From: Paramecium tetraurelia
Taxonomy: Eukaryota; Ciliophora; Oligohymenophorea; Peniculida; Parameciidae
Reading direction: 5' to 3'
Assembly: GCF_000165425.1 (NCBI RefSeq)
Contig: NW_001799422.1
Span: 391,828-455,827 of the forward strand
Length of the DNA: 64,000 bases
Numbering within the stretch: position 1 is the stretch's first letter; every line of letters begins with the position of its first letter. Below the pieces are notes generated by a model that made no database searches, was not told the origin of the DNA, and was given only the letters and a program-made list of their open reading frames with translations. Below are positions 1 through 64,000 of the stretch, piece after piece. The translations under genes and the position numbers were made by a program.

Positions 1-1035
1 GGATTGTGGGATCCATTTAAAGATCTGTTTATTAAGCAATTTGCCAGAACTCCAGTATAATTTAAGAGTGTGTTCAATTAGTTGTAAGTATAAGTGAGGG
101 AAATAGAATAGCAATGGTCAGATGTCATTATGTAAATTGCAAACAATTTATTTGAACTATTTTAAAATTCTGCCATTCTTATGGCTTATGAATAGGATTT
201 GAAGTTGAATGAAATGATTGAATAAATGAGAAGGGAAAGAGATATCTGGCAGAATAACTTTAAGTCTCTTGAGTAAGAAAGAGATATTCTCTTAGAAACT
301 GTTTCTCAATTAAAATAAACATTAGAAAAAGAGAGACCCTCTCCTTTCAAATAAGATAGCAAATAAAAGGATTTTGATTCTGCAGATATTCCTTAGTTAA
401 AAGAAATGATTAACCTAATGCAGTAAAAAATTTCAGAAATGTCTGAAAAAGAATCAAAATTAATTAAGTTAGTATTAGCCATTCGTAAGTCAGGAATAGA
501 TATAGAAAAGATATATAATGAGGAGGTTTTGAATGAAGACTCTTTATCAGAACAAAATAATCAATCAAATAGAGAAAGAAAGTAAATTTTTAATTTATTT
601 ATTAGATCGTTTATTACCAGAATTGAAAGAAGTTTCCATGATGCTGATAATTCAGTTGTTAATGATTCAGATGAATCTAGTTTTTAATATAATGGAAGAC
701 TGGATGATGAAAGCATTATTGAAAGTATTAGAAGGTTTGAAAACAGGAACTAAAACAGTGCTTATGCAACAGAAAGTAAGAGTTCGATAAAAATGAAGAT
801 AGATTTATCGAAATGCAGTTAATAATAGCAAAAATTGCAATAATTATAATAGTTATAATAGTAATAACAATAAAAAAAAATTTAACAGTAACTTTAATAA
901 TAAAATATGAATAAATTAAAAATTCCTGATCAGGAAGGGATAGGATTTCATTAAGAATTTATGTTGAAATTTAATGAGTTTTCTGAAAGCTGGAGAGTTT
1001 AGGTATTGAAGGATGAAAAGAGAACTAAATCTTGA
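1..1035 (+). CDS. coiled-coil protein, 3' part (partial)
   Basis: The frame starting at base 1 stays open in the ciliate code until TGA at 1033-1035, so 344 codons of the C-terminal part are seen and the start lies outside the window. The protein begins LWDPFKDLFIKQFAR. A long charged heptad-like helix follows (for example MIEQMRRERDIWQNNFK and LKQTLEKERPSPFK), so a coiled coil is likely. After a low-complexity Gln run at about codons 275-300, written almost wholly with TAA/TAG, it ends in FNEFSESWRVQVLKDEK. I recognise no catalytic motif and give no function. It converges on the protease gene, with 76 bp between the two stops. Confidence 0.75.
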
Positions 1036-1111
1036 TTTTTATATTATTTAACTAAATTTTGATATATTAACATATTTAAATTCAAAAATAAAGACAGAAA
1101 ATTAGCTTTAT

Positions 1112-3031
1112 TCAGAGTGCTTCGTAAAAGATTATGTATGCTCCTTTATCAGTTAAATGCCTATTTTTTTTGTCGATGGTTACAACATCGTCATCAAATT
1201 CATACCAAACGTTTTATCTTCTAGTGTAGGCCTTATAATGACCACTATTTATTTATCCTTAATGTGAGATGAGACCCTTTAGTTTATATTCAGGGTTAAC
1301 AACATTTTCAGTGCAATATCTAGAATTATAAAATAGAATTACTCCTTCATATTTAAGATTTCTGGATACGATATCTCATTCTAAATCTTTTGATTTCTCG
1401 GAACTTAAGCAAACCTTTTCAGATGAATTATAAGAAACTAGGGTTTGTGTGTAATTTGAAGTTATCTTAAGAGAAATTTGTTTTTATATTGGCAAAGATT
1501 GCATTACCAATCATTAAATATTTATTCCTCTTTAAAATAATTCTTTAAGCAATCCATTAATTTGATTTCTTATAACCCAGGAGTATTTTAAATGGGTAAA
1601 TTAAGATCCAGGATAGGGTCATAAACTTCACATGTTTTTTTACATTTGAGACAGTAATTTTTATTAGAAATTTGTCCTGTAAATAACTCAGTTATCAAAT
1701 CTGGGTTTCTTCTAGTATAAGTTTCCCATGCTTCTGTTGCAGATAGAAATTCTTGTTTTTCAGAGTTTTTCTTTCCAATTAGTTCCTCTTGAATTTGTGA
1801 TAAAATAAATAATAGAAATTCATGTGAATCTTACTACTAAGTAGGTTTAAATTTCTATTAACAAATAAATGCCAATAGATCCAAATTGATTGACTACCCA
1901 GGTATAGTTCCCTAAATTAGTCTAATAAGGTCTTGACAGGCTGTAGTAAATTGCCTATTCGATTATTTTTGAATTTTAAGAATTTTACGAATAAATTTGG
2001 GAATGCTTAACAAACACTGAAGAGCAGCATTCATGTAGCAATTATACTTTGGATTATGAAAACCTATAATCGGTAATTCCATTGGAACTTTTGAAAAAAT
2101 TTTAACTTTGTTAGTTTATCCAGTTATGTTCCAGTCGAGAAGGTTACCTGAAGCACTTTTATCGATATCTTCAATGTTATTGCATGAAAGCTTGAAATCA
2201 AGAAGAGGGTCTCTTGACTGCCTTATTGGTAGAATAGTTGTAGCGGTTACATGAGTAGCTCCATCATTGATAAGTTCCAGCTGGGTTCCGATTTGAAGGG
2301 GTAGCATTCCGTTAGGCTCATTGTTTATTTTATCGATTGGCTGGACTTCTAAGCATTCTTTATCATTAACTAAGCGTGAGTCTTGAATTTCGTTTTACGG
2401 AGACTCTAATTTTGCATTATCTAAATCAATAGTTACGGTGGGTCCACCCCCGTATAGCAAATGAACGAACTTCCAAGCTCTCTCATTTATAAGTGAATAA
2501 TGCCTTTCTGGTTGAATTCCAGGAAGTAATTGTGGATCGTTGTCTATTGTAATATGTATCGTATCCTGTGTTCGGTGATCATCTGTCAATATTTTGTTGT
2601 TGTTTATCTCCTTTGGCGGAGCTTTCTTCATTCCTCCCAGATATCCAGTGTACTGAATGGCCCAACGATATTCAATAAAATAAACAATAGGCAGATCTTC
2701 TGCGAGTAAACCATTCACAAACAATTTCTCCAAATCGACACTGCCTATATGTAAGAGAATACCTTTCTTTGACCTATCCTAAATCTCGATAGGCTTTAAT
2801 TTGATTTACAACGTTTAAAATTTCTTTATGACTATCTTCAGTTTGGTTAGCTTCATTTGAGTTCTGCTTTGAATTTCGATCCTGGTCTGGATTTTAAGCC
2901 TTTTCATCTTAATGGTTTTCTTTACTGAAAGATCTCACCTCTGAATCGTTATGGGTAGATTGTCTAAATAAAATAAATAAATGGGTATTGTACTTGGCCC
3001 TTTTATTCTTCGTTTTACAACAAATAAACAT
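1112..3031 (-). CDS. ubiquitin carboxyl-terminal hydrolase (USP family, DUSP + UCH)
   Basis: A deubiquitinating cysteine protease that would cleave ubiquitin from proteins. A DUSP-like domain lies at about 2350-2740 (LPIVYFIEYRWAIQYTGYLG, then RAWKFVHLLYGGG). The catalytic core follows, with Cys box GFHNPKYNCYMNAALQCL near 2040-2080 and His box GHYKAYTRR with NVWYEFDDDVV near 1175-1250, ending IIFYEAL. The first residue of the Cys box is usually G-L-x-N-L-G-N-T-C-Y; here NPKYNCYMN replaces it, but Asn, Cys, Tyr and Met are kept. The start is MFICCKTKNKR at 3031. Introns at 2964-2993 (30 nt) and 2779-2809 (31 nt) join the N-terminal exons. At least one more small intron is needed in the core because the length is not divisible by three. 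The protein is about 610 residues, resembling a short USP4/USP15/UBP12 type. Confidence 0.85.
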
Positions 3032-3155
3032 TAATTAATATTAATCAACTTATCTATAAATTTAAAGGTTTAAAAATTGAAGGTTCAATCAAATATGTGA
3101 ATTTTTAGCTTTCCAAAAACATATTTTTATAAATTGTTAATTGCCAATTACTAAA

Positions 3156-4860
3156 AAATTTGAAATTAAATGCGCTTCATCTTGCTTAAATTAATGAAGC
3201 TATAAATTATTTTAGTTAATATCAAATCTCTTTTCTATAAAGAAGGTGAAATAGGTTGGAAGAATTAAAAAGAAGCAAACACTATAATATCGCTACCGAT
3301 GTATCCTTAAACTAAAAGGATATATGCTGCTGCTTCTGTATTGCTAATTTTCCATTTGATAAAATCCTTTTTCTCAAGAAAATATCATTTAAAATGAAGA
3401 TAAAGATGAAGACATTTATGTCATTGCAAATGGCTAGTAAATTATCCAATAAAAGGATACAAATCTGATGTATTTCTTTATGGGTTATCAATATCTGGAT
3501 TTACATGGACTATAAAGGGGATATTAAATAAATCTTGGCTTATTACATTACATCTTACTAGATTTATTGAAGGCAATTAAATAATATCTGCTGAAAGACA
3601 TAAAGCAATGATCTTTATCTGGAGATTTCTTAAGGATGGCAGGTTAAGAATTGGGTCATCAGCTAAGGAAATAATTTGTTATAAGTTTTAAATCTGTCAT
3701 AAATTACAAGTGGATATTATGATTTTGCAGTAATTAATCAAGAAGAATTGTAATGCATTTGGAGTAAAATTATTATAATATAACTTTAAACAACCATAGC
3801 TTAATCAATACATTAAAGTGGTTTTAGAATACTAGCATACGTTAATTTAAGATAAATTAGGATAAGTATTATGTTTGGTAGTGAGTTGAAGCACAATTAG
3901 GAAATAAATCATTCTTTAATTTTGATGAGCTCAAGAAATATTGGAAATACTTTATTTGTTGAGAAGCAGACTAATTTTGCAGTAATTAGAATTTATAATC
4001 TGTTTATAATTGAAGACGGAATGCAGAAAAATGGTATTAATATTGTTGGGTAATAAGATCAATTGTTATTGTTTATTGTAATTAGAAATTAAGACTATTA
4101 ATGTGGTATGTGAATATCGCTATTTTTATGAATAATAATTTTGTGACAAGAAAATAATGGAAATTTAGGATTTTGATTTTTCACAATTCTGTATTTTTTA
4201 GAAACACTAAAATAAATAGAAGATCTTTCAAAAGTTAAATGGCTAAATCTAGTCAAAGGACATTGTTGAAGAATATACTTCACTGAAATATGCTTGCAAA
4301 TGAGGGTTTAAATTTATTTGATCAATCAGATATAAAATAGATTTGTTGAGGTGTAATTAATAATACTACTTATTTGGTTATAAAGCATGGTCTTAGAGAT
4401 GTAATGTAAGTACCATCAGAAAAATTACAATCCTTTAGTATTGTGCTAAGTTTAACATTGATAGATTTAATATATAAATCTTAGCATTGAGAATAAAATG
4501 ATAATGACTTGAAAAATGAAATTAAACTAAATCTCAATACAATAGAATTCAATAGAGACTTCATTATCATGGGGAGTAGAATTGATTAATTTAATAATAT
4601 TCAAATATCCTTTATGATTGTAATGGTAAAGGTAATTGTAAAAATGTTGAATCTCTTTTATATTTAGATGCTGTAAATATGATTAAAAATTAGTGAGTTC
4701 ATTCATCCATTAATTTAGGCTTCATTTGTCCTTAAAAAAATAATGTTAAAAAAGTGAAAAATTGGAGGAAATAAATGATACAATTTTAAAGACGTTTATT
4801 ATTGTAGCAATGAATTTCAATGATTCTTTGATGTAAAGAATACAATTAATACAAATTTAT
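3156..4860. pseudogene. unresolved stretch, possibly an eroded gene
   Basis: No coherent gene model holds here on either strand. The plus strand has several open stretches of 60-110 codons in different frames (for example 3171-3395, and one containing AERHKAMIFIWRFLKDGR near 3590-3640). None joins to another with convincing GTA...TAG introns, and TGA codons recur in all frames. Base composition is less extreme than in the other spacers, which hints at former coding sequence. A minus-strand open stretch at 4098-4283 has no ATG. I call it an eroded gene only tentatively; plain spacer or a fast-evolving gene with many introns are alternatives. Confidence 0.25.
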
Positions 4861-5328
4861 TCATTTTTTAATATATTCTAATTTCCATAATAAATGGTCA
4901 GTTATTGATATTCTAGTATTGTTCTCAACAAGAGTGTCCCAATCATGTCGTTTTTCATTAATGTAAGGAACCCAAATTTTGCCCTTAAGAGGTTCATTTG
5001 GGTTGTCTATTTCTATCCCTAGTACTTTATGCTTCCAACATTATACCGTCTAATTTTTGGATGTAGTAATGAAATCGATCGTCGGCTGGATCATAAAGAG
5101 AGATAAAATTTCCATCGCATTTATCAGAGACTTTTTCACTGAAACAAATTCCATTCATGACATTCATTATCAAATCGCTTTTCTATTTTTCATCAAAGTA
5201 TTTAAATTGTTTTTCTGTCTTGTGGTCTGGATGCTGAATTCTAATCATGAACCCTTGTTTCATATCTTCTAACTGTGTATAGTGGAATTATTTACTTTTT
5301 TATTTCCATTTGAAGTTAGGCATCCCAT
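4861..5328 (-). CDS. small protein with N-terminal MGC (possible myristoylation site)
   Basis: Encodes 138 residues after removal of introns at 5273-5295 (23 nt) and 5019-5046 (28 nt); the spliced length is exactly divisible by three. It begins MGCLTSNGNKK. Gly2-Cys3 is the usual arrangement for N-myristoylation followed by palmitoylation, so membrane anchoring is plausible. The rest is a compact acidic/aromatic domain (FISLYDPADDRFHYYIQK, GKIWVPYINEKRHDWD) ending LLWKLEYIKK. I do not recognise the family. The upstream spacer is shared with a broken-looking plus-strand ORF. Confidence 0.7.
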
Positions 5329-5371
5329 TTATTTTAATATTATAAATTGAAATTATTTGTTTTTAGATTGA

Positions 5372-5977
5372 CTATTGAAGTAGAACGATTATCACTAAAT
5401 TAATTAACCATCGACCAAATCTTTTAAATATGAACTTATATCAGTCAATGCTAATCATTTATAGAATCAAGTATCATTGAAAATTTAAATAAATAATCCC
5501 TCTTAGATGATAAGGTATATACATCTATAGGAAACGGGATAAGAAGTTAAATTTAAGAGGAAGAATTAGGTTCTAATAATCAGTTCTGAATAATTACATA
5601 AACTAAATAAGAATTATAAATGAAATAATAAATTTGCGTACTTGTATGAATGGATTATCGAATAGATCTAAGTAGAATCAATTAATTAGATAAGGAATTT
5701 GAAGTTGAATTCAACTATAAGATATATTGATAAACAAAGAAATGCAAACTCTACTTATAACTATCAAAATAGAGAAATAAATATAAAAAAGCAATTGTAG
5801 GTTGATTAGGATAGTTCTATTAATAATAGCGCAGCAAACCCAACATGATAAGTACCAAGTCATTATCATGTGAATTCTATTCTTGGATATCGATTAACAA
5901 TCATTCTATAAATCCCATAGCTACTTCTAAGGAAATAGTAATGGAGATATCTTAGTATTGTATTAAAATGCAAGTGA
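5372..5977 (+). pseudogene. ORF with two in-frame TGA codons, no family recognised
   Basis: One frame reads protein-like sequence (NQPSTKSFKYELISVNANH, then IRYIHLQETGQEVKFKRK) but is cut by TGA at 5621-5623 and again at 5846-5848. It resumes protein-like both times (YLYEWIIEQIQVESINQIR, then Gln/Asn-rich sequence). I found no GTA...TAG intron that removes the TGAs cleanly and no in-frame ATG upstream. It may be a pseudogene, a gene with introns I could not place, or two short genes. It ends about 75 bp before the reductase gene on the same strand. Confidence 0.3.
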
Positions 5978-6051
5978 GGTTATTTAGCGAATTAACAATT
6001 GGATATATCGAATTGATAATAACCATTATTATTTTTTATTTGATTAATAAA

Positions 6052-6770
6052 ATGAAAGCTTTAATCTTTGGTGGTTCAGGAGCATTAGGTCGATCAATGG
6101 TAAAGGTATTTAAAGGGTGGAAAGTGACAAGTGTTGATTTCAACAAGAATGAGGAATGTGACAATATTATTATTAAGAATGCAAGTGATATCAATCTTCT
6201 GAAATCCGAATTAAATACCCTTGGTATCTATCCGTATATAGATTGTTAGAGAAATTTAATTGCATAGTTTGCGTGGCTGGTGGATGGACAGGAGGCTCAA
6301 TAAAAGAAGAAAATGTTCTATAAGTTTATGAGGATATGAATCAGAAGAGTGTGGTACCAGCTCTAGTCTGCAGTCATTTAGCTACAACATAACTATCTAG
6401 ATAGGGATTACTGATCTTTACAGGCGCTTATTCTGTATTCAATGCACCAACACCAAGCATGATAGGATATGCTTTGGCAAAGACAGCAGTTCATACTCTA
6501 GCAATCTAGACTGCTGTAAGCACTCATTTACCAGAAGATTCCGCTGTGATTACTCTATTGCCGTATCATTTTATCATAATTATTAGAGAAACTATTGATA
6601 CTCCTGCCAACAGATAAGCAATGCCAAAAGAAGATTTTACGAAATGGGCTAATCCTGATTAGGTTGCTGGATTAGTTAGATCATGGGCTGAAGGTCTAAA
6701 TAGACCTAAGAATGGAGCATTCGTTCATTTAAGAGTAAAAAATGGTTCAATTGCACCTGATTTTCTTTGA
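6052..6770 (+). CDS. QDPR: dihydropteridine reductase (short-chain dehydrogenase)
   Basis: Regenerates tetrahydrobiopterin from quinonoid dihydrobiopterin using NADH, in the cytosol. The 222-residue protein starts MKALIFGGSGALGRSM, the Gly-rich NAD-binding loop of the QDPR branch. It keeps the acidic NAD-selecting residue (SVDFNKNEE), the VCVAGGWTGG strand-turn, the catalytic Tyr-x3-Lys as MIGYALAKTAVH, and ETIDTPANRQAMP near the end. Two introns restore the frame, 6224-6249 (26 nt) and 6563-6586 (24 nt), and the spliced length is divisible by three. Length fits the family (about 240 residues). Tetrahydrobiopterin supports aromatic amino-acid hydroxylases; no such partner gene lies nearby. 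Confidence 0.92.
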
Positions 6771-7134
6771 TCATTTTATAAATATAACATCAGAAAAAAT
6801 CACTAATCTATAAATATATTCACTATAGTGTAGATCTATTGTAGTTCCCTTCTGAAATGTGTCTTCAACCATCAATACATTATTATCCAATTAAATATCA
6901 TCTAATTATCAAGACTTTCGATTATGGATGATTTAAAATTTCATCCTTTTACAAATTTTAGAGTCCTTCACCATGATTATATTAGTTCCCCACAAGAACA
7001 GAGACCAAATGTGATATGATAACAATTCATAAAGAAAAACTTAGGATTTTATTTCCTAAAGATTTATATCTAAATGGTTGATATTACTATTATTAAAATA
7101 ATGATATAGATTAATATAAAATTAATAATGACTT
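6771..7134. other. spacer, no confident gene
   Basis: 364 bp between the reductase stop and the C2 protein stop. The middle (about 6840-7020) is richer in G+C than normal spacer here. It has two overlapping short plus-strand open frames, one starting at the ATG in 6926-6931 (MDDLKFHPFTNF...), neither convincing. A perfect 7-bp stem with an 11-nt loop sits at 6935-6959. A small ncRNA or a tiny gene is possible. Confidence 0.4.
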
Positions 7135-10100
7135 TCACCAAGGCAGTTTGGAGATCATGAATCTATCCATTACTCTCTTCTTTTATTCATCAATAGTTTA
7201 TGTTGGGACCTTCTTTTCTTTTAATTGTTTTAATTTTTCTTCTCTTTCTGATCTTTTGCTCATAAATTACATAAACTTTTCTACTTTTACTTTATTTGAT
7301 TCATGCTTTGGCTACACTTTCTTTACGTATTCTTATAATTCAGTGTAAGGCTACAACATAAACATTATATTTACATATTCAACACCAAGTTCGATGGATT
7401 AGATTATCATGTCAAATAAGTTAGATAAAACGTTGCTCTGTTTTCTATTTTGGAATTCTTATTGAATAATCTTTAAAGCAATGTTTTCTAAGGAAATATC
7501 TGACAAAACCTATTTAATAATTTATTAATAGTTAGGTTAGAAGTATTCGACTGCTACTCCGATATGCAACTCAAGGTCTTATTATACAACAAGACTTCTG
7601 ATCAGATACTTTAAGACTAGTTTTAGGAATTGCAATTGGTCTTAGTTTATAATCTTTATTATACTATGCATAGTCAATAGTATAGCAATGAATTATTATT
7701 AACTAGCTTTTTCAATAGTTTCGAAGAATACTTGAAGGAGAAGGTAGAAGTTGGAGTTAATTAATTTGGCAGTTTCTGCTTCATTATCCTAACTTGTATA
7801 GATTTTGATTAAGGAGTTGGTGAGAATGGTGAATATATTTCCGATTTTATTTTCGTAATCATCAAACTATTTATAGGCTTCAGTTAGAATTGGTAAATTG
7901 GTCAGCATCTCTACTCCAGGCTACTGATCCTTCTAAAGCAAGGTTTCCAAGATTTTCATGCAACTCAATGTGATCTTAGCTGAGTGCTTGTCTCTCGATT
8001 CTTGGAAGAGATCCTCCTTTACTTTGTGGAAGTTGGCCTTGAGATATGCAAGCAATTCCCCTTCAGTCAATTCTAAATTTTTAATAGTATTAACAGAAGT
8101 AGGCAGATACTCATCGTAGTATGGAACATTTATAAGCGGTTTAAAGGCTTTGTTCTTCGCAATAACGAGATCCTGTAGTTGCTGCAATAATAGCAAATGG
8201 CTGATTTGACCCATGAGTCGGTCACTATGAGACAAGTAGATGGTGGACATGCACTGAGTTGAATAACAAGACAACATAAGATTTTTATTATGGATGCAGA
8301 AAATGGCTTTGCAGACTTTAAATAGTTGGTCAGGTTCGTATTTGTTTGGTAGATTATACATAAGGAACTCAAATATTTCTTTGAGAATCTTATCAAATTT
8401 CCCTTAAAAGTTCAGCATTGTGATTACCATTTCTTCATAACTGGATTTCCTGAAGTCAAACTTGTATTCCTCAGGTGCTACTTTTTTTAAAGTATCACTC
8501 TTGAATTTTTGTGAAACTTCAATTGTAGTAGAAACCGATACTTTCTCATTTAGTTTAAATTCGAAAGGGAAATTAGAGACATTCCTCACGATAAATGGTT
8601 TTAAGACTAGTAATTTCTCAGCAAGTATATCCCCATTCATTCTTACTTGCAATTTGAAGTAGGACTGATCCTCTTCTCCAGGCAAGATCACTTAATCAAC
8701 AATTTCTTCATCATAAAATTCAATCTCTGTGCTGTTCCTTGACGTTGAGTATACCTTCGATATCCAATCTAATTGTTTATTTGATACTTTTAAGGAATAA
8801 CTCCTTAGTTGTTTCTCTTCATCATCATCCATTTTTATGATTAATTTTTGAAACTTCATGAACAACTTTACCCAATTCTACTTCTAGAATTTGCATCTAC
8901 CCATGACCCAAATGTTCTTAAGCTTTAACTTTTGATGAAAATGATAGATCAAATCATTAGATTTATAAAGTATTCTCTACAGTTCTTAAATGAATTGCTC
9001 CTTCAATAGAGGAACACAATACTCATTCTCAGCAACCAAATAGTCATGAATATATAATTAAATCTTTAAGAGATCTGTAACATTGGTAACATAAAATTCG
9101 CATTTCTAGAACTCTCCATCAGTCATGAGTCCTTAATCATTAATGCTTGTAATCCAGTACTTTTACTTATTGTATTTCAATCTCAATCTCAAATCAGGTC
9201 CAATGTATTTATTCTGATAGTCCTTCTCAATATCTTTCAATAATCTATAAATCATAATTTCGAATTTGCCAATAGTAAACTAACTCTTTATCTACTTATA
9301 CACTAAGTATTGTGTATCCAATTCGATAATCTTGCCTTCCTTAGTGAGACAAGTGAAACTTTGAGTTGGTTGAGTGCTCAGAACATGGATATTTCTAATC
9401 TTGATTTTTGTTTCCAGAATTGTCTCCATATCCTCTGCCCTTGTTTCTTGATGTCTAACTAGATACAATTCCTTAGAACCTAAAAATATTTTAGCCACTG
9501 AGTGATTCCTTGGAAACTTCTTTCTTTCTGGGATGATAATTGTGTATTCGTATTCCCCATCAGTCTACCCTTCGCTCCTTTATATCATCTATGCTACGTA
9601 GGATGATATGGACGTAAAAAATGTGTATTTCAATTAACTAGAGAATTCTTTACATTCGAAATTATAATTAAATCTGTATTTGATAAATTTCCCTGCCATA
9701 TGTTTCAACTTAGTTAAGGTGTTAAATGACACATTGATTGAGTCTGCCTTGAATTGTTCACTAGACTCTTTGATAATAATCTAACACTTAAATTCATCTA
9801 GATTCAAATCGAAGGTCCCTAATTGTTGTTCTTCATTATAAATGAATTGGATGGTGCTAATATTAATTACATGTCTTCTAAAAACCAATGCATCAGTGAA
9901 CAGGACAAATTCTAAACAGGTATCAATTTCATCCAATTAAAATAAAATGGGTTGCACACTCTCCTTATAAGTTTGTTCAAGCACTCCATCCTTAATCCAA
10001 GGATAATTAATTAATGTCGTTGTGCCTACGTAAAACTTCAGATTAATCTTATTATCCTAATTTGTTATACCAATATTAGTGATTGAAACATCGTAAATCG

Positions 10101-12686
10101 ATGTATGAGACAATCTCATATGCTGAATGATCTACCTTCGAAACTTTAATATCATCGGGACATCATTTCTAATTTCCACATATTGAATTGCATCTAATTG
10201 TTTCAAATCTACTGGAACAACAAATTAATTTATTCTGAGCTCCTATTTAATTAACTTGATCACACTGATGTCCATTTACAATTTCGTCAATTATGTGGAA
10301 GCTGGAAATTTCAACACACTATTCTCAGTCCTATCAAATTCCATAATATTCCCATTGTATTCAAAATTAAGATTGTCCTCCAATCGAGCTATGGTATCAT
10401 TCTAAATGTGATGCAATTACAAAGCATACCCTTCCACCTACTCGTAGTCCTGAGAATTCTATTGAAATTAAATAGATAATGGAGTAAACTTGACAAAGAG
10501 TTTCGGCTGATCTAATTCCTTGATCATTTTTTGAGGCGTGTCCACTCCGTATTTTTATTCTTTCTTAATCACGAATCTGCATTTCTCTCTTATCACGTAT
10601 CCTAACGTCTTGTTTTTCCATAATAAATCGATAGCCTGTAGTTGATAGTCTGCCAACAGAGTGTGGTTCTCCTTTTTGTTGCCACTCTGATAAAATAATT
10701 GAAATCGAATGGATTTCCACAGATCTTCAGTTGTCCAATCAAATGTATCAAACACCAAGTAATCCTTCTCACTCTTAACCTATTGGTAATCATAAAAGAA
10801 TCTATAAGAAAATAACACTCTCATGTAATAGGCACCTTCAGTACTCACAGGATAGAGTGCTTAAGGAGTGATGGATATGCGATTTGATTATGATATATGT
10901 CCACTCAATTCCAATCTAATCGTAAGCAGACATTGCTTTCCAATGGAATTCATCTACACATTAATAAACGACTCAGTTCCTAAGAAATCTAATTATTACA
11001 AATCAATGAATGAAGTATATGTATCTTAAATAATATCATTTTCTGTTCGATTGATCAATTGAAATGACAATTTATTTGGGAATTTGCAGATGAATGATTA
11101 TCCAAAGTAGATTCCACAAATTTTCGATGTCTAAAAAGTCAATTCATCAGTTGTGATTGCCAACTATAGATTTTCATTCTTGGTAATTTTGACTGAATGG
11201 ATTGTGATTTTCACAAAGTTACTTTTTTCCAATTTCTCCTCAACAACCTCCTCCTTTGATTGCGAATCACACTCATACTTGATTGGTATTTATTGTCCGC
11301 CGAATAATATTTTATCCTCAATCTCATACAAGGGTATATCAAATGCAATTTCAGCCTTATTTGCCTTGTACTTTCGAATCTAAACGTAATCATAAATCGA
11401 TGAAGTTTGAAACATCATGTAATTCCCTTTATATTCATTGATACTGAACTCAGTAATAGGGAGATTGACTATGCCTCTCGGATTGTCAATCAAAAGAGAA
11501 GTATGATACTGAATATCGCTGTGCATTTATAGATTGAGAAACTAAGTCACTTTTTAGAACTGATTTGGATTTGAACCATAAAAAGTCTTCAAGAATTATT
11601 AGAATGGCAAACTCAGTTCACCTTCGTTGCCATTCTCGAATTTGGCCAAAAAGGAAGTCTTCTTGTCTCCACAATAATTGTAAAGAATGGCCGTATAATT
11701 CTACTCGTACAAGGCAATGTCACAATCCCATTATGGTATCACACTGATGTGAGTAAAATAAAAGTAATTGGGCGTACGGATTTGGAGATAATATTTGGCA
11801 GTACCTAACTCCTTGGTTGGAAATCCATCTATTTTAATAGATTTGATGGCCATGACTCTTTTCTGAGGCACCAATTACTTTTCTTCAACGACCTTTAGAA
11901 TTTCCTGTTTCCTTGACAATGTTAATCTCAGTCTCAGCATGCCTGTGTTCAATTGAACCTTGTCCAAGTACACTTCCAGTTCGTTGTTCTTCTGTTTCCA
12001 ATTGAGATCGCACAGAAATATTTCTTTCTTCACAAAAGCCTGTTTCAATAACTTAATTTGATTGATACCAAAGTAATCCTTAGGAATTACATTGTAATAA
12101 TAGATGAATGTCAATTTACAATAGGGCGAGTCGTTCATTATCCTCAATTCGGTACCTGCCTAGAAAGTGTAGGTTGTTTGACTTCCCCCCAAAGACATTG
12201 CCAATATTCCTTTGTTCTATGGAATCATGGATTACAAGTTGACAACGATCTCCCCAGTTACATTATCCACGAAGAGATTATTGATGAATGATAACACGAC
12301 TTGGATGGTGACTACCTTATCCTTGACTAAATTGGTATATTTGATGAGTTACTTCGATTTTGAATGGGTAAATCGAAAGGCTGATTGAGTTGAAACTTCA
12401 ATTCTCGCAGATTGACCTTACCCAGAGTCTGCTTTGACATGTACCCACCCCTATTGATGTTGCATAATAGAATCTGTAATTCTCGATTGGCATTCTTATT
12501 TTGATTCAGATGAAAGTGAAACACCTATTCAAAATAATCATCCGGCTTTGTCTTTTCAATGCTCTATTTGGCCTCTCCATCCAACTTGAACTCTATGAAA
12601 CACCTCTATTGATCTTTGTCTAACAACATCTGATGTCCTGCAATTAGTTCAATTCTCAGAATGCATTTCTATTCATCAATGTTCAT
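7135..12686 (-). CDS. large protein with N-terminal C2 domain, family unknown
   Basis: Encodes 1,833 residues with introns at 12327-12352 (26 nt) and 7351-7374 (24 nt); the spliced length is divisible by three. The start is MNIDEQKCILRIELIAGHQM at 12686, only 22 bp after the ATPase stop. Residues about 8-115 look like a C2 beta-sandwich (LRIELIAGHQMLLDKDQQRC, VFHFHLNQNKNANRELQILL, KVNLRELKFQL). C2 domains usually bind phospholipid or protein. The long middle reads as repeated beta-strand-rich modules rather than helix. The last 450 or so residues (after about 8400) turn helical, like an alpha-solenoid (LLLLQQLQDLVIAKNKAF, KLVLKYLIRSLVVQQDLEL), and the C-terminus is basic. No transmembrane segment or signal peptide is evident. 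I cannot name the family; a membrane-tethering or ciliary scaffold role is only a guess. Confidence 0.8.
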
Positions 12687-12708
12687 ATTTTATAATTAAT
12701 ATAATATC

Positions 12709-15700
12709 TCACTTCTGTTCCAATTGATCATTCAGGTATGGATTCTAAGAATATTTGTACCTCTTCAACAACTTCCTCTTCTTCCCTCTATAAAACCTAG
12801 TCGTGAATGGCACCAAGTATTTCTCAAATATTATCGTAGCCATCAAATTTATTATCATTATGCCATAGACCCAATACATCCACGATTTATCGATTGCCGT
12901 ACTTAGATCCCCATCCTTCTCCGACTCATACTCAAACATTAGCTAAACATATAGAATGAATGTCTTACTCCGAAAATATCCTACAGACCACTCTTCTGAA
13001 ATAGGAAGATGTAACTATTAAAGATCATGGCTAACACAATCCACAAAGTGAAATAGATGTTGGTGTAAAACTCTCTCCTGAATGGCTTACCAATTGAAAA
13101 AGCAACACACTGGAACACATATTGGAAATTCGCATACAAGAACAACACAGTATTTTCATAACACGTTTCCATCTCAAGATGATCATCAACATCCCCTATA
13201 TCCTTATGAATATCCACTCCCGACCTATACCAGGGTTGACTCTTCATGTAAAAGTAAACAAAAGTCTAAAATCCTATCTAGATTAAGGTTTGTCCGATCA
13301 CTGACAATAGAACGGGAAAAGAAATTAAATTTGATCCAGGTTGAAATTGAGTAAGCTTTTTATAAGCCTTAGTTTGTCCCATGGTTCCTGCCAATGGTAT
13401 GATGATAAATAGGTCGATATAGAAATATTCCAATGAAGACATGTTTGAAAGGGTGAAATACAGCAAGGTCACTGTGCAAAATTGAATCATGCTATACAAG
13501 GCCATGTATTTGAAACATTAGAAACTTGTAACCAAAGACGCTCTTCCTTCTCTCAATAATTTGACAACACACGAGATGTTCTGAACCTTGGAAGTAAAAG
13601 GAGCAGCTATTGATGCCTCTGCATCAGACAATGAGATTCCTATATCAGCTGCTTTTAATGCACCACAATCATTTGCTCCATCACCACACATTCCACATAG
13701 AGCCTTCTTGCTAATCTTTTACAGGTGAGTAATGAGTTAAGCCTTCTGCTCAGGCTTCATTCTTGCAAAAATCTAAGCTTTCTCCAACATCAAACCAAAC
13801 AGTCTTCTAGCCTTTGGATTTGTGTCAATTTGATTCAGTAACAATTAGAATGCCTTTCCAGATATGGCTACTACAAATGGTTGATCTGTCTTCCATGGAT
13901 CTTGGTCGTCTATTAGATGATCAAGATTTTCAGCTTTTAGTCTTTCCTCCTATTCCTTATAGTTCTCATATTTGCTCTTCCTCAAATTCATTGTTTTTCT
14001 ATTTTCACTACTTTAAGTATTGCCAATTTTCTCATTCTCCTCTATGATGATTTCCATTTATTATTCATGTTCCTATTCATATTACCCGAATAATTCAGGC
14101 GTTTCAAATTCATCCCCTGAATCATCTTTAATATCCAATTCAGGAGATAAATTCTCTGGATTTAGTACCTTGTCGTTCATATCAAAGTCTTTCCAAGTGA
14201 TGTGATTCTTACCATCCAACTTTTCCTCTGCGATGTCTCCCAAGAAGATACGTTAATTTGGTTACACCAGACTACATTATCTGGCAACAGAAATGGCAGT
14301 TAAAACATTATCACCTGTGACCATCACTGTTCTGATCATTGCATCTTACAATGTTTGAATTATACTACGAGTAACTGGTTTAAGTTTATTCTACATAATC
14401 ATGAACCCTAAAAATGTCAGATTGCATTCAGCCTTATCTCTATTACATTCATTTTCAATGACTTTGGATCCACAAGCCAACACTCTGAATCCCATCTTTG
14501 AATAATGCTCAAGTATCTTATGAAAACTTCTAGGCACTGTTGCAGGATTACATAATTCTCTCAATTTCTCAGGAGATCCTTTAACATGCACTCTCAATTT
14601 ATCATTTCGTGAAACGATAACACTCATTCTCTAAAGAGTCGATGAAAAATCAAATCGTTTTAATATTTTAATCCTGTCTTCATCCTTAAAGACTTCATTA
14701 TGGAGATCGTCCAATTCAAAACTCGTAGCTTCAAACATTTTTACTTCCAATGGATCACCTATCAACTGACCATTCACTCTAGCCAATCCATGACAGGATG
14801 CCATGATTTCCAGAATCAATTATGTAGGTTGTAACTTTGTCTGTCCATATACATTTTAACCAAAGTTCATTGAAAACATGACATTAGGAATGGGCAATTA
14901 ATTCACATCTATTATTAAATCCTAAAAGCAAATCTTCTATTTTTCTATAAAAAATATATATTGAAAATATACTTTGATTGTATCCAATAGATCGGACGCC
15001 ATAAAGATCAAGACCATCTTCAGTCAAGGTACCTGTTTTATCAAAACACATTATGGTTATTTTCCCAGCCACATTCACCTTATTGGGAGATATACAATAA
15101 ATTGACTTCTTGCTCAATCTCGATAAAGCAAATGACACTCCTATCGATAGACATGTAGGCAATGCTGGAGGCACAGTAATTGTGATCAAATCTAATGAAT
15201 TGATGATCATCTGAAATATGGTAGTATTATCTTCTTTGAGTTCATCCACCTAATCTTTTATTGTCAAAGAAAAGCCCACTAAAGACATCATCGCCAGAAC
15301 TGCTATAAAGGATAAGGAATCCTTGTAGAATGAGAAAGTAGTTGGTTTGGGATACAGAATAGATCTGACCAATTATCCTTTAATGGTTGAAAACCCTGTC
15401 TAGACTGCCAATGCCAAAATTGGAACCTCACCTTTCTGTGGATGTCGTGCTTCTAAGCATTTAGTTCCAGCAAACAATGTGATAGCCTTAGAGTCTTCGT
15501 TTGGCGAATAGATTAGCTGGTTGAATTGAATTGGGTTTTTGATGATTGGTATTGACTCTCCTGTGAGCATTGATTCGTTGATGATACATGAACCATTTAA
15601 TAGGATGCAATCACATGGTACTGTCCAATCATCTCTCACTTCTATTAAATCACCTGGTACTATTGTTTTTGAACTTAATTTCTATTTGTTGTTTGTGACT

Positions 15701-16560
15701 GTCTTATTCACAATAATTTCTTTATTTTATATAACAATGTCATTTTGACCTCTAAACACATTTTCCACTGAATCTTAAGAAGTCATTTCCCTAAGTTTTG
15801 CAAAATTCAGTTTTGTTTCTCTAAGTTGCACTAATATAGAAATGATAGATGTCAAAAATATGACTACTGCGTATTCATAATATTCTTCAATGCTCCACAG
15901 ACACACACTAAAAATTTGAAACAAATAAAACGGGGTTAAAATTTCATCAATCAAGATTTTACCTGTACTTTTGTCAGGTATTGTTGTATTATTATACCCA
16001 TATTAAGATGCTATTTCCACGGGGAATTATACTCCTTGAGAATAATTTTTTATAATGTCTTCATGGGTTAAGGTCTAGAATGGTGTTTCTATGGCTTTAA
16101 AACATTCATCCTCATAGATATATGTATATAAACGATATTCGAAGGACTAAATTATATATTCGTATTCTTCTTACCTTACTTTACTTTTCGCTCTTATTGA
16201 TCTGCATTTTCTTTAATCCAACCTTTATTAGTTCTTTTTCATTCTCCAATGAAGTTATGACCAAGTGAGTTGCTTACTCCACGTCAATACATTAGCTATA
16301 TAACAAAGCTAGCTTTAATGATAAATTCCATCTGGCAAATAGATATCCAATACCCACTATACTTTTTAACTAATTATTTTACAAGTCAAAATGCAAAATG
16401 TATAGTAAAGCAAACGTTTATACACGGGACTTCGATAGGATAGTATCTACGCAATAGTTGCTTCCTCTTGGACTTGTTAGGGTAGTTGGAAGGCAACTTA
16501 ATTAAAATGTAATTTTGACAACAATTTTTCTGAGTTATCATTTGATTCTGCTATTTTCAT
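12709..16560 (-). CDS. P5B-type P-type ATPase (ATP13A-like)
   Basis: An integral membrane ATP-driven transporter of about 1,250 residues. Motifs in order: TGES actuator loop (MLTGESIPI, near 15550), [17 protein letters not shown] (the PPALP helix typical of the P5B group), phosphorylation site [14 protein letters not shown] near 15030, [27 protein letters not shown] and [18 protein letters not shown] near 13660. Six C-terminal membrane helices follow. The N-terminal P5-specific part is visible ([16 protein letters not shown], then [14 protein letters not shown]). Introns at 16357-16382, 16147-16174 and 14945-14972 restore frame; at least one more remains because the length is off by two. An acidic insert (about 14020-14180) interrupts the nucleotide-binding region. 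P5B pumps such as ATP13A2 export polyamines from endolysosomes, so that substrate is inferred, not shown. Confidence 0.93.
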
Positions 16561-16613
16561 ATATTAATTATACTACTCAAGGTTCCCACTCATTTATATT
16601 GAGACATTATTAC

Positions 16614-17540
16614 GTCATGAAAAACCTTATAATTATAATCTAAATTATTAACATATGTATCTTTATTCCTTTATAATGGCAATTACCGCCCAGAATTGAT
16701 TTAAGACAACGAAATCACTTTTGATTTATGGTAAGAATTTCAAAATTGTATAAATTTTTTACTTTTTCTTAGGAATATAAGATGGATTTTTGTAATCAAT
16801 TACATCATTGGATTGATGCTATTTATGAGATTTATGATGCTTAAATGGTGGTTGAGCCTGTTTAAGTATTAAAATTACAAAAAGTTCCCAAAAACCAAAA
16901 AGGAGAAGTTAATAAACTCATTATAGGTTTGCTATTCTAATAAGATTACTTAAAGACTTTTCAATTTTAAATACGAAAAACATTTTGAAAAATCTTAATA
17001 TTAAAAATGGTACTAACAATTATAATAACAAATAATAGTGATTAGTTAAAATATAGCCCTAATTTTAAGTTATTATTATGTTACATTCGATCATGATTTC
17101 TTATATAATAATAAGTTCATTTTTTAAATATGATATTGTGTTCAGAATCGTTTTTTAATAAAGGAGTCTAAAATGATGAAACTTGTACTTGTAAAATCTT
17201 ATCCCATCATAGTATTTGATTTAATTAAGGCATTTAATTTTTATAATTCTAATTGGAATCTAAATTAAATTGATAGTCTAAACAATTGTTTTTTGTGTCA
17301 AAAAGGTAATTCATTGAACTCAAAACATTTAATAACAAATCAATACCTTCTAAGGTATATTACACTTAAAATTCAAGATTTTTTTCTAATGTAGGTAAGA
17401 AACAATGTAAGGAGGATGAATTAAAAGATCTTACTGAGTTACTTACTGTGCGATCTAGAACTGAGAAATATGATTTTATTTAAGATTAACATTTTAATTA
17501 ATTATATTCTAATTTAATTAATTTAAATCAACTTTATTGA
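16614..17540 (+). pseudogene. doubtful gene, possibly degraded
   Basis: Protein-like pieces occur on the plus strand but no clean model joins them. An ATG at 16618 starts MKNLIIIIQIINI. Two unusually long candidate introns (37 and 42 nt) would lead to a hydrophobic segment (IRWIFVINYIIGLMLFMRF) and a Lys-rich stretch. A TGA at about 17130 then interrupts. Further on, NCFLCQKGNSLNSK and, in another frame, CKEDELKDLTELLTVRSR look coding, ending at TGA 17538-17540. Intron lengths outside the local range and the internal TGA argue for decay; a fast-evolving small membrane protein is the alternative. Confidence 0.3.
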
Positions 17541-17648
17541 GAATTAATACAATTTAAATTATACATTATATAAAATCGTATAATTAATATAAGAAACTCT
17601 ATTTATAATTTTTTGAGATCCAATAATTTAAAAATAAATAAATTAATA

Positions 17649-18705
17649 ATGTAAATCGATCAAATGCAACATTCAACGCCGATTCATGGTGAGGAAACAG
17701 ACATTTAGAAAGGGAAGGAGGTATCTTTAATAGTTTTCCCCAAAAAGTTTCTAAATCCCCTTAGCACTTACAGGATGAAAGGAGTATCTTATTTTTATGA
17801 TGATATTTAAGGACTTCCATCTATTTGCAGATGCTCGTCACATCAGATAGCACGAAATGCTTAAAACTGGTATCAGTTGTCAAAATCCCTATAAAAAAAT
17901 TTCCAAAATACTCGTTGATTAATCTGCTGGGGTACTCAAATTATGCTACACTTAACTTGATTTTTCTGAAACTCCTTGGGAATATGTGGCCAAAAGATTA
18001 TAAAGTTTTGGTGATGTTTAAATGAATGAATTGAGCGAATACATAAAGAAGTACTACGAGCAACTAAACTCTGGCTTAAAATAGGGAGAAATTGAATAAG
18101 TAGTTCACAATATACTATCAACATTATTCTAGGTTCCCCCAGACAATTACAGATCATTTGGGACATACCAATACAAGTATTTGAAGGGCTTAAATCAATT
18201 TTTCATCTCAGGTTTGGTATTGGACATCAAATTGGTGGAAGATTTAGGATACTCAGTACAATACTTTGTTGACTCGTGCATGAAGATAGGAATTCCGGAG
18301 TACAAAATTTATTAATTAATGCCAAGAATATCTTTATAACCTGGGTGCTCAAATGTCGATTACTACAAAAACGTTATGGAGTTTGCCAAACCTCTGACGA
18401 AACCAACGGAGATGTAAGATTTCTATTTGTACTCTCCCCTTTACCCACAAGTAAGAAATTATTTCTCATTTCCCTAGGGCCTAAAATGTGATGTATCTTT
18501 TTCTGTGACAAAAGATCATTGCGAAGCAGAAAGCGATGCACTCATTAACTTTAATTTTTATTTAAATTACTAGCCTTCATTACGTAATAATCAAGCTCTT
18601 ATGCCTAATAAGAAGCTAAAGTCTCAAAATTGCATCTCACAATATTACGAACTCATGGATTATCATTATTCGAGGTGCGGGTTCAAAAAGACTAAGCTGA
18701 ATTGA
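17649..18705 (+). CDS. hypothetical protein, probably ciliate-specific
   Basis: Encodes 333 residues (MQIDQMQHSTPIHGEETD...) after removal of a 28-nt intron at about 17782-17809 and a 27-nt intron at about 18452-18478; the spliced length is divisible by three. A second in-frame Met at 17664 is an alternative start. The protein is soluble, with a central helical region (EYIKKYYEQLNSGLKQGEI) and mixed sequence after it (RSFGTYQYKYLKGLNQFF, YFVDSCMKIGIPEYKIYQLM), and it ends MDYHYSRCGFKKTKLN. There are no membrane spans, signal peptide or known catalytic motifs that I can see. The function is unknown. Confidence 0.7.
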
Positions 18706-19260
18706 GTGGTGTGATCAAGTGTATATATTGTAATCCTTTTTTGTCACCATTTTATTTTCACTACAACAAATGTACAAAGTTTTTCTGCACAACTTCATCC
18801 AGTCGAGAATTTATTCAAGTTAATCAATTTATTTACACTAATTAATATTAATAATAATAATTAATTATATTAATGATTTTTCTCAACTTCTATTATTATT
18901 AAATTGTTTTCTCTATTATATATATTCTTTAATAATTTTTATCATAATATTTAAACACAGCCCTCTAATCCTGGAAATCCATCTATCATATTTATTTACT
19001 TACATTTTTATTACATTGGACTTTCTTAGGGATTTCTAGAAAAAAAGAAAATGTAAAGTACATTCTTAATTTCCTAAATCTGATTTTCTAACCTCCAAAT
19101 TTGATCCCCATCAACAATTCAGCGATTAATTAATCCTTCAAATCAAATGTATATTCCTATATTATTAATAATATGTTAAATCTAATGGGGTTACTATGTC
19201 ATAAATTTTAAACATAAATTTTATTTATCATTTGCATTAAATAAAAAATATATATTATTT
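18706..19260. other. AT-rich spacer with a short minus-strand open stretch
   Basis: 555 bp between the hypothetical gene and the dynein stop. About 18820-18950 is extremely AT-rich. On the minus strand, 18986-19170 is open and partly protein-like (YTFDLKDQLIAELLMGIKFG) but has no clear start, so it may be a gene remnant. Nothing else is supported. Confidence 0.4.
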
Positions 19261-22200
19261 TCAATATCTTAATGATAAGAAGGCCGCTGCACCTGCTCTA
19301 ATCCACACATCTTCATCATCTCTCGATGGCAATTCAAGTGGCATAACAAAATTAGTAGAATGTCCTGTTGTTGAGAGTGTACCAGCCTAGGATTATTACA
19401 AATCCTTACCCTTGAAACCACTTTATACAATGGACACTGGTATTTGTAAATCTTCTTTTCCTTCGGATCTTTGGGTTGCACTTCAACCTGTGATGGATCA
19501 TACGGTAGCAAGTGCATTAAAGGTAAATCTGAATATAATTCCTTAACTTTAGGTTATGCTATCAAATGCCTCTTGAAATCCCATCTAATTAATTTAATAT
19601 TATATTATTACTTAGTTCCCTCAAGAAAGATTCCATAAATATAGACTCCATCTTCTGGTTTCTCAGTTACACCTGTGTGAGTAAGGGTATCCAACACTAT
19701 ATACTCATATTATAATTTATCAATGGCAATGACATGTTTTCTGGCGTAGTTTTGTACCATACCAGTAATGAAAGCCTAAGGGAAGAAGAAACCAGAAATC
19801 CAGAAAACCTTAGGTGTTCCTTTATCTACCCAATGTTTAAGAAAGGCGATTCTATCTAGTAAATCTTGAGTCCAGGAAGCCAAGGGTTTCAAACTTAGAA
19901 ATCCTTTCTCTGCCCATAATTGAGGCACTTAATTATCATAAAGACTGTTTGACAATTTCTCCATTTCCTCTGACATCACAATTAGCCCTTTAAGCGCTTT
20001 TTTAACATTAGAGAGTGTAGTTTTCATAATGGCAAGCAACCTATTATAACGTATAAGTTCTTGAACTAGAACAGTATTCATGGATTCTTGATAATCAGTA
20101 GGATATCTGTTTGAAATCTCATCGATATCAAATAGATCAGGAGTCTTAGATTCAACGAAATTGGCTAATTCTTCAATAACATCTTCTCTGCATTTCCCTG
20201 CTCCTTATTGTGTCCTTGGTTGAATAGATTATAAAGTTTCTAAGAGAATTCTAGTTTCGTTTTAAGCATTGGTTATTTCAGCATTGCTATGTAATCCAAA
20301 TGCTTCAGGTTCAGGATTCAATGGTAATTTTTCAATATACTCTATATAATTCAATCTTTCACCTACATTAGGTTGGTAATAAGTAGGAACTAAAAATTGA
20401 TAGCCTTCTTTTAATGCTTCTTGGGAAATGTACAATTTCAGAATGGTTTTAATTAATCTAACATCCTTATCATCAGTAACTCTACCACCATAATTAATTT
20501 CTGCTCCAAGATAATTGATAACTTTGAATGGTATGAGTACATAATCATCTAATAAACTTTTTAATTGTCTTCTACATACAGTGAGATCTTCATTCGTGAA
20601 TTCATAAGGAATGTTCCATCCAATGGCTCCGAATTTTCTCCTTTCCTAAATGATTGCATGGAATAAAGAGAAGCCAAATAATAATTTCTTGAATTCCTCA
20701 GGTTTCTTACAATCACTTAATGTTTTATCATCTAATTAGGTGTAAGTTCTGAGCATATTATTTCTAAGACCTTTTGGTGGTTCAAGTGTCATTTTAACAC
20801 CATTCTATAATACAATTGTTGGGAATGATTTTGAAGGCATAGATGTTAACCATAATCTAAAATCTTTTGTGCCTTAATCTTACATTTCTTCATTAAGCTT
20901 TTCAAGATCATTCATCCAAGATGTTGCTAAATGACAATTCATTAACAATGCCCATCCACCTCTGCCTAAAGCATCTTTAACTAATTTTTCAGCCTTTGGA
21001 CCTTATCCTTAACCCAAAGAAATAGAATCAATTCTCTTAGTCATACTCATTTCCTCTGCAAATTTCATTAGATCTGCAATAGGATCAGAACCAGGAGATA
21101 ATACAAATATGAGTGGAGTATTAGGAGTGGAATCTTTGTAGCATTTACTCAAATCAAATGTAGGTGGGATGATGAATTTCTCATCCATCTTCTCTATAAT
21201 CCATTTTTGAATTGCTGGAATCACTTTATCACTTCGAATTGCTTTTAATAACAATATTCTTGAAAATGAATCTAATTTCTCATTCCAAGGTTCTGGGAAT
21301 TCAATATCTTGAGGATTGGGAGCATCAAAAATAGTTTTAAATTTATCAGAATTACTCATGAAATCAGATAGAATGCCATCAAAATTGATCAATTCAGACA
21401 TGCCATAGATGTTTCTATAAGTCTCTGGCCATGTATTCTCACTAATCCATTCAGTTGGATTTGGTGGTAATTGAACATCTCCTGTAGCACCTTATAATAA
21501 GTATCTCCATTCTCCTTCATTCATTTTATGAGCAGCACTCAGTATTTTATATGTCAACATAAATGAAAATAGAAGTTTGTGTTTTTCAAATAATGATCTA
21601 CAAACATTTTCATATAACATGTAAGTAAAGAAGTTATTGAGATGAACCAATCTCTCTTCCAAAACCTATGATGCAGGTGCATTCTAAACACCTAAAGTGA
21701 ACAAGTTGATGAACCATTATAAAGAGTATTAATACATAGGATCAATTGTGGATAAATCTATAATACAGAAGAAAAGTAATGAAGCTCTGAATGCAACTGA
21801 TCTATATGATTCTCTAGCTTCATCTATTTGGGCTTCGGTTATTTTGGAATCCTTAACTCTTTGATTAATTTCAGCAGCAAACTTCTTTGAATTTTATAAT
21901 TTATTGATGAGAGTCTCATCCATCAATATTTCTGAAATGTCTCCCTTGGTTTCAGACAAACTTCTTAAAATACTATCTTCTATGTTAACTAATTCTTTCT
22001 TATCTTATGCATTCTTTCTAACTATTTCAGTCTTTTTATTTTCTAAATTAGGATTCTCCAATGCCACTATCTATGCCAACATCTGTTCTTCTAATCCTAG
22101 TGGAGTAATTGCAAAATTAATAATGGTTACTTTAACTGAAGTTTCAGGAGAATAATGAGGATTTGGAAGAGTGGTTGTCATGAAGAATCTGAAACTAAAA

Positions 22201-25200
22201 TTATATTGTAGATTCTTATCTCCAATTTGTATTGTAGCAGATGTTCCAGTCTTACTGATTTATTATAATAGAATAGGTTCCAAAGAGGGATCTAACGATA
22301 ATCCAACATTTTCTACTAAAACCCATTTACCAAATTGAATAGCCAACTCCAAGGTTCTCATCAAATTTTAATCTGATTATTTCAAGACATCCAATCCTTC
22401 TGGTAAGTCTTTACCCATAGTTTTAATATATTTATTAGCTTAAGATTATGGATCAATCATCAAAGTCCATCTTCTACTCTTGTCTATTATGATACCATTT
22501 TCAATTGAAGTGTCATCCTTTGGTAATCCACAAATATTCCATGATTGAATTTTAACTTCATCACCTAAGAATTTCCTCATTGTAATTAAATCAGAAAATG
22601 GAATGTTATATTCCTTTAATTTAGCTCTCCAATCTTATTCCATTCTGATACGATATTATGATATAAATGGTCCAGAGTAAGCAACCATTCCTGCAGCTAT
22701 AATAGAATTACCAGGTATTAAGCCACCACTATTAGTAAGACTTTCAATATCTTTTGCCCATCTCTCCTTTTCATCACTCAAACCTTCAGTCAACTTTTAT
22801 GCTCTTTCCAATTTAACTTCGCACTCTTTAATCTTCTTCTATAAATCTTCTTGTTATTTCTTTTTATCATCGAAAACCCTTTACAATTCTCTTATCTTTG
22901 CATTAATCTCATCCAATTCCTTTTTCTTAATNNNNNNNNNNNNNNNNNNNNNNNNNNNNNNNNNNNNNNNNNNNNNNNNNNNNNNNNNNNNNNNNNNNNN
23001 NNNNNNNNNNNNNNNNNNNNNNNNNNNNNNNNNNNNNNNNNNNNNNNNNNNNNNNNNNNNNNNNNNNNNNNNNNNNNNNNNTACCTCCAATACCAAGCAA
23101 TAAAGCATTTCCACCAGGTTGTCTTAGAATTCTGCTGATTCTTGTTATGTGTTCACAAGCATCCAAGAACATAACTAATTTCATCTATTTCTTTCCGCTT
23201 CCAACATCCTTGTTGTATTGATCTAATAATTCTTCCATCTACCCAACAAAATATTGAAGATCTCCTTATACCTAAACGTATGGCCTTACATCTAAGTCTC
23301 TGTTACCTAGAAAATCACAAAAGATGATTCTCTCCTAATCTAATACTTCTTCCTATTTCAATCCAAAATCAACAAAGAATTGAGTGAGTAGCTATTTGAA
23401 ATAGACTCTATCTTATTCATTAATCAATCTATCATGGAATACTCTCATATTTTCATGATACCATAGTTTAACTAATTGGGCAGGCTCCTAGCAGTTTTTA
23501 GGTAAGATACTGCAAATTCCTTAAAACACTTTGTTTATGTCTCTGAGATTGAAGGTGTAATGACTTTTCGATGGAGTAGGCAAGAGGTCTCTTCTGACTG
23601 AATTATAAATGCTTAACACACTATTAATTAGTTGCATCTACAACATTTGCACAGTTTCACTGAATTTCTTATAGAAAAATTAAATTATTTTTGAAAATAT
23701 TGATTTAATGACATCCTCATCCAATTCCGTGTATGCTAATACATTAAAGTGTCGAACTGCTCTGCCTGTAATATTACTTCTACCACCACCAGGAGGCCCC
23801 ATTGCAGACAAGATGAGCAGCCCTTCTAATTTCACAAATTACAGATCTTATCTATTATACCAACCTTAATGATCTAATATTTATCTGATCAATTCTATAG
23901 GTGGTTAAGCACCATACTCTTCTTTCTTAGGCATGTTTAGATCATCCACGAAAATGACTTATCTCTTTCCGACTGGGGGTCCTCTTACTCCTTTTCTTCT
24001 TTTGTCAATCCAAGAGTCAATCGTATCTTGTGTTTGATTTGCTGATGTCTAAGCACTAAAAGTTAAGGGAACATATTGAAAATCTTCAGGCATGCCCATG
24101 ATCAATAATTGATATGAATTCTATGATTTACCTGTACCTGTTGGTCCTGGGCAACACACATGGAAATTATTAGTAAGTATCAATTTCATCAAATACATAT
24201 TACGAGTGGAATCAGTAGTAGGAATCACAATTTCATGGAATTATAATTTCTAATCAATTTCAAATGACTAATAAGCATCACTCCAAGGTGATAAATTTAT
24301 TTAGTAATCATAAATCAAACCCTCTTTTGGATATTCAAAGTTGGCTCTATATTTTTGCATCTATTATCTATGGAACTTATCGCATTTTTATCTACTTTAG
24401 AAATCTCCTGTTACCATAATACTCCAAACTAATGAATAATGGAAGTAGTATTCAATATTCTGATTCAATTGATCAAGTTCATCAACTGAGACTTTTTTAA
24501 TTTCAGTTTCTACATATGGAGAAATTAAACTGTCAATAATTCTCTATTGCGATTAAACTAAATTGTTTCTCATTGTAGGAATAACTTCTTTACAATGTTT
24601 GTATGTAAATTCCAGTGCCTCATCCACATATTATTGGAACCACTTAGTCAAATTGTTCAACACATCCTTCTTTTTTATTTTTAATATTTGTAGGAAACCT
24701 TTAAACATAGGAATCAATTAATGGTTGTATACCCATTGCTCTAGGCTCCATGTAAACCATACCACATCTTGAGACAGTGGCAGGTGAAGCAACAGCCAAA
24801 TCTTCGACCTCAAACATCATGGTCATGTATTGAGTTAATGTCAAGATCTAACCACTATTCAAACATAACTTCTTGTTGTCATCTAATACAGTATTCATGG
24901 ATTCTATCCACAATGCATCAACAGGTCCATCAAACATTATCCAATGTCTGTCAGAACTTGTGTCTTTCACAGCTTCTCTCACCATATAGGCTAAGACTCC
25001 ATCAGTCCATTCGTGAGTTTATTCATTGAATTGACCATATAATTAACCCATAGTAATTGATTTAGGATTCAATATGTGTGTATGTACTTTATAAAAACCA
25101 TTGGCTTCTCCTAATTTCGTCATTGACTTTGAGAGGATCTAGTAATTGGTTGTCTTACCACCTCCTGTTGGACCCACCAGCATCAGTCCGTGTCTGACTT

Positions 25201-28200
25201 ATATTGTATCATAGAGTTGTAGCACTTTATCAATGAATGGTTGTACAGGTTGAACAGGATAAGGTTATTCCTTGAAAACGTACTTCTCACATTACAATGA
25301 TAATTCTGGAATCAACTTACCATAATCGTATTGTGGTCTTTCTAACCCAGGGAATAAATCCGATATGATGTTTTCAAATAATGGTAAATCGTCTTTCAAA
25401 AATTTTGGAACATTTACATCTCTAAGCGCTCTTAATAATAATTATTCTTCATTCATATCTGGGAATTAAACTTTTAATAGACCTGCTGCATTAATCACAG
25501 ATCTTACTGCTCTCATACCATAATCGTAGTGATCTTGGGATGACAATTATTCTGAACTCAATTTGAATGTAGTAACCATCTTTTTAGAGAGATCTCTACC
25601 TAATTTAAAACCAAATGAATAGAGCATAATTTCACCAATCATAGCATAATCTGGAACCATCATAGCCACTGGTCTAAAGAGTGCCTTCAAATTATCAGGT
25701 AACTCTGTTCTTCCAGCATAACCAGGATTCATTGTAATAAACACTGAAAAAGTAGGTAAGATTTTAATGAATGAACCTTCAAATTCTACTTAAGGTGTTC
25801 CTTTTGCTTTTTCTCCAAATAACACTAGCAATTACTATGCAATAACTGATAACACTTCAATATTGATACGATTGAACTCATCAAAACAGGCCCAAGCACC
25901 AGCAGATGCTAATCCCTTAAAGAACTTGCCAACCATAATAAAATCCATAGAGTCCGAACAATTGAACACCACACATTATTTTGCCAAAGCTTTTCAGCCA
26001 AATCCTTAGTTGATTCAGTTTTTCCAGTACCAGCTGGACCTGCTGGAGCTCCTCCCAAATTTAACCTTAATGCACCCATCAATGTCATATAACATTTATC
26101 AGTCAAGGGTGTAATAACCAATCTGAGTGTATTTCCTAGATATTCATAACCATATGGGAAATTGGTTTATACACACTTTACCCAACAATCAAAATCTACT
26201 AATTGATTTTCCCAATAATATCTTAATTGCGATATCCATTCAAAGGCAAATTTGTCATACACCTCACTCTCCACCATCTTCTATACAACATCTTTGGCAT
26301 GCACATCAATAACAATCAAAGCATTTATTGTAACCATTGCTTGTTTTGATAATTTAGTTCTAACCAAATCAACTAATGACCCAAGCTAATCTTCCAATCT
26401 TTTGAAATATCCTTTAAGATTCTAAGCATCAATAGCTGCTTCTACTTCTTTTGTCCAATGCACTTATGATCCATTCAATACACATTAACCTGGATGTTTC
26501 AAAACCCATTCTTCTCTTTTTACTTGTGTATAATTTTCAATACTAACCATTAATGCTTATCTAACTGATAACCTCATCATATTTTCAACTTCATTCATCC
26601 ATTCTTCAACATTCTTTTTGTTTGGATCCACTATTTTGGCAAAAGGTACTTTCTCCTTTTCAGCTGAAAACATAGCATGAATTTTCTTATCCTTATCAAA
26701 TTCTATTGAGTTGATATTCTCAAACACTTTCTTAAGATGAGGTTAGACTGCTGTTGGTTCTTTTGTCTAAGATAGAATTTCTAATAATTCATCATTTGAT
26801 AAGAAGTAAAATCTTGCAAACTTCTCTCTTTTCTTTTCTAAATAATTGTTCAGTTCTTTTTAAACCATTTCCAATGTCTTATTGGCTTCATGCAATCTTT
26901 CCCATAACCCATCTTCAATGCAAACATCCAAGACCTTCTCCTTAGCCTTGGCTTGTGTCACTGTGGTTCTCCAAGTTTAATCAACCGTTTTAAACTTCTT
27001 GGTTTCTGCTGGCAATTACTTAGCGATGTCTTGAGAATCAAATATGGGTTACAAATACATCCATTATTACTAAAATTTAGCCCATTCTTCTAAAATGTCT
27101 TGAATCTTCCTCAATGACTTATCCCATTCACTGATTCTTTCTTCAAAGAATTTCTTAAATGGTGAGAATACCATAGCAGAAGTATTAATAATGTGTTCAT
27201 CCAAGACTATTTGTATTTCATCGAATCCTTTGAGAATAAATGTGTTTTTGTATTGAACACATTAAAATTTAATATTCTCCCAAGCATTAAGCATATTGTC
27301 AAGCATCATTTCTATTTAGTATTCCTTGTTGGCTGTTTCTCCAATATTAACAACCTTGTCAATCACATCCAAGAATCCATCATTGAGAATTCTCTAAAAA
27401 CAAAATCCCTATTCATCAGGGTTGATGACATGATCAAGACCCTTCAATTAAGACACTTACGTCCAATGTCTTACAGTCATACCTTTCTTCCTAAGAGCTG
27501 ACAATAATGGCACTTTTGGTCTAAATTCATCAATCTCTGCTTTTACAGCTTCAGCAATCTTTTGAATACCTGTTACTTGAATTGTTCTCATGGCAGTCTA
27601 GATATTTTTAACACCTTCCTCAACTATTCTCTCACACTCATCAGCATCAACATTCATAAAATCATCATTCAACCATTATTTAATACCATTCTTAAATTTA
27701 TAAGTGCTTGACCATAAATCATAATAGGGCTTGAATTCCCTAGACATGGAGTTCAATTTGGAATAATCAGTTTGTGGTTTATCAAACAATGCTTCTTGCA
27801 TATTGAATTTGCTAGCCTATTCCTAAAATTCACTGATTTATTTCATCACATATTCAACCACTTCAGCCATATCCTTATTCTTACTCACGTCTTGATGTTT
27901 ATGAAACTCTTGAATAGTTCTCTCCAAATTTTCAATCTGCTCTCTAAAGTCTTCTTATTAAACTTTAGCATCATCAGAGAATTTAACTTTCAATTTCTCC
28001 AATTATCCATTTCTCACTTCAACCATCTCCTTTATTTCCTTTGGACTTCCAAATATCTTCCATCTCCTTTGGAAATCATCCAGTGGAAATCTGTAGTTGA
28101 ATTCCTCCAACATTTTGAACACATCAAATAATTAATTCATTTTGATCTTCATCTTCTCCAACTCCTATGGCAAATTACCAATATATTCCTTTAATAGTGT

Positions 28201-30542
28201 CAACTTTTCTATTGTGTCAGGTTCCTCAAGTATTGTCTTCTTGATATCTCCAAATTCCTGAAATATTCTAATACTAGTATTTCTTGCTCTTCTAGCAATA
28301 AGATCAATTAGATTTTTTTAAAGTCCTTAGTATCTTTCAATAAGAATTCCTTTTGCTTCGTTCAAATGAATTTCAAACATTCCTACATGTATGGAATCTA
28401 GAATTTCTTCGTTTAATTATTTCTCCTTCTAAGTAGCCTTAATGATTTCATCACGAATTGATTCAAATTCTCTTGGAGGATCTTCTAGTTCAATGTCTCT
28501 AGCCACATCATCTGGTCTCAATTTTAAGACTGGGATGTATTTATTAAAAACAGTCTTGTATTACTCCAATGGTTATAAGGCTTCTTCAATTGATGCTTTG
28601 ATACAATAGTAAGTATCCCACACCCATTTATTTTCATCTGCAAACTTCCTAGGTCTTTCATTTGGATCTGGCTCAACAGGTTCTTAGATTGGCATCATAG
28701 GAGCCTTAATGAAAGTTTCTAGTTTTTGAGATTTATGCAAATCAGACAAGATTCTTGGTTCCAAATCTGGTATCTTTGCCATTTCATCTACAGCCTTTTT
28801 CATTGCTTGTAATGATATCAAAACATAGAGAGTTGGATTAGTTGTGTATTAGAAGAAGTCATCCTTTGCTAATAGTTCTATCTAAAATAAAGGTAGTTTT
28901 CTATCATGACTAAATACTTAAACTCTATTGTCTGCCAGAAATCCATCATCGTATTTATTCAACACCCAATCTGTATTTTTAATATCTACATTTACGGGTA
29001 TATTGCTTTTGATTGTCTTTTAATATCTATCGAAATTAGATTTCATGAGTGTTGTGATTGTGTCTTGCATCATCAATCTAATAACTGTTAACATACGCTT
29101 CAATTTACCAAAGTCATAGGTGATTTTTGATGTTTCTTTCATATTGAACCATCCCTTTCCAATTTCAGCAAACCTATCTTTAATAATTTTGATCATAGTA
29201 GGCACCCATGTACCTTTTAATTGATACATCAAGGAAGTGGTTGCATTTTCTTACATGTGTTTGAATTCATCTAAATGTAATGCACCTTCTCTTTTAGAGA
29301 AATCAAACAAACTCTCTTTTAAAACTTAATTGCATTCATGTCTGATATCTTATAAAGCCTTGACAACCTCTTAACTTACATATAAAGTGGAAAATCCAAA
29401 ATTCTTATTTAATTCATCAAAAGTCAGAGGTTTTCTAATGAATGGTTCATCATATTTAAACATCCATTTTTCCATGACTCCCTTGGATGCTTCAAGTTCC
29501 ATCCAACCATAATAACGAACATCTTTCTTTCTCTCTTTTGCAGGTAATCTCAATTTAGGATAGTTTTCATCTTGTTACTCATCATCTAAGTACTTATCGA
29601 ATATGATCTTATTCATAGTTCTCTGAAAATCCATATTAACTTCAAGAAGCAATTAAGTAGTTTCCATAGCTTCTAGTTTCTTGGTCTTTGCATTCTGTTC
29701 AATTCTTTTCTTTTATTCATTGTCTAATTCACTGAGATCAAACAAGGACATGTTATCTATGTAATAGTTGTATCTAACAAGAGCATCAGCAAATATCCTC
29801 TATTAAAATGCATTCTTCAATCTTTTGACATACTTACGTGGATCTTCTGCATCAAAACAAATGTATAATCTATGCAATTCTAATTTAACATCATCTTTCA
29901 ACCATTTGCCAATAAACTTGTCATCCTTGTACTCCAATATTTCCATATATTAGTATTCATCTCCTCTCAATCCTAAACCTAAAAGAGGATGCTTGATTCC
30001 TTCTTCATCCTCTTCTCTCCTTATCCAATCTTCATTACTGTTGTCATCAAATGTGGTATCATCAAAATATTCAAGTTTCAACCACTCTACACTTTAATCC
30101 TTCTATTTAAATTCAATTCCAGCTTCCTGAAGTAATCTATTAAAATCAAGAGATCGAAACTCCTTTCTTTTTCTATCAATAGCCACTTTCCTTGGGACTT
30201 CACCAGGAATGGGATCATATGGTAATATCACCTAAAAATGCCACAAAGTATTTTACTTTCGGTTCTACACTTGTAAACTTGTTCATTTTTTTGTCTTGTC
30301 TTCAACTGATTCCTTGGTACTTGTCGAGATGCTAAATCAGATCGCAATTGTTGTCTACTGGAGCTTGATGTTTGTAACCGTTGCAAGGAGATTGCTTTGG
30401 GAATTGTTTATCGACTTATGGTAGTCATGATTAAGTCAGGTGATGGACCCTGATTGTAATTCTTGACATTGTACTCACTGGGTAAAGTAGGGTCTAAGAC
30501 TTCAGAGAAGACACCTCTTTGCTTTTATGAAATTTATGCCAT
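19261..30542 (-). CDS. axonemal inner-arm dynein heavy chain, DNAH1-like (gapped)
   Basis: The motor heavy chain of a ciliary inner dynein arm. The start is [20 protein letters not shown] at 30542. The tail and linker include [19 protein letters not shown] and [16 protein letters not shown]. The ring follows: AAA1 P-loop [14 protein letters not shown] near 26030 with CFDEFNR, AAA2 P-loop GPTGGGKTT near 25155, AAA3 P-loop near 24140, and AAA4 up to [10 protein letters not shown] at 23082. A run of Ns then breaks the gene. After it come stalk coil CC2, AAA5/AAA6 and the C-terminal domain, ending [15 protein letters not shown] across a 23-nt intron. The N-terminal block ([18 protein letters not shown]) and C-terminus resemble vertebrate DNAH1 more than other classes as I recall them. 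The AAA4 remainder, CC1 and the microtubule-binding tip are missing because of the gap. Confidence 0.93.
22932..23081. other. assembly gap, 150 N
   Basis: Exactly 150 undetermined bases inside the dynein gene. Coding sequence stops at the AAA4 P-loop on one side and resumes in stalk helix CC2 on the other, so the true missing length must be far greater than 150. Confidence 0.99.
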
Positions 30543-30655
30543 TTTTATATAAAATTTATATATATACAAATATCTCTCTTTTACTATTCTGCTTGACACT
30601 TCTTCCATCTATACCCCCTTCATTTTATATTTTCTAAAATTTAAATTAAAAAAAG
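30543..30655. promoter_or_regulatory. shared divergent promoter region
   Basis: 113 bp separate the start codons of the dynein (minus) and the VHS/GAT gene (plus). Both promoters and 5' leaders must fit here. It is AT-rich with TA repeats around 30546-30570; no specific factor site is recognised. Confidence 0.5.
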
Positions 30656-32621
30656 ATGGAGAATCCTGTCGAGAGAGCAGTCAATGAGGCAACTGCGGAT
30701 ACACTCTAAATGCCTGATTAGAAACTAATGAAATAAGTAGCTGACCTTGTCAACCTAAGAGCAGATTAGTAAGATTGTAATTCAAACCATAGATCGAAAT
30801 TTGCAGTCTAGGCTATTGGCAAGAGACTCATGCAGCTTCGTAACGGCAAGGTGCAAGCCCTTACGATGGAGCTCATCGAATATCTTGCATTCACCTGCGA
30901 AACACCCTTCTACACTTAGATCGCCACCAATGACTTTCTATAAAGACTCAACACTCTCCTCAACCCATAAATGAATGCCCAAGTAATTCACTCCTTTACA
31001 CCCAATAGATGCAACAAAGATTACTCTAAGTTATAGCAGTACTCAAGTCACTTATGCAATCACACCAGGATCTATTTCCTGCCTTCTTCCAATTTTTGCA
31101 AAAGATCGCTCCCAAACGTAACTGTCTTCTAGCATCTGCATTTTAGATCAAATACCCAACAATTACGAAAGCAAATATGCAGTACTCAGAAAGGCACAAC
31201 CAGCATACTCTTCAGGAGCAAGAGTCAACAGTTTAGGATCTGTAATAATTTCTATTTAATTCCCAAAGGGCAACTCCAAAAATGATAAACTTAGACGAGA
31301 TCTAGAAATTGTTAAATCCAACATCACTTTGACCAATGTAATCGATATTGTTAATCCTTAGGAAATCATTGATAACGCAAATCCATAAGAAGATGTAAGC
31401 AAAAACGAAATCCTTAAAGACATGACTACCACTTTGAGAGGAGTCGAAGAAAAGCTAAGAAAGTATGGGTCTACTTCTAAATAGTTTAATTACTGACATG
31501 GGAAACAATGATGAGGGGTTGATGAACTTTTGCTTAGAATTGAATGATGACCTACTCAAAGTAATCCCTGTTGATAATATATTAGACTTTTACACGATAT
31601 GAAGTGTTGAAGAAGCATAAGAAACCAGATCCTTTCAAACCTTAACCAGCATAATAACAATAATAACAAGTGCCTCAATCACAAACTTAGCAACAAGGGC
31701 CCTTCCAATAATAATAGACTCCTATTAGCATTTCTCCACCCATGTAAGTACCAAGTCAACAATAATAAATTCAACCACCTCCATAACCAAAGCCTCAATA
31801 AATCGATTTATTAAATTTATTTGAATACGATCCAAAAACAGAAGCATAATAAAAAGGGCCATAACCTACTTAAGCAGTTTAACCGGAAAAACAATAAAAC
31901 ATGTAAAATTTGATATTAATAACAATAAAGAATTGATCTGTTTGAAGTCGATATGTCAAATCCTTTACCATAACAACCACAACTGACATCAACTGTTACT
32001 TAATAATAATAATCACAAGTTCCACCAATGTCATAAGTGCCACCAATGTCTTAAATTCCACCTATGTAATAATTTGGATAACCACCAATACAATAATAGT
32101 AACTTTATGGGCAACCTCCTATTTAATAAGTTTAATAGCAATCTAATTATTCTGCTTTGAACGCATTTCCTCCTTAATAATAATATCCTCCTTAACAATT
32201 ATAATACCCCCCTTAATAATAACAATACCCCCCTTAATAATAACAATACCCTCCTTAATAATAACAATATCCTCCTTAATAATAACAATATCCCCCATAA
32301 TAAAATGTATTAATTTATTTTATTGAAAGTTACAATAATTATATCAACAATAATAATTTGGACAATAGCAAACCATGTATTAAGCTTTCTAATAGTAGCC
32401 AACTTAACCTGTTCCATACTAATAAGCTCAACCCTATCAACAATAAGGTTTCCCTCAATAATAATATCCAGTTATTAGCAGTAAGACGCGTTGATATAAT
32501 TATTTTAGATATATCTGCCCAATAAAAGAAACCAGAAAACGAATTTGACAATATACTTAATTTGGCAGTAGGATAAAAATCATAACCCTAGTAGCAATAA
32601 TAAAAGTTAGACTTTATTTGA
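30656..32621 (+). CDS. VHS-GAT domain trafficking adaptor (TOM1/GGA-like)
   Basis: A likely ubiquitin/clathrin-linked endosomal sorting adaptor. Residues about 1-150 form a VHS domain (ALTMELIEYLAFTCETPFY, AVLKSLMQSHQDLFPAFFQF, YESKYAVLRKAQ). A helical GAT-like region follows (DLEIVKSNITLTNVIDIV, ITDMGNNDEGLMNFCLELND). The C-terminal third is a Gln/Pro-rich tail with DLLNLFEYDP, IDLFEVDM and NEFDNILNLA, short acidic-hydrophobic motifs of the kind that bind clathrin or adaptor ear domains. Several introns are needed, for example at 30983-31008. The tail contains a tandem repeat at 32168-32303. Length is about 590 residues. TOM1-type proteins have exactly this VHS-GAT-tail layout; the partner choice is inferred. 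Confidence 0.8.
32168..32303 (+). repeat. 21-nt tandem repeat encoding YPPQQQQ
   Basis: Seven in-frame units, the first 18 nt and most 21 nt, encode PPQQ-based heptads (YPPQQQQ) in the tail of the VHS/GAT protein. Gln is written mainly as TAA with CAA at one fixed place, so the units are near-identical at DNA level and could expand or contract. Confidence 0.9.
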
Positions 32622-32700
32622 TATATTTATAGTTCAAAAATATATAATATAAGACTATTATTGTACTCTAAAATAACTAAATATAAATACACAAATAGAC

Positions 32701-33889
32701 TCACTTAAATGATTTAGTTTTAAAGTGTATAATATCGCCGTCTTTAACAATATAATCTTTTCCTTCTTTTGAAAACTTCTTTTCATAGTTATCCAAGGCA
32801 TTATCTCCTAGCTTCTTAAATTTATCAAACGACATAACCTCTGCATTAACGAATCCCTTATTATAATAAGAAAATACTTTTTCAAAATCTGAATGAATGG
32901 CAGCAGCTGCTTGAGGAGCTTTAATGTTTTTCTTGATAGTCCAACTTCTGACTTCATCTGAACCAACAGTGAAAAATCTAATCAAATTTAATAAATCATA
33001 TCCCGCGATAATCATTTGATCTAATAATTATTATTAATCCTGATTTTCAACGGAGTAATAGACTATTTTGCTATCTGGACTATTTTTGGATACCCATTAT
33101 TCAATAGGTTTTGCATACTTATTTTATTTCTTAGCTACATAGGCATCATGATCCTCTTTGGATAAATTAATTAAGTAAATAGATGGCTTTGCAGTTAATA
33201 ATTAAATTTTCCGTAATTGTATTTATTCTAAATCGGTCCATTTTTGATATCGAACCCATTATTTCTTCTTTAATAGTTCATCACATTTTTGCAAGACTTT
33301 ATATTATTCTACCATATCTCTAGCTTCAACTGAAACATTTTTATTAGCTTCATACTTTTTAATTTTTTTGCTGTATTCATCTACTCTCTTTGATACAAAT
33401 TGATAATCCTTAGCCATTAATTCTTCTGAAATAATTTATAAATCTCTTATTGGATCCATGGTGCCTTCAGTATGTACAATTTTCTCTTTCTCAAATGCTC
33501 TCACAACTTAATACAATCCATCCACAGCTTGAATGTGAGCCAAAAATTCATTTCCTAATCCATATCCTTCAGATGCTCCTTTCACTAAACTAGTATTGCA
33601 ATGATTGTTATGATTACCCTGCAATGTCGATGATGCTTAGTGTAGAGAAGACCTATGACTTGGGTTTGAAGATCTAACATAGATAATCAAATCTGGGATC
33701 AGGGACTTTGACTACTGCTTAATTTGGATCAATGGTACAAAATGGGAAGTTTTCAGCTGGCACAGATTATTTACTAAGCATGTTGAATGTAGAACTCTTT
33801 ATAGAAATTGAATTAGTTACCTTACCAACGTTGGCCATGCCCACAATTCCCATTTTCAAACTTGAACTTAAACGAGTCAATTAGGCCAT
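32701..33889 (-). CDS. OLA1: Obg-like ATPase (YchF/OLA1 family)
   Basis: A ribosome-associated P-loop NTPase. The 378-residue protein starts MAQLTRLSSSLKMGIVGMAN. The P-loop is GIVGMANVGKSSTFN, split by a 24-nt intron right after Lys, and the G3 region is IIDIAGLVKGASEGYGLGN, split by a 28-nt intron; the spliced length is divisible by three. A coiled coil follows (YSKKIKKYEANKNVSV). The C-terminal TGS-like domain ends in the family signature (FFTVGSDEVRSWTIKKN, APQAAAAIHSDFEKVF, GKDYIVKDGDIIHFK). The usual Asn-Leu-Ser-Glu nucleotide-base motif reads NLSKED here. It faces the kinase gene across only 10 bp. Confidence 0.95.
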
Positions 33890-33899
33890 TAATAAATTT
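33890..33899. promoter_or_regulatory. 10-bp divergent intergenic region
   Basis: If both upstream ATGs are used, only ten bases (33890-33899) separate OLA1 (minus) from the kinase (plus), so promoter elements must lie inside coding sequence. Using the next in-frame Met codons (33853 region and 33948) would widen the gap to about 90 bp. Confidence 0.4.
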
Positions 33900-35390
<1,491 letters not shown>

Positions 35391-35426
35391 TTTTATATTA
35401 TTATATTGATAAATTGGTTTCACTAT

Positions 35427-36458
35427 ATGAAAAAGACTTATAACTTAAAAATTGAATTAAATAGCTCAAGTTCTTCAGAGAGAACTTCCCCTTACTTAGA
35501 CAGTGATGGCTAGTATAATATTCATAAGTTATACAAGGGAGTATTATGATTATTTTGATGTAATTAAAATTGATAATATAACTTATGGTGAAGTCAGTGC
35601 TAAAAGATGTGGTAGGATTACTATGGAAGATAGGGTATGTCATAATTGGAATATCTCACTAGTTTTAAGCAATTGCAGACTTTGATGGAAAATAATAGCA
35701 ATTTTATTTTGGGGTCTTTGATGGTCATGGGGGGTCTTATGTAGCCAAGTTACTTCGAGAACAATTGCATTCTCATTTAAAAAATAATTAGTTTTTCAAT
35801 ATTGATATTGAATAAGCTATTTTAGAAAGTATTCATCAATTTATATTTCTCCCAAATTAGGTTTTAATTAAATGAATATTGACATTCTTAAATAATAACA
35901 TCTGTTGATGAAAGATGGAGGTTCAACTGCTTTGTGTGTTATCAATGTAGGTAAAGAGCTATTTGTAATCAATGTTGGGGACAGCGCTTGCGTATTAATT
36001 GATAAAGATTTCTAAATAACTAAATTAAATTAGGAACATAAACCTGATAGATTGGATGAATCTAAAAGAATTACAGATAACAATGGATTTGTTTTGACCA
36101 TCAAGTATAAACACAATTAAAAAGAAATTAGGCTAGAATTAATGGTGAATTGGCAGTGAGTAGATCATTTGGTGATCCAAAATACATTGAACATGGATTA
36201 ACTGCTATTCCTGAAATCACCAAGTTGCAATTGAATGAGAACTCTAAATATTTAATTCTAGCCACTGATGGATTTTGGGATGTGATTACTAATCAAATTC
36301 TCCAAAAGTTGCTGATAAATTGGGACAACTTTAAAGAAAAAGAAGGTCTCTCCCAATATTTACTGGAATCAGCCTTAAAATAACAGACTAATTATAAAAA
36401 AGACAATATGACAATCATCATCATTGATTTAATTATTTATTTCAATAAATTATAATGA
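35427..36458 (+). CDS. PP2C-type protein phosphatase (PPM)
   Basis: A Mg2+/Mn2+-dependent Ser/Thr phosphatase of 308 residues. Four introns of 25, 28, 32 and 20 nt restore one frame and make the length divisible by three. Motifs in order: GRITMEDRF, YFGVFDGHGG, DGGSTALCVI, FVINVGDSACVL, NGELAVSRSFGD, LILATDGFWDV and KKDNMTIIII, which cover the metal-binding Asp residues. The start is MKKTYNLKIELN, 36 bp after the kinase stop on the same strand. The Arg near the N-terminus that contacts phosphate in PP2C is present in GEVSAKRCGRITMEDR. No membrane anchor is seen. Confidence 0.93.
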
Positions 36459-36773
36459 TTTACATTATTTTATAATGATAATGATTTTGATCTATTCAGT
36501 AGTATCATTTTTGAAAATATAATCTTCATATGTATTTTTGTATTATATATGAAATAAATCAATAATTGAACAATATCAATGAGGAATAAGCATTAGTACT
36601 TTAGTAATAAAAATAATATTTAATCATGAACATTAGAAAATATCAATAAATATTGATATTCAAATTAAGAAAATAGAAAACTGATTTCTATTTCGAGTTA
36701 ATGCATTCAAATACGGAATTGTGTTTTGAATTTCTATTTGGATAAAATTTTTATAATATTAATTATCTTGTAA
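36459..36773. other. AT-rich spacer
   Basis: 315 bp with no open frame of note; strongly AT-rich, with scattered short inverted AT tracts. I see nothing else in it. Confidence 0.6.
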
Positions 36774-37504
36774 ATGACTTAGGAAACTTTGAGATAGTTG
36801 GCTAGATAACTCAATAAAAACAAGTTTCTTGTAATAGTTTTTTCATTGAAATTAGATTGCAAAACCTGCCACAGATGTATTCTAATGTGTTTAGGCTTTT
36901 ATATTGTTGGTTAAAGGAGTAAAAATATAGGATTGGCTTCTGGCTTAATTATTGATGAGCTGTAGCTTACCCTAGATGGTGGAGACTATTATTGAAAAGA
37001 AGATTGATTATGCAAATGTTATTTTGTGCAAAAAGCTTTATCAATTAATACCTCAATAGCAAAATTCTTTAGGGAAACTTATATACTAATTAATAAGTTA
37101 AAGTTTAAATTTTTTGGAAGGTGAAAGAGGCAAGTCTTAGAGAAGCAAAAGCACTATTCTAAGGCACGAACCAAGCGTTTTATGGTAATAGCATTAATAA
37201 AATAATTTCATTTTAAAATAAGAATGCTACTAATCAAAGGTGTAAGGAGGATTTACAAAAAATATTTTAACATAGAAAAATCATAAAGAATTAAAAAATT
37301 AAGGAGGAAGATGAAAAGAAATTTGAATTATTAAAAGAAAAAATGAAAAAAATTAATAAAAATAGTTATTTTATATCTCCTAGAAAAATATAATTTGAAT
37401 AATAGGAAAAGATAATTCTCAGCAATAATAATTCAGAAAGACAACTTATCCATAACAAGTAAATGAGATCCCTAAGATCTTTCAGATCTTCATTTTACGA
37501 TTGA
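36774..37504 (+). CDS. hypothetical basic helical protein
   Basis: Encodes 224 residues after removal of introns of 25 nt (from about 36832) and 31 nt (about 37100-37130); the spliced length is divisible by three. It begins MTQETLRQLARQLNKNKFLI and has a helical, Leu-rich N-terminal half (FQCVQAFILLVKGVKIQDW, MVETIIEKKIDYANVILC). A very basic, probably coiled-coil C-terminal half follows (KIKEEDEKKFELLKEKMKK) with a Ser/Arg end (RSLRSFRSSFYD). I do not recognise the family. Its stop is 61 bp from that of the convergent membrane protein. Confidence 0.7.
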
Positions 37505-37565
37505 ATAAAGCATTTAAACTAATGATTTTGTTTTACTTTATATTATATATTAATATAAAATAATA

Positions 37566-39259
37566 TCATTCTTGTTAATGCTTTTTTAACAGGTCTGTAT
37601 TAGTAGGGTCATTTTAGAGTGGTTGGATCTATTCTACGTCTTTAGAATTGATTTCCTTCTCCTCTAAGTGGGCATATTCATCTTGCATAGTTAATATTTC
37701 GAAATCTTCATCTTTTAAATTTAGTTCAAACGGTTTCTAACTATCTTCTTTGACGTGATTGTGATTGTCCTCCTACTTAATAATATTCATTGCAACAGTA
37801 CTTGCTTTTCTTGATACTGCTTCTTTTTTTAACTAATAATCTTAACTCTCAACATTAGGCAACTATTATATGAAGTAGATCTTACTATTTGATTAGACTT
37901 ATAGTTTTAATCCTGTATTATAATGCTATTTTCTAATTTGGATTAATTCTCTTCTTTGTTTACCATCGAATCCATGGTTAGAGTTGGAAATGGAATACCA
38001 ATTGAGTGAAATTTAGAAATAAACTTATTTGAATACTAAGTTTAGAGTATAAATTGAATCCTGGAAAGCTCATAAATTTAATTCGATATTGTGAGTTTCA
38101 TTTCTCCAATTCTCTTCAATTTTTCGTAATATGGAAAGAATAAATTTAAGTTGATTAGTTTTCCATTACTTTCAACTCTGATGATTTTGCCAAAGATATT
38201 TTTTATTATTTTAACATTCTTAAATTCAGGATAATACATGGCTATTACATGATTAATTGCTTCGAATTGCATATAACTTTGGTTCATTAGAATTACTATG
38301 TAAGATAATAATAAGAGAGTTGATGCTATAGATCCTGAATCTGCCAATATCTCACTTATTTTCGGATAGGTTATTTAAGAAATAGTTTGAATTTGATCGA
38401 CTTTATAATAGAAAACGGCATAAGTTTCGTAACCCAACTTTTTTCCAAAATATTCTTTATTCATAGAGTTGCCTGTCACTTAATAATCAGTAATGTATTC
38501 GTAATCATCGAAACTTTCAAACAAAAACCCTTAATCTACCTATGTGTCTGAGATCTTCGTATTTACTTAAGCATAGAATGTACTATCTTTTGTTAAGGGG
38601 ATGACCAACTCTTTGTCAATATTGTCCAAAGTAACAGCATTAGTATTAAATTCTTTTTTGAACTATTTGACAATTAATGTATTGGTTTATTAATCGAAGA
38701 AATTTTGTATAGTTTCATTATCAGCACATTTCTATCCTTCTTGTAAATACACACCCAAGCACTAGCCAAAAACAACCATCATTTCAATTTGAGGATTTTC
38801 AGTTGTGAGTTCACTACTTGTTTGTATAGTAAGGTTTTGAAGTTCAACGATGTGGAAATTAAACATGTTAGTTTTTTTCTTATATTGTTAGGGATATCCT
38901 CTATCGGGAGATTAGCCATTAACGAAATAATAAATAACAGGTTAAAGAATGACAGCTTCTGGATTGAATGGGTCAATCGATGTGTATGAATATTTTCTCA
39001 TTTCTATTTGCATAAAACTCTCATTAAGTTCCAATTTGTAATCTTGTACAAAATTGGATAAGGTAGTAACTTTTGGCAAAATTTATCCTTATTGCCATTG
39101 AACCAACATGTACACCAAATATGAAAAACTCAATCCGTAAAGCAAAACTGACATCACTCCCCCTTAAACAGTTTTGTATTCTGATGTTGAATATTAAATA
39201 TTGGGGTAGAAGGAAACTCCGAATTAGTCTAAGCTTTTGATAAACTTTATCATGTTCAT
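37566..39259 (-). CDS. ciliate membrane protein with two transmembrane helices
   Basis: 556 residues with one 23-nt intron near the 3' end; the spliced length is divisible by three. The start is MNMIKFIKSLDQFG at 39259. A first hydrophobic helix (GGVMSVLLYGLSFSYLVYML) leads into a large lumenal/extracellular-looking domain of about 280 residues with a conserved Cys pair (FGQCLGVYLQEGQKCAD). The second helix is SIASTLLLLSYIVILMN, followed by YYPEFKNVKIIKNIFGKII and a charged cytoplasmic tail (EKEINSKDVEQIQ). I recall many paralogues of this layout in Paramecium, but no assigned function. No enzymatic motif is seen. Confidence 0.8.
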
Positions 39260-39345
39260 TTAATACAAAATTCAAGTTTGTTTAAATATTATTATTAAAT
39301 TAAACCTTGAATGTTGGAAATTCGTTTTTAATATATAATAAATTA

Positions 39346-40486
39346 ATGAAGGTCATCCTCATAGCATTATTGTTAACTTTCAGCATGGCAGCTCATTTTG
39401 ATAAAAAAACAATTCACAAGCATATCGAAGACTTGCACAAATCTAAATGGGGATAAACTTTGTTGTCAATGATGGCATTACATTCATAATCACAAGGACC
39501 TGTTGATGAATTGGTCTAGGCTATCGAAGACTTAGTTGCTGACTTACAAGAGGAATTAGATGTTTTGGAATTTAATTTCGGACAAAGAACAAATGAACAT
39601 CACAAAATTGTGACAACATTGGAATAAGAAATCAATTAAGCTTTCGTTGATTATTAAAGAACTTAAGACACTCTTGAAAACTTACTTTACCCAAGAAGAG
39701 AAAATTTGAAAAACAAAATTGAATAAATTCAAGACTATTAAGAGGCTAATAGGTATAAATATTAAATTACATTCATCTAGAAAGACTTTGGCTGAAGCAT
39801 AATTAAAGAGAGAAAATGAGAAGGAAGAATTTGAAGCCTAACTTGCAGATTTTAATTCAGCTGTAGAGTCAACAGATCAAGCTTTAGAATTGCTTTACAG
39901 TTTAAGAAACTAATCTCTTGGATAAGTGTCAACATCAAACATTAGAAAAATTCATGTTCAATTAAACATGATTGAATAAAGAATCAGAGCTCACAGCAAA
40001 CATGGACCATTAATAAAGGCTTTAATTTAATTAGCAAATGAATAAAATTTCTCAAACTAAGATATCGTTGGAACCATCTTAGACAAATTGAATGAATTTA
40101 GAAATGCTGTTGTAGATGCAATCAATGATTCCACAGCATAAGAAGCTAAAGATTAATAAGAATTTGAGGAAAGAGTAGAACAATTAGATCATGAATTTTC
40201 AGAATTTGGTAAATAAATCAGTAAAATTACAGTCGATTTAGAAGCTACCATAAGTATGTCTTCAATCTAATTATTAGCTAAAATCAATGAATTAACTGAA
40301 TACTCTGCCTAAAGAGATGCAGATAGATAGAGATTCTAATCCCAATTGAACATTGAGAATGATAGTTATGCTGAGGAAACTAAAATATATTAAGATATGA
40401 AAAATGAGTACATTAGAGAATAAGAAGTTGCTGAATCAGCTGAAAAGGTTGTTAGAAGTGCTGATTTTTCAAATATTAAGATATGA
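39346..40486 (+). CDS. trichocyst matrix protein
   Basis: A crystalline content protein of trichocysts, the dense-core secretory organelles of Paramecium. The 370-residue protein has a cleavable signal peptide (MKVILIALLLTFSMAA) and one 28-nt intron near 39750; the spliced length is divisible by three. The rest is acidic, almost Cys-free and helical, with heptad-rich blocks (VDELVQAIEDLVADLQEEL, FEAQLADFNSAVESTDQALE, DSYAEETKIYQDMKNEY). The spacing of TLLSMMALHSQ and PVDELVQAIEDLV matches the T-protein family as I recall it. Such precursors are cleaved into two chains during maturation; I cannot place the site with confidence. The multigene subgroup is not determined. Confidence 0.88.
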
Positions 40487-40593
40487 TAATTATTTTATTA
40501 CAAACTCAATCAAAGAATAACATCAATAAATATAATGTAATTATTTTATCGAATATGAATTTAACTTCAAACTATTCTATAATCATATTAATT

Positions 40594-41472
40594 TCAGGAT
40601 GAAAGATCAAAATCTTTGCTTTTTGAAATGGACTTACCATTTTCAAACTCTCCAATGGCAACTCTTCCATCTAAAATTATCATCCCTATTCCATGTTTTT
40701 TATCTCTACTATAAGAGCCAACATACATCTGTCCATTAGGCCATTCAAACTCTCCATATCCATCCATTTCATTATTCTTCCAAAAGCCTATGTATCTTCT
40801 TCCATCCTGATAAACCATCCTTCCGAATCCACACATTGTATTATCCACAAATTCTCCAACATAATAAGTTCCATCATTCCATTAGTATCTTCCAAAGCCT
40901 TCCCTTTTATTGTTAATAAGATTTCCATGATAGTTCTTTTAACTTCGAACTTAGGGAAACTCAATTGACAACTCTTTTATCTGAATTATAGGCTTTAAAA
41001 ATTCGTTATAATATGTTCCGCTCAAAATTTTATTAAAAAACCATCTTCCTTCAAATACATCACCTCTACTCATAATTAATCTTCCAGAACCGTGGATCTA
41101 GCCAAAGATAAAATGCCCTTCAAATAAAATCGATGTCTTTTTTGAAACCAGTTTACCAAAACCATGAGCTTTCTCATACTGAAATTGGCCATAATAAATT
41201 AAGTCGCTGTTTTATTCAAAAGGCTCTTTTACGCTGAAGAACCTTTTATACATGGTTTTCTCAACTGATTTCTACTGAAAATAGGCAAAGCTTTTAGACT
41301 TTTAACTTGATTTAATTCGTTCAAAGGCTGAACCTTAAACAAATAAAGAGTTCAAAGAATTCTTATTTTCAGCTTGAGTTTCGAGAGTACTATCTGTAGA
41401 TTGAATTTCTTTTAATGCATTTTTGAATTCTTTTTCAAATTGGGTGAGATTCTTAAAAGGCAATTCTAACAT
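40594..41472 (-). CDS. MORN-repeat protein A
   Basis: 292 residues, intronless. The start is MLELPFKNLTQFEKEFKN at 41472. An N-terminal helical region (to about residue 80) precedes about eight MORN-type repeats, with clear units such as GFGRYQWNDGTYYVGEFVD, GYGEFEWPNGQMYVGSYSRD and KKHGIGMIILDGRVAIGEF. The C-terminus is SKSKDFDLSS. MORN repeats bind membranes or serve as scaffolds and are common in ciliate cortical and ciliary proteins. It is followed upstream on the same strand by a second MORN gene with a 31-bp gap, so a tandem duplication is likely. Confidence 0.88.
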
Positions 41473-41503
41473 TTACAAATAATAATTATTGTCAAATTAT
41501 AAC

Positions 41504-42400
41504 TCATTCAATTTATTTACCTTCCTGCCATTTAGAAATTTTTGGTTTACTATTTAGTTACTTAAGAACCGCATCGCCATGATTCAATCCATCAACAAAA
41601 TCACCAAAATAAACAACTCCACTTTTATACTTAAACACTCCAAAACCATGCTTTTTACTTTTTTTATAATATCCTTTGTATTCTTCCGAATTTGGCCATA
41701 TATAATGTCCAAATCCTTCCATCTCTCCATTGACCCATTCTCCTTTGAATTTACTACTATCCGCAAATTCCATCACTCCATATCCATTAAATTTATCATT
41801 TTGAAATTATCCTTCATATTTAGTGCCATCCTTCCAAGTATAGACTCCATAGCCGTGTCTTTTCCCATCAAGTACCTAACCTTAGTATACAGCACCGTTA
41901 GGGAATTCCAGTTTTTTTTTTTCAAGTTTTGTGTTTAATTTGCATTCATCCTCAAAGTCTTTAAACATACCATTATCCCCTAGAATTTTGTCAGCAAAAA
42001 ACTCTCCTTACTAAATTTAATGCAAAAATATACATAATAATCTCCGTTTTCGTAAATAATCAAACCTTTTCCATGCTTAAGACTACATGAAAATTATCCC
42101 TCGTAATAATATTGTTTTTTTAAGTAATATTTGCAATAACCGAATTTGTGTTGCTTAATCAATTTACCTTAGAACCATTCTTTTTCATTTTCGTATTTCT
42201 CTACCTTCTCATTAACACTTTTTTAGATTAAAAGTTCATCCCTCACCTTTGAAATTTGAATAGGCAAATAGAACTACAAATATAAGCATAAGAAATCACA
42301 TTTCTAATGATTACGGTCCTATTTCCAGGCGTTATACTTCTTTGGTTTTACAGCTGAACTGCTGATTTATTAGTTGCGACGTAAGTTTAAGCATGTACAT
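41504..42400 (-). CDS. MORN-repeat protein B
   Basis: 283 residues starting MYMLKLTSAVKPKKYNAW at 42400, with 22-nt and 23-nt introns that make the length divisible by three. A short N-terminal region rich in aromatic residues (CDFLCLYLQFYL) precedes the repeats: YYYEGQFSCSLKHGKGLIIY, GAVYQGQVLDGKRHGYGVYT, KYEGQFQNDKFNGYGVMEF, KFKGEWVNGEMEGFGHYIWP and VVYFGDFVDGLNHGDAVLK. It resembles MORN A in repeat type but not in its N-terminus. A different start at 42289 was considered; the 42400 start gives a cleaner frame. Confidence 0.85.
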
Positions 42401-43288
42401 TTCTATGTAACTGCAATCCTGATTCACTTGGCATCGTTTTTGTATTACTGGTTTTGTTGTTTTGCTCTATTTCTTTTGATTTCATTCTCAATGTTTTTAT
42501 ATACTAATTTATTTAATATCTGGGAGCTACTAGATTTCACCATTTATACTGAGATTTGAAAATATTAAACTTAATATTGAAGTTAAAATACAGATCATTC
42601 AAGCAGTCTTTTGTTCATTAACTAATTTTTTTGATTTCAAAATTCTATATGAAAATCGCTCTTAAAAACGAATTCAGAAGAGAATATTAGAGATTATTAA
42701 TCTTTACTTATAATAAGTTACTTTTCTAATTACATGATATTATTGAATAATATTAGTAATTTGCAACAATAACACGTTCATGAGGTTAAAATAAAGAATT
42801 TTTTATTTAAAAAGTGATTATCTAAGAATACAATTACAAATACCCTTATTAATTGGATCTAATATAAACATTGAATTTATTCTTAGAATTCCTAATTTTT
42901 ATTTATTTCTTTGTTTTAGATTATTAATTATTTTAAATCAGATGAATTATTTAGATATGATTCAAATATATTTTGGCTATTTAGGTTACATAATCATTAT
43001 GTTTATAAATTTTGAACTTAACTCAAAATTAATATATATATATGCATGACAATTAGATTTATATTTACTTAGTTTCTTGAGGTCCATGAATATTTAATTT
43101 ATAATATATCAAAGAATTATTAGTTGTTACTGATATCAAATGTGTATTAATTATTATTTATAGACTAATTAAAAATTACATCTGGTTAAGTAATAAATTT
43201 TGGAAGATATTTAATTAGCACATTTTGACACAAATATTATGAAAAAAAGAAAAAAATAAATTTAATAAAATATATATCGAAATATCTA
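42401..43288. other. long AT-rich spacer with one short ORF
   Basis: About 890 bp. A minus-strand ORF at 42424-42543 encodes 39 residues (MVKSSSSQILNKLVYKNIEN...) and could be a tiny gene or an unused upstream exon of MORN B. From about 42580 to 43280 only AT-rich sequence is seen, including a TA-repeat at about 43030-43045. Confidence 0.5.
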
Positions 43289-44644
43289 ATGACCTCATAA
43301 GGATGTAGTATTATCACCATATTTAGAAAATACTAAACTATATACGTTCTAATCGAACAATACTTAAAGCTCCCTAAATAAACCAAGAATGGTCAAATAT
43401 TAAGTTTTAAGAAAATAAACAGGTTTGGGATCGAGGATCATTAGATAACCTGACTCTAGTGTAGAGGAGTAAATAATTGAAACTTGCAAGTCACTTATGC
43501 CAACAAGACCAGATACACAATAATCAAAATAAAAAAATGGAACTTAATCTGCCTAAGAAAAACCATAAACAAGAGAGAATCATGCATCTCGACTTAGAAC
43601 TCCGAAATCAGAGAGTTTATTAAGAATTAAGAGCCAAGAAAATTAAATTGAAGACTTTTAGCCAATCAATTAATAATTCAACTATGTGGATGAAATACCT
43701 TTGGATCACCCAATTTGGAAACTAATTTTGCCAGATGTTTAAAGTGTTAACATTCCTAAGCTTATAAATGACAATCCAGATTATTTCCATCATTAATTAG
43801 GTAAATCTAATGGAATAAATTTAATTTCTAGGTTTTTGCGCTTGCTATAAATGTGAATGTGGTTAGTGTAAATGTAATTTCTCTAAAAATTGTAAATTGA
43901 ATTATTAATCTTCTCAAAATACTGTTTATGGCAAAGATTTCTTACATAAACAAACTGGATATAATTCTCTTCGACCATTGAATTAAACGTATTACTCCAC
44001 TCAATTTTTTAATCAAAAACCAATTGATCAGCAAAGTTCACAATAAGTAAGTTTAAAATTTAGAATTTAGACATCATACAAGCAATTCAAAATCCCAGTA
44101 TAAGAAATGCTTAGGCCATAATCACAAGAGCATCGAGGAGATTTCTTAGGCAATAGTAGCTACAAAGTACTCTATTCTTAGAGATTTTTAGACTCAATTC
44201 AAATTCTGGGGACCACCAGAAACTGCTCATTTTAAAAGGCCAGTTCATTAAAGTGTGAGTGATTAAATACCTTTCACAGCGCAATCATTATATAAAGATT
44301 CATTTGCAAACAAACCTTATCAGAAGCCTAGCGATTCTTTAAAGATGATGACAGAATTGTAAATTTTTATATGCTTAATTTGAAGGACTCCTTTGCCAAC
44401 TGGATAACCATTTGTCTCATAATCATAGACCCAATTAGCATATTAACCATTCAGAATTTAAAAAAACCCTAAATTAAACAGCGACAAAATCATAGATTAT
44501 GGTAGAAGTCCTAAATATGATACTCAATATAAAAGTCTAGTGCATACAGAATACACACCAAAAAAATAAAAATATTGTCCTGCAAAGGAATACATAGCTC
44601 ATTATTAATAAAGAACATAATAAAAATTAAAATAATAATAGTGA
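43289..44644 (+). CDS. SAXO-like axonemal microtubule protein
   Basis: Resembles stabilizer of axonemal microtubules (SAXO/FAM154, the STOP-related family), which coats ciliary and basal-body microtubules. The model has 408 residues with five introns (22, 31, 24, 25 and 27 nt); the spliced length is divisible by three. A Cys-rich signature is present at about residue 185 (GFCACYKCECGQCKC), as in SAXO N-termini. Then come spaced Tyr/Pro/Phe motifs typical of the Mn repeats: LYKDSFANKPYQKP, YKTQFKFWGPPE, YDTQYKSLVHTEYTPK. It is preceded by about 180 Gln/Lys-rich residues that vertebrate SAXO lacks. The tail is Gln/Lys-rich. Function is inferred from the motif pattern. Confidence 0.75.
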
Positions 44645-44947
44645 AATAAAATGTATCAATCTTGATAGATTCTAATATGGTATTTGTAAATTATTCAGTT
44701 ATAATTTTCGGATTTCTTCATAAAATATTTTATTTAATTACAATAAATGTCAAAATTTTAAGATTAATTGTTAAATTCCTCAAGATTTGAACCATCTTCG
44801 ATTCAGTAATAATGTATTAATTAATTTTTTCTTTGAGTGTGAAATAATTTAACTTATGAATGCATTTTTTAAGATCTTATATATAATTTAATCTTTTATT
44901 AATTTTATTTCGGAATCTGATTATAAATTAAAGTATTTACTTATTAA
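44645..44947. other. AT-rich spacer
   Basis: About 300 bp, AT-rich, presumably the 3' end of the SAXO-like gene and the promoter of the next gene on the same strand. No structure recognised. Confidence 0.55.
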
Positions 44948-45571
44948 ATGAAGCTAATAAAGTTTGACAAATTTGATAAGCCTTGCCTTTAATCTTAGCA
45001 TGAAATCAAAATAACAACCAATCTTATTAGAACTCCAAAATAAAGTCAATCTTAAACATTTATTACATTCAAATCATCACCTGTTAATTCAAAAAAAAGT
45101 AGTGTTCATCGACAATCAACTCATTTGACACAACACAAAAGCTAAATTTCTCACAACCATATAAATAACAAAATCCAAATACTGTCCTAATAAAATGCAA
45201 TTTTAACATTTTAAGAATGCATTTCCATTCTTTGCGATTTTAAATCCACTTCGCCTTTGCTATTATATAATAAAAAATTACCTTAAAAAACAAAGGAGAA
45301 AATGGACTAAATTTCTAGTATTGTTGATCAAATGTTACCCTAAGACAGTAAGGAAGAGATGAGAAGATCAAAAACTCTAAATCAGGAGAAAATTTAATAA
45401 ATGATGAAGCTCCTCATGTAAGAAAAACAATAAAAATATTAAGCAATAAAATCTGGTGAGAGCTTGATCAAATAGTAATAAGAATAAATTTAATCCTTAG
45501 TAAATATATTTAATTATATTTTCTAGAAAACCAGAATATCTTTATATAGACCAAGTCATGATGATATATGA
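44948..45571 (+). CDS. hypothetical basic, Ser/Gln-rich protein
   Basis: Encodes 198 residues if a 27-nt GTA...TAG intron at about 45500-45526 is removed (207 if not; the frame is kept either way). It starts MKLIKFDKFDKPCLQSQ and is rich in Ser, Gln, Lys and His. The C-terminal half is helical (SIVDQMLPQDSKEEMRRS, QQMMKLLMQEKQQKYQ), ending LYRPSHDDI. There are no domains or membrane spans. Its stop lies 11 bp from the stop of the convergent coiled-coil gene. Confidence 0.6.
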
Positions 45572-45582
45572 ATGTAAAATAT

Positions 45583-47138
45583 TCAAATTATTGTTTCTCT
45601 TCTACTATCATAATATAATGTCTTATTTAGCATCTTACTTAATTTCGTTTTTTTCTGTTTTTAAATACCCACTTTGAATGGTGAATCTACTGATGTTGAA
45701 ATTCTAGGAGTGTTTATTTTAACTGAATTGTTTTATACTGATTGAACTTATTGATCATAAATAGATTTTCCATATTCCAAAATTCTTCGATCTAACAGGA
45801 GGATTAGATTTGTTAGATCCTTCTCTTTGTAGTCGGATGGAATTTAAGAAGTTTCACAGAATTCTTAAATCACATCGATAATCCTTTTTAATTGATCGAA
45901 AGCTGTTTTGGATGTTTTTTCAAGGAGTGAGACTTTTGATAATAAAATAGCCACCTTATTTGGTAAATCAGATTAAATTTAATTTTTCTCCCTTTTTTAT
46001 TTGATTATATATTTACTATTGCTAGAGGAGTGCAATATTTTTAAGCATCGATTTGATAAGTTATTTCTTTTAAACTAATTCAGTAGATATTAAATCAAAT
46101 TATTCATTTACACTATTTTCGAATTAAGTTTCGACAATTTCAAATTTTTAAACTTGCTCTTTTACTACTTATAATTAATCTTGAAAGCTTTATTGCCTAT
46201 TTTTGAAGTAAAAAAGTTCCTCCTCAACCTTTTTGAATGCCGTATGTATTTCAAATTTAACCACTTTTGAATTATTGACTTCTAATTCTTAAAATAATTA
46301 AGCCAATGATTTTACTTTGCTTTGAACGACTTCATTGTCTAAAATAATTGCTTAGCATTTACCTTATTTTTATTCTTAAATTATGTTCTTCATTTTATCA
46401 ACTTCTTTCTCAAATTCAAAGATTTTATACTACTCCTTTTCAATATTTTCAATTTTTGATGTCAACTATTCATTTTATTATTTAATCGTTTATCTGTTAT
46501 CTCGATTAAGTTTGTGCAAAGTTTAAGAATCTTATTTAATTAAAGTATTAGCCTGTTGCAATTACTAAATGGCTTACTTCATGTCGATCTGAATATCAAA
46601 TTAAATAAATACAATATGTTATTCAGTGTATAGTTTGAGTGCATACTTTGTTTGGAATTATTGAATTTAATCTTATAATTTATTAATCCTCTCATCAGAA
46701 CTAGATTTGAATTAACGAATATCGCTTTTGGTTAAATAGATATCAGACACAAAGGATTTAAAATCATTGAACTTTTCACTTTGAGTGTAGATGAGTGAGT
46801 CCAATTGTTTTTTAATTTCTTTTGTTTCACATTGAACGTTACTTTCGATTAATTCTAAAGATTAATATATTTTTAAGACCTATCAGATAATTTTCTTGCT
46901 ACTGTTTTTCCTTAGCAAATTTGAGCTCTACCTCTTCTAAATCCTTGTAATTTGGAAAGAATTTATTATTACTATTGACACTGATATAGATGCAACTGCT
47001 GATATACTCTTATTCTAAGCATTTTTCCAAAATCTCTCGTTGCTGATTACAATTGTAATTATGAATCTTGAAAATTTGTTAGAAAGCATCGAAAATCTCA
47101 TTAAATTTCAACAGTGTTGTAATAATTATTTCTTACAT
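45583..47138 (-). CDS. long coiled-coil protein
   Basis: About 500 residues starting MQEIIITTLLKFNEIFDAFQ at 47138. A long heptad-type helix fills the middle (DRNIRQFK-type charged segments, QQANTLIKQDSQTLHKL, KVEEELFYFKNRQQSFQ), with Cys near the N-terminus (HNYNCNQQREILEKCLE). The C-terminal 120 residues read as a helical domain (DQLKRIIDVIQEFCETSQ) and a basic Ser/Thr-rich end. At least two small introns are needed (one near 46885-46910). I cannot assign a family; cytoskeletal or basal-body roles are common for such proteins but unproven here. Confidence 0.65.
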
Positions 47139-47165
47139 AATGTTATTTATATTAATAATAAATCA

Positions 47166-48169
47166 TCATAAGAAATAGTCTGCGATAGTTTTTTTTGAAT
47201 TCGATGCTCTATCAGTTGGAGCAGCCTCGAACAACTTATAATATTTCTTAAGGTTCTCATCCAACTCAAGAATAGAAGCAACATTGCCACACCTAAAATT
47301 AAAATGAATTAGAACCTATAGCAATAATTTGGAGCTGACCAAACAGTGACTAAAGAATTATCAAACATGAGTTTGAATCCTTCCATTGCTAGTTGATGTG
47401 CTCTGCAAATCAAAGAAATGCCATTTCTACGATTAAATTCCTTCACAACATCTGCTCCGAAAACAAAACCTGCTCCCCTAGCACTCTGACTCCATCCTTC
47501 AATTTCTACAACATTTAATATAACAAAAAACCATCAGGATCAGACCACATCAAGTCACACATAACACCTTCGTGAGGCACTTCCTACTTTCTATTAATGA
47601 TTCGAATTTCATCAATTGTTTTGATATAGGGACTCAAACCACCATGTACGCAGAAAATGCTGTCATTGACTACTGCTGCCAATGCCAAATAATCAAAAAC
47701 TTCAGTGCAATACTTCCAAACATTCAAAGTGCTGTACTTTCTTAAACATTCATCATAGAATCCATATACTTAAGTAATTTGTCTAGATTCATGATTTCCT
47801 CGAATTCTCTTATAATATTTATATTTACAATGTTATCTAATCTGGATATCTCACTTTCAAAGCCAACAATAATAAGAAAGTCTCAACACTATTATATCCT
47901 CTATCCACAAAATCTCCCAAGAATAAGTAGTTAGTTTCGGGAACATCTCCTCCTACCTTAAATAATTCCATTAAATCTTAAAATTATCCATGAATGTCTC
48001 CACAAATCTATATAGTAATTTATTTTACAGTCACAGGAGCTTCAACTCTTATGACATTATCTTCATTATTTAGTATATCCTTTGCCTTGTTACATAATAT
48101 TTTGACATCTGTTTCCTTTAGATTCTCCCCATTTTTTAATGTTTCTATCCATTAATCAATATCTGACAT
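47166..48169 (-). CDS. protein phosphatase 4 catalytic subunit-like (PPP family)
   Basis: A Ser/Thr phosphatase of the PP2A/PP4/PP6 group. The start [17 protein letters not shown] resembles PP4 more than PP2A. Metal and catalytic motifs: [76 protein letters not shown] and [16 protein letters not shown]. It ends DYFL, the carboxymethylated Leu tail recognised by regulatory subunits. Several small introns (total about 80 nt) fit a protein of about 307 residues, the family length. The start codon is at 48169 and the neighbour coiled-coil gene begins 27 bp after the stop. Confidence 0.94.
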
Positions 48170-48873
48170 TTAATTAGAAGAAATATTTTATTTTTTTTGA
48201 TTAATTATATTTTAAAGAATTTAAATAATAAATATTTATATATAATTTATTTTGATAATCAAATTAGGGTATTATTATTCGTGATGTTAACTAGTATTTT
48301 AATTACTCTGTTTTTTAAAATATTGATATAATTTCTTTTATTAAATTTCAACTTATACTTCATCTGTTAATAGTAGAGAGATGAGATTTGCTCAGAAAAC
48401 AAGCTACAATTTAAAAAGTGATTCATATAGTGTATATTTGTAAATGACAGAGGTGTAGAGTGATTAGAGAATAGTATTAAAAATGAGATTAGACAAAGTT
48501 TATTTTTTAAAAATATCATAATAAAACAAAGTACAATTTGATAGATTATTGTTTTTTTAAGAGTTTTTGAATTTGATATGAAATTACTATTATGTTTACT
48601 TTTTAATTTTAACTATTCTAATTAAACAATTTATAAGAAAAATCAGGATTCTAAAATTTTTATATTTCAATTAAAGGAGCTAAAATTATTACCCTTCCTC
48701 TTGTTAATTGATTAGTAACATTCATTAATAAGGTAGGAGTAATCTCTGTTATGATATTAACTTAGATAAACCAAATTTAGGAAATGTAGATTATAGATGG
48801 ATAATTAAATCAACCCAAACACCACTAAAAATCTTTATTTAATAACAATATTATTTTGATGAATTTTTATATT
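48170..48873. other. AT-rich spacer with a possible small gene at 48381-48581 (+)
   Basis: About 700 bp. A plus-strand ORF at 48381-48581 encodes 66 residues (MRFAQKTSYNLKSDSYSVYL...QEFLNLI) with moderate codon composition, so a tiny gene is possible but unsupported by any family. The rest is AT-rich spacer and the 3' region of the giant gene. Confidence 0.35.
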
Positions 48874-51800
48874 TCAACCTTTTAGGTTATGATATTTTCT
48901 ACTTACAACTTCAGCCCAAGTCTTTGAAAGATTTTCAACTTTAAAATTTTATTTCAACTCAGATTTAATATTACTACTCTACATTTCATTTACAATCGAT
49001 TATAATTATGTGGCATTCCCTTATTCGGTACAACAATGGATATATATCTGATTTTTTACACGATCCTCTAAGTTTGTAAATAATTTGACTGATTTTTTAG
49101 GGTAAAAACCTGCCCCATCAGTATAAAATAAAATTTCAGTTCTTGATATATTTATGTATATTACCTATCAAATCCATCATTTTAGTGCTCAATAATTAAT
49201 TTATATGCTTCTTAAAATGCATTCTCAAAACTAGTAAGTCCACCAGAAATTGTTATTTTGTTTTCCATTTCAGCCACATTGACTTTTTCACAATTAATAA
49301 CAACTCTAGCTTTGTAATTAAAAATAATCACACTCACTTTAGCATTAAAATTTTTCTCTATTTATCCTATGCAATATAAACAACCAAATTTTGCAGAATT
49401 CCAACGATTTTTGAAATTCATTGACCAAGAATCATCAATCATAAAAATATAATGCATTTTAGGCTATCCACTTAATTCACTTTTTGGCACAAATTTGATA
49501 CTTGGATTTTTTAACATTATTTTTAACTATTCACATACCATTTATCCAGTTCCTTAATTCCATACTTTCATCATCTTTTGTTTAAGAGCTAATTACTGTG
49601 TTTCATCTAACCCTTTAAATATCCAATCGTCATATATTTTTCTTATCTCCTTCCATTTTTTTGCTTCATTTGTTTCTTATGTAACAATTAAACATTCGTC
49701 ATCCATTTCATCGCAAGTGAATAAGGAAGGAATATTTTCTATTAACACTCCATTCATCCCTTTGTAATATTAAATAAAAATACCTCTTAAATAATGACCA
49801 TTAGAACATTTATGTTTGTGGCCGCCATTTGAATAAGGTTAATCACACTTGCGCTTGCACATTGGGCAAGTATGTCGACAGCCTACCATATTTAATTCTA
49901 TAGTTTTTATCTCTTCATAACTAATAAATTTTTCTAAAGTTAAAGTTTCTTCCTTTGCTTTTTAAATATGTAGTCTTATCTACTTTGACAATTCGGAAAC
50001 GAAAGGTTTTAAGAGTTAAATTTATCGTTCTGATTATTAAAACTATGATTTATCAAAAATCTTGACTTCTATCTTTTGATAATTATCAAAGCAAAAGATT
50101 TCCTTCTGCTCTTTCTAAAACTCATATTTACTTTTTATTTATGATTCACCCTGAAGACATTATATGATCAATTCAAAAAGTTCACTTTCATAATCTTCAT
50201 CATTGATCTTATAATTCTCATTAATTACAAAATATTCTTTCGATTTAATTGGGTCTTATACCTCAGTATATGTTTTTAATTTTTATACGTTAACATTAAT
50301 TTTTTCTAAAATTATTTTTAGTTCATTTCTTAATTTAATTTCAAATAGACCTTTGATTTCAACTTCTATTTTGTTCACCTTATTTTTCACATAATTTTCA
50401 ATAAATTTAGTTTAATCTGTTATATATTAGAATATTTATTGATCATTATATTATTTTTCTTATATATCATCTTAATAGTTCTCTAAAATTGTTTTATCTA
50501 GCTCTTATATTAATTGTGTATTAGTAATAGTGTTCTTGTTTTTGATTTCTTTACCAAAATTTGCTTAATTGTCTCTATAAAATTTTTCAATATAATTTTG
50601 ATAAAAATTGGAAATAAGAGTCTTAGCTTTTAATATACTTTGTTCTGTTTTATTTTATTTTATGTCAGCAATAAATTTCTCTAATTAATTTATTTAAGGC
50701 TCTAAAATTTTAAATTACTATCCTAAACTCCTTTGCCTTTTTTATAGCAAGTAAATCTCCAAATTATTAAAATTGAATAATAATAGATACATCTCTCTCC
50801 AGTTCCACTTAAGATTATGCCAAAATTAGCAAAAGATTTATTATAATTGATGATTTCCTACTCAATTTTAGACATAATAATTTTTATCAAACTTGTGTTC
50901 TATTATGAAATCTCTTCACTATCAGAATTGTCTTGCTTATTTTTTTCTTGATGAGATTTTGTCATTTCTGATTTAATTACATCATAAATTGAAAAATACA
51001 TCATTTACCAACTATTTAACTTTTCAAGTTTTGAAAACCAATTCTTTTAGCAATTTTCTTATTACAATTATATTTAATTTTCATTAAACATTGCTGTTGA
51101 AAAATATTTAATAAAACTAAGTTAAAAGTTTTCTTAATAATTAATTTCTTTGATCTATATGTACTTTAAGCTGGCTTCTAATTAATACTATTTTTGAGAA
51201 ACAGGGATTGTTTTTGTCTCTCTGAATACAATGATATGTTCAAAATTTTGGATATATTCCTAAACTTATTTTTCTGTAGATAAGGTAATTTATGTAGTAT
51301 TTAATTTTAAGCCTTTATTAATTTCAATAATAGTTTTCTTATATGTATCCTTTGTATAATCGAAGGAGGCTTATGGTTGTTTTTAGAACTATTTACAAGA
51401 CACTTAAAATGATTTGAAAGCCTTTATCACTGACTCTTAAAAATTATTCCAATTTTTCCAATTTTAGGGATTTTAGAATACTTCTAGTATTTTTTTTTTT
51501 TTTTTATTATCATGATCAATTTTGAAATAGTCCAATAGTGCCAATAATTGTGAAATCTGGTTACTGATCTATTATAAAGTGTTTGGGTCATAGCATTCTT
51601 ATTTCTATTATAATCCTTAAAATTTATCTAATATTTGTATTAAATCTCCAATTAATCCTACTTCTTCTGTATTACAATTAAATTTTTTTCCAGATTTAAC
51701 TGATTTTTAGCTTTTATATTTTTTTCCCTAATATATGTAATCATCCAAAATGTTTTTCTCAACAAAATCTAAGGTGATTACAAATTAGTAATAATTGTTA

Positions 51801-54800
51801 ATATCCATCACATCATATTTTGTCTTAGGTTTTTTCATCCGATCCTCTAAATTTTAATTAAAAATCTCTGCATATCTCATTGTTTCTATTGTATTAAGAA
51901 CTGTTCGAAATTAAATTTAATTTGATAATTCTGTCTCGAAAATTGCATAAATTTTAAATTTTTCATCGAAATCTTATCGAAAAGGTGAATTATTATTAAT
52001 ATTCTCAAGAAACGAGGATACATATTTTTGCTCATTATCTGTAGTTAATTTGTACTCATTGAATGAAGAGGAAATATATTCATATTATTTGGCAGAATAC
52101 TCTCTTAATATTTCTCTTTGTTGTTATTCCGATTCAGTTTTTATACCTCCCCATAATCTTTCAAATTCAGTATTAATTTAATTAAGATTGTCCTTTAGTT
52201 TAGTTAGCTATTCTGGATCCTTACTAACTTAAAGAATAAAGTTGTCAAGCGACTTGAATCCTTTGTTATTTTGATACTCTCTTTCGATATCTTTTATCTA
52301 TTCAAATACTATAACTTCCGAATCTTTTAAGGAGCTATTAATATGCTGGCTTAATCGCTTTTGATATTTAAGATAAATCTTTTTCTAAATTTGTTTATCC
52401 TATTTAAATTAAAGCAATTTTTCATTAAGATCTTTTTCAATATTGAAAAACGTTATTCGAAGCTCCTCATTTTTTTCAGCTTAAATTTGATTAAATAAAT
52501 TCAAATTTTACACAGGACTGCTGAGCACTTTATCTATAATTTCCATTCCAATTTGATTTTTAAAGCTAAATTTGTCATCATCATAAATTTCATCAAGTTT
52601 ATTTTTCATTAATTAATCATGCTTATATGAAATTAATTCAGCAAATTCCAATAAATCAGGTAAATTACAAATAGTTTACCAATTAGTATTTATATTTTAT
52701 ATGAATAAGCTTAAACTTTACATTTTAGATGTTTCAGTTTAAGATTCAAACTTTTGAATAAAACTTTTAATCATCCTTATCCCATAAAGATAAGCTTCTT
52801 CTGAATAAGATTCATTAATTATTAATTATCTCCAATCTTTATTGATACCTAAGCTTTGATTGTTTCTCCATAATTTTTCAATGCATGCAAATCCCAATAT
52901 TTAAATATTGTCTTTTGAAATATTCAAAAATTCATTAGAATCTATTGTTTAATTTTTTCCATCTAACTTATGATTGTGTTCTAAATTTAAGCTATTAGCA
53001 ATTCCCTATATCTATTCTAAAAATGGAGCAAAGTTGTTAGCATCATTATTTTAATTAAAACACCAACTTAATTATTTAATAGAAGAGAGATTAGTTTTCA
53101 TGGACACTAAAGTAAATATGCACATTTCAACTAGATTTTTAAATTGTTGATGTATATCTCCCTTAACATTAATCAAAATTATGTCACTTATGGATAAGAT
53201 TAAAAGTGCAATTTTTTTATCAAATTCAGAATCATCCTTATTTGGACTCTATAATCCCTCTGTGTCAAGTATTAATATATAATCAAATAAATTATTAAAG
53301 TACTCCTTATAAGATATTTTCAATAAATTTAAATAAATACCCTTTGTACATCTGCCAACGCTTGTCCAAAAATGACAGCCAAATATTTTATTTAAAATAG
53401 TTGATTTACCGGAACTTTAAGGTCCTAAAACACTTAATACCAAAACCTTCTCTTTTCCTAAATTTGTGAATTTATTTTTAAGTTAATCCAAAAAATTTTC
53501 ATTTATTTTGAGAGAGTCACCATCTAGAAATTCAAAAGGTTCCCCTTTTTTAATCATTTCATATACTTTTTCTGCTGGATCGATTAATGTGTTTGCAATA
53601 CTTCTTTGTTTAATGGCAATCAGTTCTCTCCAAAATATTTCTATCCCAATGTTTCTGCACCCTATAAATTCTAAATTTTTTTTTAGTTCCTCTTTGAGTT
53701 TTTGCTTTTATTATTTAATTTCTTTACTTTTTTTATCAAAATATATTAGCTTTTCTGTGTCATTCTTAATTTCAGCCTTTTTAAGCTTTATTTGATCTCT
53801 CTCTTTTTTGAGCTTCATTAATTAATCATTTATTTATTAATTTTTTTCCTACAATTCATAAGTGTGTCTATCATTAAATTTTCTAACTTAATCAGTGAAT
53901 TATAAATAAAGAATATAGTATGACCTTTTTTTTAATATATTGCAAAACATCTTTAAAAGTCTTGATAACTCTGAGTTCTTAATTGATTCCTCTAAATTTG
54001 TTATTTATTGTGTTATTTTTTCATTTTCTATATTGTATTGAGATTTATCAACCATGCTTAAGTTTTAATTTGAATTATTTCTTTATTGCATAAGTTCGTT
54101 TTCTCTTACTCTTAATTTCTTTGATTAATATCCTATTGATCTGATTGGAAAGGCTTCTTTCTCATAAAACCCCAAAGGCATTTAAATTAATCTGTTTAGT
54201 TCACTTTCTAAATCTTTTAATATATCCCTATCATCTATGAATTAGGGAGAAATTTTTTTTTCTTCGGTATCAAAATTTTATATAATACTTAAAAAATCTT
54301 AATTAGAAACTAATGACTATTAATCCTTTTAAGCAATCTCATTAAAAATAAATGCTTAAGCATGTTAAATTTCAAGCTCTTTTTATTATTTATCCAAACC
54401 TCTTTAAGCTAAATCCATTATTTTATGAAGTTTTATTCCTTCTTTTTTAATTTGCTCTAAAAGTTTCTGATAATCATTATTAATTTTATTCTCTTCTAAA
54501 TCTCCTTTGTAATTTCTTATTATAAAACATACCTTATGATTATCGATTTATAGAGCATTCTTGATTTTTTGTAACTAGAAATAATTTTCTTTAAGTTCTT
54601 ATTCTGAATCAAATTATATAATCCACAATCGAAACAATGGCAAAATCTTAACCAAAATTTCAATAGGTATTTAGCCATGAGCATCAGCTACAGTAAAGTT
54701 TCTTGACCCATTAAATTATGTATCAAACATAATATCAATAGTATTATTGTTTATTTGGCAGGTATCCTAAGTCTCAAATTTTTCTTATTGATAAAATAAT

Positions 54801-57742
54801 TAATTGATTAATTCTGTTTTGCCAATTTAAGCTTATTTTAAGCTTAATGAAAAATTTATGATAGAAATGGAGGTTTCAAATACATAATAGAGCTTATCAT
54901 TAAATTTGAATAAATCTATTTCTGATTTAGCATTTAAAAAGGATGGATTTTGATAAATAAACGGAATAGGATACATATTTGAGTAGAATTTCAGCAACAT
55001 AACTTTAAGTTCATCATTAGAATTGCTATAAAACAATTAAAACAAGGTTTTCATATTACCGATAATTTGTAAATTGTCTTTTTTTTGGTTTTGGTATGTA
55101 GTTATCATTGACAACAACTTTTTTGATGATTCTCCTCTCTTAATAATATTAAAAAAAAATGGAATTAATGCTTTAAATTTTAATGTATCCTTCATATCAT
55201 CCATCCAATTTGAAACAATTTTCTTCTCTTATTGCGGAGTTGTTTCAGTTAATGAGATGTTGAAATCTTCAAGAGTAAAGCCGCCATCTAAAGGACATTA
55301 ATCAAAGATATTCTGTTGAAGATAATAAGCAGAGTATAAATAGATGCGTTTAAAGAAACCTACTTTACCCAGTTCTTCCTTATAAAACTGTGGATTCTCC
55401 TAAAATAATGAAAAACATTCTTCTTCCAATAATTTGCCAAGGTTTTTGGCGTTTAAAAATACTATTAAGTTATATTTGAAATTATGTTTATCTATCACTT
55501 ATTTTTGCCTAGCACTCCAAATATAGTCGAAATTATAATAAGTCTTATCAAGAAAATGATTTAAGTTAGACAATATAAATTTTGAGATCTATTCATCCTT
55601 TTTAGCCATAATTGTAAAAATAATTATTAATGTTCTTTTAAAAATACTAGGTGTAATTTATTGTTGAATATTTCTTGAGAATAAGAAATTTAATGACTAA
55701 GGTTTTAAACATATGAATAAGGCTCTGAAAGTTTCAATCTTCACATGATATTTTCCTGAGCATTGTGGGACTAATTTTTCAAGAATCTTAATATAAATGT
55801 ATTTTGTTTTGGCATCTGAAATTAAATATTAATTGACTGTTGCAACTAAAAGTATCTTAAATTTATTCTTTCCAAAAAGAATTTTCAGAGAATATAACTC
55901 TTTTTCGTTTAATGAGAACAACTCTTTGATTAATTCTATTGGTAATTATGATGTTTCTTCTAACTTTAATTCTTAATGATTTCCTTCTAGGTTTTAATTT
56001 TCTATAAAAAATTCATTTAGGCACAATACTGCCTTAACAAGCTTGAAAGATTAACTTATCTTATAGAGCTTGATGATGCTTGTTATAAATTTTTTGAATT
56101 TTGGATTCAACAATTCTAATAATAACACAATTTCTCCATATGATAAATTTTATTCTTGATTTATTAATTCCCTTATGTATATATCAATATCATTGCTATT
56201 CTGAAGTATAAATTGTAACTCTAAATCTTTTTTTTTTTTATTAAAAAATTCCCTTTAAGGATTTTAAAACAAAAGCCATATCAAAAATTGCTAATAGTGA
56301 GTTGAGCTTGTATCAAAATTTTAATTAAAAATCTCTTATGAACAATTTGTTGGCAAAACATCTTGCTTTTTCAGAGTGGTTTCATTATTTTAATTCATAT
56401 CAATTTATTCTATTCTTTAGCCATAATTACAATTTTCATTCTTTTGACCTAACTAGATTTTTAGCATTTTCAATTTAAATATCGGCATAAATTTTAAATT
56501 GTTTAATATGCAATATAAATCAGTTTATAAAATTTTTTCAATGTCCTTATCAAAGAATTAATCAATTAATTTGTATTTACCTTTTTGGAAATTTTCATAA
56601 ATAGTTATTTTCTCTTTATCTAGATATTCTTCTTATTAAAATGTAAATTAAATTGAATGATGGGTAAACAAACGGTAAATTTAATCTTAGCTATTGCCTT
56701 TGACTTTAGAAATAAAACTCTTTATGAATCTTTACTTAGATTCAATTTTAGCGAGCGAGTCTTTTTTTAGATTTTATTAAAATTCATTTAATTCATTAGA
56801 TTTGTTATAACAATATTACTGCCAAAAGTAGAAGATTAAGCTGAAGTATAAGCTTTCAAACCCATGATACTTCAGAATATTTTAATCCATTTTTTTCAGA
56901 TTTATTTTTTATTCCCATCTAACGTTCTCGCAATAATGTAACAGTGAAACTTACTTTTTAATATTTTCAATTGCTTTTTCCTTTGTTTGAGTTGTGCATA
57001 ACTTAATAAACATTTTTTAATCAAAGGATAGGGAGGATAATTCCATTGAAAAATCTTAATATTTTTTTCCTTCCAACTAAATAGCAGAAATGATTTTATT
57101 AATCATTTCAGAGTTTGCTGACGAAAATAAATTATTTTCATATTCTAAAAATTACAACACTTATTCTTCTAATAAAGCACCTATAATCATTTCTAATTTT
57201 TTTGTTTCGGATTCATTAAGATCATTATTCCCGTCTATAAACCCAAGCAAAATTTTAAATATGTTTAAATAAGGATATCCCCATTCTTTAATTTTTGTTA
57301 AACAGTTTAGATTCAATAAGTGGAATACTTTTTCTTTAAGTTTTTATAGAATTTCAAAATTTTCTATAATTATTGGGTTGATATTGTTTTAATCACAAAA
57401 TTCTTTTTATCTTAAGTGATTTATTAATTATTACCAGTCTGTATTATGTAGTGTTAGCTATTAATAAATCTTTTTATAATCTATATCCTCTTGGATTTCA
57501 GTTGAAAGATCTTCGGCATTTAAAAATTACAATTGAAGTTTCTTTACATATATTTAGGTTTATTAATTAGTTTAAATGTAAACGAGGGCGGACTTTTAGT
57601 CCTCCTCATTCAATTTTACAAATATTTCTTTAAACATCTCTAAAATCTCAGTTTCATCGGTCCAAATACCGTCGTTTATTTGTTCGCATAAATCTAAAAT
57701 TTGCTCTTGAATTTCTTTATCATTAAATTTGAGTGAATTCAT
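48874..57742 (-). CDS. giant VLIG/GVIN-type GTPase with zinc-binding and vWA domains
   Basis: About 2,900 residues on one TGA-free path from MNSLKFNDKEIQEQIL at 57742 to the TGA at 48874. The N-terminal 1,000 residues are helical. A degenerate nucleotide-binding segment lies near 54600-54840 (QAQIGKTELINQLF, then GSRNFTVADAHGQIP). The main G domain is at about 53050-53550: FEFLDGDSLKINENFL, G1 VLGPQSSGKSTILNKIFG, G2 GRCTKG, G3 LILDTEGLQSPN and INVKGDIHQQFKNLVEMC, the pattern of very large inducible GTPases. A long coiled coil follows. Near 49820-49880 is a Cys/His module (CPMCKRKCDQ...HKHKCSNGH). The C-terminus is a vWA domain with full MIDAS: DDSWSMN, GGLTSFENAF and FYTDGAG. An ATG at 55609 (MAKKDEQISKF) is an alternative start if the first 680 residues belong to another gene. 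Confidence 0.8.
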
Positions 57743-58167
57743 AAGAAAATTAATAATATTGTTAAGAAAGATTTATTTTTATATTCTATTATAATTCTAT
57801 TACAATCCCAAGTATTAATAGAATTGAAGAAAGTCTTATTCTTGCATATATTTGAGGCATTTTAAAAATAAACCCAATTAATTCAATTGTAAAATTATGC
57901 TATGATTAATTGTTACGAAATATACATGTTCTTCTTTTATATTTCAAGTTCCTCTACATCAATCAATAGGGAAACAAAGAGGTAACGAAATAAAAATACG
58001 GTAAAAAAAATTAATTGAAATGAGGATCTTTAACAATAGTTCTTTACTTTTTTTCGTATCTAATTTAATATTGAGATATCGTTGATTATTCTTATCTTAA
58101 CACTTCAAACCATCTATTATAAAAAAATGAAAATTTGTTATTTAAAAACCTAATAGTATTGCACTAT
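57743..58167. other. AT-rich spacer
   Basis: 425 bp between divergent genes; must hold the giant GTPase promoter. Apart from AT-richness and a short A-run at 58001-58010 I see no feature. Confidence 0.55.
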
Positions 58168-59036
58168 ATGAATAATTTTAGCATCAGTTCACTACATTTA
58201 GATCATCCCATCTACTCTAAATTATATGAAAAGATAAAGTTTCAAATTCGCCAGTTGATAAACAAGTTCCAAAATAAATTGCAGATTCTCTTTGAATAAT
58301 TGATTAAAAGATAATAAAATTTGTTGAAAGATCTCAATAAAAATATGGTTGATGAAAATAAATTATCTCCGAATTTGATTTAATGTGCCCATTCTGAAAA
58401 ATCTGAATCATTTATAATAAATATAAAAAGATAATTGTATTCATTTCTAATATATAATTCATCTATAACCTAATTAAAATGTAATAAAAAAAATGGATCA
58501 CATTGTTACATTTACAAATGAAAATTCTAAATGTCTTAGAAATAAGTAAAATAATTGTAAGAAAGAAATAAACCATAGACAGAGCAATAATATTGGTTAA
58601 TTTCATTGACAAAAATGTTTAGAATTCTGATTTTCTTATAGAGTCTTAAATTAGGATAGTTGAAATTCAAAGAAAAACAGATTAAAATAGTCCCATCATC
58701 CTCAATTTAATAAAGATATTTAATAACTTAAATTAGGTTAGGACAAAGGAGAGCTTAGGAACATAAAATGATTTGAATTTCTTAGAATATCATACGGAAA
58801 CAATGTCGAACTCATCATAACAAATTCCATCCATATTACAATCACTTCATTAATATATTCATTTTTTCATATATAATTTTTTGAATAACAATATTAGTAG
58901 AAATTAAAGAACAATAAAAGGATAGTTAATAATAAAATATTCTCAAAATTAAGTTAATTAACAATAATAATAATAATCTCAAAAATCTAATCTAAAAATA
59001 TATTACTAATAACATCCAAAAATTTAATCATAATGA
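58168..59036 (+). CDS. hypothetical protein with an apparent one-base frameshift
   Basis: The frame from ATG 58168 (MNNFSISSLHLDHPIYSKLY) runs to TGA at about 58518. A second frame then continues protein-like from 58493 (DHIVTFTNENSKCLRNKQ). Removing one A from the 8-A run at 58486-58493 joins the two. A 22-nt intron at about 58557-58578 leads on to IILVNFIDKNVQNSDFLI and LIESQIRIVEIQRKTD. With both corrections the length is divisible by three (281 residues). The tail after about 58860 is Gln/Asn/Ile-rich and may be 3' spacer read through. The N-terminal half is helical (FQIRQLINKFQNKLQILFEQ). No family recognised. It may be an intact gene with an assembly error or a young pseudogene. Confidence 0.45.
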
Positions 59037-59598
59037 TAATCATTCAAAAACCCTAATCTTAAAAATTAATAACCTAGAATTCACACTTAATTTCTTTATC
59101 AACTTTTATATTATTATTATCATAATATTTAATATCTAGTCTCATAATTAATACTATTCTAAAATATCTCTAAACCTCTAGCTTAATTATAAATTTGCAC
59201 TATATATAATTTTAATCAAGGTAATAAGTAGTTTCATTCAAATCATAAGACAATAATTTATCGAATTATACATTGATTCTGCTCTAAATATAGAAGTTGA
59301 TTTTTAAATACGGTTTCCATTTGAATCATAATGTAATTATATCTAATCTAACTTAAAATTCTTCTCATTTCTTTAATTATTGCATTAATTAAAATTAAAT
59401 CATATTTAATTAACGTAATTGTGATTTAAAGAATTCTTCTCTAACTTTTGTATTTCACACCGAAGTTCCATTTTTATATCGAAGTTTAATTTAGCATAAA
59501 AATATTTCTTATCTATTTTTCTTGTAATTCTTTTTGTTGTTATAAGTTATTTTTAGATTTTACTTTCAAGATTTTTAGAAATATATTTAACATTATTA
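59037..59598. other. AT-rich spacer
   Basis: About 560 bp of AT-rich sequence upstream of the Cys-rich surface protein gene, containing its promoter. No gene or recognisable motif. Confidence 0.55.
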
Positions 59599-62500
59599 AT
59601 GTTCATACTAATCTGTGCTATTTTTTTAATCCTTTAATAGATTAATTGCACATGGGTGAGAATAAGTTCATATGTAACAGCAATCAAGCAATTTAGTAAC
59701 ACAGATACTGATGGGTTCATAAGTCAATTTGGAAATCCAAATATACCTGCTAATTATATGACTTGTTCAGCAGAAGGGAGCTATATAACTTTAAATGCTT
59801 AATCATAATCAGCAACATATATGAACAGTTTCTCTGCAAATTCTTATTCAATGTATTTAATCACATACGACCTCATATTTTTTAACTTGTGGAATAATTT
59901 GGATTTTGTATTGTACAGCATTGGCTCCAATTAGAAATAAATAACTTATAATGAGATCGAATAAGTAAGTGTTTCTAAAGGATTTTGCAATAATTAAGTT
60001 GCAATCATTTAATCTATCAATACTACAATAAATTCTACTACTATTTCTGGTTACCACAAATTTCAGATCAACTCTCTAAGTGCAAGTGTCTCAATAAAAA
60101 ATTTAGTAGTATCTGCCCTATAATGTCATGGAACTTGTAGAATATGTTTCGGAAGCAAATTTAACTAGTGTACTAATTGTTTTCTTTATGGTACTCTTAC
60201 ACCTGAGAATACATGTACATACTCCTGCCCAAGCACAGCTATGTATTATGTTAAAAATTAGGGTTGCAAGCCTACATGCCAAATTAGTTAATAAAAGTAT
60301 GTGAAAGGAGTTTGTGAACCATATCCAAGTATTGATTATTATAACTTAGTTACCAACTTTGTTGGTCTTTATATTTAATAATATAAATCTACAGAACAAT
60401 TTAGATGGCAAATTATTTATGATTTTCAGTAATTAAATACAGCATTACCAGAAAACAGACAATATGATGGTTATTTTATTTATGGATTGTTTAAAAATAA
60501 CCAAGGTCTATATAGAGTTCTAACATTGCCAACAAATCCAGGATCATTTATGATAGCGTTTACTCTTGAACTAGTGCTGTTTAATAAAATGCCACCTTTA
60601 AGTAGTATTCAATTTTTAATAAATGATATTTACTATGGATAGCTATATACCGATGATTAAGGTATTTTGAAAGCGGACAAATTGTTAAGATATTATAACG
60701 AAACCAGATAAAATACTGTGTTTAATGGTATTTCTTATACTGATAATCTGTATAATATTTTATATTTCTATGCCAATATAACAAATACTGTAATTATAAA
60801 AATCATAGGGAACTATTCGTAAATTTATTTAATATTTTAGAGATGCAAATGCTGGTTGGGGATTAAGAAGTTTTTATGTTTATTCTGGTTATTGTCCAAC
60901 CAATTGCTAGAGATGTGATGAAAAATTTAATTGCGCTTAGTGTTAGGGTGGATATTTGAAATCGAAATGGGGGACATGTAGTTTATGTTTAGGTTCTTAT
61001 TAATAAAAAATTAATACCACTCATTGTTAGGAAGACGATGATCAAACAAATTGTAAAGATCATCATTATAACTTAGATTCTAAATACATTATTAAAGAAT
61101 TCATAGGTCTAGAATTAGATCTAGAAGCATACCCATAATATACCCTAATAAGTGTTGTTGGCCAAAACTTTCTTAAGGGATCAGGAATTTATTATTCAAT
61201 TTGGAAATCCTAATATAGAATATTTGGAGGACCTTTTATTTGGGCATAGGCAAAGTTTTAAAGAGTTTTTGCAATAGAAGATCCTCATCATGCTATAACT
61301 ATTTCTTTTATTGTGATTTTCGGCCCTAACTTCCCTGAGGATGGGTCATTTACTTTTGGTTTAGATGGAATTCCTCAAACAGAATTGACATCAAGTAGTT
61401 TAGCGGAAATACCGATTCAACATAAATAATTGCATAATTTCAATAGCATAACAATAGAGTTTGAATGCAAAGGCATAAACAATGAGCCTATTTATGGTTA
61501 TTGTGGATTCTATTAACTTTATGTTACAGTTCATTAATGTAAACCTAATTGCAATTCTTGTTCAAATGATTCAGATTGCTCAGATCCAAATTATATAGAA
61601 TAAATAATTCTATGCTCAGATGACCAATACTTTGATTAATATCAGTAAAAATGTTAAAGTTGTCCTACTACTTGTAACACATGCACTTCTTTTTAAAATT
61701 GTTTAACTTGTGTTGCAACTTTCTCGAATCCAACCTAAGGCTGCATTTGTGCTTCTAATCAATATCTGGAATCTAACATATGTAATAATTGTCCTTAGAA
61801 TTGTAATCAATGCATTAGTTCTTTAAAATGCACAGAATGTGTTCCAAGCTTGTTTAGAATATTAGTGGATAATTAATGCGTTTGCTAGGATAGTTATTTT
61901 GAAGAAAATTAAGGATAAGTATGCCAAAAATGTATCTAGAATTGTCTAAAATGTTCATATTTAAATCAATGTGAGATTTGTTTAGTTGGGTATTAGTTAA
62001 GTAATATTGGAACCTGTGACTAAAATCCGAATACTTATTTTATGGCAACACTTTAAAAATACTTGGATTGTCCAGTTTCATCAACATGCAATCCTTGCTA
62101 AGGAATAAATTTGTCATGTGATTGTGGTGATATGATCATTACAGGGGATGAATTTTGTGATGATGGGAACTCAATTCAATATGATGGATGTTTTGAATGC
62201 AAATTCTAGTGTTAACCTTAATGCACTAAATGTATTGATGGAATCTGTTATGAATGTGCTACATTGGGTTGGTATTTAGATGTTTCTTAGTCAACTTATT
62301 AATGCAAGGAAGTTTGTTGGGATGGATTAGTAGTTGGAAACGAAAAATGTGATGATGCTATATCTACAACCAATTGCAAAGATTGTAAATACTACTGTAG
62401 AACTGATTGCGTAGATTGCGATTATTAGAATGGTAAATGCATTGGATGTAGAGAAGGTCTGATTCCTGAAAATAATTATTGCAGAAATATTTGTGGAGAC

Positions 62501-64000
62501 GGCATTGTTGTATCTGCTATTGATATTTCTTTTAATGAAGAGTGTGATGATGGTAATCTATTTGATTATGACGGATGCAGTAAAATATGCTAATTACAAT
62601 GCTAGAATATATCAATTTGTGATGATTGTCAAAACAACAAATGTTTCCATTGTATTAATAAATATAAACTGAATATTAATTTGCATAGGTGCGAATGCGA
62701 TCAATTTTGCCAATAATGCGATTTAATTAATGGACAAGGATGTGTATTATGTAAACCTGGATTTATTTTAATTGATCGTGAATGTGTAGCAATTTGCGGG
62801 GACTCATTAGTAACACCTGTTGAATAATGCGATGATGGAAATCTCATTTTTGGAGATGGATGCCATTAATGCTACTTTAGTTGTGAAAATCAATGCTTAA
62901 CATGTACAATGGGGTATTGTCTTGTATGTGCTATTGGCTATCAAAACATTGAAGGGAGATGTTAAGAACTATATATTTAAACATCTTCTGTTGTTTAACC
63001 GAAAAATGATATTTATTCAAATGCCCTTTTACAATCATTTTATTAAGACTATTAGTACAATAATTATCTTAACCAAATAAGTTTAGAGGCTTTGGATAAT
63101 AAATCTCTTTAGTAAATACAACAAGATGAAATTGTGTATTTTACTTTTTTATTTGTAAATCTTATATAATCTTCAAATTAATAAATCTTTTTTGATGCTG
63201 ATCTATCAATAATTAATTATTAACGAAATTAAGAAAGTATAATGTATAGCAATTGTTTCATGTTAGATAATAAATGTATGAATCACTGTCTTGAATTTAC
63301 TAAATAGGAGGGCTTAATATTAAAACCATTAGAAATTTGCTAATATGAAAAACTCATAACTATTGAGTATTTGGATGATAGTTTTTAAGTATGCAACGGA
63401 AATGGTTTCGAATGTTTATAGAAATGCCCAATTTATTGTTAAATTTGCTCTCAAGATGCATGCCTTTCTTGTAATGCTGGTTATAATTTGGATATAATTG
63501 GCAACTCTTGTACACCTGTTTGCGGAGATAACCTTATTACTGTTGAAGAATTATGTGATGATGGGAATAATCTTATTTATGATGGTTGCAGCTTATGCTA
63601 ATTTTAATGTTAAGATGAATGTCTTGATTGTTAATATGGTAAATGTAAATAATGTTAAGATACTGTATTTTATGATGTAATAAAGAGTAGATGCTTTGAT
63701 CGGAAAAGTTGTAATGAAAAAGATGGATTATATTATGATGATAAAAATAATTAATGTTTTACTAAATGTGGAGATTCTATCAAAGCAGGAACTGAATAGT
63801 GTGATGATGGAAATGAAATACAATATGATGGTTGCTTTTAATGTTTGGTTTCTTGTGATAAATTCTGCGCTGTGTGTCAATTAAAAGGCTGTGAATAATG
63901 TTAAACTGGATACAAGAAAATTGATTAAGAATGCATTCTTGATTGCGGAGATGGTTTAATTATAGGTAATGAAGAGTGTGATGATGGTAATTCTCTAAAG
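59599..64000 (+). CDS. giant secreted Cys-rich repeat protein (partial, 5' part)
   Basis: 1,460 codons with one 22-nt intron at 60819-60840; the frame runs off the window. A signal peptide is clear (MFILICAIFLILQQINCTW). The N-terminal 500 residues hold two or three beta-rich domains (GYFIYGLFKNNQGLYRVL, GYCGFYQLYVTVHQ) alternating with furin/GF-receptor-like Cys modules (CRICFGSKFNQCTNC, CPTTCNTCTSFQNCLTC). From about 62130 a repeat of about 65-75 residues recurs with the core CGDx...ECDDGN...YDGC...C...C..C, that is the Myxococcus Cys-rich repeat type (CGDG..ECDDGN). At least six copies occur before the window edge. It would lie outside the cell or in the secretory system; a membrane anchor may follow downstream. 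Surface or adhesion function is inferred. Confidence 0.88.

What the first reader, a model, noticed from the sequence alone, without database searches (positions are those of the whole stretch)
48874..57742. VLIG-type giant GTPase fused to a zinc-binding module and a vWA domain in a ciliate
The G domain (GPQSSGKST, GRCTKG, LDTEGLQS, INVKGD) and the preceding EPFEFLDGD-type block match very large inducible GTPases, best known from vertebrate interferon responses. The C-terminus instead carries a Cys/His cluster (CPMCKRKC...HKHKC) and a vWA domain with all MIDAS positions (DxSxS, Thr, Asp). A large GTPase plus a metal-dependent binding domain in one 2,900-residue protist protein suggests a conformational or oligomerising device, perhaps for engulfed microbes, vacuoles or large complexes. 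The role is inference. Similar GTPase-vWA giants may exist in fungi and other protists, so novelty is not proven.
Basis: partly seen in the sequence, partly recalled or inferred. Interest (0 to 1): 0.85.

Follow-up and report, generated by a model that had tools for sequence, protein, structure and literature searches.

The report
Ciliate giant GTPase with vWA tip
This ciliate gene encodes a giant relative of the vertebrate GTPases that coat invading bacteria, here carrying an added metal-dependent grip domain at its end, and it belongs to a family of about fourteen such genes and remnants in the same genome.

Summary
On the minus strand, 57742..48874, code 6, lies a ~2,940-codon gene with a URGCP/VLIG-type G domain (Pfam PF25683, 128 bits, cut-off 55), a Cys/His cluster and a C-terminal vWA with all MIDAS residues. 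Three refinements. (1) The reading frame changes once near 50690, by one base relative to two paralogues or by a short unannotated intron; two further short introns interrupt the end. (2) It is one of 14 related loci in this genome; 8 of 14 carry G, Zn and vWA parts in the same order, one of them with a degenerate G domain, and the pairs compared show purifying selection, so the two ends are one gene. (3) A degenerate P-loop-bearing block upstream suggests tandem GTPase domains, as modelled for human GVIN1 (PMC11974893). One paralogue with a long open frame (C168) has lost its G motifs, another (C69) shows no G domain. Best reading: a GTP-driven, self-assembling coat or remodelling protein whose vWA tip grips a ligand. 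Membership in the VLIG kind is well supported; antimicrobial function is inference. A new variant of a known kind.

The parts
48874..57742 (-). whole gene, about 2,940 codons, genetic code 6
   Evidence: matches paralogues along the whole length
50690..57742 (-). first long frame, 2,351 codons (N-terminal region, LG1-like block, linker, G domain, stalk)
50685..50728 (-). place of the frame change: one base fewer than two paralogues near 50690 (assembly error or lesion), or a short GT-AG intron starting at 50728 or 50718
54293..54955 (-). upstream LG1-like block (residues 930-1150): invariant IGKT.LIN, AD.H and R(N/D) motifs, first P-loop glycine missing; probable degenerate G domain
   Evidence: A1, 8 sequences; weak profile match to the real G domain over 14 columns; weak GTPase hits MMR_HSR1 E 0.012 and Roc E 0.018 in 1 of 8 members
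53633..54175 (-). K/E/Q-rich, probably coiled-coil linker (residues about 1190-1370)
   Evidence: sequence; inference, no coiled-coil program run
53093..53869 (-). URGCP/VLIG-type GTPase domain, Pfam PF25683 match
   Evidence: 128.4 bits, cut-off 55; alignment A3
53399..53425 (-). P-loop GPQSSGKST
49794..49880 (-). Cys/His module C-x3-C-x2-C-x3-C...H-x-H-x-C-x3-H, likely zinc-binding
   Evidence: 7 Cys/His positions invariant in 10 of 10 sequences, the first His of H-x-H in 8 of 10
49760..49783 (-). candidate 24-nt intron (also reads in frame)
   Evidence: GT...AG; in several paralogues the frame changes here
49449..49759 (-). conserved bridge (GMNGVLI..PSL.TC.E....KW..I...Y..W.F...WN..G..C) between Cys/His module and vWA
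   Evidence: A4, 10 sequences
49165..49448 (-). vWA domain, first part, with MIDAS DxSxS and Thr
49142..49164 (-). 23-nt intron
   Evidence: only GT...AG of 15-60 nt found between 49210 and 49120; joins the vWA halves in frame
48874..49141 (-). last exon: rest of vWA with MIDAS Asp (FYTDG), stop

Best explanation
The gene encodes a soluble, giant dynamin-superfamily GTPase of the VLIG/GVIN (URGCP) kind in a Paramecium-like ciliate. Shown: a GTPase domain with intact motifs, a conserved block with a degenerate P-loop upstream of it, a Cys/His module and a vWA with a complete MIDAS, in one conserved gene family. Inferred mechanism: GTP binding makes G domains pair and the long helical arms polymerise into a coat or cage, as reported for GBP1 and proposed for GVIN1; the C-terminal Cys/His-vWA tip, through its bound metal ion, clasps an acidic residue of a partner or adaptor on the coated object, and GTP hydrolysis tightens or recycles the assembly. 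The likeliest object is something intracellular and large, such as a bacterium, symbiont or vacuole. Members without a working G domain (C168, C69) would be regulatory or recognition subunits.
For: PF25683 128 bits over a cut-off of 55; 9 of 17 genome matches over cut-off. Family profile finds Sey1 (6e-13) and GBP1/2/5 structures. The MIDAS D, S, S and T are invariant in the 10 copies aligned, the Asp in those same 10. Seven Cys/His positions invariant in 10 of 10. Order kept in 8 of 14 loci. dN/dS 0.17-0.50 in 6 of 6 comparisons made, dS 0.04 to 1.63. GVIN1 is modelled as N-terminal domain, LG, helical linker, second LG, C-terminal domain, and coats Burkholderia (PMC11974893, passages); the ciliate layout is alike plus vWA. 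No clear transmembrane segment: the highest hydropathy windows are in the G-domain core and the LG1-like block (the last ~285 residues were not scanned).
Against: No expression, localisation or infection data. Both structure models failed (pLDDT 37.6 and 36.1, single sequence), so LG1 and the Cys/His fold are not shown. LG1 as a GTPase fold has only weak support. The window copy has a frame change and may be broken. None of the 10 long neighbouring frames scanned (ubiquitin hydrolase, P-type ATPase, dynein, Ca-binding kinase, DUF4215 protein, three without hits) points to defence. The coat analogy rests on one human family member.
Confidence: 0.4

Rival explanations
1. A housekeeping remodelling machine of the Midasin (Rea1/Mdn1) style: the nucleotide-driven body pulls on a cellular complex held by the C-terminal MIDAS, for instance in assembly or transport of large complexes; no role in defence.
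For: A giant NTPase with a C-terminal MIDAS vWA is the Midasin logic (recalled); MIDAS residues conserved in the 10 copies compared.
Against: The motor is a dynamin-type GTPase, not an AAA ring; a housekeeping machine would not be expected to spread to 14 diverged loci, including dead-G and G-less copies.
Confidence: 0.25
2. A membrane tether or fusion GTPase like RHD3/Sey1/atlastin.
For: RHD3_GTPase 48 bits over cut-off 42; Sey1 is the best solved-structure match of the family profile.
Against: URGCP_GTPase scores far higher (128 against 48); no transmembrane pair by hydropathy.
Confidence: 0.15
3. The window copy is a pseudogene of the family, with a fresh one-base lesion.
For: One base fewer near 50690 than two paralogues; two other family loci are plainly decayed or fragmentary (C225, C175).
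Against: Only one frame change in about 2,940 codons, and low dN/dS on both sides of it (0.28 and 0.35 against the copy at the other end of the contig); an assembly error or a short intron (29 nt at 50728-50700 restores the frame without a stop) fits as well. Odds lowered from 0.30 to 0.25.
Confidence: 0.25
4. The GTPase and the vWA belong to two neighbouring genes.
For: A frame change lies between them in the window copy.
Against: In L013, L016, L017, L018 and L019 one open frame runs from the G domain through the Cys/His module, and the vWA follows directly in a neighbouring frame.
Confidence: 0.03

Closest known systems
VLIG / GVIN (URGCP) giant interferon-inducible GTPases of vertebrates, e.g. 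human GVIN1
   Same: PF25683 G domain over cut-off; giant size; [quoted passage not shown]
   Different: About 2,940 against 1,808 residues; C-terminal vWA with MIDAS; long N-terminal region; dead-G and G-less paralogues; interferon is not known from ciliates (recalled); function untested
Guanylate-binding proteins (GBP1, GBP2, GBP5)
   Same: Dynamin-superfamily G domain detectably related; coat formation is the model
   Different: About five times smaller, no vWA, no Cys/His module (recalled); weak sequence match here (E 9e-5 at best)
RHD3 / Sey1 / atlastin
   Same: Related G domain
   Different: Membrane-anchored and much shorter (recalled); no transmembrane pair here by hydropathy
Midasin (Rea1/Mdn1)
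   Same: Giant NTPase with C-terminal MIDAS vWA; a possible working analogue (recalled)
   Different: AAA+ ring motor, unrelated to this GTPase (recalled)

Membership tests
VLIG/GVIN (URGCP-like) GTPases | URGCP-like GTPase domain over the curated cut-off | tested here: met
   128.4 bits, cut-off 55; 9 of 17 matches in the genome over cut-off
VLIG/GVIN (URGCP-like) GTPases | intact G1, G3 and G4-like motifs in the G domain | tested here: met
   window copy and 7 paralogues aligned; GPQS-GKST, LD-EGLQ-PN and V-K-G invariant in 8 of 8; lost in C168, which was left out of that alignment; C39 was not included because its locus is partly masked
VLIG/GVIN (URGCP-like) GTPases | second large-GTPase-like domain upstream, joined by a helical linker (as modelled for GVIN1) | tested here: inconclusive
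   conserved IGKT/AD.H block at the right place; hhalign E 6e-4 but only 14 columns, probability 28%; weak Pfam GTPase hits below cut-off in 1 of 8 members; no solved-structure match (best E 3.6); model failed
VLIG/GVIN (URGCP-like) GTPases | Cys/His C-terminal motif shared with vertebrate members | not testable with these tools
   no vertebrate VLIG sequence was available; resemblance is recalled only
VLIG/GVIN (URGCP-like) GTPases | induction by immune signals; coat formation | not testable with these tools
   needs expression and imaging
vWA domain proteins with MIDAS | vWA profile over cut-off | tested here: met
   VWA_2 34.5 bits, cut-off 27 (exons joined); PF00092 19.6 bits is under its cut-off of 23.8 and its genome search missed the window copy
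vWA domain proteins with MIDAS | DxSxS, Thr and Asp all present | tested here: met
   D, S, S, T invariant in 10 of 10; Asp in 9 of 9 paralogues with a vWA and in the window
RHD3/Sey1/atlastin | transmembrane hairpin | tested here: not met
   highest 19-residue hydropathy 1.67, in the G-domain core; hydropathy only, last ~285 residues not scanned
Midasin (Rea1) | AAA+ ATPase ring | tested here: not met
   the only AAA model listed is AAA_16 with 12.6 bits against a 32.6 cut-off, over the P-loop region

The most novel reading that the evidence does not exclude
Ciliates keep an expanded cell-autonomous system of giant GTPase coats against intracellular microbes, older than and independent of interferon, in which active, GTPase-dead and GTPase-less members co-assemble and the metal-bound vWA tip is the recognition end; vertebrate GVIN proteins would be a tip-less remnant of this design.
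Probability: 0.15. Interest if true: 0.88.

Novelty: new variant of a known kind. Interest (0 to 1): 0.55.

Why it matters
No biological function had been reported for GVIN proteins before human GVIN1 was described in 2025 as coating cytosolic bacteria (PMC11974893, passages). A multi-copy family in a single-celled, bacteria-eating host that is open to RNAi (recalled) would allow a test of whether the coat function predates interferon immunity. The added MIDAS domain gives a concrete handle: metal-site and P-loop mutants predict separable effects on target binding and assembly. Active, dead and G-less paralogues offer natural controls.

Tried and rejected
Structure prediction of the LG1-like block and of the Cys/His-vWA end from the window alone gave mean pLDDT 37.6 and 36.1 and was not used further; no fold search was run. 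Searching bacterial/archaeal and viral contigs with the G-domain alignment gave 0 confirmed relatives from 51 and 77 pattern matches. The profile of the LG1-like block found only chance hits among solved structures (best E 3.6), and the single C-terminal piece found none up to E 10. A Roc hit in paralogue L018 (22.6 bits, cut-off 27) lies at residues 430-506, away from the LG1-like block, and was treated as chance. Zn_ribbon_2 on the last exon (17.1 bits, cut-off 22.5; 13.8 bits when joined) was rejected.

Intron explanations for the frame change were first dismissed on too short a stretch. A wider scan, 50900-50600, lists 18 GT-AG stretches of 15-120 nt with the right length remainder, 17 of them without a stop. 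The best in size is 29 nt at 50728-50700. It and the 17- and 38-nt ones at 50718 would remove residues that align with both paralogues, so a one-base difference is still preferred, but an intron is not excluded.

Literature: searches for Paramecium with VLIG (0 papers) and VLIG with vWA (0); broader sets, of which only the top rows were seen (20 of 1,965; 25 of 3,998; 12 of 789; 30 of 504); Paramecium with guanylate-binding protein (3 papers). None of the rows seen describes this architecture. A Tetrahymena fusion table lists one guanylate-binding protein fused to a vesicle tether (PMC3143110, passages), a different thing. Only open-licence papers are held, so absence from print is not shown. 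No eukaryote proteome was searchable. Loci L041 and L042 were fetched but not analysed.
Full report
What is there. The window is the last 64 kb of contig C180 of a 69-Mb genome in 231 contigs. Code 6, 29% G+C, very short introns and a GGGTTT/GGGGTT-type telomere at the end of contig C168 indicate a Paramecium-like ciliate (the genus is inference from recalled features). On the minus strand a frame of 2,518 codons overlaps a second of 635. At this strand's TGA frequency the longer frame has a chance probability of about 5e-27. The gene model is: 57742 to about 50690 in one frame; a frame change there; 50690 to 49784; a 24-nt intron; 49759 to 49165; a 23-nt intron; 49141 to 48874.

The frame change. 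Two paralogues, at the other end of the same contig (L013) and on C162 (L024), read through the corresponding place without a break, with conserved residues on both sides, and differ from the window by one base. A scan of 50900-50600 lists 18 GT-AG stretches of 15-120 nt whose removal would shift the frame as needed, 17 without a stop. The one of ordinary size nearest the spot, 29 nt at 50728-50700, would remove residues that still align with both paralogues. The window copy therefore has an assembly error, a young lesion or, less likely, a new short intron.

The G domain. Pfam URGCP_GTPase scores 128.4 bits (cut-off 55) and RHD3_GTPase 48.1 (cut-off 42.4); MMR_HSR1 and Dynamin_N fall below their cut-offs. 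A profile of 8 family G domains finds Sey1 (E 6e-13) and GBP1, 2 and 5 among solved structures. The window protein alone finds three GBP structures and no VLIG structure up to E 1. The first refutation condition, a best match to an unrelated ATPase, is thus not met. GPQS-GKST, LD-EGLQ-PN and V-K-G are invariant in the 8 aligned copies; a ninth, C168, was taken out of that alignment and is discussed below.

An upstream second block. Residues 930-1150 hold a block conserved in 8 copies, with invariant IGKT.LIN, AD.H and an Arg followed by Asn or Asp near the place of a fourth motif. The first P-loop glycine is missing. Profile comparison with the true G domain aligns only 14 columns (E 6e-4, probability 28%), Pfam gives sub-threshold GTPase hits in 1 of 8 members, the window copy, and no solved structure matches. 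Taken with the published GVIN1 model, which has two large-GTPase domains separated by a helical linker (PMC11974893, passages), a degenerate first GTPase domain is likely but not shown. Structure models from the window alone failed.

The C-terminus. The Cys/His pattern occurs once in six frames of the window. Seven Cys/His positions are invariant in 10 of 10 copies, and the first His of H-x-H is kept in 8 of 10. A bridge of about 100 residues follows, then the vWA: VWA_2 34.5 bits with exons joined, cut-off 27; PF00092 19.6, under its cut-off of 23.8. The genome search with PF00092 lists 29 matches, four of them in this family (C180 start, C56, C69, C222) and not the window copy. D, S, S and T of the MIDAS are invariant in 10 of 10; the Asp is present in 9 of 9 paralogues with a vWA and in the window. 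The family vWA profile finds vWA domains of known structure (best E 1e-11; 117 matches at E up to 1, 60 shown).

The family. The C-terminal half finds 13 loci including itself and the G-domain model adds C160:342551, 14 loci in all. G, Cys/His and vWA parts occur in the same order in 8 of 14: window, C180 start, C39, C168 (degenerate G), C160, C13, C14, C222. C39 is partly masked and was dropped from parts by a filter on masked letters, so its P-loop and Cys/His module are taken; its G domain is over cut-off. The other six: C56 and C69 have Cys/His-vWA and no G-domain match in the stretch held; C162 runs off its contig; C160:342k matches from the N-terminal region to the G domain only; C175 and C225 are fragmentary. 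C13 aligns with the window protein over residues 804-2312 (31% identity) and, weakly, 2-436 (20%). dN/dS is 0.17-0.50 in the 6 comparisons made; the 0.50 is a very young pair with few changes, and one pair has dS 1.6, where the estimate is rough. One open frame links G domain and Cys/His module in five copies (L013, L016, L017, L018, L019), so the second refutation condition, separate genes, is very unlikely to be met.

Variation in the family. C168 keeps a 2,508-codon frame in which the P-loop, DTEG and VKGD motifs are all altered, while the domain is still recognised by the family profile (198 bits): a pseudo-GTPase. With PF25683 it scores 45 bits, under the cut-off, in the genome search and is not listed in Pfam scans of the whole frame. 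C69 has an open frame of 1,031 codons with the Cys/His module, and the vWA in the frames that follow, with a CDC20-like WD40 frame about 0.9 kb upstream on the same strand, hence probably a G-less member. C56 has the same parts but its upstream frames are short.

Position. Six of 14 loci lie within 10 kb of a contig end, against 0.67 expected from the lengths of their own contigs (p about 2e-5); with the genome-average contig length p is 2e-4 at 10 kb, 1.5e-3 at 15 kb and 7e-3 at 20 kb (gene limits entered by hand). This was noticed after the fact. Two of the six ends are masked (C180 start, C56), one cuts a gene in half (C162), and no telomere was seen in the stretches looked at, so assembly breaks in repeated genes are as good an explanation as subtelomeric location.

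How it most likely works. The closest studied relative, GVIN1, forms coats on cytosolic Burkholderia and does so rarely on bacteria without O-antigen (PMC11974893, passages; commentary PMC12133148 read whole). I take the ciliate protein to work alike: G-domain pairing and helical arms build an assembly, and the vWA tip adds metal-dependent ligand binding. Shown: domains, their conservation, and constraint. Inferred: GTP use, polymerisation, zinc, MIDAS ligand, target. I give the coat model 0.4, a Midasin-like remodeller 0.25, and a membrane tether 0.15.

Novelty. VLIG-type GTPases outside animals are recalled from databases and are not new in themselves. No row seen in the searches made describes the VLIG-vWA combination in ciliates, but the library holds only open-licence papers, the broad searches showed only their top rows, and no eukaryote proteome could be searched. 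I file it as a new variant of a known kind.

Noticed in passing
L016 (G000:C168:121500-131400), 1247-8770 +: Paralogue with a 2,508-codon open frame whose G motifs are all altered: a pseudo-GTPase member of the family.
   Followed up: partly
L021 (G000:C69:99800-109700), minus strand, locus-oriented 5634-9580: Family member with Cys/His module and vWA but no G-domain match; a CDC20-like frame lies about 0.9 kb upstream.
   Followed up: partly
C180 (both ends), C56, C39, C14, C162: Six of 14 family loci lie within 10 kb of a contig end (p about 2e-5 to 2e-4, post hoc); subtelomeric location or assembly breaks.
   Followed up: partly
C160:296k and C160:342k (L017, L034): Two copies about 45 kb apart, 95% identical over 254 codons: a recent duplication; matches of the second stop after the G domain.
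   Followed up: no
window 60671-64000 +: Protein with 7 DUF4215 repeats, open at the contig end.
   Followed up: no
window 19146-30282 -: Dynein heavy chain gene in several frames (Pfam).
   Followed up: no
G000: C182, C108, C191, C217, C207, C17, C206: Seven weaker matches to PF25683, under cut-off, starting at or near the P-loop: probably other dynamin-superfamily GTPases.
   Followed up: no
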